Origin: an uncultured Pseudomonadota bacterium
GTDB taxonomy: Bacteria; Myxococcota_A; UBA796; SXON01
Direction of reading: 5' to 3'
NCBI GenBank assembly: GCA_903844155.1
Contig: CAIMSU010000199.1
Location: 1-57,285, forward strand
DNA: 57,285 nt
The notes under the pieces were generated by a model. It did no database searches. It saw only the letters and a list, made by a program, of their open reading frames with translations, and was not told the DNA's origin. Position numbers and translations under genes: made by a program. This document shows positions 1 to 57,285 of the stretch, in pieces. Within the stretch, counting starts at the first letter, position 1. Every line of letters begins with the position of its first letter.

Positions 1-132
1 CCGTCGTCTACCTGTCCGAAGCTGCCCCACGAAGACCGTTGGAAAGCCGTGTGCGGGAAAACCGCAAGCACGGTTTGAATGGGGGCTTTTTGAAACAAGC
101 CGGCAAAACGCCGGTATTGCGCTAAGAGTCTA
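1..132 (+). ncRNA. 3' end of a group II intron (domain V and tail)
   Basis: Positions 45-75 fold as a group II intron domain V. The lower stem AGCCGTG (45-51) pairs with CACGGTT (69-75), there is a two-base bulge (67-68), and the upper stem TGCGG/CCGCA is closed by a GAAAA loop. The catalytic AGC triad is at 45-47. The sequence matches the domain V consensus of bacterial mobile introns. A further hairpin (CCGGC-AAAA-GCCGG type, about 101-114) follows, but I could not assign a clean domain VI or branch-point A, so the 3' splice site (somewhere near 125-135) is approximate. The maturase ORF would lie upstream, outside the window. Confidence 0.65.
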
Positions 133-135
133 CCT

Positions 136-465
136 ATGCCCTGGGAGCCAAGCGTCGAAGCGATCGTGGCCGGGAGGCTCGTTGAGGGGCTCCGGGCCCA
201 GCTCGGCGACCGGGCGCGCCTCGTCCGCGGCATCGAGGTGGAGGTCGGCGAGGTGCACGAACTGGACGTCCACGAGCTCGGTGCCCAGCTCGACGCGCTG
301 CTTCCGGGCGTGGATGTGCGCGTAAGAGTCGTGCGGATCCTCTGGAAGTGTTCGGATTGCGGCGCGGAATTCCCGGCCGAGGAGCACCCGTGTCCCGTCT
401 GCGGGTCCGTGCGCGTTGCGATGATCCACGGGGACGAGCTTGGGGTGACGCGGGCGTGGGGGTAG
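136..465 (+). CDS. hypA: HypA-family hydrogenase nickel-insertion protein
   Basis: This 109-residue protein has the HypA length and layout: an alpha/beta N-terminal half, then a zinc-ribbon with C72-x2-C75 and C86-x2-C89, ending in the GDEL motif typical of HypA. HypA proteins deliver nickel during [NiFe]-hydrogenase (or urease) maturation; the zinc site is structural. The oddity is the start. HypA normally begins Met-His-Glu, and His2 with the N-terminus binds nickel. Here it reads MPWEPSVEAIV, so Glu-x-Ser-Val aligns but the His is Trp and there is an extra residue. The ATG lies directly beside the 3' end of a group II intron, so the natural 5' end may have been altered. No other hyp genes are present. 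Nickel binding is doubtful; family assignment is good. Confidence 0.75.
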   Translation: MPWEPSVEAIVAGRLVEGLRAQLGDRARLVRGIEVEVGEVHELDVHELGAQLDALLPGVDVRVRVVRILWKCSDCGAEFPAEEHPCPVCGSVRVAMIHGDELGVTRAWG

Positions 466-480
466 CGTTACCTCCTCCCA

Positions 481-1356
481 ATGGCCGACATCCTCGCCGA
501 TCTCCTCGCCCTCCTTCGCCTCGAACGCATCGAAAAGAACCTCTTCCGGGGACAAAGCCAGGATCTCGGATGGGGCGCGGTGTTCGGCGGCCAGGTCATC
601 GGTCAGGCGCTATCGGCGGCCGCCCAGACGGTCCCGGCCGAGCGCCCGGTTCACTCGTTTCACAGCTACTTCCTGCGTCCGGGCGATGCGTTCAAGCCCA
701 TCGTCTACGATGTCGACCCGATCCGCGACGGCGGGAGCTTCACCACACGCCGAATCGTCGCGATCCAGAACGGCGAGGCGATCTTCTCGATGTCGGCGAG
801 CTTTCAGGTGGAGGAGGCGGGGTTTGATCACCGCGACGTCATGCCTGACGTGCCCGGGCCGGAGGGGTTGCTCTCGGAATTGGAGGCCGCTCAGCGGGTG
901 GCGCACCGCATCCCCGTTCACCTCCGCAGCATCGCGCTCGCCGAGCGTCCGGTGGAGATCCGGCCCGTACAGCCGTCCACCCTCTTGAACCCGCGCGTCC
1001 TCCCGCCGACCCGCCAGCTCTGGTACCGGGCGACCGGCCCGCTGCCCGACGATCCCGCGGTCCACCGCTACCTGTGCGCCTACGCGAGCGATTTCAACTT
1101 CCTCGTCACGGCGTTGCAGCCGCACGCGGTGAGTGTCATCACGCCGGGCCTGCAGATCGCCAGCCTCGACCACGCAATGTGGTTCCATCGCCCCTTCCGG
1201 TTCGACGAATGGCTGCTCTACGACGTGGACTCGCCGTCGGCGAGCGGGGCCAGAGGCCTGGTGCGAGGACGGTTTTTCCGCAAGGATGGCACCCTGGTGG
1301 CGACCGTTGCCCAGGAGGGTCTGATCCGGGACCGACGCACGGAAGCGGCGCGTTGA
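481..1356 (+). CDS. tesB: acyl-CoA thioesterase II
   Basis: This 291-residue protein matches TesB-type double-hotdog acyl-CoA thioesterases, which hydrolyse medium- and long-chain acyl-CoA to free fatty acid and CoA in the cytoplasm. Recognisable blocks are the first hotdog FGGQVIGQAL (about residues 37-46), the HSFHSYFLRPGD segment, and in the second hotdog YASDFNFL, LDHAMWFHRPFR and VAQEGLIR, which carry the Asp, the mid-domain polar residue and the Gln of the family active site. Length is close to E. coli TesB (286). It begins 15 bases after hypA with no obvious Shine-Dalgarno sequence, so it may be co-transcribed. Confidence 0.92.
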   Translation: MADILADLLALLRLERIEKNLFRGQSQDLGWGAVFGGQVIGQALSAAAQTVPAERPVHSFHSYFLRPGDAFKPIVYDVDPIRDGGSFTTRRIVAIQNGEAIFSMSASFQVEEAGFDHRDVMPDVPGPEGLLSELEAAQRVAHRIPVHLRSIALAERPVEIRPVQPSTLLNPRVLPPTRQLWYRATGPLPDDPAVHRYLCAYASDFNFLVTALQPHAVSVITPGLQIASLDHAMWFHRPFRFDEWLLYDVDSPSASGARGLVRGRFFRKDGTLVATVAQEGLIRDRRTEAAR

Positions 1357-1430
1357 CACGGTAAAAGTGCGAGGGGGACCTGTCCAAGGACCGGGACTCG
1401 GTTAGGCCGCCGCGTCGACGAAGGACCACG

Positions 1431-2246
1431 ATGGAAATTCATCCAGCACGACTTAGCGGGTTCGCCATCTTCCGCGGGGTGCCGACAGGGGACCTGCTCG
1501 CGCTGGTCTCGGCGGGCGAGGGGGTCGAGTCCCAACGTGGCGAGGTGCTCTTTCGCGAGGGCGCTCGCGCGAAGGACGCCTATCTCGTCATCTCGGGGCG
1601 GCTCGGCGTGTACCTTGGCGAGGGCATCGGTGAGCGGCTGATTGGGGAGGTTCGCAAGGGCGAGATCGTCGGTGAGGCGGGGTTGATGAACCTCGCCGCG
1701 CGGCGCAACGCCACGGTTCGTGCTCTCACGGACTGCGACCTGCTGCGGCTCACGCCCCGGACGGTCATGGATCTGAACCAGAACCCCGCGATGGTCGCGA
1801 TCGAGCTCTACCTCCTCGAAGCGATGGCCCGCCGCATCCGGGGTGCGAACATGCGCCTGGAGGAGGCGCTCTCGCCCCCCGCGGTGGCCCCGGGTAACAG
1901 CGCCTCCACGCCGCGATCGACCCTCCCGCCGGGTTCGACGCTGCCCCCCGGCTCCACCCTCCCGCCGAGGGCCTCGCTGCCCCCCCGCTCCAGCCTGCCC
2001 CCGGGCTCGACCCTCCCGCCCCGGTCCACGCTCCCACCTGGGTCCACGCTCCCGCCGCGAACGACGCTCCCGCCGCGGTCGACGCTGCCCGGCGCCTCGT
2101 TGTCGTCGTCTGCGCACGGCACGCAACCGCCACGCGGCACGGTCCCGCCGCCGTCCGCCACGGTCCCGCCCGGGCAAAAGGAAGCGTCGCCGCGCTCCGA
2201 GAGCCTCACCCAGACCCTCCTCCGCATCCTCGGAGCCAAGTCATGA
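1431..2246 (+). CDS. cyclic nucleotide-binding-domain protein with Pro/Thr-rich repeat tail
   Basis: Residues about 10-130 form a Crp-type cyclic-nucleotide-binding beta-roll (GEVLFREGARAKDAYLVISG, then GEIVGEAGLM as the phosphate-binding-cassette region). There is no helix-turn-helix, so it is a sensor or scaffold rather than a Crp-like repressor. Residues about 155-245 are a low-complexity tail built from roughly a dozen copies of a five-residue unit of the form S/T-T/S-L-P-P followed by G or R. AAGGA nine bases before the ATG supports the start. The stop overlaps the start of the next gene, which has the same domain, so the two are probably one translationally coupled pair. Function is not known. 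Confidence 0.8.
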   Translation: MEIHPARLSGFAIFRGVPTGDLLALVSAGEGVESQRGEVLFREGARAKDAYLVISGRLGVYLGEGIGERLIGEVRKGEIVGEAGLMNLAARRNATVRALTDCDLLRLTPRTVMDLNQNPAMVAIELYLLEAMARRIRGANMRLEEALSPPAVAPGNSASTPRSTLPPGSTLPPGSTLPPRASLPPRSSLPPGSTLPPRSTLPPGSTLPPRTTLPPRSTLPGASLSSSAHGTQPPRGTVPPPSATVPPGQKEASPRSESLTQTLLRILGAKS

Positions 2247-2854
2247 GCTCGACTGACACCCTCCCCATCGCCCGCCACCTCGTCGAGGCTCACCCGTTCC
2301 TCGGGATCGACCCGAAGAACGTGAACGCCTGGCTCTCCGAGTGCCCAGAGCGCATCTACCGACCCGGCCAGCAGCTCTGCAAGGAGAAGACGTATGGCGA
2401 CGAGGCGTTCATCATCGTCGAGGGGCGCATCATCGTCTCGCGCTTTGATCGCCGGGGTTTCCCGCAAACGTTGACGACGCTGGTCGGCCCCGTCCTCCTC
2501 GGCCAGCTCTCGCTGATCGACAACGCCATCCGCAGCGCCACGCTCACCGCAGAAGGCACGGTCAAAGCTCGGATCCTCGACCGCGGCACCTGGCAGCGCC
2601 TGGCGCTCTCGGCGACGGCTGAGGGCTCGGCGCTTCGCCGGCTGTTCCTCTCCAGCCTGCAACAGCAATTGTTCCGCACGCACTCCCAGATTTCCGAGAT
2701 CGCCGCAGGCGTGCACGCCCTCGCCCCCACGCCCGAGCTCGGCCGCGTCATCCCCGTCGTCCGCCTGGACGAGGACGATTTTGCGCCCGACCACGTGACG
2801 GATGATCTGACGGACGAGCAGAAATTGCACGCGTTGAATCCGTACAAGAGGTGA
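2243..2854 (+). CDS. cyclic nucleotide-binding-domain protein
   Basis: This 203-residue protein carries one Crp-type cyclic-nucleotide-binding domain (about residues 30-140: GQQLCKEKTYGDEAFIIVEG, later GQLSLIDNAIRSATLTAEG). It lacks a DNA-binding domain and the repeat tail of its upstream neighbour. The ATGA overlap with the upstream gene and the GTGA overlap with the downstream gene put it in the middle of one operon. The two adjacent proteins with this fold may pair as paralogous sensors; that is inference. Confidence 0.8.
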   Translation: MSSTDTLPIARHLVEAHPFLGIDPKNVNAWLSECPERIYRPGQQLCKEKTYGDEAFIIVEGRIIVSRFDRRGFPQTLTTLVGPVLLGQLSLIDNAIRSATLTAEGTVKARILDRGTWQRLALSATAEGSALRRLFLSSLQQQLFRTHSQISEIAAGVHALAPTPELGRVIPVVRLDEDDFAPDHVTDDLTDEQKLHALNPYKR

Positions 2855-3141
2855 TCCGCGCGGCGCTGCTCGCGTTGCTCTCCGGGTGCCTGGCCTGTTC
2901 GGGCTTTCGTTGCCCTGGCCGGGAAATGCAGGTGACAGCCGTGGTGAGCCCCGCGGAGCTGCAAGCGCTCGGGTCGTGCGAGGCGATCTGCTCGGCTGTG
3001 GGCCGCGAGGAGAACACGCCGGGTGACAGTGGGTATGAGCTGAACGTGCTCGCGTGTTCGCTCGCGCCGGCCCCGGCAGGCGACACCGCGGTCGGCGCTT
3101 CGGTCGTGTGTACCGTGTGGGAGGGGCAGCCATGCATGTAG
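2851..3141 (+). CDS. Cys-rich small lipoprotein, first of three tandem paralogues
   Basis: A 96-residue protein from a GTG start that overlaps the previous stop (GTGA). The N-terminus MIRAALLALLSGC is a lipoprotein signal with lipobox LSGC. The mature part has a spaced Cys pattern: C-E-A-I-C, then A-C-S-L, V-C-T-V and a final P-C. The same pattern recurs in the next two small genes, so the three are tandem duplicates of one secreted family. I do not recognise the family; the even number of cysteines suggests disulfides outside the cytoplasm. Confidence 0.65.
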   Translation: MIRAALLALLSGCLACSGFRCPGREMQVTAVVSPAELQALGSCEAICSAVGREENTPGDSGYELNVLACSLAPAPAGDTAVGASVVCTVWEGQPCM

Positions 3142-3446
3142 GCGCGCCGCGGATGGGGCTCGCGCCGATGGTCGTCACGTTCCTCGCTGCGTGCCGCTAC
3201 CCTGATTGTCCGTCCCCGCCAAACGTGCACATCGACGAGCTGCTGACCCACGCCGAGTTGGACACGGCTGGGATCGACTCCGGCGGCATCGCGGACTGGT
3301 CCTGCGAGAGCCTCTGCATGACGATGGCCGATGCTGACCGCCGATCGCAGTCTGCATGGCGTGTGGACTCCTGCTCGCTCACTGCGGATCCGAGCGGCGC
3401 CGTGCGAATCCAGTGCGTGGCGGAGATGTCGTGGTTCTGCAAATAG
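3132..3446 (+). CDS. Cys-rich small lipoprotein, second paralogue
   Basis: Starting at ATG 3132, inside the end of the previous gene, gives a 104-residue protein with signal MGLAPMVVTFLAAC (lipobox LAAC). The mature region repeats the Cys layout of its neighbours: S-C-E-S-L-C, D-S-C-S-L, I-Q-C-V and a final F-C-K. A longer in-frame start exists upstream, but it would overlap the previous gene by about 90 bases and add no signal peptide. Function unknown. Confidence 0.6.
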   Translation: MHVGAPRMGLAPMVVTFLAACRYPDCPSPPNVHIDELLTHAELDTAGIDSGGIADWSCESLCMTMADADRRSQSAWRVDSCSLTADPSGAVRIQCVAEMSWFCK

Positions 3447-3463
3447 TGTAGCTACTCCCTATA

Positions 3464-3742
3464 TTGTTGGCCTGCGGGTGTACGGGCGGCCCGTGCCCCA
3501 GCGACACCCAGACGCTGTCCTTTGACATCACCCCGGACGAGCTTCAGGACGCGACGGCGGACAGCGCCGGGTCCTGCGAGGCGAGGTGCCATGCGCTGCT
3601 CGAGGCCAGCGGCTGGCTCGACGACACCGGGGCGTGGGTTCAGGGCTTTGAATCGTGTACCCTGACGGTCGCAGACGGGCAGGACTCGGACGTGGGGGCG
3701 ACCGTCGCCTGCACGGTTGACGTTGGCGGCAAGTGCGAGTAA
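3464..3742 (+). CDS. Cys-rich small protein, third paralogue, signal peptide broken
   Basis: The 92-residue body repeats the family pattern (S-C-E-A-R-C, E-S-C-T-L, A-C-T-V, K-C-E). As an open frame it can only start at TTG 3464, just before Leu-Ala-Cys, which leaves no signal sequence. Reading further upstream in the same frame from GTG 3431 (GGAG six bases before it) gives MVLQIV, then an in-frame TAG at 3449-3451, then LLPILLAC. That is a plausible lipoprotein signal interrupted by one stop codon. The gene is probably recently inactivated, or the TAG is a sequence error. Confidence 0.5.
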   Translation: MLACGCTGGPCPSDTQTLSFDITPDELQDATADSAGSCEARCHALLEASGWLDDTGAWVQGFESCTLTVADGQDSDVGATVACTVDVGGKCE

Positions 3743-3782
3743 TTCCGCAGCGGACGGGACAACGCGCGCGTTAGAGACGGCG

Positions 3783-5057
3783 ATGCACCCCGCCCAACCC
3801 CCCGCCTTCCCCGGCTTCCGCGCAGTCCCGCGCACCGGCGTCATCTACGTGATGACGGAGGCGGCGGAGCGCGGGTTCCGATATGGGAATCCGGATTGGG
3901 CGAACCTCGGCCAGGGCGCGCCCGAGACCGGCGATCTCCCAGGTGCACCGCCGCGGATCACCAACGTCTGGCTGGACCCGGCGTCCTTTGAGTACGCGCC
4001 GGTGGACGGACTGAAGGATCTGAAGGAGGCGGTCGCGGCGCTCTACAATCACCGCTACCGGAAGGGGCGACGGTCGCAGTACACGGCAGACAACGTCTGT
4101 ATCTCTGCGGGTGGTCGCGCCGGGCTGACGCGAATCGCGGCCGCTCTGGGCCCGGTCCACCTCGGCCACATGCTCCCCGACTACACCGCATACGAGGAAT
4201 TGCTGGGGGTATTCCGGGATTTCGTCCCCATCCCCATCCCGCTCAAGCCCGAGGACGGCTTCCGATTCTCGCCCGAGTCGCTGCGCGACCGCATCGTGTC
4301 GATGGGCCTGGGCGCGGTGCTGCTCTCGAACCCCTGCAACCCGACGGGAAACGTGGTCCGCGGCGAGGAATTGCACCGGTGGGTCTCCATCGCTCGCAAG
4401 CTGAACACCGTGCTCATCCTGGATGAGTTCTACGCGCACTACGTGTACGAGGGCGATCAAGCGGATGGCGCGCTCGGGCCCGTCTCCGCGGCGGCGTACG
4501 TGGAGGATGTGGACCGCGACCCGGTCGTGATCGTGGACGGGCTGACGAAGAACTGGCGCTATCCGGGGTGGCGGCTCTCCTGGACGGTCGGGCCGTCCTC
4601 GGTGGTGCGGGGGTTGGCGTCTGCCGGGTCGTTTTTGGACGGGGGTGCGCCGCATCCGCTGCAGCGCGCGGCGATCCCGCTGCTTGAACCGGCCGTTGCC
4701 GACGCCGAGGCGCGTGCGATCCGGACAACGTTCCAGGCCAAGCGTGACCTGATGGTCGCCCGGTGTCGGGCGATGGGGATGCGGATCAACGACCCGCCCG
4801 AGGGTGCGTTCTACCTGTTTCCGTCGCTTGAGGGGCTTCCAGGCCGGTTTCGGGAAGGGCAGGGGCTCTTTGAGGGCGGGCTGGCCCACAAGGTCATCTG
4901 CGTCCCGGGCGCGTTCTTCGACATCGATCCAGGCAACCGCCGCTCGGCCTTCGGTTCGCGATTGTCCAGCTACGTCCGGCTTTCCTTCGGTCCAGACGAG
5001 GCGACGCTCATCCGCGGGCTCGATCGGCTCGCGGCGATGATCAAGGCTGGGGGATGA
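3783..5057 (+). CDS. PLP-dependent aminotransferase, class I/II
   Basis: Fold-type I aminotransferase of 424 residues from ATG 3783; an earlier TTG in frame would overlap the preceding gene. Visible family marks are SAGGRAG (cofactor phosphate loop), SNPCNPTGN, LILDEFYAHYVY (the Asp that pairs with the PLP pyridine nitrogen) and DGLTKNWRYPGWRLSW, whose Lys is the Schiff-base lysine. A C-terminal Arg-containing segment (YVRLSFG) fits the substrate-carboxylate site. The amino donor cannot be told from sequence; alanine- or aspartate-type activity is typical. Its stop overlaps the next start (ATGA). Confidence 0.88.
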   Translation: MHPAQPPAFPGFRAVPRTGVIYVMTEAAERGFRYGNPDWANLGQGAPETGDLPGAPPRITNVWLDPASFEYAPVDGLKDLKEAVAALYNHRYRKGRRSQYTADNVCISAGGRAGLTRIAAALGPVHLGHMLPDYTAYEELLGVFRDFVPIPIPLKPEDGFRFSPESLRDRIVSMGLGAVLLSNPCNPTGNVVRGEELHRWVSIARKLNTVLILDEFYAHYVYEGDQADGALGPVSAAAYVEDVDRDPVVIVDGLTKNWRYPGWRLSWTVGPSSVVRGLASAGSFLDGGAPHPLQRAAIPLLEPAVADAEARAIRTTFQAKRDLMVARCRAMGMRINDPPEGAFYLFPSLEGLPGRFREGQGLFEGGLAHKVICVPGAFFDIDPGNRRSAFGSRLSSYVRLSFGPDEATLIRGLDRLAAMIKAGG

Positions 5058-5893
5058 TCGGACTGGTGCTCGTGTCGATGGCGCTGGCCGGGCATCCGGC
5101 GGATCTCGCGCCGGGTGCGCCGGACCTGCAGGACTCCGAGCAGCGATTGGTGGCCTTGATCGCCGAGGCCGACGCAGTGCGCGCAGCCACGTCGCGGCTG
5201 CAGGCCCGGTGGGTGGCGCTGGGGCATCCGCCCGCGGACGTGGACGGGACGGGAAAGACCGTCGTCCCCAGGGCAAAGCCCGTGGACCCCTGCGCGCAGG
5301 AGCGCACGGACATCGGTTGGCGGATCGAGCGTTTTGGCTCGGCGTGGCGGGAGGCCGCGCAGGCGGTGCACGCCGAGGCCGGACGGCTGGCGGGAATTCG
5401 GTCCGCCGCGACGGTCGCGCCGCTGGTGGACGCGCGGTGGGGGGACCGGCTGAACGGGCTGGTCGCCGCAGACACCGCCGGTGAGAAGGCTTTTGTGGAA
5501 GCGAGCGTGTGGCAGGCGACCTTTGTCCGACCGGTGCTCGACACGTGCGCCAGCGCGCCGGTCAAGGCCGCGCCCGCGCGGAAACCAAAGGTGAAACCGG
5601 ATAGTCAGGCCGAGACCCCGGATGCACGCGTCGACGAACCTGCGGCACCACCTCCAAACGGCGAGGCGCTGACCTTCGCGTGGGAGAAGGGCCACGTCGC
5701 TACCCCGGTGGCCGTGCTCGCCGCGGGTGACGGGTGGGTCTGCCCCGCGGGGATCCGGGCCGACGACGCCGTCGTCCTGCTCGATCCGGGGGCGGACGGC
5801 TCGGCGAACGCGTGCTGGTCAGCGTCGTCGACGTGCGGGTGCGCCGGCGAGGCGGTGTGGCCGGGCGGTGTCATCGCGCCGCCGGCCGATTGA
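5054..5893 (+). CDS. secreted protein of unknown function
   Basis: A 279-residue protein with a short N-terminal signal (MIGLVLVSMALAGHPA). The middle is alanine-rich and helical, followed by a Pro/Ala/Lys linker (about residues 175-205) and a C-terminal segment with four clustered cysteines (VCPAG, NACWSASSTCGCAG). ATGA overlap with the aminotransferase shows co-transcription. It ends 7 bases before the converging yceI-type gene. I do not recognise a domain. Confidence 0.65.
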   Translation: MIGLVLVSMALAGHPADLAPGAPDLQDSEQRLVALIAEADAVRAATSRLQARWVALGHPPADVDGTGKTVVPRAKPVDPCAQERTDIGWRIERFGSAWREAAQAVHAEAGRLAGIRSAATVAPLVDARWGDRLNGLVAADTAGEKAFVEASVWQATFVRPVLDTCASAPVKAAPARKPKVKPDSQAETPDARVDEPAAPPPNGEALTFAWEKGHVATPVAVLAAGDGWVCPAGIRADDAVVLLDPGADGSANACWSASSTCGCAGEAVWPGGVIAPPAD

Positions 5894-5900
5894 GCTGTTT

Positions 5901-6485
5901 TTAGCCTGCCGTCTTCTTCATCTCGACGTCGAGCTCGATCTTGACCTCGTCGCTCACGACGTAGCCGCCGGCGTCGAGGGTCTTGTTGAAGTTCATCCCG
6001 AAGTCCTGCCGGTTGATCGTGGCGGTTGCGTGGGTTGCGCGACGCGTGGCGCCCCAGGGGTCCTTGATCTCGGCGCTGAAGGGGTCGCAGTGGAACGTGA
6101 CCTCCCTGGTGACGCCGTGGATGGTCAGGTCGCCGGTCAGGTCGAGGGCGCCGCCGGTCCCGGCCTTCGCGGACTTGGACGTGAAGGTCATGTTCGGGAA
6201 CTTCGTGGCGTCAAAGAAGTTGGTGGAGAGCAGGTCGGCGTCGCGCGTCTGGTCGTGGGTGTCGACGCTTGCGACGCCGACCGTCGCGCTGACCTTCGTG
6301 CCGGCGACGTTCTTGTCGTCGTAGTCGACGGTGCCGCTCACGGTGCCGAACTCGCCACGCACGTTGGAGATGGTCATGTGGACGACGGAGAACCCCACGC
6401 GGCTGTGGACGGGATCCACGGCGTAGGAAGCGGCGTTTGCGTGGGACATCAAGGCGAACGGGAGGGCGAGGAGGGCGAGAGGCAT
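5901..6485 (-). CDS. YceI-family periplasmic lipid-binding protein
   Basis: A 194-residue YceI-like protein. The signal peptide MPLALLALPFALMSHANA ends at Ala-Ala, then follow YAVDPVHSRVGFSVVHM, the FGTVSGTVDYD strand, FPNMTFTSKSAK, LTGDLTIHGVTREVTF and FGMNFNKTLDAGGYVVSDEVKIELDVE, the usual order of YceI beta strands. The family forms a lipocalin-like barrel binding polyisoprenoids in the periplasm. Start chosen at the ATG directly before the signal peptide, with CGGAG upstream; a longer frame continues but has no signal. Confidence 0.9.
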   Translation of the reverse strand: MPLALLALPFALMSHANAASYAVDPVHSRVGFSVVHMTISNVRGEFGTVSGTVDYDDKNVAGTKVSATVGVASVDTHDQTRDADLLSTNFFDATKFPNMTFTSKSAKAGTGGALDLTGDLTIHGVTREVTFHCDPFSAEIKDPWGATRRATHATATINRQDFGMNFNKTLDAGGYVVSDEVKIELDVEMKKTAG

Positions 6486-6619
6486 GGAGAGCTCCGGAGT
6501 GGTGAGTCGCTTCCGTTTTGGAAGTGACGTGAGGTTGTGCACGGTTTCGGCGGCGACAAGGACGCAGGGAGGATTCTCTGTGATGCCCTCATCCGCCGGC
6601 GCGTACTCCGGCACCTTCT

Positions 6620-6628
6620 CCCGGAGGG
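6620..6628. repeat. IS target-site duplication, left copy
   Basis: CCCGGAGGG, identical to 8083-8091, directly abuts the left end of the IS50-like element. Nine bases is the duplication size known for Tn5-type transposition. Confidence 0.9.
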
Positions 6629-8082
6629 CTGATCTGTTTACACATCTCGGAGTGCCATGAGCCAGCCCTCCTCCAGGCTTCGGAGCCGCCTCCACCCCCA
6701 CCACAAGGTTCGCCATCCAGGCTCGCCGTCCGACTTCCGGCCGAAGAACCCTCCCATCTTGGCCAGGGCGTGCATCCACTCGCGCGCGCTCGGCTTCGCG
6801 GCCAACCTCGGGAATTCCCGGCGGAGGATCGCTCGTTGGGTGCGCGACAGAATCTGTTCCGACACGTCTGTACTCCCGCCTCGTGCGGCGTCCCGGAGGA
6901 CGAGCATCTGCCAGGCGGCGACCGTGGCCAGCGCGAGGAAGTTCTCGAACGAGTGCATCGTCTCAAACTGCGCGCGCTCGATCGAGCAGCCCGTTTTGAG
7001 CCCCATGTGAAATCGGTAGAACCGAACGACGGTGAGCGCGTCTTCAAGCGACTCGCAGGGCTCGGTTGTGAGCAGGTACCAGGCCAAGGGCGTGACGCCC
7101 TCGGGCGGGTCGAGTTCCTCCACCAGCACCATCCCGACCTCGATGGATACCCCCTTGCCCCCTATGCTTTTCGGCGGTTTCAACGCCATGCGAACTCCTC
7201 GCACCGAGAGCGTCGCCGACCGGCTGGCCTGCCCGGCCTTCCGGGGCACCAGAATCTGAACCGTGCCCAGCTCTGGGGCCTTCTCGACTGCCGTCATGGA
7301 CAATGTCTCGTTCGATACTGGGATCGCCAGGCGACGGTCCCGAATCGCTCGAATCACGAAGCCATGCTGCAGGTCTCGCATCGTCTGCATCGCTTCGAAG
7401 ATGTCGCCCTCGCGATCAAACACCGCGATGATCCTCGGAGAATCGGGTGGAGGCGGCGACCAGACATTCGCGGGCGATCGCGTGCGTCCGAACGCCTGCG
7501 CCACGCCGTCTTGCACACCTCCCCAGTGCTCGCTCTCGCGATCGCGGAACTTCCGCTGCGCGCTGGTCTCGCCTTTCGGCGCAGGAGTCCACGACCTGGC
7601 CCAGACCTCCTGGGCGGCAACGCCCAGCACCGACCCGTCCTCGGGATCCACGAGCAACGCCGAATGGGCGAAGAACCCCTGAACCGCCAGCGCGCTGTCC
7701 ACGGGACCGAACCCGTCGATGTCCTCGCGCTGACCGAAGCTGAATGTCGTGGTGTCCAGCGCGCAAAGCACGATCCGGCGACCACCGGCGCGCAGCGTGG
7801 ACATCGTTCGATGGCCCTGGAGAAGCGCAAAATGGGTGACGTCCTCGCTGGCCGCGAGCCGGTAGCAAGCCATCGCCTGGGACTTCGATCCGCAGGACTG
7901 AGCGACGGACCGGCCGGAGTGAGACAGGAGTTGCCCCACCACGACCCCGGCCCGCACGTTCCGGCGGGCATCTCCAAGGGGACAGCTTGAGAATTCTGAA
8001 AACGTAGGAAGGTGGATCTGGGTCATCGCGGCTCCTTTGGGCGCCGCTAACTCTTGACCCGTCAACTGTGCATACAGATCAG
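6629..8082 (-). mobile_element. IS4-family, IS50 (Tn5)-like insertion sequence
   Basis: A 1454-bp insertion with ends CTGATCTGTTTACACATCT (6629-6647) and, on the other strand, CTGATCTGTATGCACAGTT (8064-8082). These 19-bp ends match each other at 15 positions and resemble the Tn5 mosaic end. It is flanked by a perfect 9-bp direct repeat, CCCGGAGGG, at 6620-6628 and 8083-8091, the target-duplication length of the Tn5 group. The single transposase is on the minus strand. It sits between the yceI-type gene and the sigma-54 activator and breaks no gene. Confidence 0.92.
6638..8026 (-). CDS. IS50/Tn5-like transposase lacking the catalytic Glu
   Basis: A 462-residue DDE transposase of the IS4 family, Tn5 subgroup. 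DTTTFSFG carries the first catalytic Asp and FDREGDIFE the second. The third region should read Tyr-x2-Arg-x3-Glu before the conserved F-H-x-x-x-K-T-G, but here the sequence runs VVRFYRFHMGLKTGCSIERAQFE. Compared with Tn5 (IYTHRWRIEEFHKAWKTG) about seven residues, including the YREK Arg and Glu, are missing. This fits an in-frame deletion of about 21 bp near 7008-7014. The rest of the C-terminal domain is intact. It should be catalytically dead unless helped in trans. Start taken at the ATG before TQIHLPTF; the frame runs on through the next gene only as an antisense artefact. Confidence 0.85.
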   Translation of the reverse strand: MTQIHLPTFSEFSSCPLGDARRNVRAGVVVGQLLSHSGRSVAQSCGSKSQAMACYRLAASEDVTHFALLQGHRTMSTLRAGGRRIVLCALDTTTFSFGQREDIDGFGPVDSALAVQGFFAHSALLVDPEDGSVLGVAAQEVWARSWTPAPKGETSAQRKFRDRESEHWGGVQDGVAQAFGRTRSPANVWSPPPPDSPRIIAVFDREGDIFEAMQTMRDLQHGFVIRAIRDRRLAIPVSNETLSMTAVEKAPELGTVQILVPRKAGQASRSATLSVRGVRMALKPPKSIGGKGVSIEVGMVLVEELDPPEGVTPLAWYLLTTEPCESLEDALTVVRFYRFHMGLKTGCSIERAQFETMHSFENFLALATVAAWQMLVLRDAARGGSTDVSEQILSRTQRAILRREFPRLAAKPSAREWMHALAKMGGFFGRKSDGEPGWRTLWWGWRRLRSLEEGWLMALRDV

Positions 8083-8091
8083 CCCGGAGGG
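8083..8091. repeat. IS target-site duplication, right copy
   Basis: CCCGGAGGG, identical to 6620-6628, directly abuts the right end of the IS50-like element. Confidence 0.9.
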
Positions 8092-8118
8092 AGAAGGGAG
8101 GACAGAATCGGCATCCGA

Positions 8119-8137
8119 AGATGTGTACCCAGATCAG
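8119..8137 (-). repeat. solo IS50-like end next to the insertion
   Basis: Read on the minus strand this is CTGATCTGGGTACACATCT, which matches the left IS end at 17 of 19 positions, better than the element's own right end does. It is followed at 8138-8146 by CCCGGCGGG, differing from the target duplication by one base. No transposase lies between it and the IS. It is either the remnant of an older insertion or a short non-autonomous end. The interval 8092-8326 holds nothing else recognisable. Confidence 0.7.
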
Positions 8138-8326
8138 CCCGGCGGGAAAATGGAATGCCCGAGCGAAGCCCGCGCAGGATCGACGCGGCGTTCCATGCGG
8201 GATCGGGAGCGGCGAGGGGCCGAGCGAGCCGCCCAGAAGTCGCCGCGGAGCACCCGCCACGCCCCCTGCGGCGTTCGCGGGCGCGCCTCCAGCCGCCTCC
8301 TCGGTTCCTTGATACCTGCGCGGGCA

Positions 8327-10123
8327 ATGGCCTACCTGCACCTCCACGACCCCGTCCGCGAGGAGACGCGCGACATTCCGCTTCGAAAGCCGCTCGTGAG
8401 CCTGGGGCGAGGGGAGGGGAATGACGTCATGCTCGTCGACCCCTCGCTCGCGCCAACGCACGCGAACCTGCTGCGGAAGGGCAACCACTTCACGATGTCC
8501 GTCGTTGACCGCGCGACGCACTTCATGGTGAACGGCGTGCGCGCGCGATCCTCCGATCTGCGCGTTGGCGACGAGGTCGTCATCGGTCGATTCCGGTTGA
8601 CGTTGATGGAGGGGGAGCCGAAAACGGCGGCAGGCGGGGCGCCGACGGGCGTGGCTGGGGCGCCGCTCTCCGAGGTCGAGGCCGTGCGGAAGCTCGCGGA
8701 ATTCAGCCGGGATCTCGCGGCCGAGTCCAACCTCGACACCATCTTCCAGAAGCTCCTGCAGTCGGTGGTCGCCATCACCGGCGCCGAAAAAGGCTTCTTG
8801 ATCGCGATCAAGGATGGCGAGCGCGTCCTGGCCGCAGCCCACAACGTCGGCCGGGAGACGCTGGACCTGTCGCGGGTCTCCGACTCGATCGTCGATCGCG
8901 TTTTGACCGACAAGAAGCCGATCATCGTCTCGGACGCGCTTCACGACGCGCAGTTTGCCTCGGCGCGCTCCGTCGTCGACCTGCGCCTGTCCAGCGTCAT
9001 GTGCGTGCCGCTGCAGTGGCGCAGCGAGATGCTTGGCGTGCTGTACCTCGGGAATGACAACGTCCGGAACCTGTTCGCGCAGCAAGACCTGGCGTTGCTC
9101 GAAGTGTTTTCGAGTCAGGCGGCGATGCTGGTGCATCAGGCGCTCTTGCTGAACGAGCTCAAGGCCTCCAACCGGAACCTGCGCGACCAGCTCCAGAAGT
9201 CCTCGCAGGGCGGGATCATCGGCTCCTCGGAGTCGATGAAAGCGTGCTTCAAGGTGCTGAAACGCGTATCGCCCACGGACCTTTCGGTGCTGGTGCTCGG
9301 CGAGACGGGGACGGGCAAGGAGCTCGTCGCCAAGGAGGTCCACCGGCTCTCGACGCGGGCGGCCAAGCCGTTCATCTCCATCAACTGCGGGGCGATCCCG
9401 GAAAACCTGCTGGAGAGCGAGCTTTTCGGTTACAAGCGGGGTGCGTTCACGGGCGCCGCGGGCGACAAGGTCGGGAAGTTCGAGGCGGCCGACGGTGGCA
9501 CGATCTTCCTCGATGAAATCGGCGAAATGCCGATGGCGCTGCAGGTCAAGCTCCTGCGCGTGCTGCAGGAGCGGGTGATCGAGCGGGTGGGCGACGTGAA
9601 GACCCGCCCCATCGACATCCGCGTGATCTCGGCGACCAACAAGAACCTCGAAGAGCAGATCGCCTCGGGGCATTTCCGGGAGGACCTCTACTACCGGCTC
9701 AACGAGGTGACCGTCAACCTGCCGGCGCTCCGCGATCGAGCGGACGACGTCATCCAGATCGCCCAGTTCCTCCTCAACAAATACGCCGAGCAATACGGCG
9801 CGAAGGCGAAGGGGTACTCGGCTGGCTGCCAGAACGCGATGCGCAGCTACTACTGGCCGGGCAACGTGCGGGAGCTTGAGAACCGCATCAAGAAGTCGGT
9901 GATCATGACCGACCGGGCGCAATTGGGCCCGGAGGACCTCGGGATCGAGATCAAGGAGCGGGCGACCACTCTCCGCCCGTTGGCCGAGGCCGAAGAGGAC
10001 TTCAAGACGAGCTACATCCGGAAGGCCCTCGACGCAAACGGCTGGAACAAAGCCCAGACTGCGCGGGAGTTGGACGTCGATGCGCGGACGATCTTCCGGT
10101 ACATCGAGAAGATGGGGGAGTAG
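8327..10123 (+). CDS. sigma-54-dependent activator with FHA, GAF, AAA+ and Fis-type HTH domains
   Basis: A 598-residue enhancer-binding protein. Residues about 20-92 are an FHA domain ([16 protein letters not shown], then TH at 44-45), which binds phosphothreonine. Residues about 120-275 are a GAF sensor. The AAA+ domain (about 295-530) has Walker A GETGTGKE at 325-332, the sigma-54-contacting GAFTGA loop at 372-377 and Walker B IFLDEIGE at 393-400. The C-terminus (about 555-598) is a Fis-type helix-turn-helix. All motifs needed for ATPase and sigma-54 activation are intact. FHA-containing activators are typical of myxobacteria and are driven by Ser/Thr kinases. Start at ATG 8327, where FHA similarity begins. 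Target promoters unknown. Confidence 0.93.
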
Positions 10124-10185
10124 TTCGCTGGATTGGGGGCGACGGTGACGAGCCGGTGGTTATCTTCCGGTCGCCAGAGGCCTCC

Positions 10186-10872
10186 ATGCACGCCCCCTTT
10201 CCGTCCATCGCCCGTCCTTTCCTCGCCCTCTCGCTCGCGTTTGCGCTCGGAGGTCTGCCCGGCTGCGTCAGCCAGGCGCAATATCAAAAGGTCGTCGACG
10301 AGAACACCAAGCTCACGCAGCGCGTCGACAACCTCAAGGCGAAGTCCGAAGCCCGGCTCAAGGCCTTCAAGGACATGCTTGAGGACCTCAAACCCCTCAT
10401 CGATCGTGGGATTCTGCAGGTCGAGGTCGTCGACGGCCGCGTGACCCTTGGCATGACCTCCGATGTTCTCTTTCCCTCCGGTTCGGCGACCTTGTCGGCG
10501 GACGGCAAGAAGAACATCTCCGAGGTGGCCCAGGCGCTGAAGAAGCGGAATATCGCTCAGAACTTCCAGATCGAGGGCCATACCGACAACGAGCCCATCA
10601 ACACGGCCGAGTTCCCCGACAATTGGCATCTCGGCGCCGCGCGCGCCATCACCGTGCTCGAGTACATGGTCGACCAGGGCTTCCCATCCGACCACATCTC
10701 GGCTGCGACGTTCGGGCAGACCCAGCCTGTCGTGCCCAACTCCAGCGACGGGAACAAGGCGCAGAACCGCAGGATCGAGATTGTCGTGCTGCCGGACCTG
10801 AACGATCTGCCCGGAAGCAAGATGCTTTTGGAGGCGCTCGGGAAGCCGGCTCGGGCGCGCGGCGCGAAGTAG
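10186..10872 (+). CDS. OmpA/MotB-domain outer-membrane lipoprotein
   Basis: A 228-residue protein from ATG 10186. The signal sequence ends in the lipobox LPGC, so it is lipid-anchored. A coiled-coil segment (about residues 30-75, QAQYQKVVDENTKLTQRV) leads into a C-terminal OmpA-like peptidoglycan-binding domain with FPSGSATLSADGK, IEGHTDNEPI, NWHLGAARA and the terminal NRRIEIVVLP. This pattern fits Pal-type or MotB-type envelope proteins that tether the outer membrane to peptidoglycan. An upstream in-frame start lacks a signal. Confidence 0.87.
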   Translation: MHAPFPSIARPFLALSLAFALGGLPGCVSQAQYQKVVDENTKLTQRVDNLKAKSEARLKAFKDMLEDLKPLIDRGILQVEVVDGRVTLGMTSDVLFPSGSATLSADGKKNISEVAQALKKRNIAQNFQIEGHTDNEPINTAEFPDNWHLGAARAITVLEYMVDQGFPSDHISAATFGQTQPVVPNSSDGNKAQNRRIEIVVLPDLNDLPGSKMLLEALGKPARARGAK

Positions 10873-10926
10873 CGGGCCTTTTCCGGTTAGACGCCCCGGG
10901 CCCACCTCTGGGCCGAGGAGTCTGCG

Positions 10927-12690
10927 ATGGAAGAGCACGAGAAGGGCCGCGAGGCCTTCGCCGACGAAGACGCTTACCGACTTCACGCGCTGCGGCACTC
11001 GACCGCGCACATCATGGCCGAGGCCATCGGAAAGGTGTTTCCCGGCGCAAAATTCGGCATCGGGCCGGCGATCGAGGACGGGTTCTACTACGACGTGGAC
11101 GTCGGCCGTCCGGTGACCGAGGGCGATCTCGCCGCCATCGAAGACGAGATGAAGCTCGTCGTCAAGCGCAATTCGCCGTTCCAACGTCGGGAAGTGACGA
11201 TGGAGGAGGCCCAGACCATCTTCGTCGACCAACCGTTCAAGCTGGAGTTGATTTCGTCGCTCGAGGGGCAGCTCACCGTGTTTGACCAGGGCGGGTTCAC
11301 CGACCTCTGCCGCGGCCCCCACGTTCCTCGCACCGGGAACGCCAAGCACTTCAAGCTCCTCAAGGTCTCCGGCGCGTTCTGGCGCGGCGACCAGACCAAG
11401 CCGCAGCTCCAGCGCATCTACGGCACCGTCTTCCCGACGCGTGAGGCCCTCGACCAGTACCTCTTCCGGCTGGAAGAGGCGAAGAAGCGGGATCATCGCC
11501 GGGTCGGCTCGGCGATGGGCCTCTTCATGTTCCACGAGTACGCGCCGGGCGCACCGTTCTGGCTGCCGAAAGGCGAGGTTGTCTGGCACATCCTCTCCGA
11601 GGCGATGCGCGGGCTCTTGCTCGGCGAGGGCTACATCGCCGTCCGCACCCCCATGCTTTTTGACAAGGCGCTCTTTGAGGAGTCCGGCCACTGGTCGCAC
11701 TACCGGAACAACATGTTCTGTGTCGAGAAGCACGAAGACGGTGAGGAACATCCTCGGACGTTCTCGCTCAAGCCGATGAACTGCCCGTCGCACATGCTCA
11801 TCTTCCGGCACCAGAAGCGCAGCTACCGCGACCTGCCGATGCGCATCCACGATCAAGGCGTGCTGCACCGCGACGAGCTTCGGGGCGCGCTTGGCGGCCT
11901 GACCCGCGTGCGGCAGCTCTCACAGGACGACGCACATCTGTTCTGCATGCCGGAGCAGGTCGAGGCGGAGGTGGACGCGCTCCTCAAGCTCGTCGACCGC
12001 GTCTACACCCCGCTCGGGCTGCCCTATCGCTGCAAACTATCGACTCGCCCCGCCGACAAGCTCGGTGACGACGACCTCTGGGATGCCGCCGAGGGTGCGT
12101 TGAAGGCGGCGCTGGAGAAGAACGGGCTCCCGTACAAGCTCAACGCCGGAGACGGCGCGTTCTACGGGCCGAAGATCGATATCGACGTCGTCGACGCGCT
12201 CGGGCGCGCGTGGCAGTGCGCGACCGTGCAGCTCGACTACCAGCTCCCGCGGCGCTTCAAGCTCTCATACGTGGGCGCCGACAACCAGGACCACACCCCC
12301 GTTGTTGTCCATCGCGCCATCTTCGGCAGCTTCGAGCGGTTCCTCGGCATCCTGATCGAGCACTTCAACGGCCAGTTCCCGATGTGGCTCGCGCCGGAGC
12401 AGGTACGCGTGATGACCGTGAGCGAGAAGTCCGAGCCCTGGGGACGGGAGGTCGCCGCAGCCCTCGAAGCGGCCGGGGTCCGCGTGCACCTCGACATCTC
12501 CGCCGACAAGATTGGCGCGAAGATCCGCGAGGCCCACGCGATGAAGCCGGTCTACTACGTGGTCATCGGTGAAAAAGAGCAGGAACAGCATACTGTCAGC
12601 GTCAAGGGACGCGCCAATGCGGACCTTGGCGGGATGTCGGTCGAGGCGTTCGTTGCCCTCTGCGTCGCGGACTCGAAGGTCCCGTTCTAG
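10927..12690 (+). CDS. thrS: threonyl-tRNA synthetase without N-terminal TGS domain
   Basis: Class II synthetase charging tRNA-Thr. It is 587 residues against about 640 in E. coli because the N1/TGS domain is missing; the protein begins directly in the N2 editing domain, with HSTAHIMAEA (HxxxH) and later LCRGPH, the second half of the editing zinc-like site. The catalytic core has KPMNCPSH (zinc Cys), motif 2 around LHRDELRGALGGLTRVRQLSQDDAH, and the C-terminal anticodon-binding domain (VRVMTVSEKSEPWG onwards). GAGGAG eight bases before the ATG supports the start. TGS-less ThrRS forms exist naturally. Confidence 0.93.
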   Translation: MEEHEKGREAFADEDAYRLHALRHSTAHIMAEAIGKVFPGAKFGIGPAIEDGFYYDVDVGRPVTEGDLAAIEDEMKLVVKRNSPFQRREVTMEEAQTIFVDQPFKLELISSLEGQLTVFDQGGFTDLCRGPHVPRTGNAKHFKLLKVSGAFWRGDQTKPQLQRIYGTVFPTREALDQYLFRLEEAKKRDHRRVGSAMGLFMFHEYAPGAPFWLPKGEVVWHILSEAMRGLLLGEGYIAVRTPMLFDKALFEESGHWSHYRNNMFCVEKHEDGEEHPRTFSLKPMNCPSHMLIFRHQKRSYRDLPMRIHDQGVLHRDELRGALGGLTRVRQLSQDDAHLFCMPEQVEAEVDALLKLVDRVYTPLGLPYRCKLSTRPADKLGDDDLWDAAEGALKAALEKNGLPYKLNAGDGAFYGPKIDIDVVDALGRAWQCATVQLDYQLPRRFKLSYVGADNQDHTPVVVHRAIFGSFERFLGILIEHFNGQFPMWLAPEQVRVMTVSEKSEPWGREVAAALEAAGVRVHLDISADKIGAKIREAHAMKPVYYVVIGEKEQEQHTVSVKGRANADLGGMSVEAFVALCVADSKVPF

Positions 12691-12713
12691 CGCCGTCGCT
12701 TGAACTCGCCATC

Positions 12714-13523
12714 CTGGCGAAGGGGGAGGGGTGGGTAGTCGTCGCCAAGCCCCCGGGGATCGTCGTTCACCGGTCGGCCTGGGCGCCGCGCGCACCAGCG
12801 GTACTGCAGATACTACGCGATCAATTGGGGAAGCACGTCTACCCGGTACACCGGCTCGACGGCGGCGTTTCTGGCTGCCTGTTGATGGCGACGGAGCCGC
12901 GCGTTGCGGGATTGTTGTCGGCGGCCCTGGTCACCGCGCGCAAGCGTTACATCGCGTTTGTACGAGGATATTTTGCCGCTGAGACGGAAGTGCTGATTGA
13001 AGCCCCGATGAAGGACGACAAGGGCATCCTCCGGGAGGCGTCAAGCCGGGTCCGGTTGCTTGGACGAAGCCAGGATCCACGGTGTTCCTTGCTCGAAGTG
13101 GAGCCTGCAACGGGCAGATACCACCAGGTTCGGCGACACGTTCGAGACTTGCATCATCCGGTGCTCGGCGATTCGGAACACGGGGACAACAAGGAAAATC
13201 GGGTTTGGCGCGCTATCGGACTGACACGTATTGGTTTGCATTGCGTCGGCCTGGGCTTTGCAGCACCCGAGGGCGGTGCCATCGACGTCCACTGTCCCCT
13301 GTACTCGGACCACGCCGCAGTCTGGAGCCGGCTCCCGTTCTGGACGGATGTCCTGACGTTGCGACCGGCCCTCGGCATGACGCCGTTGGAGTTGCCCAAC
13401 CTGGCGGGCCTCCCGCCCCCGGGCTCAGGCGACGCCGAATCGGCCGCGCTCGTCGCGGGTGACGCGCCCGAATGCGCGGTCGGGGTCGTGGGTGAAGCAG
13501 AGCCTGCCCTCGCGGACGAGTAG
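12714..13523 (+). CDS. RluA/TruC-type pseudouridine synthase
   Basis: Catalyses uridine-to-pseudouridine conversion in rRNA or tRNA. The catalytic motif is HRLDGGVSG with the nucleophilic Asp, and the RluA N-terminal strand [16 protein letters not shown] is encoded upstream of the first in-frame GTG/TTG/ATG-type start, so translation must begin earlier. The only candidate near thrS is CTG 12714 (protein about 269 residues), making the start uncertain. Further family blocks are [12 protein letters not shown] and [14 protein letters not shown]. The last 33 codons overlap the converging metallo-hydrolase gene and look like a non-conserved tail. It begins about 24 bases after thrS. Confidence 0.78.
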
Positions 13524-14282
13524 ATCGTCGAGGAGAGCGGCTTTCTCGTCGATGAGCCGCTCCGGGAACCGGTCGTAGCCCATCGTGATCGGGACGTGCA
13601 CCCAGGGTGCTCCGGGGATGAGGTCGGCCGCGAAGACTACGGGGCGGTCGGCATCGTCGGGGTCGGCGTACTCGGTGCACATGAGGCCTGGGGTGTGGCC
13701 GTCGCTCCAGTGGAAGCGGAAGCGGTCGCCGAGGAGCGGGTGGGTCGAGGATCCCGTCTCGACGACGGCGAGCCGGTCGGAGGCCTGGAGCAGAGAGGGG
13801 AGGGTCGGGATGAAGCTGGCGCGGTCGCGGACGTGGGGGTTTACTGCGCGGTCGAGGGCGGTGGAGCCGACGAGGAAGTGCGCGTTTGGAAACAACAGGT
13901 GTGAGGGGCGTCCGGCGGCCCAGGGCGCCAGAAGTCCCCCGGCGTGGTCAAAATGAAGGTGGGAGAGGACGACGACGTCGATGTCCGCGTCCGTCAGCCC
14001 CCTGGCGGCCAGGGAGGCAAGGAGGCGGTGGTCGGGCTCCTCGACCCCGTAACGTTCTCGAAGACCGGGCTCGAAGAAGACGCCGATCCCCGTTTCGAGC
14101 AGGATTCGCGTCGGTGCGCCTGCACCTCGGGACGGCGCCTCGATCAGCAGGCATCGGCAAGCCAGCGGGATGCGGTGTCGGGAGTCGGGCGGCGACCACC
14201 GTTCCCAGACCGGCCGAGGCGCGTTGCCGTACATCGCCCCGCCGTCCAGCCACTGGCGGTTGCCGTCGACAGGTGCGATCAC
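13425..14282 (-). CDS. metallo-beta-lactamase-fold hydrolase
   Basis: A 285-residue MBL-fold enzyme. The metal-binding core is [11 protein letters not shown] (HxHxDH), with further ligands expected from SDGHTPG and AADLIPG, and a His near the C-terminus ([10 protein letters not shown]). The N-terminal [12 protein letters not shown] segment is typical of YtnP- or lactonase-like members. Start taken as GTG 14282, whose GTGA overlaps the stop of the upstream lipoprotein gene, so the two are coupled. Substrate unknown; lactone or phosphoester hydrolysis is typical of the family. Confidence 0.85.
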
Positions 14283-14722
14283 GGATTCCCCGCCACGGCG
14301 ATGTCCTCGGTACGCACCCATCCCTCGACCGCAGGGGCGCACGACGCGCAATAGACCTTTCGGCGCACCTTTCCGTCCTCCTGGCGCACCTCGACCTGCA
14401 CCCCCTTGGAGTTGATGACGGTGACGGGTTTCCCGCCGTCGTCGACGACGGTGACCGGAGAGTTCACGGTCACCGCCTTGTAGGGGTCCAGGCCGTCGGG
14501 GTCGGGGTTGAGCGCGGGGGCATCCGGAGCCTCGGCAGCGGGATCGGCGGCAGCCTCCGCGTCGTCTGCTGCCGGTTCGGCGGCGTGGATGTGCGAGGGT
14601 GGCAGCTCGACTGGAGCGGGACGCCAGCAGCCGGAACACGCCCCCGGGATGACCAACCCGAGCCCGAGAACCAGGACGGTTCGCAGCGGGGGCAGCGGCG
14701 CACGTGACGAAGGCACGGTCAC
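14279..14722 (-). CDS. lipoprotein of unknown function
   Basis: A 147-residue protein with a hydrophobic signal ([17 protein letters not shown]) and a lipobox-like GAC followed by Ser-Gly-Cys. A long Ala/Asp/Pro-rich linker (residues about 45-80) precedes a small C-terminal domain ([20 protein letters not shown] onward) with a YCASCAP motif. It is coupled to the MBL-fold gene by a GTGA overlap. No family recognised. Confidence 0.6.
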
Positions 14723-14777
14723 AGCCTATCTGCCCGCGATCGGGTGCGGCTGGGCAATGTTTTCCCTCTGCTGCGGC

Positions 14778-15695
14778 TCACCCGTCGAGGCCCAGTTCCT
14801 TCAGCAGACGCGGGTTGCGGGTCCAATCGCGCTCGACGACAACGAACAAGTCGAGGCGCACCTGACACCCGAGCAGCCCCGCGATGCTCTGGCGTGCCTC
14901 GGTGCCGATCTTCTTGATCATGCGCCCGCCTTGCCCGATGACGATGGCCTTCTGGCTCTCTTTTTCGACGAGGATGCGCGCGTGGATGTGGACCTTCCCC
15001 GCTTCCCGGCTCGACTCGTCGAAGCGCTCGATCTCGACCGCGGTGGCGTACGGGACCTCCTGCTCCGTGTGCTCCATGACCCGCTCGCGGATCAGCTCGG
15101 CGACGATGAAGCGTTCGGTCTCCGTTGTGAGCTGGTCCTGCGGGTACAAGGCCGGCTGCACGGGCAACACACGCGATACAGCTCGCTCCAACGACGCCAG
15201 CCCGGTGCGCTTCTTCGCGCTGAGCGGCACGATCACGGGGCTGATCTCGGCCAACGCCGCCATGACTGGCAGCAGCTCTTCTTTCGGAACCAGGTCGGTC
15301 TTGTTGAGCACCAGCACCAGCGGGAGCCCCCGCGCGACGACCCTGTCGCGGACGTTGCTGAGGGGGCCGTCCAGGATCGGTTCGCCCCCGGCCAGCGCGG
15401 CTACCAGTGCCGGGAGATCCAGGATCCAGCAGATCGCGTCAACCTCGCCCAGCACACCCTCGGACACCGTGACCATTCGTTGGTTGAACGCCGTCCAGGC
15501 GTCGTGGAGGCCTGGGGTGTCGAGCACGACGACCTGCATCTCCGGGGTGTTCCACAGGCCCAGGACGCGGTTTCGGGTGGTCTGGGGCCGGCGGGAGACG
15601 GCCGCGATGCGCTCTCCCACGAGCGCGTTCAAAAGCGAGGATTTTCCAGCGTTTGGGCGGCCTATGAGGGCGACGGTGCCGGAGCGGAAGGGCAT
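14778..15695 (-). CDS. era: ribosome-associated GTPase Era
   Basis: A 305-residue Era protein, which binds the 3' end of 16S rRNA and assists 30S maturation. The GTPase domain has G1 GRPNAGKS, switch I RRPQTTRNRVLG, G3 DTPG and G4 NKTD; the C-terminal KH domain has IVIGQGGRMIKKIG. Length matches the family (about 300). Start chosen at ATG 15695 just before the G1 region; the frame extends upstream without conserved sequence. The following 150 bases separate it from the divergent tRNA gene. Confidence 0.95.
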   Translation of the reverse strand: MPFRSGTVALIGRPNAGKSSLLNALVGERIAAVSRRPQTTRNRVLGLWNTPEMQVVVLDTPGLHDAWTAFNQRMVTVSEGVLGEVDAICWILDLPALVAALAGGEPILDGPLSNVRDRVVARGLPLVLVLNKTDLVPKEELLPVMAALAEISPVIVPLSAKKRTGLASLERAVSRVLPVQPALYPQDQLTTETERFIVAELIRERVMEHTEQEVPYATAVEIERFDESSREAGKVHIHARILVEKESQKAIVIGQGGRMIKKIGTEARQSIAGLLGCQVRLDLFVVVERDWTRNPRLLKELGLDG

Positions 15696-15851
15696 GCCGG
15701 GCGGGGTAACGCGGCGTGCGCCGTGCGGGGAGTGGCACGAGTGGTGCGGACGCCGGGGCGGCCCGAAAGGCCCGCGCCGACGGGCGGGCCCGCATGCGGC
15801 GCGCGCCCCGGGGTTGACGGGTCGTGGGCCCTCGGATAGCGGCGCGAGCAT

Positions 15852-15925
15852 TCCCGCTTAGCTCAGTTGGTTAGAGCATCTGACTGTTAATCAGAGGGTC
15901 CCCTGTTCAAATCAGGGAGCGGGAG
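15852..15925 (+). tRNA. tRNA-Asn (GTT)
   Basis: A complete cloverleaf: acceptor TCCCGCT pairs with AGCGGGA, D stem GCTC/GAGC, anticodon stem TCTGA/TCAGA with loop CTGTTAA giving anticodon GTT, a five-base variable loop, and T arm CCCTG-TTCAAAT-CAGGG. The discriminator is G and CCA is not encoded. The 3' 45 bases are the core of the island attachment site, so integration leaves the tRNA intact. Confidence 0.96.
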
Positions 15926-15927
15926 CA
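15881..15927 (+). repeat. attachment site, left copy (tRNA-Asn 3' half)
   Basis: Runs from the anticodon stem through the discriminator base to the following CA. It is identical over 47 bp to 57000-57046 and diverges on both sides. This is the copy that keeps the tRNA functional. Confidence 0.93.
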
Positions 15928-15981
15928 CTCAAAAACGTAGGTTGAAAGGGGTGAAAACGAGATGGTCCGGACCGGCAAAAC

Positions 15982-16018
15982 GGGTCGCAGAACGGCTCGG
16001 GTCGCAGCTGGGTCGCAG
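15982..16018 (+). repeat. left-end arm-site array, GGGTCGCAG x3
   Basis: Three exact copies at 15982-15990, 15999-16007 and 16010-16018, start-to-start spacings 17 and 11. The same 9-mer occurs five times inside the right end. Position 55-91 bases inside the attachment site and the repeat at both ends are what arm-type binding sites of a tyrosine integrase look like. Confidence 0.8.
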
Positions 16019-16124
16019 GACGGCTGGATCTGGAGCCGCGCTTTTGTGGTCGCGCTCACGGGCGTGGTCGGCCGTTGACAGCGGGGCCGGGACCGTTGAC
16101 GGCTCGGGTCAGCGAGCCGGGGCG

Positions 16125-16781
16125 CTACCCCTGAACGGCGTCGATGACGTACGCGTCGTGGTCTGACAGGCGAGCGCCGTCCTTCTCGGCGGGGATCCGC
16201 CGGGGGGTGCCCTGCCAGGCGTTGGGGATGGCGATGTGGTCGATGCTGAGCAGGCCCTGGATTCTGTGCGGCAGGTCGGCGGTCGGGACATCGAGGCCGC
16301 GGGCCTCTACGAGGGCGAGCACGTGCGCTCGGCCGGCTTTGCTTCCGGCGTGCTCGTCGCCGGAGAGGGCGTGGTTCCAGTCGCCGCCCCAGACGAGCGG
16401 TCCGGCGGGGAGCGTGGCCGCGAGCTGGTCGACGGCGTGCCGGGTCCACTCGTCGTGGTTGGCTCCCGTCCACGGGTGCACGGCGCCGCAGCCCTTCCAG
16501 GGCAAGATGGAGCTGCAGTATGTGATGCCGTCGATAGTCGCGGCGGCGCTCGCCGGGTGCGGGTCGTTGAGGGGCTGGAGCGGGCCGCGGGCGAGAACTC
16601 GCGCCCAGGCCTTGCGTCGAGCCATCGGTTCCACGGTCGAGTGGGAGAAGTACCCGGGCAGGGTGAGCTTCTCGTTGACCTCGGTGAGCAGCCAGATGTC
16701 GCAATCCGCGTCGCGGAGCAGCGAGGCGTGCCGGGTGTCCCATCGGCCGTCGAGGTTCCAGGTGCCTACACGGATCTTCAT
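16125..16781 (-). CDS. endonuclease/exonuclease/phosphatase-family protein
   Basis: A 218-residue EEP-fold protein with the motifs of the family in order: GTWNLDGRW (Asn), WLLTEVNE (metal-binding Glu), WGGDWNHAL (Asp/Asn pair) and the C-terminal LSIDHIAIPN and LSDHDAYV (catalytic His). Members cleave phosphodiesters in nucleic acids or lipids; the substrate here cannot be decided. No signal peptide, so cytoplasmic. It is the first gene inside the left island end. Confidence 0.82.
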   Translation of the reverse strand: MKIRVGTWNLDGRWDTRHASLLRDADCDIWLLTEVNEKLTLPGYFSHSTVEPMARRKAWARVLARGPLQPLNDPHPASAAATIDGITYCSSILPWKGCGAVHPWTGANHDEWTRHAVDQLAATLPAGPLVWGGDWNHALSGDEHAGSKAGRAHVLALVEARGLDVPTADLPHRIQGLLSIDHIAIPNAWQGTPRRIPAEKDGARLSDHDAYVIDAVQG

Positions 16782-17540
16782 CGCGCGGTAGCGCGGTGAA
16801 CGTCATCCACCCGGCGGCTGCCCACGCCGGTGCTTTCTGGAGATTCCATGCCCCCACGTATCCCGCACGTCACGCCCGCGAGCCCGCGCGGCGCACGGCC
16901 CCCGTGGCTGGTCAGAACGGGCCCGCCCTGACCGGTGACGACTGAGTCGCCGCCTGCACCGTTTCTGACCCAGCCCGCGGTCGGAGATGGTCAGCAAAAA
17001 TAGCGAAAATGAGGGAACAGGCGAAGGAAAGCAGGAGGACGGCAAGCCACGGAACCGGCCGGCGACGCGGCTCGTCCGCGTGGAGTCCTTCCGAGCTGAA
17101 CACGATTCTCGCTGACCCTGGGACTGGGCGGGCCAGCGGACGAATTTCCCCCTCCGCGGACCGGACGGCTTGGTGAATGCAGCACAGCGCACGAGTCTGG
17201 AAGGTTCTCGCCAGCTTTATCGGACTCGCCGGTCTTGGCCCCGCGTAGGCCGGCCACGAGGATCAAAGTGGCGCACCTCCGGGATCCACGGGCGGGGCGG
17301 CCACCAACTAAAACGTTGTTATTACTTATTTTAGTTTCGAACTGCGTCGCGAACGAAAGGCCTGCGGTGTCGGTCCATCACACCGTGGCGGAGGGCTCGC
17401 CCGGCCGAGCGCACGGCCTTGACCGCTGAAGGACCATCCTTGTGACGCAATTCGACTGTGTATCGATTGTGTCATCGTCGGCCGCTGGGCGTGCGCTTCG
17501 AACGCGATACCGCGTTCTCCCGAGCACACCAGTACGATGT
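16782..17540. other. mostly non-coding region with an AT-rich palindrome and short repeats
   Basis: Apart from one doubtful small ORF (16912-17103), I see no gene. Two features stand out. AACTAAAA (17306-17313) and TTTTAGTT (17329-17336) form a perfect 8-bp inverted repeat around an AT-rich loop in otherwise GC-rich DNA. Near-direct repeats CGACTGTGT / CGATTGTGT lie at 17453 and 17464. Both are downstream of the initiator-like gene and could be its terminator or a replication/transfer site. Confidence 0.4.
16912..17103 (-). CDS. possible small single-pass membrane protein
   Basis: A 63-residue frame from a GTG start. Residues about 18-38 (VPWLAVLLLSFACSLIFAIF) form a clear hydrophobic segment flanked by Arg-rich and charged ends, which is unusual for a chance frame. 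The Shine-Dalgarno is weak (GAGA). No homology recognised; may be spurious. Confidence 0.3.
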   Translation of the reverse strand: MFSSEGLHADEPRRRPVPWLAVLLLSFACSLIFAIFADHLRPRAGSETVQAATQSSPVRAGPF

Positions 17541-18530
17541 TTAGCCGTCTGGGGCTCGGACGTCGACGGCCCAGCGGGCCCCGAGCTTCCGGAGATGTAT
17601 TTCGAGGTAGCGCATCGTCATGGGGTCCTGGCCGTTACCGCGGCGACGCATGTCAACGAGGCGCGCGTTCGCGGCGCTGAGGAGGTTCCACGCCGTCGCG
17701 GAGCCGTGATTTCTGATCAGGCCAGCCGCGAGGGTGAGTTCGACGCGTAGGGGCGCACGACGCAAGTGCCATTGGTTCAAAAACGCATCGACCATGCCGC
17801 GCGCGTCCGCCGGCGGAGGGGCCTCCCGCGGCTGGGGGCGACCCACACCCGCGGCCTCCGCCCAGTCCCAGAGCTCCTTGCGCCGGTCAGCAGGCTGGGC
17901 GGCCCCCGGTCGCAGGTAGGGCCCGAGGTCGCCGAGGTCTTGAAGGGGAAATCGGGCGAGCACGACAAGTCGCTCGTCGTCGGTGAATTCCGGAAGCCAG
18001 CAATCCTCCGGCAGGACCGCGGCCGGCGCCTCGGCCGATGACTCGACGACGTCCGCAGTCTCCATCGGCTCGCCCGGAGTAGGAGCGTGGGATGCCACCA
18101 CCGGTACTGGTGAAGGACCGACGTTAGGGCCATCGTTATTGTACTTTTTCCAGAGCCGACTCCCGCGGCGCGGCGGCGCGTTGGGGTCAGGGCGATGCGC
18201 GAAATACTTGTTCACGTCCTGGTAGGCACCGCCACCGGTGCCTTCCACGCTCATGAGCCGGAGCTCGTAGAGCACGGCGAGGTTGCGACGCAGGGTTCTC
18301 TCGTTCATGCTCAACTCTGCGGCGAGCTGTTCGATGCCGATTCTTAGCCCGTAGGGGGGACAACGCACCCGCATGTGAGCATACACCCGGTATTGGCTGT
18401 GGGTGAGAGATCGAACCACCGGAACGAGACAGTCATTGGCGTACAACGTCTGCCAGCGCCCGCCACGGCCCTCCTCCTTCAGCCGGGCGATCGCCTCCGC
18501 ACGTGTCGCAGATGTGTCACCGTGAGCCAT
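17541..18530 (-). CDS. helix-turn-helix, replication-initiator-like protein
   Basis: A 329-residue protein. Residues about 38-95 (SLTHSQYRVYAHMRVRC, then IGIEQLAAELSMNERTLRRNLAVLYELRLMSV) form a winged helix-turn-helix of the type found in plasmid or phage initiator and replisome-organizer proteins. A Pro/Glu-rich linker (about 125-165) leads to a helical C-terminal half. It lies upstream of an AlpA-like gene in the left control region of the island, a common place for initiator-like proteins in tRNA-integrated elements. The role in replication is inference; it could equally be a transcriptional regulator. Confidence 0.6.
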   Translation of the reverse strand: MAHGDTSATRAEAIARLKEEGRGGRWQTLYANDCLVPVVRSLTHSQYRVYAHMRVRCPPYGLRIGIEQLAAELSMNERTLRRNLAVLYELRLMSVEGTGGGAYQDVNKYFAHRPDPNAPPRRGSRLWKKYNNDGPNVGPSPVPVVASHAPTPGEPMETADVVESSAEAPAAVLPEDCWLPEFTDDERLVVLARFPLQDLGDLGPYLRPGAAQPADRRKELWDWAEAAGVGRPQPREAPPPADARGMVDAFLNQWHLRRAPLRVELTLAAGLIRNHGSATAWNLLSAANARLVDMRRRGNGQDPMTMRYLEIHLRKLGARWAVDVRAPDG

Positions 18531-18660
18531 CAGATGCCGCTTCCGTTGATGTTACTTCCGCAACTGCTGTCGTCGACACGGTCGACGCCGACGCCGCGCC
18601 GGCAGGCCGCCGCCGCGTCCGCTGGCTCTTGCCAGCACCCATCGTGCCCGTCGTTCGTCA

Positions 18661-18921
18661 TTAGGCCGACTCGGCGGGCTCGCGGGAGCCAGCGGCCGTG
18701 CGCGTGTTGGCGACGGTCTCGGCCGCTGTACTGGTGAAGCGGTGCTGCGCCATCCAGGCATCGACGTCGCAGCGGCGGTAGGCCACACGCCCGCCGGGGC
18801 CACCGAGACGGACGTATGCCGGACCCTTTCCGGTGAGGCGCCACTTGCGGATGGACTGCGCTTTCATGCCGAGGAAGCGCGCCAGGTCGGCGGTTTGGAA
18901 GAGGGAGGTGTCGTCGGGCAT
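18661..18921 (-). CDS. AlpA/excisionase-type DNA-binding protein
   Basis: An 86-residue protein with an HTH_17 (MerR-like winged helix) fold: LFQTADLARFLGMKAQSIRKWRLTGKGPAYVRLGGPGGRVAYRRCDVDAWMAQHRF split over residues 6-60, then a Thr/Ala tail. The pattern 'LGxxxxSIRKWR...GPxYxRLGG.VxYRxxDVDxWM' is that of AlpA-like activators and Xis proteins of P4-type islands. The start is the ATG before Pro-Asp-Asp; the longer frame upstream shows no conserved sequence. Probably controls integrase-mediated excision. Confidence 0.75.
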   Translation of the reverse strand: MPDDTSLFQTADLARFLGMKAQSIRKWRLTGKGPAYVRLGGPGGRVAYRRCDVDAWMAQHRFTSTAAETVANTRTAAGSREPAESA

Positions 18922-19003
18922 CACGGACTCCGGGGTCAGTTGGACGGAAGGGTCAATAGGCGTGGGTCGGGTGCCTCCACCCGTTCGCGGCGTGTCGTTG
19001 TCA

Positions 19004-20065
19004 TCAGCTGCGCCCTCGCAACCCGCGGCGAGCGAGCCCCTCGGCGATGTCAGGCGAGGGCGCCGAGCCGGCGTCGCGGGCGAGCGCCGGCCCGTCCGTT
19101 CCCCCACGGTTCCAGAGGCTTAGCTGCCGCGACTGATCTTGGGCGGCGCGAGGGGCTGGCTCCATCCCCCCGACCCGATCCTGGGTCGCCGGGTAGTTGG
19201 TCACCACCAGCTCCTGAATCTTGCCGCGCCCAGCGCTCACCGAGTTGATCAACCGGGACGCCTGGACGTGGTGTTTGAACAGCCGGGGCTGGTCGTAGAG
19301 CGACTCGATGAACTCGGCCGTGCTGTTCGACGCCATCCACTGGCAGCGGCTCGCCAACCGGAGCAGCGTGTCGCGCAGGGCGGTCTGGTCGGCTCGCGTG
19401 AATGCGTCCTTCGTGTACGCCGTGAAGGACGAGGTGGCCGACATCGGCTCGTACGGAGGATCGAGATACACGAAGTCGCCGTCGGCGATGAACCGCTCGC
19501 AGTCGCGGAAGGACGACGTCTCGATGCGCACGCCCTGGAGCAATCTTGATGCGGCGCGCAGGTGCGCGGCATCGAAAATCGCCGGGCTCGCATAACTGCC
19601 CATGGGCACGTTGAATTCTCCCTTATGGTTCACCCGATAGAGCCCGTTGAAGCATGTCTTGTTGAGGTATAGGAACCTCGCAGCGGCCTCGACTGTTCCG
19701 CCGGCTGGGCGTGCGGCGCGGACGCCGTAGTAGTACGCCTTCCGGTCCTCCTCGGAGAGCCCGGGCGTGTTGTGCCGACGGCGATGCTCACCCAGAAGGG
19801 GAAGGAGTTCCTCCACTTTGTCCCGAACCTGAACGAACAGGTTGACCACCTCTGCGTTTGCGTCAAGCAGCGTGCACCGCGAGGGATTTTTGGTCTGGAT
19901 GACGTCCCAGAAAACCGCGCCCGAACCCAGGAATGGCTCGACGTACCCCCGGCCGGCGAGCGACGCAGGCATGAGGGGGCAGAACTGCTCCAGCAGTTGG
20001 CCCTTCCCGCCGACCCACTTCAAGAATGGAGCAATACGTTGGAGGGCTGGGAGGGTTGGGGTCAT
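19004..20065 (-). CDS. dam: Dam-type (D12 class) adenine-N6 DNA methyltransferase
   Basis: A 353-residue methyltransferase of the D12/Dam class. It has FLKWVGGKGQLL (SAM-binding motif X), VEPFLGSGAVFWD (motif I, about residues 42-54), FLYLNKTCFNGLYRVN (131-146, characteristic of Dam) and catalytic DPPY at 202-205. Dam enzymes modify GATC; this one may do the same, but specificity is not proven by sequence. The C-terminal 60 residues past the conserved part are variable. It overlaps the upstream small gene (ATGA). No matching restriction enzyme is adjacent, so it is a solitary methylase, possibly protecting or regulating the island. Confidence 0.88.
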   Translation of the reverse strand: MTPTLPALQRIAPFLKWVGGKGQLLEQFCPLMPASLAGRGYVEPFLGSGAVFWDVIQTKNPSRCTLLDANAEVVNLFVQVRDKVEELLPLLGEHRRRHNTPGLSEEDRKAYYYGVRAARPAGGTVEAAARFLYLNKTCFNGLYRVNHKGEFNVPMGSYASPAIFDAAHLRAASRLLQGVRIETSSFRDCERFIADGDFVYLDPPYEPMSATSSFTAYTKDAFTRADQTALRDTLLRLASRCQWMASNSTAEFIESLYDQPRLFKHHVQASRLINSVSAGRGKIQELVVTNYPATQDRVGGMEPAPRAAQDQSRQLSLWNRGGTDGPALARDAGSAPSPDIAEGLARRGLRGRS

Positions 20066-20328
20066 GAGTCGCCGTCCACGCGCTCGATGGCGCCGCGGCG
20101 GAGGGTCAGGTCGGGCGGGCCCTCGCCAGGGAGGCGAGAGAGCCGCATCGGCTGAGGCTTGTCGCGTTGCAGCGCAGCGACGTCAGCGGCCTGGACGCGG
20201 ACGAGGTCAGCGGTGGCGGGCGGCACCCGCACGAAAATCGGCGGGCGGGTGCCCGGGAGGGGCTGCGGCTTGACGTCAAGGAGAAGCGCCAGCGTGGCGG
20301 TAGTCATGACGGTCAGGTCAGGGGCCAT
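20062..20328 (-). CDS. small protein of unknown function, coupled to dam
   Basis: An 88-residue protein from ATG 20328 (GAGG upstream), rich in Pro, Val and Arg, with no recognised domain. Its stop overlaps the start of the Dam-type gene, so the two are translated together. It is transcribed divergently from the XRE regulator at 20454, and the 125 bases between hold two palindromes that are likely operators. Confidence 0.5.
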   Translation of the reverse strand: MAPDLTVMTTATLALLLDVKPQPLPGTRPPIFVRVPPATADLVRVQAADVAALQRDKPQPMRLSRLPGEGPPDLTLRRGAIERVDGDS

Positions 20329-20374
20329 TGGAAAACCTCGAAGACGAAAGACGGTGGGTTCAGAATCGGTGCAT

Positions 20375-20391
20375 AGGCTGAAAAACAACCT
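20375..20391. promoter_or_regulatory. imperfect palindrome, candidate operator
   Basis: AGGCTG-AAAAA-CAACCT, five of six arm bases complementary. Lies in the divergent spacer between the dam operon and the XRE regulator, 31 bases from a second, perfect palindrome. Confidence 0.35.
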
Positions 20392-20421
20392 ACATCAACG
20401 CGCTGGACTCCGCAAGGCCCA

Positions 20422-20440
20422 TGGGTTATTATTCAACCCA
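20422..20440. promoter_or_regulatory. 6-7-6 palindrome, candidate XRE operator
   Basis: TGGGTT-ATTATTC-AACCCA is a perfect 6-bp inverted repeat with a 7-base spacer, 14 bases before the preferred start of the XRE regulator. The same 6-7-6 geometry recurs before the second XRE gene (24476-24494). Autoregulation is the natural inference. Confidence 0.5.
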
Positions 20441-20453
20441 CCTGAGGAACCGC

Positions 20454-20888
20454 ATGCCGGAGACCGTCCCCCCGCTCCTGACCCCCCTTTGCGTCGATTT
20501 CTCCACGATCTTCGGTCGTGTGGTCGGCGCGCTCCGGCAAGAGATTAAGAAGTCGCAGGCGGAATTTTCGAGGGACATCAAGTGGGATCGCGGCCTGCTC
20601 GCGCGGATAGAGTCCGGGCGCAATACCGCCGGCGTTGACAACATCTACGAGCTGGGCACGCAGTTCCGCGACGCGAACCTGATCCATCGTCGTGCCGACC
20701 TGTTCGAGATCGCCGACCGCGTCGCCGCCCGCGCGAGGGAAAGGGGCCTTCGAATCTGGGTTGGGAACTTACCTAAACCCGATGGGGAAGGACCGATCGA
20801 GGTCTTGACCCTCGACCGCATCGTCAGCCGGGTGGTCGACGACTGGCTCGATGAAATGCGGCAGCCAAATCAGTCCATTAAGGAGTAA
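20454..20888 (+). CDS. XRE-family transcriptional regulator
   Basis: A 144-residue protein. Residues about 15-75 form a Cro/C1-type helix-turn-helix (VVGALRQEIKKSQAEFSRDI, then GLLARIESGRNTAGVDNIYEL). The C-terminal half is helical and probably dimerises. I chose ATG 20454 because GAGGA lies 8 bases upstream; the alternative ATG at 20421 would put the palindrome inside the gene. It is the first of three closely packed rightward genes. Confidence 0.75.
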   Translation: MPETVPPLLTPLCVDFSTIFGRVVGALRQEIKKSQAEFSRDIKWDRGLLARIESGRNTAGVDNIYELGTQFRDANLIHRRADLFEIADRVAARARERGLRIWVGNLPKPDGEGPIEVLTLDRIVSRVVDDWLDEMRQPNQSIKE

Positions 20889-20890
20889 CC

Positions 20891-21214
20891 ATGCCCAGAA
20901 ACCGTGACGACAACGAAGACGACATCGAGGAGCACGACGACGACGAGCCCGATGACGACGACGACTCCGAAGACCCACCCGACGAAGAGACCATCTTCCA
21001 GAACATCGAAGCCGCCTTCCGCACCGAGCGCGCCCGCGTCCGGGCGTGCGACGACCTCCACGAGCTGCGCACGATCCGGTCTGAGTTTCAGGCGCTCTCG
21101 ACGAGCCCTCGCGCCAACGCCGCCGCCCGACGGCGCATCAACGACCTCATCGAGATCCTCGACGACCGCGTGACCGACATCAAGGCGAAGCGCCTCCGCG
21201 ATGGGCGCGATTGA
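20891..21214 (+). CDS. acidic small protein of unknown function
   Basis: A 107-residue protein whose first 32 residues are almost entirely Asp and Glu (runs such as EEHDDDEPDDDDDSEDPPDEE), followed by a helical Arg-rich domain. The charge layout resembles DNA-mimic or nucleoid-associated small proteins, but no homology is recognised. It starts 2 bases after the XRE gene and its stop overlaps the next ATG (ATGA-type TGATG), so it is in the same operon. Confidence 0.55.
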   Translation: MPRNRDDNEDDIEEHDDDEPDDDDDSEDPPDEETIFQNIEAAFRTERARVRACDDLHELRTIRSEFQALSTSPRANAAARRRINDLIEILDDRVTDIKAKRLRDGRD

Positions 21215-22440
21215 TGGACGCAATCGACCGCGGATACAACGAGGAGATGGGGTTCATCGTCCGTTGTTCGGACGTGAACGCGCTCCTCGACCGCATGGCT
21301 GGCTACCGTTCGGATAGCCAGGTCGCAGCGCGGCGCGGGCTGACCAAGCTCCGACAGCGGCTTGACGACCTGCTGGAGAACGCCGAAAATCGCATCGTCG
21401 AGCTGAAGGCGGCGAGCTTGCGTTCCACTCCCGCCCGGGCGAACCTCGGGATCTCTGGGGTGGTGGTCGCGCCCCCCGACCGGCGCCGCCCGGATGACGA
21501 GCTGCGCGCCATGCGGTCGGAGCTGGAGGCGAGCCGGGCACGCGAACGCCAGGCCGAGGCCGCTCGCGCGGCGGCCGAGGAGCGTGCGATCCGGCAGGAG
21601 CAGGAGGCGGCAGCGGAGAGGGCTGAGGCTGAGGCCCGTCGCGATGCGAGGATTGCGGAGCGTCGTCGCCTTGAAGCCGAGGCGATGGAGGCCGCACGCC
21701 GGCTCGCCGCGGACAAGGTGCGTCGTGATGCGGAGACGGCTGAGGTTGCCCGTCGTCAGGCGCTGGTTGCCGAGCGCGCGCGTCGCCAGTCCGAGGACGC
21801 GGAGCGGGCGTTGCGCGAGGCCGAAGCCGCGGAGCGGGCACGCCGGGCGGCGGCACGTCAGCGCGCCCTTGCCCAGACCCGCCGGGGTCAGGGGGAGCTG
21901 GCCCACGCGGAGGACCAGCGACGGCTGGCGGAGGAGCGTGTCGATCACGCCGAGCAACCAGCGCCTCTCGTCGACGAACAGCTCGACGCGCAGCAGGCTG
22001 GGCACAGCCCCGAAGACGAGGGCGCCGCGGAGGCCGAAGGAGACTCCTTGAGGTCTCGCGACCACACGGCGACCGCGTCCGCAGGTCCGGACACGTCGGC
22101 GGTTGAGCTCGGCCCGGTCGACGCCGCCGAGCCCGAGGCTCTGGACGGCTATGGCGAACGCCCTGGACCGCCGTCGATCACCACGCCGCCGCCGATCGCC
22201 CCGGCGCTGACCGCTGCCGCTCCCACCATCGGGGTCCGCGTCGCTCGTCCGGCCCCCGGCGCCGCCGACGAGACTGGTGCCGGGCTCGTCTCGCTGCGCT
22301 CTGATGCCGGGCTCACCCAGCGTGACGCAGCGTCCCGCTTTGGCGTCAGCGCCAGCACCATCGCGCGGGCCGAGCTGGCGCCGACCAAGCTGCTGGTCGG
22401 GAAGCTGCTCGCGGCTGTTCGACGCTTCCGCGCGGCATAG
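21214..22440 (+). CDS. long coiled-coil protein with C-terminal XRE-type HTH
   Basis: A 408-residue protein. The first about 80 residues resemble the end domain of the preceding acidic protein (LTKLRQRLDDLLENAENRI). Residues about 95-250 are an uninterrupted Glu/Ala/Arg-rich coiled coil of the TolA style. A Pro-rich stretch follows, and the last about 55 residues (GLVSLRSDAGLTQRDAASRFGVSASTIARAEL) form a helix-turn-helix. Coil plus terminal DNA-binding domain suggests a DNA-organising, partition-like or entry-exclusion-like role, but this is inference. Coupled to the upstream gene. Confidence 0.65.
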   Translation: MDAIDRGYNEEMGFIVRCSDVNALLDRMAGYRSDSQVAARRGLTKLRQRLDDLLENAENRIVELKAASLRSTPARANLGISGVVVAPPDRRRPDDELRAMRSELEASRARERQAEAARAAAEERAIRQEQEAAAERAEAEARRDARIAERRRLEAEAMEAARRLAADKVRRDAETAEVARRQALVAERARRQSEDAERALREAEAAERARRAAARQRALAQTRRGQGELAHAEDQRRLAEERVDHAEQPAPLVDEQLDAQQAGHSPEDEGAAEAEGDSLRSRDHTATASAGPDTSAVELGPVDAAEPEALDGYGERPGPPSITTPPPIAPALTAAAPTIGVRVARPAPGAADETGAGLVSLRSDAGLTQRDAASRFGVSASTIARAELAPTKLLVGKLLAAVRRFRAA

Positions 22441-22996
22441 TATCTCCGAGGGAGGTGACCCTCGGCGCCGCCTCCAGCGCGCGCGACGTCGCCGGTGCCT
22501 GCGCCGGGACGTGGCCGTAGTGTCGCGCTCCTGCTCGACGACGAGCCACGTGAAGCGCCCTGCTGCGGAGCAGCTCCACGAAGCACGCTGAGCAGGCGTG
22601 GAGCGCTCCGCTTCGGACGGATGATCCGCGGGAGCAGCGCTGAATTCGCCCGAAGCGGAGCGTTTGCTCCGTTGCGTCTTGGGTCGTGAGCGGCCTCGTC
22701 GCCGATATGTGGAGCGCGACGCGGTCGGGGCGGAGCGGTGGCTGTCCTCCCTCGGCCGTCGTGTCACGACCGCACCCGGGCGACAGCTGCGGCGCCGCGG
22801 CAGTGGACAAATCGCGGCCGTCGAACTGCCTGCCGCCGCTCAACCCCGAGACCCGAAGGACTACGGAGCAGGTGCACAAAGGCGGACCCCCGTCCCGGGG
22901 CGAAGATCGGTAAGGGGAGGATCGTATTCCCGGGGTGCGGAGCGCTCAGCCCGCCTCCAGACGGTGTCAAGACCCGCGCGCCCGACGATCGGACGA
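22441..22996. other. non-coding region with strong hairpins
   Basis: No convincing gene. GCTCCACG (22573-22580) pairs with CGTGGAGC (22597-22604), and CGCTCCGCTTCGG (22604-22616) pairs perfectly with CCGAAGCGGAGCG (22650-22662). These adjacent inverted repeats directly follow the coiled-coil gene. They may be a complex terminator, a structured RNA or a short palindromic repeat element. The rest of the interval is featureless. Confidence 0.5.
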
Positions 22997-24013
22997 ATGG
23001 GCGACCGAGTTACCGCCTTCGGCATGCTCAAGTTCGATCTCGGCGCAAAGACCCTGTCCCCGCTGACCCGCTCCTCGATGGCAGAAAGCAACATCCTGGA
23101 ACGTGGTGATTTGCAGCAGGCAATACGGGGATCGTGGGAGGCCTTTCGGAACGAGATGGGGATGCCGGAGCTGATCCTGTTGGGCGAGGAGATCCAGCCC
23201 TGCGCGGACTGCAAGGACAGGATCGACTTGCTCGCGTTGGACTCAGACGGCCACCTCGTGATCATAGAGCTGAAGCGGGGACGGGAGCGGCTGCAGCTGA
23301 TGCAGGCGATCGCCTATGCCGGTATGGTCGCGCAATGGGACGCCCAGGAGCTTCGGCAGCGGGTCCCGATGGCGCGGGTCCCGCAGGCCGCGGACGTGGA
23401 GGACCTTCTCGCCTCCCCCGGAGGGGTCAAGTTCGGGGAGCCGCGCATCGTCCTTCTGGCAGAGCTCTACGACCCGGAGGTCATCATCGGCGCGCACTGG
23501 CTCAGCAGGTACGACGTGCCCATCACGGCCTACACCGCCAGTCTCTTGACTCTGGAGGGTAGCACCTTCCTCGCGGTCCAGCAGCGGTACCCGCTGCCTG
23601 AATTGAAGGACGTGTATGTCTCGCGGTCCAGGTCCGGCGACGTTGCCGAGGCCGAGACCGGATGGAAGGAGGTCCTACCTCAGCTCAAGCTGGCGTGGGC
23701 GGAGCACGCCATCACCTTGCTCTGCCGTCTGAAGGCCGGTGATCCGGTGCGTCGGCGGTTCGTCTCCCTGTTTTCCGACGGCCCCTTCGGCGGGGTGCAG
23801 ATGAACATCGGGCAACACCACGTCAAGGTGTACACGTACAACCAGTCTGAGGAGCAGGCCGCAGGCCTTCGCGCAGCCCTCGGGTCGACTCCGTTTACGA
23901 CGTGGGGCAGCGAGCAGACGGCCAACTCCGGCTACACGTTCGCGCTAAAGACGCAGTTCGAATTTGACCGATTCGTCGCCGCCGCATCCGCTCCCACCAA
24001 GCAGGCGCCGTAA
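22997..24013 (+). CDS. NucS/DUF91-like PD-(D/E)XK nuclease
   Basis: A 338-residue protein from ATG 22997 (ATG 23021 is an alternative). The nuclease core is CKDRIDLLALDSDGHLVIIELKRG (about residues 73-96): Asp, about twelve residues, then Glu-x-Lys, followed by the Gln-rich helix RLQLMQAIAYAGMV, as in NucS/DUF91-type endonucleases. The C-terminal about 150 residues are a separate alpha/beta domain ending in KTQFEFDRFVAAA. It stands alone, with no partner gene, near the middle of the regulatory part of the island. Likely a defence or DNA-processing nuclease. Confidence 0.72.
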   Translation: MGDRVTAFGMLKFDLGAKTLSPLTRSSMAESNILERGDLQQAIRGSWEAFRNEMGMPELILLGEEIQPCADCKDRIDLLALDSDGHLVIIELKRGRERLQLMQAIAYAGMVAQWDAQELRQRVPMARVPQAADVEDLLASPGGVKFGEPRIVLLAELYDPEVIIGAHWLSRYDVPITAYTASLLTLEGSTFLAVQQRYPLPELKDVYVSRSRSGDVAEAETGWKEVLPQLKLAWAEHAITLLCRLKAGDPVRRRFVSLFSDGPFGGVQMNIGQHHVKVYTYNQSEEQAAGLRAALGSTPFTTWGSEQTANSGYTFALKTQFEFDRFVAAASAPTKQAP

Positions 24014-24049
24014 GCCGTCGCACCGAACTCGGACGCCGCGAACCGGTGG

Positions 24050-24433
24050 TCACGCCGACGGCTCCGTCCTCTCCACCTTCCTCGCCTCCTCCACCCCCTC
24101 CACATGCGCCCGCACCAAAGCCAGCGCGTGCCGAAGCTGCACCGACGACAACGGCGCGAGCAGCGCCACGATGCGCTCGATCTCCGGCGTCGACGCCATG
24201 ACGCCTTCCGACCCGAATCCGCTGAGAAACCCGTCGAGGTCCGTGCCCAGCGCCAAGGAGATCCGCTCCACCCAGTCGAACGTCGGCACCTGCGCGCCGC
24301 GCTCGAACCGACTGACCGTCTCAACGGCCACGCCGGACCCCAGCCGCTCGGCGAGCTTCGCCTGTGACAGCCCCGCCCGGAGCCGAAGCTCCCGGATCCG
24401 CTTCCCGACTCGCGTGCCGACGTTGGTTACCAT
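24050..24433 (-). CDS. XRE-family transcriptional regulator
   Basis: A 127-residue protein with a classic Cro/C1 helix-turn-helix over residues about 9-66 (VGKRIRELRLRAGLSQAKLAERL, then VSRFERGAQVPTFDWVERISLALG). The C-terminal half is helical. Start at ATG 24433, where the domain begins. It faces away from the gene at 24536, and a 6-7-6 palindrome lies between them. Confidence 0.82.
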   Translation of the reverse strand: MVTNVGTRVGKRIRELRLRAGLSQAKLAERLGSGVAVETVSRFERGAQVPTFDWVERISLALGTDLDGFLSGFGSEGVMASTPEIERIVALLAPLSSVQLRHALALVRAHVEGVEEARKVERTEPSA

Positions 24434-24475
24434 GCCGCTCCGCCGAGAGGGTAGGCGGCTGGACCGGTCTCCGAA

Positions 24476-24494
24476 CAGGACTTGGCGTGTCCTG
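24476..24494. promoter_or_regulatory. 6-7-6 palindrome, candidate XRE operator
   Basis: CAGGAC-TTGGCGT-GTCCTG, a perfect 6-bp inverted repeat with a 7-base spacer in the 102-base divergent spacer. It has the same geometry as the palindrome before the other XRE gene. A TATACT box at 24524-24529 ends only 6 bases before the ATG at 24536. Confidence 0.45.
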
Positions 24495-24535
24495 CTTGCG
24501 ACCATTTGACGGCGGATCTGATCTATACTCGCCTC

Positions 24536-25075
24536 ATGCCCAACGCCCCACGCCGTGCCCGCTCGCCCACCCCCGCCAAGCCGAAGCCCACCGAGCCGCA
24601 CCCGGGCGCGGCGGTGATCGACCCCGAGAAGGAGGCCCTCGCGCTCGCGCACATCACCGCAACGATCGAGCGGGTCGCGTCCGATCTGCGGGACGGCCGG
24701 TTGACGCTCGCGGACGTGGAGGCAGGTCGACTCGCGCCCGACCTCGCGCCAGCGCCCCCGCTGAACGCTCGGGCACGACGCTCCCTCGAAAAAGCCAGGG
24801 CGAAGGACCTCGCTGCCGAACGGGCGAGCAGGCTCCGCTCGATCCTCGCCCTCGCGTACGACGCCGGGCTCGCCGCCGGTCTGTCAACGCCCGAGGGCGT
24901 TGTGTGCGGCCGCGGCGACGTGATGAGCCCCGGGCAGACGGACTGGGTCTGCACGCCGTTGATTGAGAGCCCGTTCGGCCAGGACTTCGACCGACACCGG
25001 GCGTTTGTCCAGGCGGCGATGGCGGTCCTCGCCGAGCAGGGCGTCCCGGCGTGTGCTCGGCTCGAATTGGACTGA
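24536..25075 (+). CDS. hypothetical protein, divergent from XRE regulator
   Basis: A 179-residue protein beginning MPNAPRRARSPTPAKPKPTEP, a basic Pro-rich N-terminus, then a helical Arg/Ala/Glu-rich region and a C-terminal segment (TDWVCTPLIESPFGQDFDRHRAFVQAAMAVL). No known family. A longer frame starts at 24482 but would cross the palindrome. Probably under control of the adjacent XRE protein. The 255 bases after it contain nothing I recognise. Confidence 0.5.
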   Translation: MPNAPRRARSPTPAKPKPTEPHPGAAVIDPEKEALALAHITATIERVASDLRDGRLTLADVEAGRLAPDLAPAPPLNARARRSLEKARAKDLAAERASRLRSILALAYDAGLAAGLSTPEGVVCGRGDVMSPGQTDWVCTPLIESPFGQDFDRHRAFVQAAMAVLAEQGVPACARLELD

Positions 25076-25330
25076 GGCGTCGCTGACATCGCGCGGCCGA
25101 AGCTGCGCTCGGCAGGATCCTCGGGCACGGCCTCTGGCCGCGGCAGGTGCCCGGGACCTCTCCCGGACGCTGCGGGCGTCGTCGCGGCTGGCAAGATCGT
25201 CGGCAGTTTGCGCCTCACCGGCGAACCCGTCTCTTATGCGGACGACCGCGCTCGCCGTCGGGAACCACTGCACGCGATCTCCCCGTGTTACCCTGCAAAA
25301 GCCGCGAACGGCCGCATACCCGAGGCCTTG

Positions 25331-26284
25331 ATGATGCTCCTCTCTCTCGTCCTCGTCGCCACGACCGCGCACGCCACCACCGCGCCCGACTGCCCTCGCG
25401 CCTTCGACACCAGCGAGATCACCGACGCCGCCACGCTCGCCGAGACCGCGTTCACCAAGCTCGACGCCGCCGCCTTCGCCGCCGACCGGCACACGATGGA
25501 GTCCCGGCTCCGCTGCACCGCCGACATCTTGAGCCCCGCCGCCGACGCCCGCATCGAGCGCGTCGAGGCCCTCGGCGCGTTCCTGGACGGCCGCAACGCA
25601 CAGGTACCGCAGGCGCTCGCCGGCCTTTTCTCCGCCGAGCCGGGCCACCAGATCGCGACCTCGCTGTTGCCCGACGGGCACCCGATCCGCGCGCTCATCA
25701 CCCCCGCGATGCTGCTCCTGAAGGGCGACCCCGGCGTGACGATGCCTGTCCCCACCAGCGGCTGGATCGAGGTCGACGGCGAGCACGCGCTCGTCGCCCC
25801 GACGCAGCGGGCTGCCGTTCTCCAACAGATCGACGGCCAAGGCAAGGTTGTAGACACGCATTTTCGCTGGCCGAGCGACACCGACTTCAAGTGGGTTGTG
25901 CCTGTCGCCGCGTCGCTGAAGCCCGTGGCGACAGCTCCCACAGCGGTCCCGGTTTCCGTCGCGGCAGTCCCGCCGTCGCACGCCGACACCCAAGCCGCGC
26001 TGACCCGGCCCGCACCGAGCCCCTGGGTCCATCGCGCGCCGTTGCTCGGGGCTGCGGTCGCCTCGCTCGCGACGTCGGGCGTGTTGTTCGCCATGGCGTC
26101 GCACGACTACGCCGTGTTCGATGCCTCCGCGGTCCTCGGGCCGGACGCGACGGACCAGCAGCGCTCCGACTACCGGACCCAGCTCGAAGGCATGAAAGCC
26201 AAGGCGAACCCGGAGACCTACGCGTCGTGGGCCGCGGGCGGGGTCGGGGTCGCGTTTGGCGTGGTGGCGGCGGTGACCTGGTGA
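25331..26284 (+). CDS. exported protein with C-terminal membrane segment
   Basis: A 317-residue protein with signal peptide MMLLSLVLVATTAHATTA (start at ATG 25331; upstream in-frame codons give no signal). Cysteines at the mature N-terminus (PDCPRAF) and at LRCTAD may form a disulfide. A Pro/Ala/Val linker (about residues 225-255) precedes a hydrophobic segment APLLGAAVASLATSGVLFAM and a second at the very end (GGVGVAFGVVAAVTW). This layout recalls the periplasmic companions of myxobacterial membrane kinases, though no family is recognised. Its stop overlaps the start of the first FG-GAP gene (GTGA), making it the head of that operon. Confidence 0.65.
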   Translation: MMLLSLVLVATTAHATTAPDCPRAFDTSEITDAATLAETAFTKLDAAAFAADRHTMESRLRCTADILSPAADARIERVEALGAFLDGRNAQVPQALAGLFSAEPGHQIATSLLPDGHPIRALITPAMLLLKGDPGVTMPVPTSGWIEVDGEHALVAPTQRAAVLQQIDGQGKVVDTHFRWPSDTDFKWVVPVAASLKPVATAPTAVPVSVAAVPPSHADTQAALTRPAPSPWVHRAPLLGAAVASLATSGVLFAMASHDYAVFDASAVLGPDATDQQRSDYRTQLEGMKAKANPETYASWAAGGVGVAFGVVAAVTW

Positions 26285-27690
26285 GACTCGGCTGGGTGGG
26301 TGGGGTGGTCGCCTGCGCGTTGGCGGGGTGTACGCTGATCACGGAGAAGGCGATTGGGGTGAAGGTGGGGGTGGGAGGGGCGTCCATCGACACGGGGGCC
26401 GACACCGACTTGCCCGGGGATTCCGCTTCGAATGCGGATACTGGCGGAGACACGGGCCCTGACAGCGGTTCAGACACGGACACCGACGCGCCTGTGACCT
26501 ACACAGGCGAGGCCGCCGGGGATGTGGCTGGGTGCGCGGTGGCTGGCGCCGGAGATGTGAACGGCGACGGCTACGACGACGTGCTCGTGGGAGCGTTCCG
26601 GAACGACGACGGCGGCCTCGACGCCGGGGCCGCGTACGTCGTACTGGGGACTGCCCACCCAGCCGACGCGGGCCTGTCCGCGAGCGTGGAATACTACGGG
26701 GTCGCGGCCGGGGATGCAGCGGGCATCTCCGTCGCAGGAGCGGGGGACGTGAACGGCGACGGCTACGACGACATGCTCGTCGGCGGCTACACAGTCAACG
26801 CCTACCTCGTGCTCGGGAGCGCCACCCCGGCGTCGTCGAGCCTCTCGGACGCCGTACCGCTCGCGACTCACGGCCAAGCGGCCGCCGTGGCCCCCGCGGG
26901 TGATGTCAACGGTGACGGATTCTACGATATGCTGGTCGCCGGGGGCTCCGACGCCTACCTCGTGCTCGGGAGTGCGTCCCCGACCTCCGAGAGTCTCTCC
27001 GACGGCATCACGTACTCGGGCGCGGCCTCAAGTGTTGCCGATGCCGGGGACGTCGACGGCGACGGCGTCCTTGACGCATGGATCGGGAACGCTGCGAACA
27101 GCGACGCCGCCTCCTCCGCAGGAGCGGCCTTCCTCGTGCTCGGGAGCAGCAGCCCCGCGTCGTCCAGCCTGTCATCCGCGGTGGAGTACCGAGGCGAGGC
27201 CGCTAACGACGAAGCCGGCTACGCGGTCTCGGGCGCTGGAGACGCGAACGGGGACGGCTACGCGGACATGCTCGTGGGCGCGATCTGGAACGATGATGCC
27301 GGAGACGACGCCGGGGCCGCCTATCTCGTGCTCGGGGGCGCCTCACCGGCATCGTCGGGCCTCTCCTCCGCGGTGCGGTATACGGGGGCTGCGGGGAGTT
27401 GGGCGGGCTATTCGATCTCGCCCACCGGGGACATGGACGGGGACGGCTTCGACGACGCCCTCGTAAGCGCTGCGCAATCGGAAGGCGGCGGGATCGCTGG
27501 GGCCTGGCTCGTGCCCGGCAACGCAGCGCCGGCCTCGGCGAGCCTCGCCGACACGCCGCTGGTGTACTCTGGCGCTTCCAACGCCGTTTCCGCGGCCGGG
27601 GACGTGAACAAGGATGGACGCCCCGACGCCGTCGTCGGCAACGGCTACGACGGGGCGGGGGTGTACCTCATCCTCGGGATCGGCCTCTGA
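26281..27690 (+). CDS. seven-repeat FG-GAP beta-propeller lipoprotein 1
   Basis: A 469-residue lipoprotein from GTG 26281, coupled to the preceding gene. Signal VVACALAGC (lipobox LAGC) is followed by TLITEKAIGVKVG, the anchor sequence shared by the next four genes. A Gly/Asp/Thr linker (about residues 35-70) leads to seven FG-GAP repeats of the form GDVNGDGYDDVLVGA, each with a D-x-N/D-x-D-G calcium loop, which should close a seven-bladed propeller like integrin alpha. Unlike its neighbours it has no MopE-type Cys motif in the linker. Expected on the outer-membrane surface; ligand unknown. Confidence 0.85.
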   Translation: MRLGWVGGVVACALAGCTLITEKAIGVKVGVGGASIDTGADTDLPGDSASNADTGGDTGPDSGSDTDTDAPVTYTGEAAGDVAGCAVAGAGDVNGDGYDDVLVGAFRNDDGGLDAGAAYVVLGTAHPADAGLSASVEYYGVAAGDAAGISVAGAGDVNGDGYDDMLVGGYTVNAYLVLGSATPASSSLSDAVPLATHGQAAAVAPAGDVNGDGFYDMLVAGGSDAYLVLGSASPTSESLSDGITYSGAASSVADAGDVDGDGVLDAWIGNAANSDAASSAGAAFLVLGSSSPASSSLSSAVEYRGEAANDEAGYAVSGAGDANGDGYADMLVGAIWNDDAGDDAGAAYLVLGGASPASSGLSSAVRYTGAAGSWAGYSISPTGDMDGDGFDDALVSAAQSEGGGIAGAWLVPGNAAPASASLADTPLVYSGASNAVSAAGDVNKDGRPDAVVGNGYDGAGVYLILGIGL

Positions 27691-27691
27691 C

Positions 27692-29287
27692 GTGCTGCTC
27701 CTCCTCCTCACCGCCTGCACCATCATCACCGATCACGCCATCGACGGGAAGCTCGGCGTCGCCGGAGACTCCGGCCTCCGGGCCTGCAACGACCCGAACG
27801 ACCAGGATTGTGATGGATACGCTGTCGCAACCGGTGACTGCGACGACACCGACCCGGCCGTAAACCCCGGCGCGACCGAGGTTTGCCGTAATGCCCTGGA
27901 CGACAATTGCGACGCTTCGGCCGACGGCTGCGCGCTCGGCGACATCACGTTGGACAGCGCGGATGCGGGGTTTTCTGGAGCCGCGACCTACGACTACGCA
28001 GGCGAGTCCGTCACCATCGCCGGCGACGTGAACGGCGACGGCTTCGACGACATGGTCGTCGGGGCCGACCAGAACAACACGGGCCCCGGCGAGGCGTACC
28101 TGGTCCTGGGTGGTGCGAGTCCCGCTTCGGAGGGGCTGTCGGCCGCGTTGGTCTACCCCGGCAACGAGGGGTCGGGCGCGGGAGACATCGCCGGGCAGGT
28201 GGTGGCGGGCGCGGGCGATTTCAACGGGGATGGCTACGACGATTTCCTCGTCGGGGACTCGCAGAACGACCGCGCGGGCGAGGATGCTGGCCTGGTCTAC
28301 CTCGTGTTCGGCAGCGCCGGGCCGACAGGCGGAGAGCTCAGCGGAGCCAGTGCGTTCACCGGTGAGGCAGCGCTGGACTACGCGGGACGGAAGGTTTCCG
28401 GCGCTGGCGACGTGAACGGCGACGGGTTCGGCGATTTTCTTGTGGGGGCGTACTGCAACGGCGACGCGGGTTCCCAGGCGGGGATGGCGTACTTGGTACT
28501 GGGAAGCGGCTCTTCCGACCCCTCCGAGGGCCTGTACAGCGCCATCAAGTACGCCGGCGAAGCGCCGGGCGACCGGGTCGAACCAGTCGCCGGAGGCGGG
28601 GATGCCGACGGGGACGGGCTGGACGACATGCTGATCTCGGCGCCATACGCGCCCGCCCCCGACGAGACGGGCATCGTCTACCTCGTCCTCGGATCGGCCG
28701 GACCCGCTTCGGAGTCGCTCTCGGCTGCCGACGCCATTTTCACCGATGACGCGTCCAACGAGTACAACGGCGTTGGTCAGGCGTTGGCGATGGGCGGCGA
28801 CGTCGACGGCGACGGCTACGCCGACATGCTCGTTGGTGCCCCGCGAGATCCAGACGGAGGGATGGGCGCAGGTGCCGTCATGCTGTTCCGGGGGTCGGCC
28901 GTGCCGGCGTCCGACCGCTTTTCAACCGCGGATGCAATACTGACGGGGGAATTGCCAAATGCCGGTGCTGGCTCATCCGTCGCAGCCCTCGGCGACATCG
29001 ACAACGATGGCTTCGACGACTTCGCCATCGGCGCCCCTGGCACGATCATCGACCAGGCCACCGTGGGAGCGGCCTACGTCGTCCGCGGATCGGCCGCGCC
29101 CGCATCCGGCTCCCTCGGCGACGCGGACGCGCGCATCGCCGGTGTCGCGACCTCGGAGGCGCACGTCTGGACGGTCGGCGGCGGCGGGGACGTGAACGGC
29201 GACGGGTACGACGATGTCCTCATCGGCGCGATGGGATCCCCGTCCTATGCTGGTGCGGCCTACCTGATCCTCGGCACGGGGATCTGA
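27692..29287 (+). CDS. seven-repeat FG-GAP beta-propeller lipoprotein 2
   Basis: A 531-residue lipoprotein starting at GTG 27692, one base after the previous stop. MLLLLLTAC is a minimal signal with lipobox LTAC, followed by TIITDHAIDGKLG. Next comes a MopE-like metal-binding motif (CDGYAVATGDCDDTDPAVNP, then CRNALDDNCD), which in this family spaces acidic residues and paired cysteines. Seven FG-GAP repeats follow (GDVNGDGFDDMVVGA and variants). The very tight spacing implies one long mRNA. Confidence 0.85.
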   Translation: MLLLLLTACTIITDHAIDGKLGVAGDSGLRACNDPNDQDCDGYAVATGDCDDTDPAVNPGATEVCRNALDDNCDASADGCALGDITLDSADAGFSGAATYDYAGESVTIAGDVNGDGFDDMVVGADQNNTGPGEAYLVLGGASPASEGLSAALVYPGNEGSGAGDIAGQVVAGAGDFNGDGYDDFLVGDSQNDRAGEDAGLVYLVFGSAGPTGGELSGASAFTGEAALDYAGRKVSGAGDVNGDGFGDFLVGAYCNGDAGSQAGMAYLVLGSGSSDPSEGLYSAIKYAGEAPGDRVEPVAGGGDADGDGLDDMLISAPYAPAPDETGIVYLVLGSAGPASESLSAADAIFTDDASNEYNGVGQALAMGGDVDGDGYADMLVGAPRDPDGGMGAGAVMLFRGSAVPASDRFSTADAILTGELPNAGAGSSVAALGDIDNDGFDDFAIGAPGTIIDQATVGAAYVVRGSAAPASGSLGDADARIAGVATSEAHVWTVGGGGDVNGDGYDDVLIGAMGSPSYAGAAYLILGTGI

Positions 29288-29288
29288 C

Positions 29289-30917
29289 GTGCTCCTCCTC
29301 CTCACCGCCTGCACGCTCATCACGGATCACGCCATCGACGTGAAGGTCGGCGTTTCGGGCGCCGACTCGGTGCCCTTCGACACGTCAACGAACGGGGACA
29401 CCGGCTACCATACGGGCGACGACACGGGCGCTCCCGGCGACACGGGCAGCGGTGTCATCGACGGAGACGGCGACGGCTACACGGTCGGCGAAGGCGACTG
29501 TGACGACTCCAACCCGGAGGTTCATCCCGGCGGAACGGAGATCTGCGGCGACGGGCTGGACGACGACTGTGACGGCTCGGCCGACCAATGCGAGCTGACC
29601 AGCCGCAGCTTGAGCGCCGCCGACGCCGAGTTTGACGGCCAGGCAGCCGACGACGAGGCTGGGTACGCGCTCTCGGGCGCGGGCGACGTAAACGGGGACG
29701 GGTTGGCCGACATCCTCGTCGGCGCCTACGGGAACGGCTCGCGGAAGGGTGCGACGTACCTCGTGTTTGGGTCATCGTTGCCCGTGTCCGGGGCCCTCGC
29801 CAGCGCGAACGCCGTCTTTGTCGGAATTTCAGCGGGAGATGAATCCGGCGCTTCGGTCGCCGGGGTTGGCGATGTGGACGGCGACGGCTACGACGACATG
29901 CTTGTCGGAGCACCCGGCACCGCCGAGAACGCCGGGGCGGCCTACTTCCTGCGCGGATCGGCCGCACCGCCCTCGTGCACGCTCGCGAGCGCCGGAGCGG
30001 TGTTTACGGGTGAAACCGGCGACGACGCCGGCTATTTCGTCGCCTCTGCGGGCGACGTCAACGGTGACAGCACGCCAGACCTGCTCGTCGGCGCTCTCCG
30101 ACCCGGGACGACATCGGCCGGGTCGGCCTACGTCATCTTCGGCGGCGGCGAGCCGGCGTCGGCACCACTCTCGTCCGCAGACGCCGTGTTCTCCGGCGAG
30201 CATTCGAACGACGGCGTCGGGTCGGCGCTCGCGTCGGCCGGGGATGTCGACGGGGACGGATTCGACGACGTCGTCGTCGGCGCGTACGGCGCTGGTAGCG
30301 ACATGGCAGGTGCCGCCTACATTTTGCTCGGCGGGAGCAGCGTCCTGTCCGGGTCGCTGAACCTCGCGGACGCCGTCTACGCTGGTGCGCCGGAAGACGA
30401 GGCGGGACGTGGGGTGTCCTCGGCGGGCGACTACAACGGCGACGGCTACGCCGACGTCATCATCGGCGCATACAACAACGGCGACGCCGCGAGCGCGGCC
30501 GGGGCTGTGTTCCTTGTCCTCGGCGGGCCGCGCCCCCTCTCAGAACCGCTGACGGACGCCGACGCCGAGTGGACTGGCGTCGATGCGAACGACGAGGCCG
30601 GCACCGCCGTGTCCAGCGCCGGGGACGTGGATGGGGACGGCTTCGACGACGTACTCGTTGGGGCGCCACACAACGGCGACGGCGGAGACGCCGCGGGTGC
30701 CGCCTACCTGATCCTTGGGTCGGCAACCCCGGCCTCGGGTTCCCTCGCGCACGCCCAAGCAGAATTCAGGGGGCCTGAAGCCGGTGATTTTGCGGGAGCC
30801 GCGGTCGCTGGTGCCGGCGATACGAACGGTGATGGCGCGCCGGACCTCCTGGTTGGGGCGTTCGGAGTGCGGAGCTCGGCTGGTTCGGCGTATTTGATCC
30901 TGGGAATGGGCCTCTGA
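29289..30917 (+). CDS. seven-repeat FG-GAP beta-propeller lipoprotein 3
   Basis: A 542-residue lipoprotein from GTG 29289, again one base after the previous stop. The signal and anchor read MLLLLTACTLITDHAIDVKV. A Thr/Gly/Asp linker and one MopE-like motif (GEGDCDDSNPEVHPGG, CGDGLDDDCDG) precede seven FG-GAP repeats; one has a degenerate loop (GDVNGDSTPDLLVGA). At protein level it is the closest neighbour of lipoprotein 2 in the anchor region. Confidence 0.85.
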   Translation: MLLLLTACTLITDHAIDVKVGVSGADSVPFDTSTNGDTGYHTGDDTGAPGDTGSGVIDGDGDGYTVGEGDCDDSNPEVHPGGTEICGDGLDDDCDGSADQCELTSRSLSAADAEFDGQAADDEAGYALSGAGDVNGDGLADILVGAYGNGSRKGATYLVFGSSLPVSGALASANAVFVGISAGDESGASVAGVGDVDGDGYDDMLVGAPGTAENAGAAYFLRGSAAPPSCTLASAGAVFTGETGDDAGYFVASAGDVNGDSTPDLLVGALRPGTTSAGSAYVIFGGGEPASAPLSSADAVFSGEHSNDGVGSALASAGDVDGDGFDDVVVGAYGAGSDMAGAAYILLGGSSVLSGSLNLADAVYAGAPEDEAGRGVSSAGDYNGDGYADVIIGAYNNGDAASAAGAVFLVLGGPRPLSEPLTDADAEWTGVDANDEAGTAVSSAGDVDGDGFDDVLVGAPHNGDGGDAAGAAYLILGSATPASGSLAHAQAEFRGPEAGDFAGAAVAGAGDTNGDGAPDLLVGAFGVRSSAGSAYLILGMGL

Positions 30918-30918
30918 C

Positions 30919-32778
30919 GTGCTGATCCTCTCGCTCGCCGCCTGCACCCTCATCACCGAGCATGCCATCGCCGTGAAGGTCGGAGTGGGCCGGACGGACT
31001 CTGGCACCGGGGACTCCACCCTGAGCGCGGACAGCGGGCCGCCTGGAGACACGGGCGCTGACACCGCGGCGGACTCCGGTGCTGACACAGCCTCTGCCGA
31101 CGCCGACGGGGACGGCTACACCATCGCGCAGGGCGATTGTGACGACGCCGACCCGGCGGTAAACCCAGGCGCGGCCGAAGACTGCGCGACACCGGCGGAC
31201 GACAACTGTGACGGCAGCACCAACGACCCCAACGCTACGGGCTGCACCATGCTGTACGCCGACGCAGATGGCGATCACTACGGCGGCACTGACAGCGCGT
31301 GCCTGTGCACAATCACCGCCACCTACAGCGTCACCATCGGTGGGGACTGTGACGACGCCAACTCAGCAGTCAACCCCAGCGCGGTCGAGATCTGTGAGAA
31401 CTTTGTCGACGACAACTGTGACGGGTCGGCGGGGGCGTGCGCGTTGGGGGGTACCGAATTGTCAGGTGCCGACGCGGAGTATACCGGGGAGGCTGCTGGG
31501 GATTACGCCGGGTATGGTCTCGCCGCGGTCGGGGACGTGAACGGGGATGGGTACGATGACTTCGTGGTGGGGGCGGATGGTGTCGGCAACGCGACCACGA
31601 CGGCCGGCGCCGCGTACCTGATCCTCGGAGGCCCGGTGCCGCTCTCCGCGTCGCTTTCGACCGCCGATGCGAAGTACGTCGGGGAAGCCGTCGATGACAA
31701 CGCGGGCTACTATGCTGCGGGCGCTGGCGACGTGAACGGGGACGGCTACGCGGACTTCCTGGTCGGGTCCATCGGGAACAAGGACGGCGGCGGGACGTAT
31801 ACCGGTTCGGCCTATCTGATCCTTGGGTCCGCCCACCCTCGCGGCGGGTCACTGTCTGGGGCCGTCGAGTTTGTTGGTGAGGTTGCGGATGACATGGCGG
31901 GGCCGGTCGCGGGCGCTGGCGACGTGGATGGGGACGGCTTCGCCGACTTCCTGGTCGGCGCATCGGGCAGCCAAGCCGACGGTTATCAGAGCGGCCGCGC
32001 GTACCTGATTCTGGGCTCCGCGCGCCCTCGTACCGAGGGTTTGGGCGGGGCGGACACGATCCTTTCCGGGGGCGAAGGCTACCTCGCGGGCGACGCAATC
32101 GCGGGAGGCGGTGACGTGGACGGTGACGGCGCCGACGACTTCTTGGTGGGCGCGCGGAGAGCGGGCGACTCTGGGGCGGCGTACCTGGTACTCGGTGGCG
32201 CCCTCCCGGACTCGCTCGCACTCGCCACCGACGCGGTGGCGTACAACGGGGCCGAGGGTTCCGACGATGCCGGCGGCGCGGTAGCGATTGCGGGGGACGT
32301 CAACGGTGACGGCTACGCGGACATCGCTGTGGGGGCGTACAATGCGCCCGCCGGCGCGTCCACGGGCATTGCCTATCTCGTACTCGGCAGCGCCGGCCCC
32401 GCGTCTCGGTCACTTTCTCTCGCGGACGCTGAGTTCGACGGGGGGACGGCTCGCGGGTACGGTTACGTGGGTCGTTACCTGAGTGGGGCGGGCGACCTCG
32501 ACGGCGACGGCTTCGACGACATTCTCATCGGTGGCGCGAACTCGGCCGCTTACCTGGTCCGAGGGGGCACGTCTGTCGCCGGCACGGCCGACACGGATGA
32601 CGGGAGCCTCACCCGCTGCCTGGGGTCGGCTGGGACCGACGGGGAGGTGATCACAGTCGGCGGTCCCGCCGACGTCGACGGCGACGGGTTCGATGACCTC
32701 CTCGTCGGTGCGCCCGACAACGCGGAAGTCGGGACTGACGCCGGTGCCGCCTACCTGATCCTCGGGACCGGGTGGTGA
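30919..32778 (+). CDS. seven-repeat FG-GAP beta-propeller lipoprotein 4
   Basis: A 619-residue lipoprotein from GTG 30919, one base after the previous stop. The anchor is MLILSLAACTLITEHAIAVK. The linker carries two MopE-like motifs in tandem (QGDCDDADPAVNPGA with DDNCDGS, then GGDCDDANSAVNPSA with DDNCDGS), making it the longest of the set. Seven FG-GAP repeats follow, ending GTGW. The extra Cys motif shows that linkers vary independently of the propeller. Confidence 0.85.
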   Translation: MLILSLAACTLITEHAIAVKVGVGRTDSGTGDSTLSADSGPPGDTGADTAADSGADTASADADGDGYTIAQGDCDDADPAVNPGAAEDCATPADDNCDGSTNDPNATGCTMLYADADGDHYGGTDSACLCTITATYSVTIGGDCDDANSAVNPSAVEICENFVDDNCDGSAGACALGGTELSGADAEYTGEAAGDYAGYGLAAVGDVNGDGYDDFVVGADGVGNATTTAGAAYLILGGPVPLSASLSTADAKYVGEAVDDNAGYYAAGAGDVNGDGYADFLVGSIGNKDGGGTYTGSAYLILGSAHPRGGSLSGAVEFVGEVADDMAGPVAGAGDVDGDGFADFLVGASGSQADGYQSGRAYLILGSARPRTEGLGGADTILSGGEGYLAGDAIAGGGDVDGDGADDFLVGARRAGDSGAAYLVLGGALPDSLALATDAVAYNGAEGSDDAGGAVAIAGDVNGDGYADIAVGAYNAPAGASTGIAYLVLGSAGPASRSLSLADAEFDGGTARGYGYVGRYLSGAGDLDGDGFDDILIGGANSAAYLVRGGTSVAGTADTDDGSLTRCLGSAGTDGEVITVGGPADVDGDGFDDLLVGAPDNAEVGTDAGAAYLILGTGW

Positions 32779-32779
32779 A

Positions 32780-33796
32780 ATGTTGATCCTGTCGCTCGCC
32801 GCCTGCACCCTCATAACCGAGCACGCGATTGCGGTGAAGGTCGGGATGGGTTCGGCTTTGGACTCTGCGGGTTTCGACAGCGGCGGGGACACCAGCTTGA
32901 GCGGGGACAGCAGCCGGGACAGCGTCGCCGACAGTGGCTCAGATGCGGACACGGACACGGATTCCGACAGCGACACGGACACGGACACGGACACGGACAC
33001 GGACTCCGGCTTCGCTCCTGCCCCCACCGACTACACTGCGACGAACGGGTCTCAGATGATCGGCGTGCCCGCGGGGAGCTTCGAGATGGGCTGCAAGACG
33101 GGTAGGGACGACCTCGACACCGTTTGTGCCACCGAGGAGAACCTCCACAACGTTTCGCTGACCCGGTCCTTGTGGATCGGCGAGACCGAGATCACCCGAG
33201 CGGAGTGGGACGCCGACACGGTCGACCACGCTGGTTGGGGGTACTACGCCGATGCGTGCTCGCCCACCGGGAGTTGCCCCGCGAATATGCTCTCATGGCA
33301 AGACGCCGCGAAGTACGCAAACTGGCTCTCGGAGCAGGAGGGGCTTGAGGACTGTTACGCCGTCGACGGCTTGGCCGCGGTGGACGAGGCCGACCCCTCC
33401 GACTGCAGGGGGTACCGCATGCCGACGGAGGCGGAGTGGGAATACGCGGCGCGGGGGGCTACGGACGATGAATACTCGGGTAGCGACGTGGTCGGGGACG
33501 TGGCTTGGTACGCAGGGTCGAGTAGCCACGTGGTGAGCACCAAGGTGCCAAATGCGTGGACCCTGTACGACCTGAGCGGGAACGAGGGCGAGTGGGGGAG
33601 CGACGCTTGGGACGGGATGACGGCCTACCCAGGTGACGCGACCAACCCCGTCGGGACGGGGGGCTCCGGACGCGTGGTCCGCGGCGGCTGTTGGGGCGAC
33701 GGCGCGTTGAACGAGCGCGTCGCGTACCGGGACGACCGCCCAACGACATACCAAAGCAACTGCATCGGCCTCCGCCTCGCCCGAACCGCCCCATGA
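32780..33796 (+). CDS. lipoprotein with formylglycine-generating-enzyme (SUMF1) domain
   Basis: A 338-residue lipoprotein from ATG 32780. Its anchor, MLILSLAACTLITEHAIAVK, is identical in its first 20 residues to lipoprotein 4, but the body is unrelated. A Ser/Asp/Thr linker (residues about 28-75) with runs of DTDTDSDSD leads to an FGE-sulfatase domain: MIGVPAGSFEMGC, IGETEITRAEW, YRMPTEAEWEYAARG, DLSGNEGEWGSDAW, RVVRGGCWGD and a final SNCIGLRLAR. Some members oxidise Cys to formylglycine; many secreted ones are non-catalytic binding domains, which fits better here as no sulfatase is present. Its stop overlaps the kinase start (ATGA). Confidence 0.87.
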   Translation: MLILSLAACTLITEHAIAVKVGMGSALDSAGFDSGGDTSLSGDSSRDSVADSGSDADTDTDSDSDTDTDTDTDTDSGFAPAPTDYTATNGSQMIGVPAGSFEMGCKTGRDDLDTVCATEENLHNVSLTRSLWIGETEITRAEWDADTVDHAGWGYYADACSPTGSCPANMLSWQDAAKYANWLSEQEGLEDCYAVDGLAAVDEADPSDCRGYRMPTEAEWEYAARGATDDEYSGSDVVGDVAWYAGSSSHVVSTKVPNAWTLYDLSGNEGEWGSDAWDGMTAYPGDATNPVGTGGSGRVVRGGCWGDGALNERVAYRDDRPTTYQSNCIGLRLARTAP

Positions 33797-35577
33797 CCCC
33801 TCCCGCCCCCACCACCAGCACCCGCTACCAGATCACCCGCGTGATCGGCGAAGGCGCGTTCGGTGCGGTCTACGAGGCGAATCGCGTCGGCGAGGGGCTC
33901 TCCCGCCGCGTCGCGATGAAGCTCCTGCACGCGACGCACACGGGCAAGGTCGGCATCGAGCAACGGCTGCGCGACGAAGCCCGGATGCTCTCTCTCATCC
34001 ACCACCGCGCCATCGTGCGCGTCGACGACCTGATCCAGCTCGACGGCGCGTGGTGCGTCGTCATGGAGTACGTCGACGGGCTCGACATCGCCGGGCTGCT
34101 CGACGTCGGCCCGCTCCCGCCGCGAGCAGCTCTCGAAGTCGCGGCCGAGGTCGCCAACGCGCTGCACGCCGCCTACGCCCAGACGGGCTCGGATGGCCAG
34201 CCGCTTCGCCTGGTCCACCGCGACATCAAGCCCGCCAACATCCGGATCACGCCGCAGGGCGAGGTGAAGCTGCTGGACTTCGGCATCGCGCGCGCCGAGT
34301 TCCAGACCCGCGAGGCCGCCACGATCAACGCCGGCTTCGGGACCATCATCTACATGGCACCCGAACGCTTTCGCGGCGAGGACACGACCGCGGGCGACGT
34401 CTACGCGCTCGGCGTCACCTTGTTCGAGATGCTCACCGCAGAGGTGCCCGGCGAGAGCGCGGCCGACGCCGACCGGCACCCACCGGGCAAGCGCTTCAAG
34501 AAACAGTGGGCGTGGATCCAGGAGTTGAGCCCCAACCTGCTCAGCTTGATCCTCGAAATGCTGGCGGACGAGGTTGAGGATCGCCCCAGCGCGAAGGATT
34601 GCGCACGTCGCCTCGGACGGCTCCTACAGACTCTCCCGGGCGAGGCCTTGGACGATTGGGCGCCGGTGCATGTCCCGGCCGCCGCAGCCAAGCCGCAGGA
34701 GTCGTCCCGAGGGCCTGCGATCAACCAGCGAAAGTCGCCCAGCCAGGGCACGAGCATGCGAGTCGGGATGACGGTCGGAGGCGGCACGATTGCGCCCGCG
34801 GCCTCCCGCTCCTCGTTGACCATGTCGCTCACCACGGAGCCAGATGCCCCTCGGCTGACGCCCGCGGCGCCCCTGGTCGCACGGACCCGTCCGCCGACGC
34901 AGGCGCGGCCCGGTGCGCTGGTCGTCGTGCTCGTCGGGCTGCTCGCCGTCGCGCTGTTCCTGTTCGTCGTCACCGGGGCCATCGGCGTGTGGGCGCACTA
35001 CGCGGGCGGCGACCCGTCGGTGGCCGCGACTCCGGAGTCGGCCACGAACGCTGGGATCCCCGCACCTGCGTCCGCGTTGCCGGGTTCTCGACCTGCTACC
35101 CTCGCCGCGACAGCGCCCGCGGCGACGGCTCCGACCGCCGCGTCCTCGTCGACCCCCGGTGTCTCACCGTCGTCGTCGCCGGGTTCGCCTCAGCACGCCA
35201 CCCGTTCCTCGACGCCGTCGACGACGGGCCGGGCGCCAACAGAACCGTCGATGTCGCCAGCTCGGCCGCCGAGCGCGGGCACAGCCGCCGCGAAGCCTGT
35301 CGCCGCGGCCCAGCCCATGCCCGCCGCCGTTGTGCCCTCAACACCACCAGCCCCGGCGCGACTTACGGGTGCGATCGTTTTCGCCGGGGACCCCGTCCCC
35401 TTCGCCATCGCTGGCGCGCCGTCACCGCGAGCTGCGCCCCCCGGCACGTACTCGGCCAGCGTCACGTTCCCGAACGGTGTCGTCACCGTCTCCGGCATCG
35501 TCGTGCAGGCCGGCCGAACCACTCGCGTGAAGTGTGCGGCGCAGTTTGCGTCGTGCTCGGTCGCGGCGCCCGAGTAG
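33793..35577 (+). CDS. membrane Ser/Thr protein kinase with extracytoplasmic PEGA-like domain
   Basis: A 594-residue Hanks-type kinase. The cytoplasmic domain has the Gly loop IGEGAFGAVY (18-27), VAMK with catalytic Lys43, HRD at 142-144 in LVHRDIKPANI, DFG in LLDFGIAR, and APE in MAPERFRG, so it should be active. A juxtamembrane linker (about 280-370) leads to one transmembrane helix (ALVVVLVGLLAVALFLFVV), then a Ser/Thr/Pro/Ala-rich extracytoplasmic stretch and a C-terminal PEGA-like beta domain (PPGTYSASVTFPNGVVTV). It is translationally coupled to the FGE lipoprotein and closes the operon. It could sense the surface lipoproteins and signal inward; that is inference. Confidence 0.9.
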   Translation: MTPPAPTTSTRYQITRVIGEGAFGAVYEANRVGEGLSRRVAMKLLHATHTGKVGIEQRLRDEARMLSLIHHRAIVRVDDLIQLDGAWCVVMEYVDGLDIAGLLDVGPLPPRAALEVAAEVANALHAAYAQTGSDGQPLRLVHRDIKPANIRITPQGEVKLLDFGIARAEFQTREAATINAGFGTIIYMAPERFRGEDTTAGDVYALGVTLFEMLTAEVPGESAADADRHPPGKRFKKQWAWIQELSPNLLSLILEMLADEVEDRPSAKDCARRLGRLLQTLPGEALDDWAPVHVPAAAAKPQESSRGPAINQRKSPSQGTSMRVGMTVGGGTIAPAASRSSLTMSLTTEPDAPRLTPAAPLVARTRPPTQARPGALVVVLVGLLAVALFLFVVTGAIGVWAHYAGGDPSVAATPESATNAGIPAPASALPGSRPATLAATAPAATAPTAASSSTPGVSPSSSPGSPQHATRSSTPSTTGRAPTEPSMSPARPPSAGTAAAKPVAAAQPMPAAVVPSTPPAPARLTGAIVFAGDPVPFAIAGAPSPRAAPPGTYSASVTFPNGVVTVSGIVVQAGRTTRVKCAAQFASCSVAAPE

Positions 35578-35643
35578 GCAAGCGTGAAGGCTCGCCGTCG
35601 TCCCGAGCACCGCGTCGCCGTCTCGGTCTGGTAGACTCAGCCG

Positions 35644-35960
35644 GTGCCACCTCGCCTTCGACGACCGCAAGCCCCCCGCGCGCCAAAATCCTTGGCGTTC
35701 GTGTCGCTGCTGTTCGCGCTCGCAGCTTGCTCCGGCCACTCTTCTGAGCCGGCGGCGAAACGTACGACGCGGCGGTCACGGGCAACCCGGACGCAGACAC
35801 GGTCTGGCGCGTCATGGGGCGCGTGCGCGCTGGGCCGCATTGCCGAGCGGCCCGCTGCCGCGCGCCGGAGCTGACGGCGACGGGGACGGCAAGGTCGACT
35901 TCCTGCGCGTGCGGACATGCGCGGGATGTACGAGCAACCACGTGATTTGGAGGGGGAGGT
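35644..35960 (+). pseudogene. possible decayed lipoprotein gene
   Basis: From GTG 35644 a basic N-terminus leads to SLAFVSLLFALAACSG, a good lipoprotein signal. After about 40 codons the frame becomes Arg-rich nonsense, while a second frame reads YDAAVTGNPDADTVWRVMG and a third reads GADGDGDGKVDFLRVRTCAG up to a stop near 35957. Sensible composition jumping between frames suggests a small lipoprotein gene broken by frameshifts. The rest of 35578-36107 is empty. Confidence 0.25.
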
Positions 35961-36107
35961 AGGAGATGCCGCGGGGGTTCTCGCGGCGACCCCGGGCCTG
36001 CCGCCAGGCGGGCGTCCGCCCACAAGCGGTCATCCGAGCACACGGGCGTGGACCGTGCGGACACGGCGTCCGGCGAGCCGGTGTCTGGCCCGCCGAGGCG
36101 AACACGG

Positions 36108-37247
36108 CTAACGCCAGTCATCGAGGACGCATCGCCCCGCTCGCAACGGGGCGGTGAGCGACGCGAGGTCCGTGATATCGGGAAGGCGAATCCAAAGGCG
36201 ATCCTGCGCTCCGAGCTTGGTTTCGTAGTGTAGGAGCTCACGCCACTCCACGCGATTCGGACAATGGAAGCCCAACCAGCGGCCCTGAGGCGCCCGGCCC
36301 TCTATGGCGCCGCTGAGCGCCCCCTCAGGCTGGAAGGAGCGGAAGCGTTCCCGGTTGTGCGGCTCGATTCGCCATCCGCCGAAATGGCCCTCGATGATCG
36401 CTTCGATCGGGGCGTAGAACGCCTCGTCGGGCGGAATCGGCCCGACGGCGGGAGGTCGACCCCCAGATCCGGCCTTATCAGCTCTCTTCGCCATCTCAGC
36501 TCCTTTCGTTCCGTTCGACTCTACCACGCCCGTCGTGACCGCTCCTTGAGCCGGCAATACCTCCCACACATGAAAGTCGAAGTCGCACGCCCAATCCGCG
36601 CCGCCCCCGCTCGCCAACCGTAGAGCTTCGACCTGCCGAAGTCGCATGCTCGTCTCCGGGAAGTGGTTCACCGCTTTGCCGGAGCCGGTCGCAAACGCGG
36701 GAACGCGAACGTCCGCGACAGGTGGTGCGTCAGGCGCGAGGAGATCCTGCAGGAAGCGTTGACCCGCCTGGTTCGCCCCGGCGTCGGTCGAGAGGAACCC
36801 GCCCGATTCGCCACTTTTTCGCCAGCGCCTCCGCCCGTGTTGGGGGTGGACGTCGACCTGCGTAAGGCTCACGAAGTACGCGCCCACTCCATCGCTCGCG
36901 CGCGCCCGCTGCTTCACGAAGTCGCGAAGGTGGTGCGCCGTGCCGTCCTTGCTTGCGCTACGCAGCGCGTCGTTGGACGCCGGATGGTGCTTCAACGTCG
37001 CATGCCAGAGCTTCAGCTCCAGCAGGTACTTCTTGTGGCCGGCGCCCACCGGCCGGATGTGGACATCGACCTTATCCGCCTCTGGGCAGTAGAACTTCGG
37101 ATCCGCGTAGCCCGGGTCGGCGCTCAGCAGGGCCTCCCGCAAGCACGACCGGATGTCCTCCTCGCGCAGCAGGTGCGCCGGCAGGCGCCCGACGACGGCC
37201 TCCAGGTTGGATAGGAACAAGGGCCAGAACCGTTCGTTCTCAATCAT
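36108..37247 (-). CDS. protein of unknown function with PD-(D/E)XK-like motif
   Basis: A 379-residue protein from ATG 37247 (a longer frame upstream is Gly-rich and unconserved). Near the N-terminus, DKVDVHIRPVGAGHKKYLLELKLW has an Asp, then Glu-x-Lys on a following strand, the spacing of a PD-(D/E)XK nuclease core. A basic middle part leads to a C-terminal region with WLGFHCPNRVEWRELLHYETKLGAQDRLWIRLPD. It starts the leftward side of a block that may also include the WD40 gene 60 bases upstream. The nuclease assignment rests only on this motif. Confidence 0.5.
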   Translation of the reverse strand: MIENERFWPLFLSNLEAVVGRLPAHLLREEDIRSCLREALLSADPGYADPKFYCPEADKVDVHIRPVGAGHKKYLLELKLWHATLKHHPASNDALRSASKDGTAHHLRDFVKQRARASDGVGAYFVSLTQVDVHPQHGRRRWRKSGESGGFLSTDAGANQAGQRFLQDLLAPDAPPVADVRVPAFATGSGKAVNHFPETSMRLRQVEALRLASGGGADWACDFDFHVWEVLPAQGAVTTGVVESNGTKGAEMAKRADKAGSGGRPPAVGPIPPDEAFYAPIEAIIEGHFGGWRIEPHNRERFRSFQPEGALSGAIEGRAPQGRWLGFHCPNRVEWRELLHYETKLGAQDRLWIRLPDITDLASLTAPLRAGRCVLDDWR

Positions 37248-37306
37248 GCTGCAGCCTCCTCTGGGGTGTATCCGATCATCGGCTCGACATTGTCTAAAAA
37301 TCGTCC

Positions 37307-39421
37307 TCAAAACTGCCTCCCCTCCACCGCCCCCTTCGCCTCCCCCAACCCCACCCGGCGGTTCCCGGCCCACAGGTGCAGCACCGCCAGCTCGCTCCCA
37401 CGGACGGCCACCACGACACCATCCTCACGCAACGCGCACGCGCGCCACTGCCCCTCGCTATGCCAGGCCGCACGCGCGCCGGCCCCCTGCTGCAGTGTCA
37501 CCGTCTCCCCTCCGCGCAGGGCCCAGCCGGCTCGCTGGCGGACGTCAGGCGATTCGAATCCCGGATGCAGCGGTCTGGCTTCGTCGGGGGTCAAGCGCTT
37601 GATCACATTGCCATTCTGCAGATGCCAGAGGACGCCACCGGGCCAGCCGGCCTGCATGCTCCACGCGAGCACCCGGCCCTCGTCCAGCTCGACGGCGCCC
37701 ATGACCGGTCCTGCGAGCCGCAGCGTCCGCAGCAGCCACCCGTTCCAACCCCACACGCGGGCGGTGCCATCGAGGCTCCAGGTGAGGACGCCGGAGCCGT
37801 CCTTCAGCGGGCGTGCGCCGACGACGGGTGCTTCGTGGCCGAGGAAGCTCAGGCTGCCGACCTCTGTGAGCGGATCGCAGAGCGCCATTTCGCCCACTCC
37901 GTAGCCGACAATCACCCGCCGACCGGGCATCGCGCGAAGGAGGCCGATTCGGCTGTCAAACTGCCGCTCGCCGACGAGTTCGCCGCTGACCGGCTCCCAG
38001 ACCCGCAGCCAGCGATCCGGTCCTCCGGAGATCACATGCTCGCCGACCACGCACGCCTCGGCGACGGGGCCAAAGTGCGCCCGAATGACGCGGACAACCG
38101 CGCCGGTCTGCAGGTCCCAGGTCCGCAGCGTCCCGTCGCCCGCGACGGAGACCGCGAGATCGCCGACGAGCACGGCGCCCTGAATGTCGACGCTGTGCCC
38201 GGTTGGCGCAGCGGGATCGGTGCCGTCGCACTCGTTGGGGGCGTGAACGGTCTCGCGGAAGAGGAAAGTCTCGCGGTCGTCCGGCGGAGGGGCGTTGCGG
38301 AGGTCGAGGAGGACGACGCGGCCGTCGAGGGTCCAGGCGACGGCGTGGTTGTCGTCGACGAGCCGCCCGTCGACGTACTCGTATGGTCCGGCGACAACCG
38401 AGCGGACCCCGCCGGTGATGACGTGGCGGACCCGGAGGTGTCCACCGTCGCAGCAGAGTCTCCACCGTTCGGGCCTGGGGCCGGCGCGTCCCCGTTTCTC
38501 GCGCACACCCGGCGGCGCGACAGGCCGACCATCAAAGTCAAAGCGACGTTTTTCGCCGTCCTCATACAAGCAGACGACGCGGTTGCCCTCCAGCCAGATG
38601 CCCCTGCAGCCTCCTCGGATCGGCCCGAGCGTCGCCCGCCACGACCAATCCGGATGCAGGACCTCGACGCCGAGGTCGCTGTGGACGACGATGCCACCAT
38701 CCGCGAGCGGCAGCACGTCCTCCACAACTGCAGGTTCTCCGCGGGTAGTCTGCTCCCGCACCGCGACCACGTGGTCGAGTGGGACGGGCCCGACGCGACG
38801 CAACCAGAGCCAGTCGGGCCCGCCGGTCGCCAGCCAGGCCTCGGCAGCGTCCGCGAGCGCGCCACCTCGCTGCAGCGCCGCTGAGAGCAGGACGTGGGCC
38901 GGGCTTTCGCCTGCAAACGGAGGACGGTGCAGGCGAGCGAGGCGGTGCGCGACGCGACGGGTGAACGCCGGGTCTGCCGGGAGTTCGAGCGCGACGACGG
39001 CGTCAAACCGCCGGAGGGCGGTTCGGGCCTCCTCGCGGAGATGCGAGTCGGAGTCGTTGAGGACGCCGCGGAGCGCGGGAAGGACTGATGAATCCCCGAG
39101 ATTCCCGAGCGCGCGGGCGATCCCCGGACGCGAGCGTGCCCGCGGGTCGAGCAGCCGGGTGACGAGGTCGGCGACGACAGTCCGGTCCCCACGCGTCGCC
39201 AGTACCGTCAGGGCAGCCGCGCGCACGCGGCGGTCAGCGTCATCGACGCGCGCGTGCAGTCGGGCGGTGATGCCGTCGCCCTTCGCGGTCGCCAGCGCAT
39301 TCGTCGCCGCGATCCGGCGTAACGGGTCGGCGTCGTCGAGCCAGACCAGGCTCGCGCTCACGGCTCGCGGCGGGGTGGCGATGGGCGCGTCGTCGCGGGT
39401 GAGCATGAGCAGGGGACGCAT
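37307..39421 (-). CDS. HEAT-repeat / WD40 propeller protein
   Basis: A 704-residue cytoplasmic protein. The first about 160 residues are HEAT-like helical repeats (DDADPLRRIAATNALATA, VDDADRRVRAAALTVLAT, LNDSDSHLREEARTALRR). The remainder is a WD40-type beta propeller with repeats such as SVAGDGTLRTWDLQTGAVVRV, SGGPDRWLRVWEPVSGELV and LTWSLDGTARVWGWNG. There is no catalytic domain; both parts bind proteins. ATGA overlap with the membrane-protein gene upstream shows they are made together. Start at ATG 39421. Confidence 0.8.
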   Translation of the reverse strand: MRPLLMLTRDDAPIATPPRAVSASLVWLDDADPLRRIAATNALATAKGDGITARLHARVDDADRRVRAAALTVLATRGDRTVVADLVTRLLDPRARSRPGIARALGNLGDSSVLPALRGVLNDSDSHLREEARTALRRFDAVVALELPADPAFTRRVAHRLARLHRPPFAGESPAHVLLSAALQRGGALADAAEAWLATGGPDWLWLRRVGPVPLDHVVAVREQTTRGEPAVVEDVLPLADGGIVVHSDLGVEVLHPDWSWRATLGPIRGGCRGIWLEGNRVVCLYEDGEKRRFDFDGRPVAPPGVREKRGRAGPRPERWRLCCDGGHLRVRHVITGGVRSVVAGPYEYVDGRLVDDNHAVAWTLDGRVVLLDLRNAPPPDDRETFLFRETVHAPNECDGTDPAAPTGHSVDIQGAVLVGDLAVSVAGDGTLRTWDLQTGAVVRVIRAHFGPVAEACVVGEHVISGGPDRWLRVWEPVSGELVGERQFDSRIGLLRAMPGRRVIVGYGVGEMALCDPLTEVGSLSFLGHEAPVVGARPLKDGSGVLTWSLDGTARVWGWNGWLLRTLRLAGPVMGAVELDEGRVLAWSMQAGWPGGVLWHLQNGNVIKRLTPDEARPLHPGFESPDVRQRAGWALRGGETVTLQQGAGARAAWHSEGQWRACALREDGVVVAVRGSELAVLHLWAGNRRVGLGEAKGAVEGRQF

Positions 39422-40218
39422 CAGGCCACCTCCAGCGCGGCGAGCCCGCGACCGTCGACCGTCCGCAGTCCAGACTCCACGGCCTCGAAGGCGTCGAAGA
39501 GGTCGGTGCAGGGGTCGGGGCGGTGGTCCGGCAGGAGGCCGAGCGGGTGGTTGGCGAGCACCTCCTCGTCCATCGCCGCACGCATCAGCAGCAGGTCGCG
39601 CCGGTCCATCACCCGCTTCGTCGCCTCGGCGACCCGCCGGGACTGGTCGGGCGGCAACGTGCCGTAGGCGTCGCGGACGCGCAGCTGGTCCAGCCACACG
39701 GCGACGTGATCGTAGGCGTCGAGCGCGTCGGCGAGCTGCCGGATGTACCGGCAACGGGGATCGGCGGAGATGCCGCCTTCGTCCTCAGCGGCGCCGTTCG
39801 CGACCCGCAGCAGCCAGCACCCTGCAGCGGCCGGCACCGCGAGGACGATCGCAGCCAGCAGCGCGCTGGCGATGCACGCGACGACCCCGCACGCGAGCGC
39901 CACGCCGACCGGGCCGTCGAGCACGCCGAGGCCCACGACCGTCGCCCCCAGCGCCAGCGCAACGACGACAGCGCCGAGCCCGAGCATCGCCCCGGCCGCG
40001 GGAATCGCGAGCACCAGCATCCCGGCGAGGAGCACAGCGTCCGCCAGAAACGCCGCGAATGCTTCTGCGTAGGCAAGTGCTGCCATGAGGCGCCGTTCGG
40101 CGAGGGCGTGGTCGTCTGCCGGCAGGAACCGCAGGTCGGCGATGGCCGCTCGCAGCGCTGGGCCAATGTGATCGTGGATCCGGAGGGTGAGGACGACGGG
40201 GCGATTGGGTGCCTTCAT
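39421..40218 (-). CDS. membrane protein coupled to the HEAT/WD40 gene
   Basis: A 265-residue protein. A charged N-terminus is followed by a hydrophobic block (about residues 50-145) with three to four membrane helices (DAVLLAGMLVLAIPAAGAMLG, VVALALGATVVGLGVL, GVALACGVVACIASALLAAIVLAV). The C-terminal about 120 residues are soluble and helical (YIRQLADALDAYDHVAVWLDQL). The stop overlaps the start of the HEAT/WD40 gene. No family recognised; the pair may form a membrane-attached complex. Confidence 0.7.
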   Translation of the reverse strand: MKAPNRPVVLTLRIHDHIGPALRAAIADLRFLPADDHALAERRLMAALAYAEAFAAFLADAVLLAGMLVLAIPAAGAMLGLGAVVVALALGATVVGLGVLDGPVGVALACGVVACIASALLAAIVLAVPAAAGCWLLRVANGAAEDEGGISADPRCRYIRQLADALDAYDHVAVWLDQLRVRDAYGTLPPDQSRRVAEATKRVMDRRDLLLMRAAMDEEVLANHPLGLLPDHRPDPCTDLFDAFEAVESGLRTVDGRGLAALEVA

Positions 40219-40623
40219 GGGACTCCTAGTCAGGGGGTGGCGTTGGTGGTCGGGGTGGTACCCAGCACCAAAATTTCTTGCACGAAGGTGGCGAAGAAAG
40301 TTTGAACGTCCGTTCAGCGAGATGCCGGGACCGTCGAATATCCAGGGGCGTGGCTGCGAATCGTCGGCGTCGGCCGCCGCCGCACACCGCGACTGGGGGA
40401 AGCCCAGACGCACGGGCGGGTCCGGGGCCGCCGTGTCCTGAGCCGGGTCTGACCTGGGCCGCTACGGGCAGCCGCAAGGGGCGATGGCGGCGAGACGCTT
40501 GGAGAGAAAGGCCGGTTGGTTGAGCTCCCACGGCAGCATGCCCTTCACTGCGCCTTGATGCGCGTCGGCGAGCCGGAACACATCGGTTCGGTTGTCCGCA
40601 CCGTGAGCGTTACTCTCGCCACC
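40219..40623. other. divergent intergenic region
   Basis: Separates the leftward membrane-protein operon from the rightward DUF2779 gene. I see no gene. It contains a perfect TetR-type palindrome at 40303-40316, about 85 bases before the membrane-protein start. Confidence 0.6.
40303..40316. promoter_or_regulatory. TetR-type palindrome, candidate operator
   Basis: TGAACG-TC-CGTTCA is a perfect 6-bp inverted repeat with a 2-base spacer, a layout well known for TetR/AcrR-family operators. No TetR gene lies in the window, so the regulator would act from elsewhere. Confidence 0.4.
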
Positions 40624-42138
40624 ATGACGCTTTCCCCAAACCCGCTGTCGAAGTCGCGATATCTCGCGGGCCTGCAGTGTACGAAGCGGCTGTATTGGGA
40701 AGTGCATCGGCGCGATCTGCTGCCGCCCGGGCAGATCGCGTCCGGCGTGCAGGCACTCCTCGACGTGGGGACGGAGGTCGGGCGGCTCGCGCGCACCCGA
40801 CATCCGCGCGGCGTACTGATCGAGCACGACCACCTCCATCACGACGACGCCGTGGAGGCGACCAGGAACGCGATGGCAGATCCGACCGCGCGGGCGATCT
40901 TCGAAGCCGCCTTCACACACGGTGGGGTGAAGATCCGGGCGGACATCCTGATTCGGCGACAAGACGACCTTTGGGACCTCCAAGAGGTCAAGGCCAGCCT
41001 GAGCGCGAAGGCGGTGCACCTCGCCGACCTGGCCATCCAGGTGCACGTCCTCCGAGGCTCCGGGGTAAAGCTCCGTCGGATTGGCATACTTCACCTCAAC
41101 CGTGAGTATGTGCGGGGCCCCGCCGGTCTCGACCTGCGCGGGGTCTACCAATTCACGCCCCTCGGTCTGGCGATTTCCGTGGAGCTGGTGGAGGCCAAGT
41201 TGATGCTGCCGGAATTCCACCGAATGCTCAAAGCCAGCGACCCACCCGCGGTTGTCGCAGGTGACCACTGCCACACCCCCTACGAGTGCCCGTTTTTCTA
41301 CCTTTGCGGTCCACCGCAGGCACCCCTCGACCCGGGCGGCGGCGGCGTCGCCTCGGGGATGTCGGATGCGGGCATCGAGCCTGCTCAGTCGGTGCCTGTG
41401 GACGTGCGGATGTCCGCTTTGCAGCGACGCATGGCTGCTGCCGTCGCGGACGGCCGCGAGTATGTCGGGCCCGGCCTTCGGGCCTCGCTTGTCCCCGTCG
41501 GCTCCCCGATCAGCTTCCTTGATTTCGAGGCATTTCAGCCAGCGATCCCTCGGTACGTCGGCACCGGCCCATACACCCCGCTGCCCACCCAGTGGAGCCT
41601 TCATCGCCGCTCGCACGACGGCGGGCTGGGGCACGCAGAGTTCCTCCACGATGCGGACACCGACCCTCGCCCAGCGTTTGCCGACTCGCTGCTGGCCGCG
41701 CTCGAGCGCGACGAGGGCGTGATCGTCGTGTTTTCCCCGTTCGAGGGCACCGTGATCAAGAGGCTTGCCGCGCATTTTCCGGTCCTTCAGGACCGCCTGA
41801 TGGCGCTACTGCCCCGCTTGGTCGATCTCCTTCAGGTACTCCGAAAGGACTACTACCACCCTGATTTTGGAGGTTCGTTCTCCCTCAAGAGCGTGCTCCC
41901 GGTTCTAGTCCCCGACCTCGCGTACGCCGACCTTGCCGTTCAGGACGGACTCGCCGCCGCTGCCGCGTACGCGAGGATGATCGACGCGCCGACGACGCCC
42001 GTCGAGCGGGCGACGATTCGGGAGTCGCTCCTTCGGTATTGCGAGCGCGACACGCTCGCCCTGGTCAGGGTTCGAGAGGCGCTGCTCGCGAAATGCGGTG
42101 GGGCCGGGTTGTGGGGGCCGCCTTTCACCCCGGCATGA
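40624..42138 (+). CDS. DUF2779 protein: RecB/Cas4-like nuclease fused to an exonuclease-like domain
   Basis: A 504-residue protein of the DUF2779 family. The N-terminal half is a Cas4/RecB nuclease: YLAGLQCTKRLYW supplies an N-terminal Cys, VKIRADILIRRQDDLWDLQEVKAS supplies Asp and Glu-x-Lys, and HCHTPYECPFFYLC supplies three more cysteines for a likely Fe-S cluster. The C-terminal half resembles a DEDD 3'-5' exonuclease fold: ISFLDFEAF near residue 300 and YCERDTLALVRVREAL near the end. Start at ATG 40624. Probably acts on DNA ends in defence or repair; partners are not obvious, and it stands alone between two divergent and distant units. Confidence 0.82.
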   Translation: MTLSPNPLSKSRYLAGLQCTKRLYWEVHRRDLLPPGQIASGVQALLDVGTEVGRLARTRHPRGVLIEHDHLHHDDAVEATRNAMADPTARAIFEAAFTHGGVKIRADILIRRQDDLWDLQEVKASLSAKAVHLADLAIQVHVLRGSGVKLRRIGILHLNREYVRGPAGLDLRGVYQFTPLGLAISVELVEAKLMLPEFHRMLKASDPPAVVAGDHCHTPYECPFFYLCGPPQAPLDPGGGGVASGMSDAGIEPAQSVPVDVRMSALQRRMAAAVADGREYVGPGLRASLVPVGSPISFLDFEAFQPAIPRYVGTGPYTPLPTQWSLHRRSHDGGLGHAEFLHDADTDPRPAFADSLLAALERDEGVIVVFSPFEGTVIKRLAAHFPVLQDRLMALLPRLVDLLQVLRKDYYHPDFGGSFSLKSVLPVLVPDLAYADLAVQDGLAAAAAYARMIDAPTTPVERATIRESLLRYCERDTLALVRVREALLAKCGGAGLWGPPFTPA

Positions 42139-42829
42139 TCATCGTGAACGCCACCGCAGCCACGACGTGCGGGTTCCAGTACCCGTGGCTCTGGTCCCCG
42201 CGGTACACGACGGCATCACCGACCTCCAGCACCTAGCGATGCGACTCGGTGGTCAGCGCGATGATGCCGGCGGCCCGGCTGATGGGTGAGGGGGCTGGCC
42301 TGTTCGTCAGGCTGGCCGGCAAGGCGGCCCCGCCGGAGGGAGACGGGGGAGGTTCTGCCGGCCATCTCCCGGGTCGTCGAGAAACCATAGGTGGAAAGCT
42401 GGCTAAGCCTATGTGTGGTCCCTGGCTCGGTTTTGACGCGCTCGCGTGTGCGTGGGCGCGGTTGGAGCGACGTAGGGCATCGCTGGACGGAGCATTCGAG
42501 GCCGTCGGGGACGAGTCCCGCACCCGGGCCGACGGCGTCGCCCGGTCGCTCCCGGCAGGCGCCGTCGGCGTCGCGGGGAGGCGGAAGGCGACGTTGTCGT
42601 GGTGCAAGGTTCGCGACCAGACTTGGCCGGTCCCCCGGCCGGGTCTGGCCGGCGGCTGGAGTACGTCCAGCGCCGGTCTGACGCTTGGCGGTGAGCTGCA
42701 GGCGAGAAATTCGTTCCGTTGACCTCTGCGTATCGACGTGTGGTCGCGATGCGCCGCACAGCTTGCGTAGCCCCGCCGTGGTAAACTCCGGCGCCCTCCG
42801 GCAACCGCTGCCCATCCCTGGAGCCGACG
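42139..42829. other. 691-bp region without a recognisable gene
   Basis: Open frames here on both strands are Arg/Pro-rich with no conserved sequence and no ribosome site. I see no IS ends or clear palindromes. This is the left flank of the restriction-modification operon and may contain its promoter. Confidence 0.5.
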
Positions 42830-43030
42830 ATGCCCGACCCCGACGTCCTGACGCTCCGAGAGGTCGCCGCGCTCCTGCGCGTCGCCGAAAAGACGGCGTA
42901 TACGCTCGCTCAGGGTGGCGATCTGCCCGGTTTCAAGGTCGGCGGGCAGTGGCGGTTTCGCCGGGCCGACATCGACGCGTGGATCGACGCGCAGACACAC
43001 CGGGCCGCCGCGCCCCAGAAGGACGGTTGA
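42830..43030 (+). CDS. helix-turn-helix protein upstream of hsdM
   Basis: A 66-residue HTH_17/excisionase-type protein: [37 protein letters not shown] (residues 6-42, given here in split form: helices [10 protein letters not shown] and [11 protein letters not shown], wing FKVGGQWRF) and RADIDAWI. It lies 46 bases before hsdM on the same strand, so it is likelier a regulator of the R-M operon than an excisionase for the island, which has its own AlpA-like protein at 18661. Confidence 0.78.
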
Positions 43031-43076
43031 ACATGGACGTCACGCCAAAAATCGTTGCCGTGCGGGACCGCCGCTG

Positions 43077-44618
43077 ATGGCGAAGGCCCCCACCGACAAG
43101 ACCGCCTCCCTCGGCTTCGAGGACAAGCTCTGGCTCGCGGCCGACGTGTTGCGCAACAACCTCGATCCCGCCGAGTACAAGCACGTCGTCCTCGGGCTCA
43201 TCTTCCTGAAGTACATCTCGGACGCCTTCGAGGAGCGCCAGGCGCAGCTCCGCGCCTCCGGTGACGCCGATCTGCTCGAAGACCGCGACGAGTACACCGC
43301 CGAGAACGTGTTCTGGGTGCCCCAGCAGGCGCGTTGGTCGCACATCCAGGGACTCGCGACGCAGCCGACGATCGGCAAGGTGCTCGACGACGCGATGGAC
43401 GCGATCGAGGAGGTCAACCCCGTGCTCAAGGGGGCGCTGCCCAAGGCGTTCGGCCTCCCCGCGCTCGACAAGCAGAAGCTCGGCGAGCTGATCAACCTGA
43501 TCTCGGGGATCGGGCTCGGCACGAAGGAGCACCGCAACAAGGACACGCTCGGGCGCGTCTACGAGTATTTCCTGTCGCGTTTCGCCTCGGCCGAAGGGCG
43601 CGGGGGCGGCGAGTTCTACACACCCACGAGCGTGGTGCGCGTGCTGGTCGAGATGCTGGAGCCCTACCAGGGGCGCGTCTACGACCCGTGCTGCGGATCG
43701 GGCGGCATGTTCGTGCAGTCGATGAAGTTCCTCGAAGCCCACGGGGGCCGGCGCGACGCCGTGACCGTCTACGGGCAGGAGTCGAACCCGACGACGTGGC
43801 GCATGGCCCGGATGAACATGGCGATCCGCGGCATCGAAGCGAAGCTCGGCAAGCAGCACGCCGACACGTTCCACCGCGACCTGCACCCGGACCTTCGCGC
43901 CGATTTCATCATGGCGAACCCGCCGTTCAACATCTCGAATTGGGGTGGTGAGCGGCTCGCCGAAGACGTGCGCTGGCGCTTCGGCTCCCCGCCCGCCGGG
44001 AATGCGAACTTTGGCTGGCTGCAGCACATCGTTCACCACCTGTCGCCCACGGGGACAGCTGGCGTCGTGCTCGCGAACGGCTCTATGTCGTCGCAGCAGT
44101 CGGGTGAGGGCGAGATCCGCCGCAGGCTGATCGAGGCCGACCTTGTGGACTGCATGGTCGCGATGCCGGGGCAGTTGTTCTATGCCACGCAGATCCCGGT
44201 GTGTCTGTGGTTCCTGGCTCGCGACAAGGGCAATGGGAAGTTCCGCAAGCGGAGCGGCGAGGTGCTGTTCATCGACGCGCGCAAACTCGGGCGGATGGAG
44301 ACGCGGGTTCACCGGGTGCTCGATCCGGACGACATCGAGAAGATCGCCGGCACTTACCACGCATGGCGCAGCACAACAGCCAGGTACGAGGACGCCGCAG
44401 GGTTCTGTAAGGCGGCGACGAAGGCCGAGGTCTTGGCGAATGACTGCGTGCTAACACCGGGGCGGTACGTCGGAGCTGAAGACGTGGAGGACGACGCGGA
44501 GGCGTTCGCGCAGAAAATGGAGAGACTGGTGGCGGCATTGGCCGAGCAACAGGCGGAAGGTCGCCGGTTGGATGTATCGATCGCGGCGGGGCTGCGAGAG
44601 ATCGGCTTTGATGTTTGA
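43077..44618 (+). CDS. hsdM: type I restriction-modification methyltransferase subunit
   Basis: A 513-residue N6-adenine methyltransferase subunit HsdM. The helical N-terminal domain ([30 protein letters not shown], in pieces at 18-47) is followed by the motif [20 protein letters not shown]-binding motif [11 protein letters not shown] at 203-212 and catalytic NPPF at 281-284. Complete and intact. It overlaps hsdS by 8 bases. Confidence 0.95.
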
Positions 44619-45909
44619 CATCCCGAACCGCTGGCGTTGGGTCACGGTAGATGACATTACCGCACCAGAGAAGTACTCGTGCGTCGGTGGCCCATTCGGC
44701 TCCAACCTGACAAGCAAGGACTACGTGGATGCCCCTGGCGTCCCGGTGATCCGTGGCCAGAACATGGGGGACGCGACCCGTCGGTTCGTAGATGACGAAT
44801 TTGTCTACGTCAGCGCCGAAAAGGCCCGACGCTTGCGACAGAACATGGCGTTCCCTGGCGACTTGGTGTTCACCCAACGCGGGACCTTGGGGCAGGTGGC
44901 CTGGATTCCTGCGCGCACCCGATTTCGCGAATACGTCGTTTCGCAGAGTCAGATGAAGCTGACGGTAGATCCCGCCAAGGCGGATGCCGGCTTCGTCTAT
45001 GCCTTCTTCCGGTCGAAGGCGGCGCTGGAGTACATTCAGCGAAACACGATGGCGACAGGGGTACCGCACACAAACCTGGGCATCTTACGAGCGTTTCCCA
45101 TTCCTCTCCCGCCCCTGCCCGAGCAACGTCGAATCGCGACGGTGTTGGGAGCCATTGACGAAAAGGTGGAACTGAACCGCACCATGAACCAAACGCTGGA
45201 CGAGATGGCGCGGGCCATCTTCGAGGCGACGTTCGTTGACTTCGGCGGATGTAACGATCTGGTGGAAAGTGAGATTGGCCCGATCCCGGCTGGGTGGGGC
45301 ACTCGCTCACTGTTCGAGTCCGCGACCTACATTAATGGTGCCGCCTACCGTGACTTTGACTTCACATCCGACGGCACGGGAACCCCAGTAATCAAGATCG
45401 CGGAGTTGAAGGCGGGGGTGACATCGACCACGAAATTCACCCTGAAGCAAATGGATCCGCGGTACCGGATTGATGACCGGGAGATGTTGTTCTCATGGTC
45501 GGGTAATCCTGATACCTCCATCGATACGTTCATCTGGAGCGGAGGCACGGCGTGGCTGAACCAGCATATTTTCAAGGTCTTGCCGCATCGCGCCGACGAG
45601 TGGTACTTTGTGTTCTACCTGCTGAGGCACCTCCGGCCGGTGTTCGCTGAGACAGCCCGGGACAAACAAACTACCGGGTTGGGGCACGTCACCGGCGGTG
45701 ACTTGAAGCGGATGCGCGTTGTTCGACCGCCTGCGAAGGCTCTCGCGGCGTTCAACAAAGTAGTCTCACCGATCTTCAACAGATGGTACTCCAACACCAG
45801 GAGCACCCGCACGCTTGCGGACCTCCTCGACACCATCCTCCCGAGGCTGACCTCCGGCGAACTGAGCCTCCCCGACGCAGAAGCCGCCATTGACGAGGCC
45901 GGGGGATGA
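44611..45909 (+). CDS. hsdS: type I restriction-modification specificity subunit
   Basis: A 432-residue HsdS with two target-recognition domains. The first spans about residues 5-165 and ends at the conserved [22 protein letters not shown] helix start; the second starts at [19 protein letters not shown] (about residue 230) and ends in [18 protein letters not shown]. It determines the bipartite DNA target of the complex; the target itself cannot be read from sequence. Overlaps hsdM and the following gene (ATGA). Confidence 0.92.
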
Positions 45910-46871
45910 GCACCACCTGGAACCTCGAACAGATCCCGGAGCGCCAGACCATCCCGCTCAGCGCTGGCGCGGACGGATACCTCGGCCGTGAGTGCCCGCA
46001 ATCGGAGTGTGAGCGGTACTTCAAAATCACGCCCGGCACGGGGCTGTCGGGCATCGACACCTGCCGGTGTCCCTACTGCGGATTCGAGGAACACCAGGGC
46101 CAATTCCACACGAAGGACCAGATTGCTCACGCCAGGTCCGTCATCGTGACCCAAGTCATGGGTGCGATGCTGAAAGACCTGAAGGGCATGGAGTTCAACC
46201 ATCCCCCGCGAGGCGCCTTCGGCATCGGCATCTCGATGAAAGTGACCGGTAGCCCGCCGCCCGTCCGCGGCTACTCCGAGCTTGACCTCGAAACCGAGGT
46301 TGTCTGCGACGCCTGCACGCTCCGCTACGCCATCTACGGCGTCTTCGGCTACTGCCCCGACTGTGGGACGCACAACAACCTAGGCATCCTCGACGCCAAC
46401 CTCCGGCGCAGCGCGCAGATGCTCGCCCTGGCGGTCGCCTCAGACGACCCAGCCCTCCGTGAGTACCTCGTCCAAAACGCGCTCGGGGCATGTGTGTCAG
46501 CCTTCGACGGCTGGGGCCGGGCGGTCTGCGAGGCATTCGCGGCCAAGGCGACGGACCCCAAGAAGGTCAAGGGGATCAGCTTTCAGAACCTCACCGGAGC
46601 GCGCGACAAGCTCCGGCTCATGTTCGGCTTCGATGCCGAGGCGGCCGTCGGAGTCACGGACTTCAACTCCGTCCACCGGGCGTTTCAGAAACGCCACGTC
46701 GTCGCACACCGGATGGGCGTCGTGGACGCCGACTACCTGAAGTCCACGGGTGACGCGGGTTCCGTCCTGGGCCGGAAGGTGGTCATCGAGGCGGCCGAGG
46801 TCGACGCCACGAGCGCCGCGCTACGACGGTTGGCTGCGGCCCTCGCCGCGCACCTCGGTGGCTTGCCATGA
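45906..46871 (+). CDS. zinc-ribbon protein with C-terminal HEPN-like domain
   Basis: A 321-residue protein embedded in the R-M operon (ATGA overlaps at both ends). The N-terminus has a zinc-ribbon-like cluster with C30, C35, C53/C55 and C58, and a second ribbon at C134-x2-C137 and C150-x2-C153. The C-terminal helical part contains [19 protein letters not shown], where R263-x4-H268 fits the HEPN RNase motif and the GVVD-x-x-Y tail is seen in HEPN proteins. It could be an RNA-cleaving effector or a sensor added to the R-M system. HEPN identity is by motif only. Confidence 0.68.
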
Positions 46872-47998
46872 CCCTCCCCGACACCACCGCCCTCGTCGCC
46901 GAGATCCGGGCACTGCTGCTGGCGGCGCGCTCCGCGGCGAACAGGCAGGTGAACGCGCTTCAGGTGTTGACCAACTTCGAGATCGGCCGGCGGATCGTCG
47001 TCCACGAGCAAGGGGGGGCTCGCCGGGCAGAGTACGGCAAGGCGGTGCTGCAGCAGGTGTCCGCCGAGCTGGCGGCCGAGTTCGGGCGGGGCTACTCGAC
47101 CGAGAACCTCCGGCTGTTCAGGAAGTTCTACCTCACCTATCAGGACCGGCAGATTTCCCAGACGCCGTCTGGGATTTTGCTCCCCCTCGACGCCGCCGAG
47201 ATTTCCCAGACGCCGTCTGGGATTTTGCCTGCGGCCGAGATTGCCGAGACGTCGTCTCAACTTTCCACCCCGTCGAGCCGCCCGTCCCTGCCATTCCGGC
47301 TCGCCTGGTCGCACTATGCCTTCCTCGTCAGCGTCCGCGACGCGGCCGAGCGCGCGTTCTACGAGATCGAGGCGGCGAACGGCGGGTGGACGATCAAGGA
47401 GCTGCGCCGCCAGTTCGACAGCAGCCTGTACGAGCGCCTCGCTCTCTCCCGCGACAAGGAGGCCGTCCGCGCGCTGGCGACCGTGGGGCAGGTGGTCGAG
47501 AAGCCCTCCGACCTGTTCAAGGAGCCGCTCGTCCTCGAATTCCTGGGGATGGACGAGCGCCCCAGCTACTCCGAAACCGAGTTGGAGAGCGGCATCATCG
47601 ACAAGCTGGAGCACTTCCTGTTGGAGCTGGGGAAGGGCTTCCTCTTCGAAGGGCGCCAGCGCCGCTTCACCTTCGACGACGAGCACTTCTTCATCGACCT
47701 CGTGTTCTACAACCGTCTGTTGCGCTGCTTCGTCCTGGTGGACCTGAAGATCGGGAAGCTCACCCATCAGGATCTCGGCCAGATGCAGATGTACGTCAAC
47801 TTCTACGACCGGAACGTGAAGCTCCCAGAGGAGCGGCCCACCATCGGCATCATCCTCTGCAAGAAGAAGCGCGACGCCCTCGTCGAGATCACGCTGCCTG
47901 CCGACGCGAACATCCACGCCCGCGAGTACCTGCTCGCGCTCCCGAGCAAGGACGACCTCCGCCGGAAGCTGCTGGAATGGACCGGAGAGGCCCCATGA
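46868..47998 (+). CDS. DUF1016 (YhcG-like) PD-(D/E)XK nuclease
   Basis: A 376-residue DUF1016 protein. The N-terminal domain ([36 protein letters not shown]) is followed by a variable insert and then [12 protein letters not shown] and the nuclease core [22 protein letters not shown], with Asp and Asp-x-Lys, ending in a typical [11 protein letters not shown] strand. The insert holds two in-frame copies of ISQTPSGIL (residues 96-104 and 112-120), each encoded by a 30-bp repeat containing a 17-base palindrome. It overlaps both neighbours by four bases. Members often occur beside restriction systems and mobile genes. Confidence 0.88.
47151..47228 (+). repeat. 30-bp direct repeat with internal palindrome inside the DUF1016 gene
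   Basis: Identical 30-bp units at 47151-47180 and 47199-47228, period 48 bp, so the frame is kept. Each contains the palindrome CCCAGACGCCGTCTGGG (47157-47173 and 47205-47221). Confidence 0.9.
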
Positions 47999-50900
47999 GC
48001 GGCTTCGAGTCCGTCGTCGAAGAGGCCGCGATCGAGTGGCTCGTCGAGCTGGGCTGGAAACACGTCCCCGGCCCGATCCTCGCGCCCGACGGCGAGGCCC
48101 CGGAGCGCGCTAACTACCGCACGGTCCTCCTCGAACGACGGCTCCGCGCTGCGCTCACCCGCATCAACGATCACCTCCCGCCTGACGCGATCGACGAGGC
48201 GGCGCGCACGGTGCTGCGGCTCGACTCGCCCTCGTTGGAGGAGCGCAACCACGCCTTCCACAAGCTCGTGCGCGAGGGCGTCTCGGTGAAGGTCAAGAAG
48301 GCCGGGACCGAGCGCGGCGACATCGCCTGGCTGTTCGACCACGCCGACCCCGACAAGAACGACTGGACCGTCGTGAACCAGCTCACGGTGGTCGATGGTG
48401 CCAACAACCGTCGGCCCGACCTCGTTCTCTATGTCAACGGCCTGCCGCTCGCGGTGATCGAGTTCAAGAACCCCGAGGATCCGAACGCCACCATCGAGGG
48501 CGCCCACAACCAGCTCCAGCTCTACAAGGACCACGTCCCCGCCTTGTTCCACATGAACGAGGTGCTCGTCGTGTCCGATGGCACTGAGGCCCGCGTCGGC
48601 AGCCTCACGTGCGGGTTCGAGCGCTTCGGCCCGTGGCGCACCATCGACGGCGCCACCCCTGTCCCCGACGCGCTCCCCAAGCTCCTCGTCCTCCTGCACG
48701 GCCTGTTCGAGAAGCGCCGGTTCCTCGACTACCTGTACCACTTCGTCCTCTGGGAGACCGACGACGGCTTCGTCAAGAAGATCGCCGGCTACCACCAGTT
48801 CCACGCGGTGAACAAGGCCGTTGCGGCGACGCTGCGCGCGTCAGCCGAGACCGGCGATCAGCGCATCGGCGTGGTGTGGCACACGCAGGGGTCGGGCAAG
48901 TCGATCTCGATGGCGTACTACGCCGGCAAGGTCATCCTCGAACCCGAGATGCAGAACCCGACGATCGTGGTGGTCACCGACCGCAACGACCTCGACGGGC
49001 AGCTCTACGCGCAGTTCTGCGCGGCGAAGGACCTCGTCCCGAGCCCCAAGCAGGCCGAGAACCGCGAGCACCTGCGCGAGCTGCTCAACGTCGCGTCGGG
49101 TGGCGTCGTGTTCACCACCATCCAGAAGTTCTCCCTGACCGAGCAGGAGCGCACCCTCCGCGATCAGTTCCCCGTGCTCTCCCGTCGGCGGAACATTGTC
49201 GTCATGGTCGACGAGGCGCACCGCACCCAGTACGGCTTCGACGTGCGGCTCGACCCCAAGACCGGCCAACTCTCGGCGGGCTTGGCGAAGAACCTCCGCG
49301 ACGCGCTCCCGAAGGCGAGCTTCATCGCGTTCACGGGCACGCCGATCGCGCTGGCCGATCGTTCGACGGCGGCGGTCTTCGGCGAGACCATCGACACCTA
49401 CACGATCCGCCAGGCCGTCGATGACGGCGCCACGGTGCCGATCTACTACGAGGCCCGCCTGGCGCGCATCAACCTCGCCGAGGACGAGAAGCCGCGCATC
49501 GACGAGCAGTTCGAGGAGGTGACCGAGGACGAGGAGGAGGACACCCGGCAGAAGCTCAAGACGACGTGGGCGCGGCTGGAGGCGCTCGTCGGCACCAAGA
49601 AGCGGCTGACGCTCGTGGCTGAGGACATCCTCGACCATTGGGCCCGGCGCGTCGAGATCCTCGATGGCAAGGCGATGATCGTCTGCATGTCCCGCCGTAT
49701 CTGCGTGGACCTGTACCGCGAGATCACTCGGCTCCGGCCCGACTGGCACTCCGACAAGGATGAGGAGGGCGCGATCAAGGTGGTGATGACGGGCTCCGGC
49801 GCGGACCCGAAGGAGTACCACCCCCACATCCGCGGGAAGGAGCGCCAGAAGGCCGTCGAGAAGCGGTTCAAGGACGCGCCAGATCCCCTCAAGATCGTCA
49901 TCGTGCGCGACATGTGGCTGACCGGCTTCGACGTGCCCTGCGCACACACGCTCTACATCGACAAGCCGATGCAGGGGCACGGGCTTTTACAGGCCATCGC
50001 CCGGGTGAACCGCCGGTTCAAGGACAAGCCCAGCGGCCTCGTCGTGGACTACCTCGGGCTCGCCGACCAGCTCCGCAAAGCGATCTCAGCTTACGGCGGC
50101 GGTGAGGGCGAGAAGCCCGGCGTGCCCATCGAGGTCGCGCTCTCCGTGCTGCAGGAGAAGTTCGAGGTCGCTCGCGACCTCTTCCACGGCTTCGACTACT
50201 CCGGCTACTTCAGCACCAAGGCCACGCTTCGCCTCTCCGCGCTGGCGGGCGGCGTGAACCACATCTGCGGCCTCGATCCCAACGATCCCGAGAAGGCCAA
50301 GAAGCGGTACCTCGAAGCGATGTCGTCGCTCAACAAGGCGGCCGGAATCGCCCTTCACCTCGAAGGAGCGCGGCAGTTCCGCGACTCGATCGGCTATTTC
50401 CAGGCGGTCCAGGGCAACATCCAGAAGTACACCGTGGGTGCCTCGGGCAAGACCGACTCCGAGCTGCACGCCGCGATTCGCCAGATCGTGAGCGGGGCGA
50501 TCTCATCCGCGGGCGTCATCGACGTGTTCGGGACCGCCGGGATCCCCAACCCCGACATCTCGGTTCTCTCTGACGAGTTCCTGGAGACGGTGAAGAAGTC
50601 CGAGCACAAGAACCTCCAGCTCGAACTGCTGAAGAAGCTGCTCAACGACGAGATCAAGACCCAGAACGGCAAGAACGTGGTGCAAGCCCGTCGCTTCTCC
50701 GAGATGCTGGAGCGCACCCTCGCCCGCTACCAGAACCGGTCCATCGAGGCCGCCCAGGTCATCCTCGAGCTGATCGAGATGGCCAGGCAGATGCGCGACA
50801 CGCCGAAGCGCGGGGATGCGCTCGGGCTCACCGAGGACGAGCTGGCCTTCTACGACGCGCTCGTCGACCACGGCAACGTGAAGGAGATCATGGGCGACGC

Positions 50901-51117
50901 GGTACTCGCAGCCATCGCGCATGACCTCGTCGAGGCGATCCGCGCGTCGGTCACCATCGACTGGACGCAGAAGGAAGCCGTGCGCGCCGACATGCGGCGG
51001 AAAGTGAAGCGACTCTTGAAGAAGCATGGATACCCGCCGGACAAGCAGGAGGGCGCGGTCAAGACCGTGATCGAGCAGGCCGAGCGGGTGTGCCGGGATT
51101 GGGCGGGGGCGGCGTAA
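47995..51117 (+). CDS. hsdR: type I restriction enzyme endonuclease/translocase subunit
   Basis: A 1040-residue HsdR. The N-terminal nuclease domain has D142 and E156-x-K158 ([10 protein letters not shown], then LAVIEFKNP) and the QLQLYK helix; the motor has Walker A HTQGSGKS at 296-303, DEAH at 406-409 and FTGTPI; later helicase motifs include [11 protein letters not shown] and QAIARVNR. All expected catalytic residues are present, so with hsdM and hsdS the system should restrict unmodified DNA. It overlaps the DUF1016 gene (ATGA). The following pseudogene starts directly at its stop codon. Confidence 0.95.
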
Positions 51118-53075
51118 CAGGCGAGTATCACAAAGTATTTCGCGGCATTGGCCCACGTCACGCTCTCGGTCGATGGCGCAGTCGCTGAGACCATCCCCGC
51201 TGGGGCTTCCCTCGACTGGGAGCTTTCTGCGTGGGACACCTGCGGGGCTGGTCCCGGCGCGCACACGCTCGCCGTCTCCAGCGACGCCGCAGACACCACC
51301 GGCGACATCGTGTCCGTCTCGGTCAGCCAGCCAATCGCCCTGCAGTTCATAGCCCCGGCCCGGCCCGCCTTCGCGGGCATCCAACTCTACGCGTTCACCG
51401 ACGGCGACGCGAGCGTGGTCAACGTCATCGCCCAGATGGACGGCGGGATCTCGACCGCGCTGACCGCTGACGACGGGGCGGAGACGGAGATGGGCGTCAG
51501 TTGTGGCCTGCCGTGCACCTGTCAGGGTTGGTCGACGAGCTGGGAGTTTGGGGGGACCCCTGCGGGACCACACGTCATCACCCTGACGGCGACGGACAGC
51601 ACCGGCGCGGAGGCATCCGCATCGTGGTCGATCCTCAATGAGGATGGCGATGGGGACGGGGTTCCTGGCCCGGCTTACGGGGGCGATGACTGCGACGACA
51701 GCGACGCCGGAATCTCTCCGGACGCAGACGACCTGTGCGCCGATGGCGTCGACCAGAATTGCGATGGCATCGACGGGCCCGGCGACTGCGTCGACCTCGG
51801 GACCGCCGACGTTCAGTACCCGGACGGTTGGCTTGTGGCCGCCGCGGGGGACGTAAACGGAGATGGCTACGCGGACGTCGTGGTCGGCAACCCCGAGGGC
51901 GGCTATCACGCTACCAGCCTCTACCTGGGCGGTCCCACGCCGAGCGCTGAGGGGGCGACGACCATCGATGTCGTCGGCGAGGAGGACTTCTACGGGGGGA
52001 GTGTTGCCGGCGTCGGTGACGTGAACGGGGACGGGCTGGATGACCTGCTCCTGAGAGCACCCGGCGCCGAGGATGCGGGTGCGGCGTACCTCTTTCTCGG
52101 GAGCACAGCTCCCGAGTCGGGCACCACCGCTGGTGCCGATGCCGAGTTCGACGGAGCGCCGGGCTGCTATTGGACCCCGGAGGTTGCTGGTGCGGGCGAT
52201 CTCAGCGGGGACGGCTACGAGGACATGCTCGTCGGTCTGCCGGCCGACGCGACAGTCGGCGCGCAATCCGGGGCGGTGGCACTCGTGCTCGGGCGCGCGT
52301 CTCCCGTGTCAGGCTCTTTGGCCGATGCGGACGTACTCCTTTACGGCGAAGCAGCCGGCGACGATGCCGGTGGGTCAGTGGGGCGGCGGGCGACGTTGAC
52401 GGCGACGGCGTCTCTGACATCATCGTGGGGGCCGCCGGGAATGATGCAAACGCGGGGGCGGCCTACATCGTCCTCGGCAGCTCGGAGGCCGCGGTCGTCA
52501 GCCTCGCCGATGCGGAAGCCACTTACCGGGGCGGCACGAGCACGGGCGACGCCGGCTACAGCGTCGCCGCTGCCGGGGATTTCAACGGCGATGGGCTCGG
52601 GGACGTGCTGATCAGCGGCTACGACGCGTCCGGGATGGCTGCCGGGGGTACCGTGTACCTCGTCCTCGGATCACCGGCACCGGCCAGCGACACACTCGAC
52701 CACGCGGACGCGAAGTGGTCGGGTGACGGATGGCAGGAGAGATTCGGGTTTTCGAGCGCCGGAATCGGTGACGTCGATGGCGATGGCTACGCCGACCTCC
52801 TGATCGGCGCGCCAGGCTACGACAACAGCAATGATTACGAGGACTTCTACGCACGGGGAGGGGCTTTTTTGGTCTCTGGAAGCGCCGTCCCCGCGTCGGG
52901 GGTGCTGACCGCAGACGGCGCACCGTTCATCGGGCCCTCGGAGTGCAGCTACGCGGGCATCTCCGTCGCAGGGCCCGGTGACGTGGACGGTGACGGGGTT
53001 CCCGACCTGCTCATCGGGGCGTCGCCCGATTGCGAAGACTACCAGTGGTGGGAGGCTTACCTCGTCCTGCGCTGA
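51118..53075 (+). pseudogene. 5'-truncated, frameshifted FG-GAP propeller gene
   Basis: The reading frame follows hsdR's stop without a gap (HVTLSVDGAVAETIPAG onward) and has no start codon with a signal or lipobox, unlike the lipoproteins at 26281-32778. An Ig/cadherin-like region, a MopE-like Cys motif (GGDDCDDSDAGISPDADDLC, DQNCDG) and three FG-GAP repeats lie in the first frame. Near 52380-52390 the frame shifts by -1, and four more FG-GAP repeats follow in the second frame. Three plus four makes seven, the number in each intact paralogue, so the frameshift is recent. Confidence 0.8.
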
Positions 53076-53467
53076 CCGAGCCGCTGTCGGCCCGCCTGCT
53101 CCCATGTTCACAAGCCCCGCGGGACGCCGAACGGCTCCGCTCGCTGCAGGTGCGCGCCCGTTGGCGTTCACCCCCGTGAACCTACTGCTACGCGTCCCGG
53201 TCGTCGGACGTCTGGCCGCTGCGGGTGGCCCGGTGCTCTGCAGGCCGTGCAGGATCCGCGTTCACGGCATCCCCGCTCACTTCGCAAAATATGGCGGCCG
53301 CTATCCAAGCCCTGGGAGGCTCCAAAGCGTCGTTCGCGCGCACGAGACGCCACTCCGCAGCCGGCGGAGGACCCGGTCATGGCCGGTTGAAGCGCCAGAG
53401 CATTCGGGTGCGCCCTGCAAGGGACAACGTCGAGGGGAGGGGCGGATCTGTGGTGTGCGCCCGACTG
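53076..53467. other. intergenic region, nothing recognised
   Basis: Lies between the converging FG-GAP pseudogene and the TPR-protein gene. Frames here are Arg/Pro-rich and unconserved; no repeat or hairpin stands out. Confidence 0.5.
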
Positions 53468-54943
53468 TCACGGCCGCCAACGGAACACACGCTCCCACCA
53501 TCGCAGGCGCGCGGACGGGGGTGGGGCCTCGGGCGGTGACACGGGCAACGGCGGGTAGGCGTGGACCGCGTCCTGGTACCAGCCTGCGAGGGCCTGAACC
53601 GTGGGGTCGCGGAGCACAGCGGCGGCTCGGGTGAGCAACTCGGCAGCGGCCTCGGGTCGTTCCTCCGTGACCCCGACGCCATCCCACCACGTCGCCACGC
53701 TGGGCAGGTCGAAGGGATTTGGAGGCGCCCCGTTCCGGGTCAGGTGCGCGTGGAGACCGTGAAGGAGGGGCAGCGCTGCGGCCCAGTCCTCCCGCTGGAT
53801 GTGGCAATACGCCGCATTGGCCAGCCGGTACCCGAGGAAGAACGCCGGGCCGCGCTTCAGGTCGCGGAGGAGCGCATCGGCGGCTGCGGTCCACTGCCCG
53901 ACGGCCATGAGCGTGAGGGCGTGGTTGAGGCGGATCTCCCAGTCGTTGGAGGAGGCCAGCTCCGCGGCGGCCAGGTAAGCGAGTCGCGTCGCCGCGTCGG
54001 GCCCGCCCGGGTTCGGGCGCCCGAGACTCGCGAGGCGCCGAGCCTCTGCGCGCGACGCGATCGCGGCGTGGACGGTGGCGCTGATCTCGTCGCGGCGTGC
54101 GTCGGGCAGGTGCTCGGTGAGCTGCGCCGCAGCCTCCGGCCGTCCATCCTCGAGGAGAAGCTCGAGGCCGATTTCATCGTGGTCGTGGAGCGCCGGAAAC
54201 CGCTCGTGCAGCATGAGGAAGCGACTCGCCGCCACGGTGGGGTAGCCGGCCCGCGCCGCGAACAAGGCCTGATTGAAGCGGTAGAGGCCCAGGTTGGGCT
54301 CGATCAGGACCGCGTGGGTGACGGCGTCGTAGGCCGCTGCGGCGTCTCCTGCCGACAAGAGGCGCACGCCGAGGTCGTTCCACGCAACGGTGTGTGCGGG
54401 GGCCTGATCGAGGAGAGCCCGCAGGTCGACGATCGCTCCTGCGGTGTCACCCGCGCCTGCCTTTTGCCGCGACGCCAGGAGCGCGACCGTTGCCGGCAAC
54501 GCGGGATCGCCGAGCGCGTCGACGTTGTCGTGTACCTCGAAGGTGCCCCCCGCACCGTCGACCGCGAAGGCGAATGGGATCACGATCTGGCTACCGTCGC
54601 GGCGGAAGCGGTCCCGGATGAGCGCCATCGCGCGCGCGGTCTCGTGGCTTGCGACCCGGGCCGCGGCCGGGTCCGCGCCGTGGTCGCGTCGGACCTTGAT
54701 GACGTGGAGGGCGAGGCCGGAGCGCGCGTTCACGAGGGCGTGGACGAAGTACTTCGAGCGCCCGCCGAGGAGCGGCCCGACAACGTAGCTTGCACCTCCA
54801 AAGTCGACGGCCTTGCCGGCGTACTCCTCGGGCGCGTGGGTTTGAAGGTTGAGGGCGTCCAGCGGATACTCCAGGCGGCGTCGGGGTGTCCAAGTCCGAG
54901 GGGTCTGTAGCCGGCTAACCCGTCCATCAGCCCCCGGTGGCAC
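53468..54943 (-). CDS. TPR-like protein with a protein-kinase-like N-lobe
   Basis: A 491-residue protein with a GTG start (start uncertain; the conserved part begins near residue 35). Residues about 50-115 look like a kinase N-lobe: YVVGPLLGGRSKYFVHALVN, then LALHVIKVRRD with the Lys of the beta-3 strand, and later a strand SQIVIPFAFAV. There is no HRD or DFG motif, so any kinase relation is truncated or degenerate. Residues about 170-460 are helical repeats of TPR type (DQAPAHTVAWNDLGVRLLSAGDAAAAYDAV and others). It ends in an Arg/Trp-rich tail. Probably a scaffold; role unknown. Confidence 0.6.
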   Translation of the reverse strand: MPPGADGRVSRLQTPRTWTPRRRLEYPLDALNLQTHAPEEYAGKAVDFGGASYVVGPLLGGRSKYFVHALVNARSGLALHVIKVRRDHGADPAAARVASHETARAMALIRDRFRRDGSQIVIPFAFAVDGAGGTFEVHDNVDALGDPALPATVALLASRQKAGAGDTAGAIVDLRALLDQAPAHTVAWNDLGVRLLSAGDAAAAYDAVTHAVLIEPNLGLYRFNQALFAARAGYPTVAASRFLMLHERFPALHDHDEIGLELLLEDGRPEAAAQLTEHLPDARRDEISATVHAAIASRAEARRLASLGRPNPGGPDAATRLAYLAAAELASSNDWEIRLNHALTLMAVGQWTAAADALLRDLKRGPAFFLGYRLANAAYCHIQREDWAAALPLLHGLHAHLTRNGAPPNPFDLPSVATWWDGVGVTEERPEAAAELLTRAAAVLRDPTVQALAGWYQDAVHAYPPLPVSPPEAPPPSARLRWWERVFRWRP

Positions 54944-55627
54944 CCCCGAGGTCAGGAAGCCTGAACGGTCGAGCTCCGCGGTGATGCCGGCCTCGTACTC
55001 CCACCCCCACGCTCGCCCGCAAGCGCCAGCGCCCCTCGAAAACGCGCCCCTTGCGCCCGAGATCCCGCGAGTTGGCGGCCCTCGCGCACAGCTCCGCGCC
55101 CGGCCGTTCGGCGGAAGGTCAGGGACGACAAGACGAGGAAGGAGCTGGCCGAGTTGCTCAACGTCGCCGCCAAGGCCGTCACGTCGCCCACTCCGCCGGC
55201 CGCGCCCGCAGCCTGGCCCTCAAGAGCCCCGATCCCGTTGCCGAAATCCGCGCGAAACCGGCGCCATGAGCGATCGCTTCGCGCGGTTGTCGTCGGATTC
55301 AGGCGGGGTACGGCTGGGGCCACACGCCCGGGCGACCTGCAAAATTGCCCCCCGTCAGGACGCGGCACGGGGGGCCGTTTGGACGGGCGTACCGGGGGCG
55401 AAAATGCGCGGACGGGGGGCAAAAATGCCAAGCTGGGAGAAAATAGTCGTCTTCCCATCAAGCATTCCCGAACCCTGATCACTAGGTTCGACTACACATT
55501 CCAAGATTACATCTCAGCGCATGAGAGAGGTCGGCTGTCCATCGGGCATGCTCGGAGATCGAACCGGCGTCGGGGAAGAGCTTTTGGGGTCTCGTCCGGA
55601 GGTCGAAGCCCGGTTCCAAGCCTGCAG
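54944..55627. other. non-coding region with IS21-like end repeats
   Basis: No convincing gene. Three related motifs cluster at 55339-55429: GGGGGGCAATTTTGC read on the minus strand (55339-55353), GGGGGCGAAAATGC (55394-55407) and GGGGGGCAAAAATGCC (55414-55429). The last two are direct and the first is inverted. Multiple G-run/AAAA-TGC repeats like these occur at the ends of IS21-family elements; istA and istB are absent. A short frame near 55110-55190 (VRDDKTRKELAELLNVAAKAV) looks protein-like but is not identified. Confidence 0.45.
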
Positions 55628-56788
55628 CTAATTGCCCTGTGCGATCTTTGTCTTCTGCTGCTCGATGACCTTGCCCCGATCCCCCTGCATGTCTTCCACC
55701 GCCGAGCGGAGGTCATCGATGCCAAGGGGCGCGTATACCCGCTCGGTGACGCGGATGTCCGAGTGTCGGAGCAGCTTGCTCGCGATGTGCAGCCCGGCCT
55801 TCCGGGCGATGTGGAGGCCAAAGGTCCGACGGAGGTCGTGGATCGTCACGTCCGGGATGTTCGCCGCCCTCCGCACCGCGGTCCAGCTGTTCCGCAGGTT
55901 TTCGCGGTGTTTATCCGAACTGCGCCCGGGGATCAGCCACTCGCCGACCCGTGGGACGTCCTTGAGGTAGGCCACAGTGCTGGGCGCGAGGGGCACGAAC
56001 TGCGGCCGCCCGGACTTGGTGTCCGGCAGTCGCCAGAGCGCCGCTCCCAGGTCCAGGTCGTCCCAGCGCGCGGTGAGCACCTCCGACTTCCGCGTGCCCG
56101 TATCCATGAGCAGCACAAAGGCGGCGCGTGCGTACACATCGGGGATCGCCTCAAACGCCTCGATGACCTTTCCGAATTCCTCGTCCGTCAACACGCGGGA
56201 GCGTGGCTGGGCCTCCCGAAAGGGCTTGATGAGGGAGGCGGGGTTCTCGCTGATCAGCTCATCCTTCACCGCCGCCTGCAGACAAGCGCGGACCGAGGCG
56301 AGCCACCGGTTCGCCGTTGTCTGGCCTCGCTTGGCCACGACCTCCATCGCCGCCTTGACGTCCCGACGCGTGATTTGGTCGAGCCTCTGTGTCGGCCAGG
56401 TTGCTGCGGCCAAGCCCAGATATCGCTCGTCCTCGTCGGGGCGCTTCTTCCGGCGCCGGACCTCGACCATATACTCCTCGCGGAATTTCGAGAAGGTCGG
56501 GATGCGGGCCAGCCGCTCGCGCTCCGAGAGGGGGTCTCCCCCTGCGCTGACTTCCGCGAGTTTCGCGGTGGCGAGCTCGCGCGCTGCCTCCACGGTCAGC
56601 GGACCGTAGGGACCGAGCGACATGCGGCGGCGTTTTTCGGCCGGGCCGTACTCGACGAAGAAGCCCTTCTTGCCGCTGGCCTGCACGACCAGTCCGAACC
56701 CGGTCAGGCCATCATCGTAGACCTTGGTTCTGCCTGATTCCGGTGCCTTCGTGGCGTCGACGACTCGCTTGGTGAGGTGGCTCTTCAC
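55628..56788 (-). CDS. int: P4-type tyrosine integrase
   Basis: A 386-residue site-specific recombinase. Residues about 1-90 are a DUF4102 arm-DNA-binding domain (VYDDGLTGFGLVVQ, RRMSLGPYGPLTVEAARELA), then a core-binding domain, then the catalytic domain with R233 (TGTRKSE), K258 (DTKSG), H317 and R320 (HDLRRTF), H342 (LLRHSD) and nucleophile Y352 (RVYAP). All catalytic residues are intact. It lies about 210 bases inside the right attachment site, and the five GGGTCGCAG repeats are upstream of its start, so it should drive island integration and, with the AlpA-like protein, excision. Confidence 0.95.
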   Translation of the reverse strand: MKSHLTKRVVDATKAPESGRTKVYDDGLTGFGLVVQASGKKGFFVEYGPAEKRRRMSLGPYGPLTVEAARELATAKLAEVSAGGDPLSERERLARIPTFSKFREEYMVEVRRRKKRPDEDERYLGLAAATWPTQRLDQITRRDVKAAMEVVAKRGQTTANRWLASVRACLQAAVKDELISENPASLIKPFREAQPRSRVLTDEEFGKVIEAFEAIPDVYARAAFVLLMDTGTRKSEVLTARWDDLDLGAALWRLPDTKSGRPQFVPLAPSTVAYLKDVPRVGEWLIPGRSSDKHRENLRNSWTAVRRAANIPDVTIHDLRRTFGLHIARKAGLHIASKLLRHSDIRVTERVYAPLGIDDLRSAVEDMQGDRGKVIEQQKTKIAQGN

Positions 56789-56843
56789 GGGATGCTCAGG
56801 GGTTGAATTGTGGGCGTTCGAGCGTTGGTCGCCGCAGCGTTTC

Positions 56844-56915
56844 GGGTCGCAGCCGGGTCGCAGAATGGCATCGGGTCGCAGCCGGGTCGCAGCTTGGAGT
56901 CAACTCGGGTCGCAG
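56844..56915 (+). repeat. right-end arm-site array, GGGTCGCAG x5
   Basis: Exact copies at 56844-56852, 56855-56863, 56873-56881, 56884-56892 and 56907-56915; spacings 11, 18, 11 and 23. The first four form two pairs with 11-bp period, as the last two left-end copies do. They lie between the integrase start and the right attachment site, so they may also cover the integrase promoter. Confidence 0.82.
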
Positions 56916-56999
56916 GGTGGTCAACGCTCATACCACGATGATAACGTCACTTTTGCCTTTGCGTCAACGCGGATAATCAGCAGTCTACGCTAAACCCGG

Positions 57000-57046
57000 T
57001 GACTGTTAATCAGAGGGTCCCCTGTTCAAATCAGGGAGCGGGAGCA
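57000..57046 (+). repeat. attachment site, right copy (tRNA-Asn 3' fragment)
   Basis: Exact 47-bp copy of 15881-15927. It contains only the anticodon arm onward and is not a functional tRNA. Its sequence is used on the minus strand as the last 13 codons and stop of the recombinase that enters from the right. Confidence 0.93.
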
Positions 57047-57285
57047 TTTCCTGACGGGCGTCGCCGGATTCGCTGAAAGCGACGCCCGCCTTGCTGACCT
57101 CATCGATGGATTCGGCAAGTATGTCGAACGGTTTCTTGAATCGGACCGTGAGCGTGTCGCCGCGGAACTCAGTGTTCAAGCAGAGGAAATCCAGCAACTC
57201 GCGCTTCACGGGGGCGGGGTTGGTTTCGTACAGGTCAAGCGCCATTCCTGACAATTCCAGCAGCGCGATGCCTTCCTCGGTGTAG
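57006..57285 (-). CDS. large serine recombinase, C-terminal part only (runs off the window)
   Basis: The frame is open to the window edge; the visible part reads YTEEGIALLELSGMALDLYE, then VKRELLDFLCLNTEFRGDTL and RFKKPFDILAESIDE. The PFD-x-LAE ending is typical of the C-terminus of large serine recombinases of the resolvase/phage-integrase type; the N-terminal catalytic Ser is off the window. The final residues LPLPDLNRGPSD are encoded by the tRNA-Asn fragment of the attachment site, so the natural C-terminus was replaced when something integrated there. It probably belongs to a neighbouring element. Confidence 0.78.
   Translation of the reverse strand, partial: YTEEGIALLELSGMALDLYETNPAPVKRELLDFLCLNTEFRGDTLTVRFKKPFDILAESIDEVSKAGVAFSESGDARQEMLPLPDLNRGPSD

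Follow-up and report, generated by a model that had tools for sequence, protein, structure and literature searches.

The region at 36108 to 42138 of the 57,285-nt window (the whole stretch of DNA analysed) consists of two units, a minus-strand operon of three genes and a divergent plus-strand gene of the DUF2779 family, and all four genes are cargo of a 41.1-kb element integrated in a tRNA-Asn gene (Table 1). We tentatively propose, giving the idea a little less than an even chance, that the operon encodes an unrecognised anti-MGE (anti-phage) module, in which an NTPase-less, NLR-like sensor would be combined with effectors. The original prediction had treated the four genes as one possible defence or conflict cluster. 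Three of them do share an operon and the DUF2779 gene stands apart; the defence part of the claim retains support from the cargo of the element and from the STAND-WD40 kinship described below, and does not extend to DUF2779 as a member of the operon.

Within the operon, the start codon of the HEAT/WD40 gene overlaps the stop codon of the membrane-protein gene (TGATG). The third gene follows on the same strand after 59 bp, a spacing consistent with a single transcript. About 400 bp separate the start codons of the two units. Reading frames of 265 and 704 residues had been predicted here, and an independent gene caller based on codon usage, with all four genes excluded from its training set, confirmed both in place and length. 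It returned the three operon genes with exactly the ends given in Table 1 and placed the DUF2779 start further upstream, and the true frame had the best codon-usage score of the six for each of the four genes. Around the operon, Rfam at the gathering threshold found no RNA element, and promoter and terminator scans stayed at chance level.

Table 1. Positions in the window of the operon, the DUF2779 gene and the surrounding element
Feature	Position	Strand	Basis
tRNA-Asn(gtt), integration target	15852..15926	+	
Left 47-bp att repeat, 3' part of tRNA-Asn	15881..15927	+	
Dam-type (D12) N6-adenine methyltransferase	19004..20065	-	MethyltransfD12 1.4e-51
Candidate defence gene, PDC-S11 match	22997..24013	+	PADLOC 1.8e-27 (longer ORF from 22664)
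Operon gene 3, 379-aa PD-(D/E)XK-like protein	36108..37247	-	gene call, motif
Operon gene 2, 704-aa HEAT + linker + WD40 propeller + C-terminal tail	37307..39421	-	gene call, Pfam models
C-terminal tail module, common with WD40 relatives	37310..37534	-	relatives-only HMM
Linker motif HVLLSAAL..LADAAEAWLATGGPDWLWLRR, common with STAND-WD40 relatives	38792..38899	-	relatives-only HMM
Operon gene 1, 265-aa 4-TM protein	39421..40218	-	gene call, hydropathy
DUF2779 gene	40624..42138	+	PF11074 match; start codon uncertain (gene caller prefers 40555)
Type I R-M operon	43077..51117	+	Pfam, PADLOC
HsdM	43077..44618	+	
HsdS	44572..45909	+	
PDC-M14A-like	45906..46871	+	
YhcG-type PD-(D/E)XK (PDC-S02)	46868..47998	+	
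HsdR	47995..51117	+	
Tyrosine integrase	55628..56788	-	Phage_integrase 3.5e-20, Arm-DNA-bind_3 7.2e-16
Right 47-bp att repeat, end of 41.1-kb element	57000..57046	+	

The element was called because the 3' end of the tRNA recurs as a direct repeat at both ends (100% identical, 47/47 bp) and an integrase lies inside. Its type I R-M operon shares the HsdM/S/R order and the att-flanked position in a tRNA with type I R-M systems of other tRNA-borne defence islands, but differs in having PDC-M14A-like and YhcG genes between HsdS and HsdR. The PDC-S11 candidate has no Pfam match and carries an IDLL..IIELK motif. In two congeners (G030 and G031) the same att sequence is found on contigs that also carry BREX, type I R-M and DISARM/Druantia-like genes. 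The tRNA is followed there by other recombinase genes or by the contig end, and no empty integration site came to light.

The identification of the 704-residue protein as a HEAT/WD40 protein was borne out by Pfam (HEAT_2 at 1.2e-13, plus WD40/propeller models). We found no NTPase model in Pfam, no P-loop motif and not one GK dipeptide in its 704 residues. An HMM of the linker built from six relatives only matched the 704-aa ORF at E 6.3e-6, with the next best of 4045 targets at E 0.18, which gives moderate support for kinship; a second HMM, of the tail and from five relatives only, matched it at E 1.1e-12. Searching the order with the tail yielded nine matches, the protein itself included, in 5 of 63 genomes. 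Elsewhere, plasmids gave partial matches confined to the propeller region (11 records) and viral contigs gave no relatives. A STAND-type P-loop is present in four of eight relatives, while three have none and the contig end cuts the eighth; with three relatives likewise devoid of it, the lack of a P-loop is not peculiar to this operon. Compared with the STAND/NACHT-WD40 proteins (G031:C156 10276-15228, G035:C493, G030:C69 and G059:C132), the window protein has the linker (at the same moderate support), propeller and tail in common, and differs in its HEAT repeats, its missing P-loop and the separate 4-TM and nuclease-like genes that accompany it. These similarities identify it, at the level of sequence, as a divergent member of a small and patchy STAND-WD40-related family.

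Because the element has non-defence cargo too, including an FGE protein, a Ser/Thr kinase and several FG-GAP/MopE lipoproteins, location alone is no proof of defence. Such cargo would suit an alternative that we consider somewhat unlikely, namely that the scaffold and its membrane partner are a lineage-specific pair for signalling or the envelope, next to an unrelated PD-(D/E)XK-like gene, with the element as mere carrier. The absence of overlap between the HEAT/WD and PD-(D/E)XK-like genes points the same way, as do the WD40-tail relatives, three each in G031 and G035, that have no defence label; none of the scaffold relatives lies in a proven defence locus. Against this, the trio is located in a tRNA-Asn defence element, and the P-loop found in half of the relatives is of the STAND type, which is known to act in bacterial immunity (bNACHT).

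We also compared the trio with the MoxR-vWA-beta-propeller ternary conflict systems. According to PMC7159879, these too have a propeller component, their third component has a membrane-spanning segment, a likeness to the trio, and REase-fold effectors occur among them. The Pfam-scanned genes, a part of all window genes, include neither MoxR nor vWA, and this assignment was dropped. AAA_5 and CobT-vWA genes were seen only at the locus of one relative, G035:C493.

The 265-aa protein is a membrane protein as predicted, with a hydrophobic block at about residues 44-141 (about 39796-40089) scored as four segments, between a soluble N-terminus of ~45 aa and a soluble C-terminus of ~125 aa. Its single-sequence AF2 model is helical and of low confidence (pLDDT 60.5). 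Searches of Pfam, NCBIfam, PADLOC and PHROG assigned it to no family, and no homologue was found in 62 further genomes of the order, plasmids, viral contigs or GTDB genome contigs, the last being a single-protein scan that detects close relatives only. Across 377 genomes of the phylum, weak matches (E limit 0.05) in 46 other genomes fell mostly on the transmembrane segments. The best of them (E 5e-5, residues 43-136 only) is a 4-TM gene with unrelated genes on either side, and the remainder were at 0.001 or worse; all were judged to be chance. Only 3 to 7 candidates were scored per genome in the 377-genome searches, so weak relatives could be missed.

For the 379-aa protein, the predicted PD-(D/E)XK identity is backed by a motif and by no profile. 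A D...(D/E)xK motif lies in hydrophobic strands (VD61-x15-E77-L-K79, within 37011-37070), and its strict form arises in 0.3 % of 5000 shuffles. Pfam, NCBIfam and PADLOC gave no match, and PHROG (E 0.04) and PDB sequences (E 0.9) gave chance matches only. The AF2 model is unusable (pLDDT 39). We speak of a PD-(D/E)XK-like protein, a putative nuclease assigned by its motif. Neither 62 further genomes of the order nor plasmids, viral contigs, phages or GTDB contigs (again scanned for close relatives only) yielded a homologue, and three matches among the 377 genomes (E 0.007-0.008) were dismissed as chance. The absence of credible matches to this and the membrane protein in the other genomes searched is as expected for fast-evolving cargo. 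Comparison of the two with the genes beside the WD40 relatives, and with the plasmid PD-(D/E)XK and AAA proteins beside DUF2779, revealed no homology, and PDB sequence matches at E 0.3 and worse were dismissed.

Could the third gene instead encode a restriction-type nuclease that acts on its own or as an accessory of the type I R-M system, with the TM-HEAT/WD pair as separate cargo? Its D-x15-ExK motif and the R-M operon on the same element, 0.9 kb beyond DUF2779, would be in keeping with this. We nevertheless regard it as improbable: the gene follows HEAT/WD in the same direction and the R-M operon runs the other way, no methylase adjoins it, and type I R-M is not known to need such a subunit.

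The DUF2779 gene was correctly predicted as a member of that nuclease family (PF11074 at 1.6e-34, 119.3 bits against a curated cut-off of 23.3; PADLOC Cas4 match at 1.5e-6). It combines a Cas4-like PD-(D/E)XK domain with Fe-S-type cysteines and a DEDD/RNase H-like domain. C19, C216, C222, C228, D300, E302, E374, D401 and D476 are invariant in all covering sequences, E121 is kept in 14 of 18 and K123 is conserved as lysine or arginine in all 18. In PMC3985635, PF11074 is the RNase H-like family F.17, with an RNase H-like exonuclease domain and a DUF83/Cas4-like PD-(D/E)XK domain. The window protein shares both domains, its catalytic residues are conserved, and we saw no difference in this ordinary member.

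A single defence system made of all four genes is highly improbable, although adjacency speaks for it, as do plasmid records in which DUF2779 adjoins a PD-(D/E)XK protein (2 of 19) or a WYL regulator (4 of 19; 19 of 29 records were opened, with flanks of 7000 bases in 7 and 4500 in 12). The window copy is divergently transcribed and has neither AAA nor WYL neighbours. Eighteen other genomes of the order also contain DUF2779, the genome of the window has a second copy, and the 19 stretches around these copies hold no match to the trio or the R-M proteins (E 1e-5). Housekeeping operons had been named as the setting of homologues that would count against defence; what was found touches on this for DUF2779 only, which has a fixed chromosomal neighbourhood at 10 loci of a sister genus. 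We conclude that it is an independent, predicted nuclease gene of a known double-nuclease family, outside the operon.

The original prediction did not recognise the set. In PADLOC no model describes the trio; the HEAT repeats gave the sole match, to HEAT-ARM_XIII at 1.8e-5. The collections searched contained no homologous operon that would demonstrate conserved co-occurrence of the trio. The defence reading draws on the att repeats and integrase together with the defence cargo (type I R-M, YhcG, PDC-S11, Dam-type methylase), on the same att sequence beside defence systems in the two congeners, on the stop/start overlap and the linker and tail kinship with a family in which four of eight relatives have a P-loop, and on the lack of credible matches for the other two proteins.

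We infer joint action of the three genes, an antiviral role and each step of the following mechanism. The HEAT/WD40 protein would serve as sensor and scaffold, with HEAT repeats where the NTPase of NLR-type (STAND-WD40) proteins sits. Its propeller may bind a ligand or partner, and the signal would pass via the HEAT surface to the 4-TM protein, which is translationally coupled to the scaffold and would be a membrane effector or anchor, and would also reach the PD-(D/E)XK-like nuclease. The outcome would be nucleic-acid cleavage and/or membrane damage. It is conceivable, if unlikely, that the operon represents a new class of immune system in bacteria and an ATP-independent modular rewiring of the NLR, in which a WD40 sensor with HEAT repeats replacing the STAND NTPase is split from its effectors, a 4-TM protein encoded in translational coupling and a PD-(D/E)XK nuclease encoded separately.

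If the trio is defensive, an NLR-type sensor would work without its NTPase and with its effectors in trans, which would bear on how signals are relayed to effectors in STAND immunity. Independent of the role of the trio, the tRNA-Asn sequence appears in this genus as a landing site for defence elements whose cargo is exchanged, and it provides a defined place to seek further systems.

The four genes originally predicted to form one cluster are all genuine: with these ORFs left out of the training set of a codon-usage gene caller, the true frame had the top score of the six frames for each of them. The grouping has to be revised, because the DUF2779 gene is transcribed in the opposite direction, which leaves one three-gene operon and one divergent gene. 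Within the operon (the trio), the start ATG of the HEAT/WD gene overlaps the stop of the TM gene (TGATG) and 59 bp separate the HEAT/WD end from the start of the PD-(D/E)XK-like gene.

The 3' part of tRNA-Asn is present as a perfect 47-bp repeat, with a tyrosine integrase immediately inside the right copy. We therefore define a 41.1-kb integrative element that encloses both the trio and DUF2779. Type I R-M, a PDC-S11-like candidate and a D12 methylase are part of its cargo. FG-GAP/MopE genes flank the kinase/trio/R-M block and have exact 18-bp words in common; the block is possibly an insertion in an array of FG-GAP genes. An ORF starting past the right repeat matches (57% over 87 aa) the C-terminus of an ORF on contig G000:C164 of the same genome, which we take from its N-terminal sequence to be a serine recombinase.

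Features of the tRNA-Asn element and of the surrounding window
Feature	Position	Strand	Remarks
Group II intron match	42-139		Rfam RF00029, 43.9 bits, barely above gathering score 40
Integrative element	15881-57046		
tRNA-Asn repeat copies	15881-15927, 57000-57046		
Backbone gene	20891-21214		33% over 79 aa to G031 BREX element
Backbone gene	21211-22440		40% over 138 aa to G031 BREX element
PDC-S11-like candidate defence gene	22997-24013		Match 1.8e-27; nuclease motif IDLL..IIELK
Backbone gene	24050-24433		65% identity to G030 gene
Backbone gene	24506-25075		58% over 77 aa to G030
FG-GAP/MopE genes	26296-32778, 51148-53075		
PD-(D/E)XK-like gene	36108-37247	-	Gene caller: identical ends
HEAT/WD gene	37307-39421	-	Gene caller: identical ends
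TM gene	39421-40218	-	Gene caller: identical ends
DUF2779 gene	40624-42138	+	Gene caller: earlier start, 40555
Tandem repeat in YhcG-type gene	47151-47246		48-bp copies, 79% identical; protein repeats ISQTPSGI
Type I R-M			Cargo; YhcG-type nuclease and PDC-M14A-like gene between HsdS and HsdR
D12 methylase			Cargo
FG-GAP/MopE proteins, FGE protein, Ser/Thr kinase			Other cargo

The repeat sequence (at least 42 bp, at least 98%) is held by three of the five genomes of the genus, namely the own genome and congeners G030 and G031. In G030 the tRNA-Asn itself is the sole copy found, lies on a separate contig from the era match, and is followed by a recombinase-like ORF and then by DrmD, DrmMI/type IIG, NsnA, NsnB and DruE matches (contig C110; L138, L139). 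G031 has the tRNA-Asn plus two more copies, linked to the tRNA solely by the repeat sequence: one precedes a recombinase-like ORF and then BrxE (weak), BrxA, BrxB, BrxC, PglZ and BrxL (C229; L081, L140), and the other has type I HsdM and HsdR some 10 to 16 kb away (C98; L082, L141). The window element has backbone genes in common with G030 and with the G031 BREX element. The sequence thus appears to attract defence elements with changing cargo and is likely a defence hotspot of the genus.

The HEAT/WD40 assignment of the scaffold was borne out by a profile search (HEAT_2 at 1.2e-13 and several propeller models). No full-length relative was found among 377 genomes of the phylum, and the HEAT parts have separate relatives elsewhere. 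A profile of the C-terminal tail that included the window sequence, run against 63 genomes of the order, gave nine matches in five of them (three each in G031 and G035, one each in the own genome, G030 and G059), those in G030 and G059 being weak (2.6e-4 and 7.7e-4). Built without the window protein, the tail HMM recovers it at 1.1e-12 and a linker HMM at 6.3e-6 (runner-up of 4045 targets, 0.18).

Four of the eight relatives, one each from G031, G035, G030 and G059, carry a P-loop and are 39-60% identical pairwise over 1509 to 1688 aligned positions; one of them, scanned with Pfam, matches NPHP3_N above the cut-off and AAA_16 and NACHT below it. The window protein carries HEAT repeats, and its sequence lacks any GK dipeptide. 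From these sequences we infer that the scaffold is a remodelled STAND-WD40-type protein. Three relatives (one from G031, two from G035) also have no P-loop, the eighth being cut by a contig end, and a window-type form may instead have been remodelled into the STAND-WD40 type. At one G035 locus (C493, L116) a NACHT-like WD40 relative lies near AAA_5 and CobT-type vWA genes, recalling MoxR-vWA conflict systems.

The TM protein has a hydrophobic block (residues 44-141, four segments by scoring) with a soluble end on either side, and no family match in four profile libraries. For the 379-aa protein, the PD-(D/E)XK call retains its motif, VD61-x15-E77-L-K79, and lacks a profile match, the same libraries giving nothing beyond a chance-level PHROG match; the structure model was unusable. 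The strict motif arises in 0.3% of shuffles (n=5000) and in 3 of 107 gene calls of the examined loci, DUF2779 among them but away from its E-x-K site.

DUF2779 is, as predicted, a Cas4/DEDD-type nuclease by its matches to PF11074 (1.6e-34), Cas4 (weak, 1.5e-6) and RNase_H_2 (weak). Across the window copy and 19 relatives, cysteines C19 (17/17), C216, C222 and C228 (19/19) and acids D300, E302, E374 (20/20), D401 and D476 (19/19) are invariant; E121 of the E-x-K is kept in 14/18 and position 123 is K or R in 18/18. PMC3985635 counts DUF2779 as one of the presumed 3'-5' exonucleases in the RNase H-like superfamily and adds that DUF83 is contained in it as well.

DUF2779 is separate from the trio. 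Of the 63 genomes of the order, 19 encode it, the own genome twice, and the 19 stretches (4.7 to 20 kb) around the other copies gave no match at E 1e-5 to the window trio and R-M proteins. In one sister genus it has a fixed chromosomal place, one same ORF adjoining it in ten loci and the next genes also being the same in seven. At L049 6973-10188 (G000:C164), the own genome's second copy begins 3 bp past a 575-aa ORF with nothing in Pfam or PADLOC, near a recombinase-like ORF.

On plasmids of several phyla, DUF2779 recurs with AAA/ATP-binding, WYL and/or PD-(D/E)XK genes (L142, L144, L145, L148, L149, L156, L157). Among 19 examined of 29 plasmid records, a WYL gene adjoins it in four (within the stretch in six), an AAA- or ATP-binding-labelled gene in four and a PD-(D/E)XK gene in two; several records have none of these partners, e.g. 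both examined Croceicoccus, Ideonella and Polaromonas. Three AAA proteins scanned all match PADLOC IetA models, and two PD-(D/E)XK proteins match PF14281. This neighbourhood is possibly an undescribed module; all three plasmid-type partners are absent around the window copy.

A literature search with broad terms returned no paper on such a TM-HEAT/WD-PD-(D/E)XK trio, and the trio is likely novel. Because of its location, operon structure and scaffold relationship, we favour a defence-module reading of it: the propeller of the HEAT/WD protein would sense, the HEAT repeats would transmit the signal, and the TM and nuclease-like proteins would execute the response.
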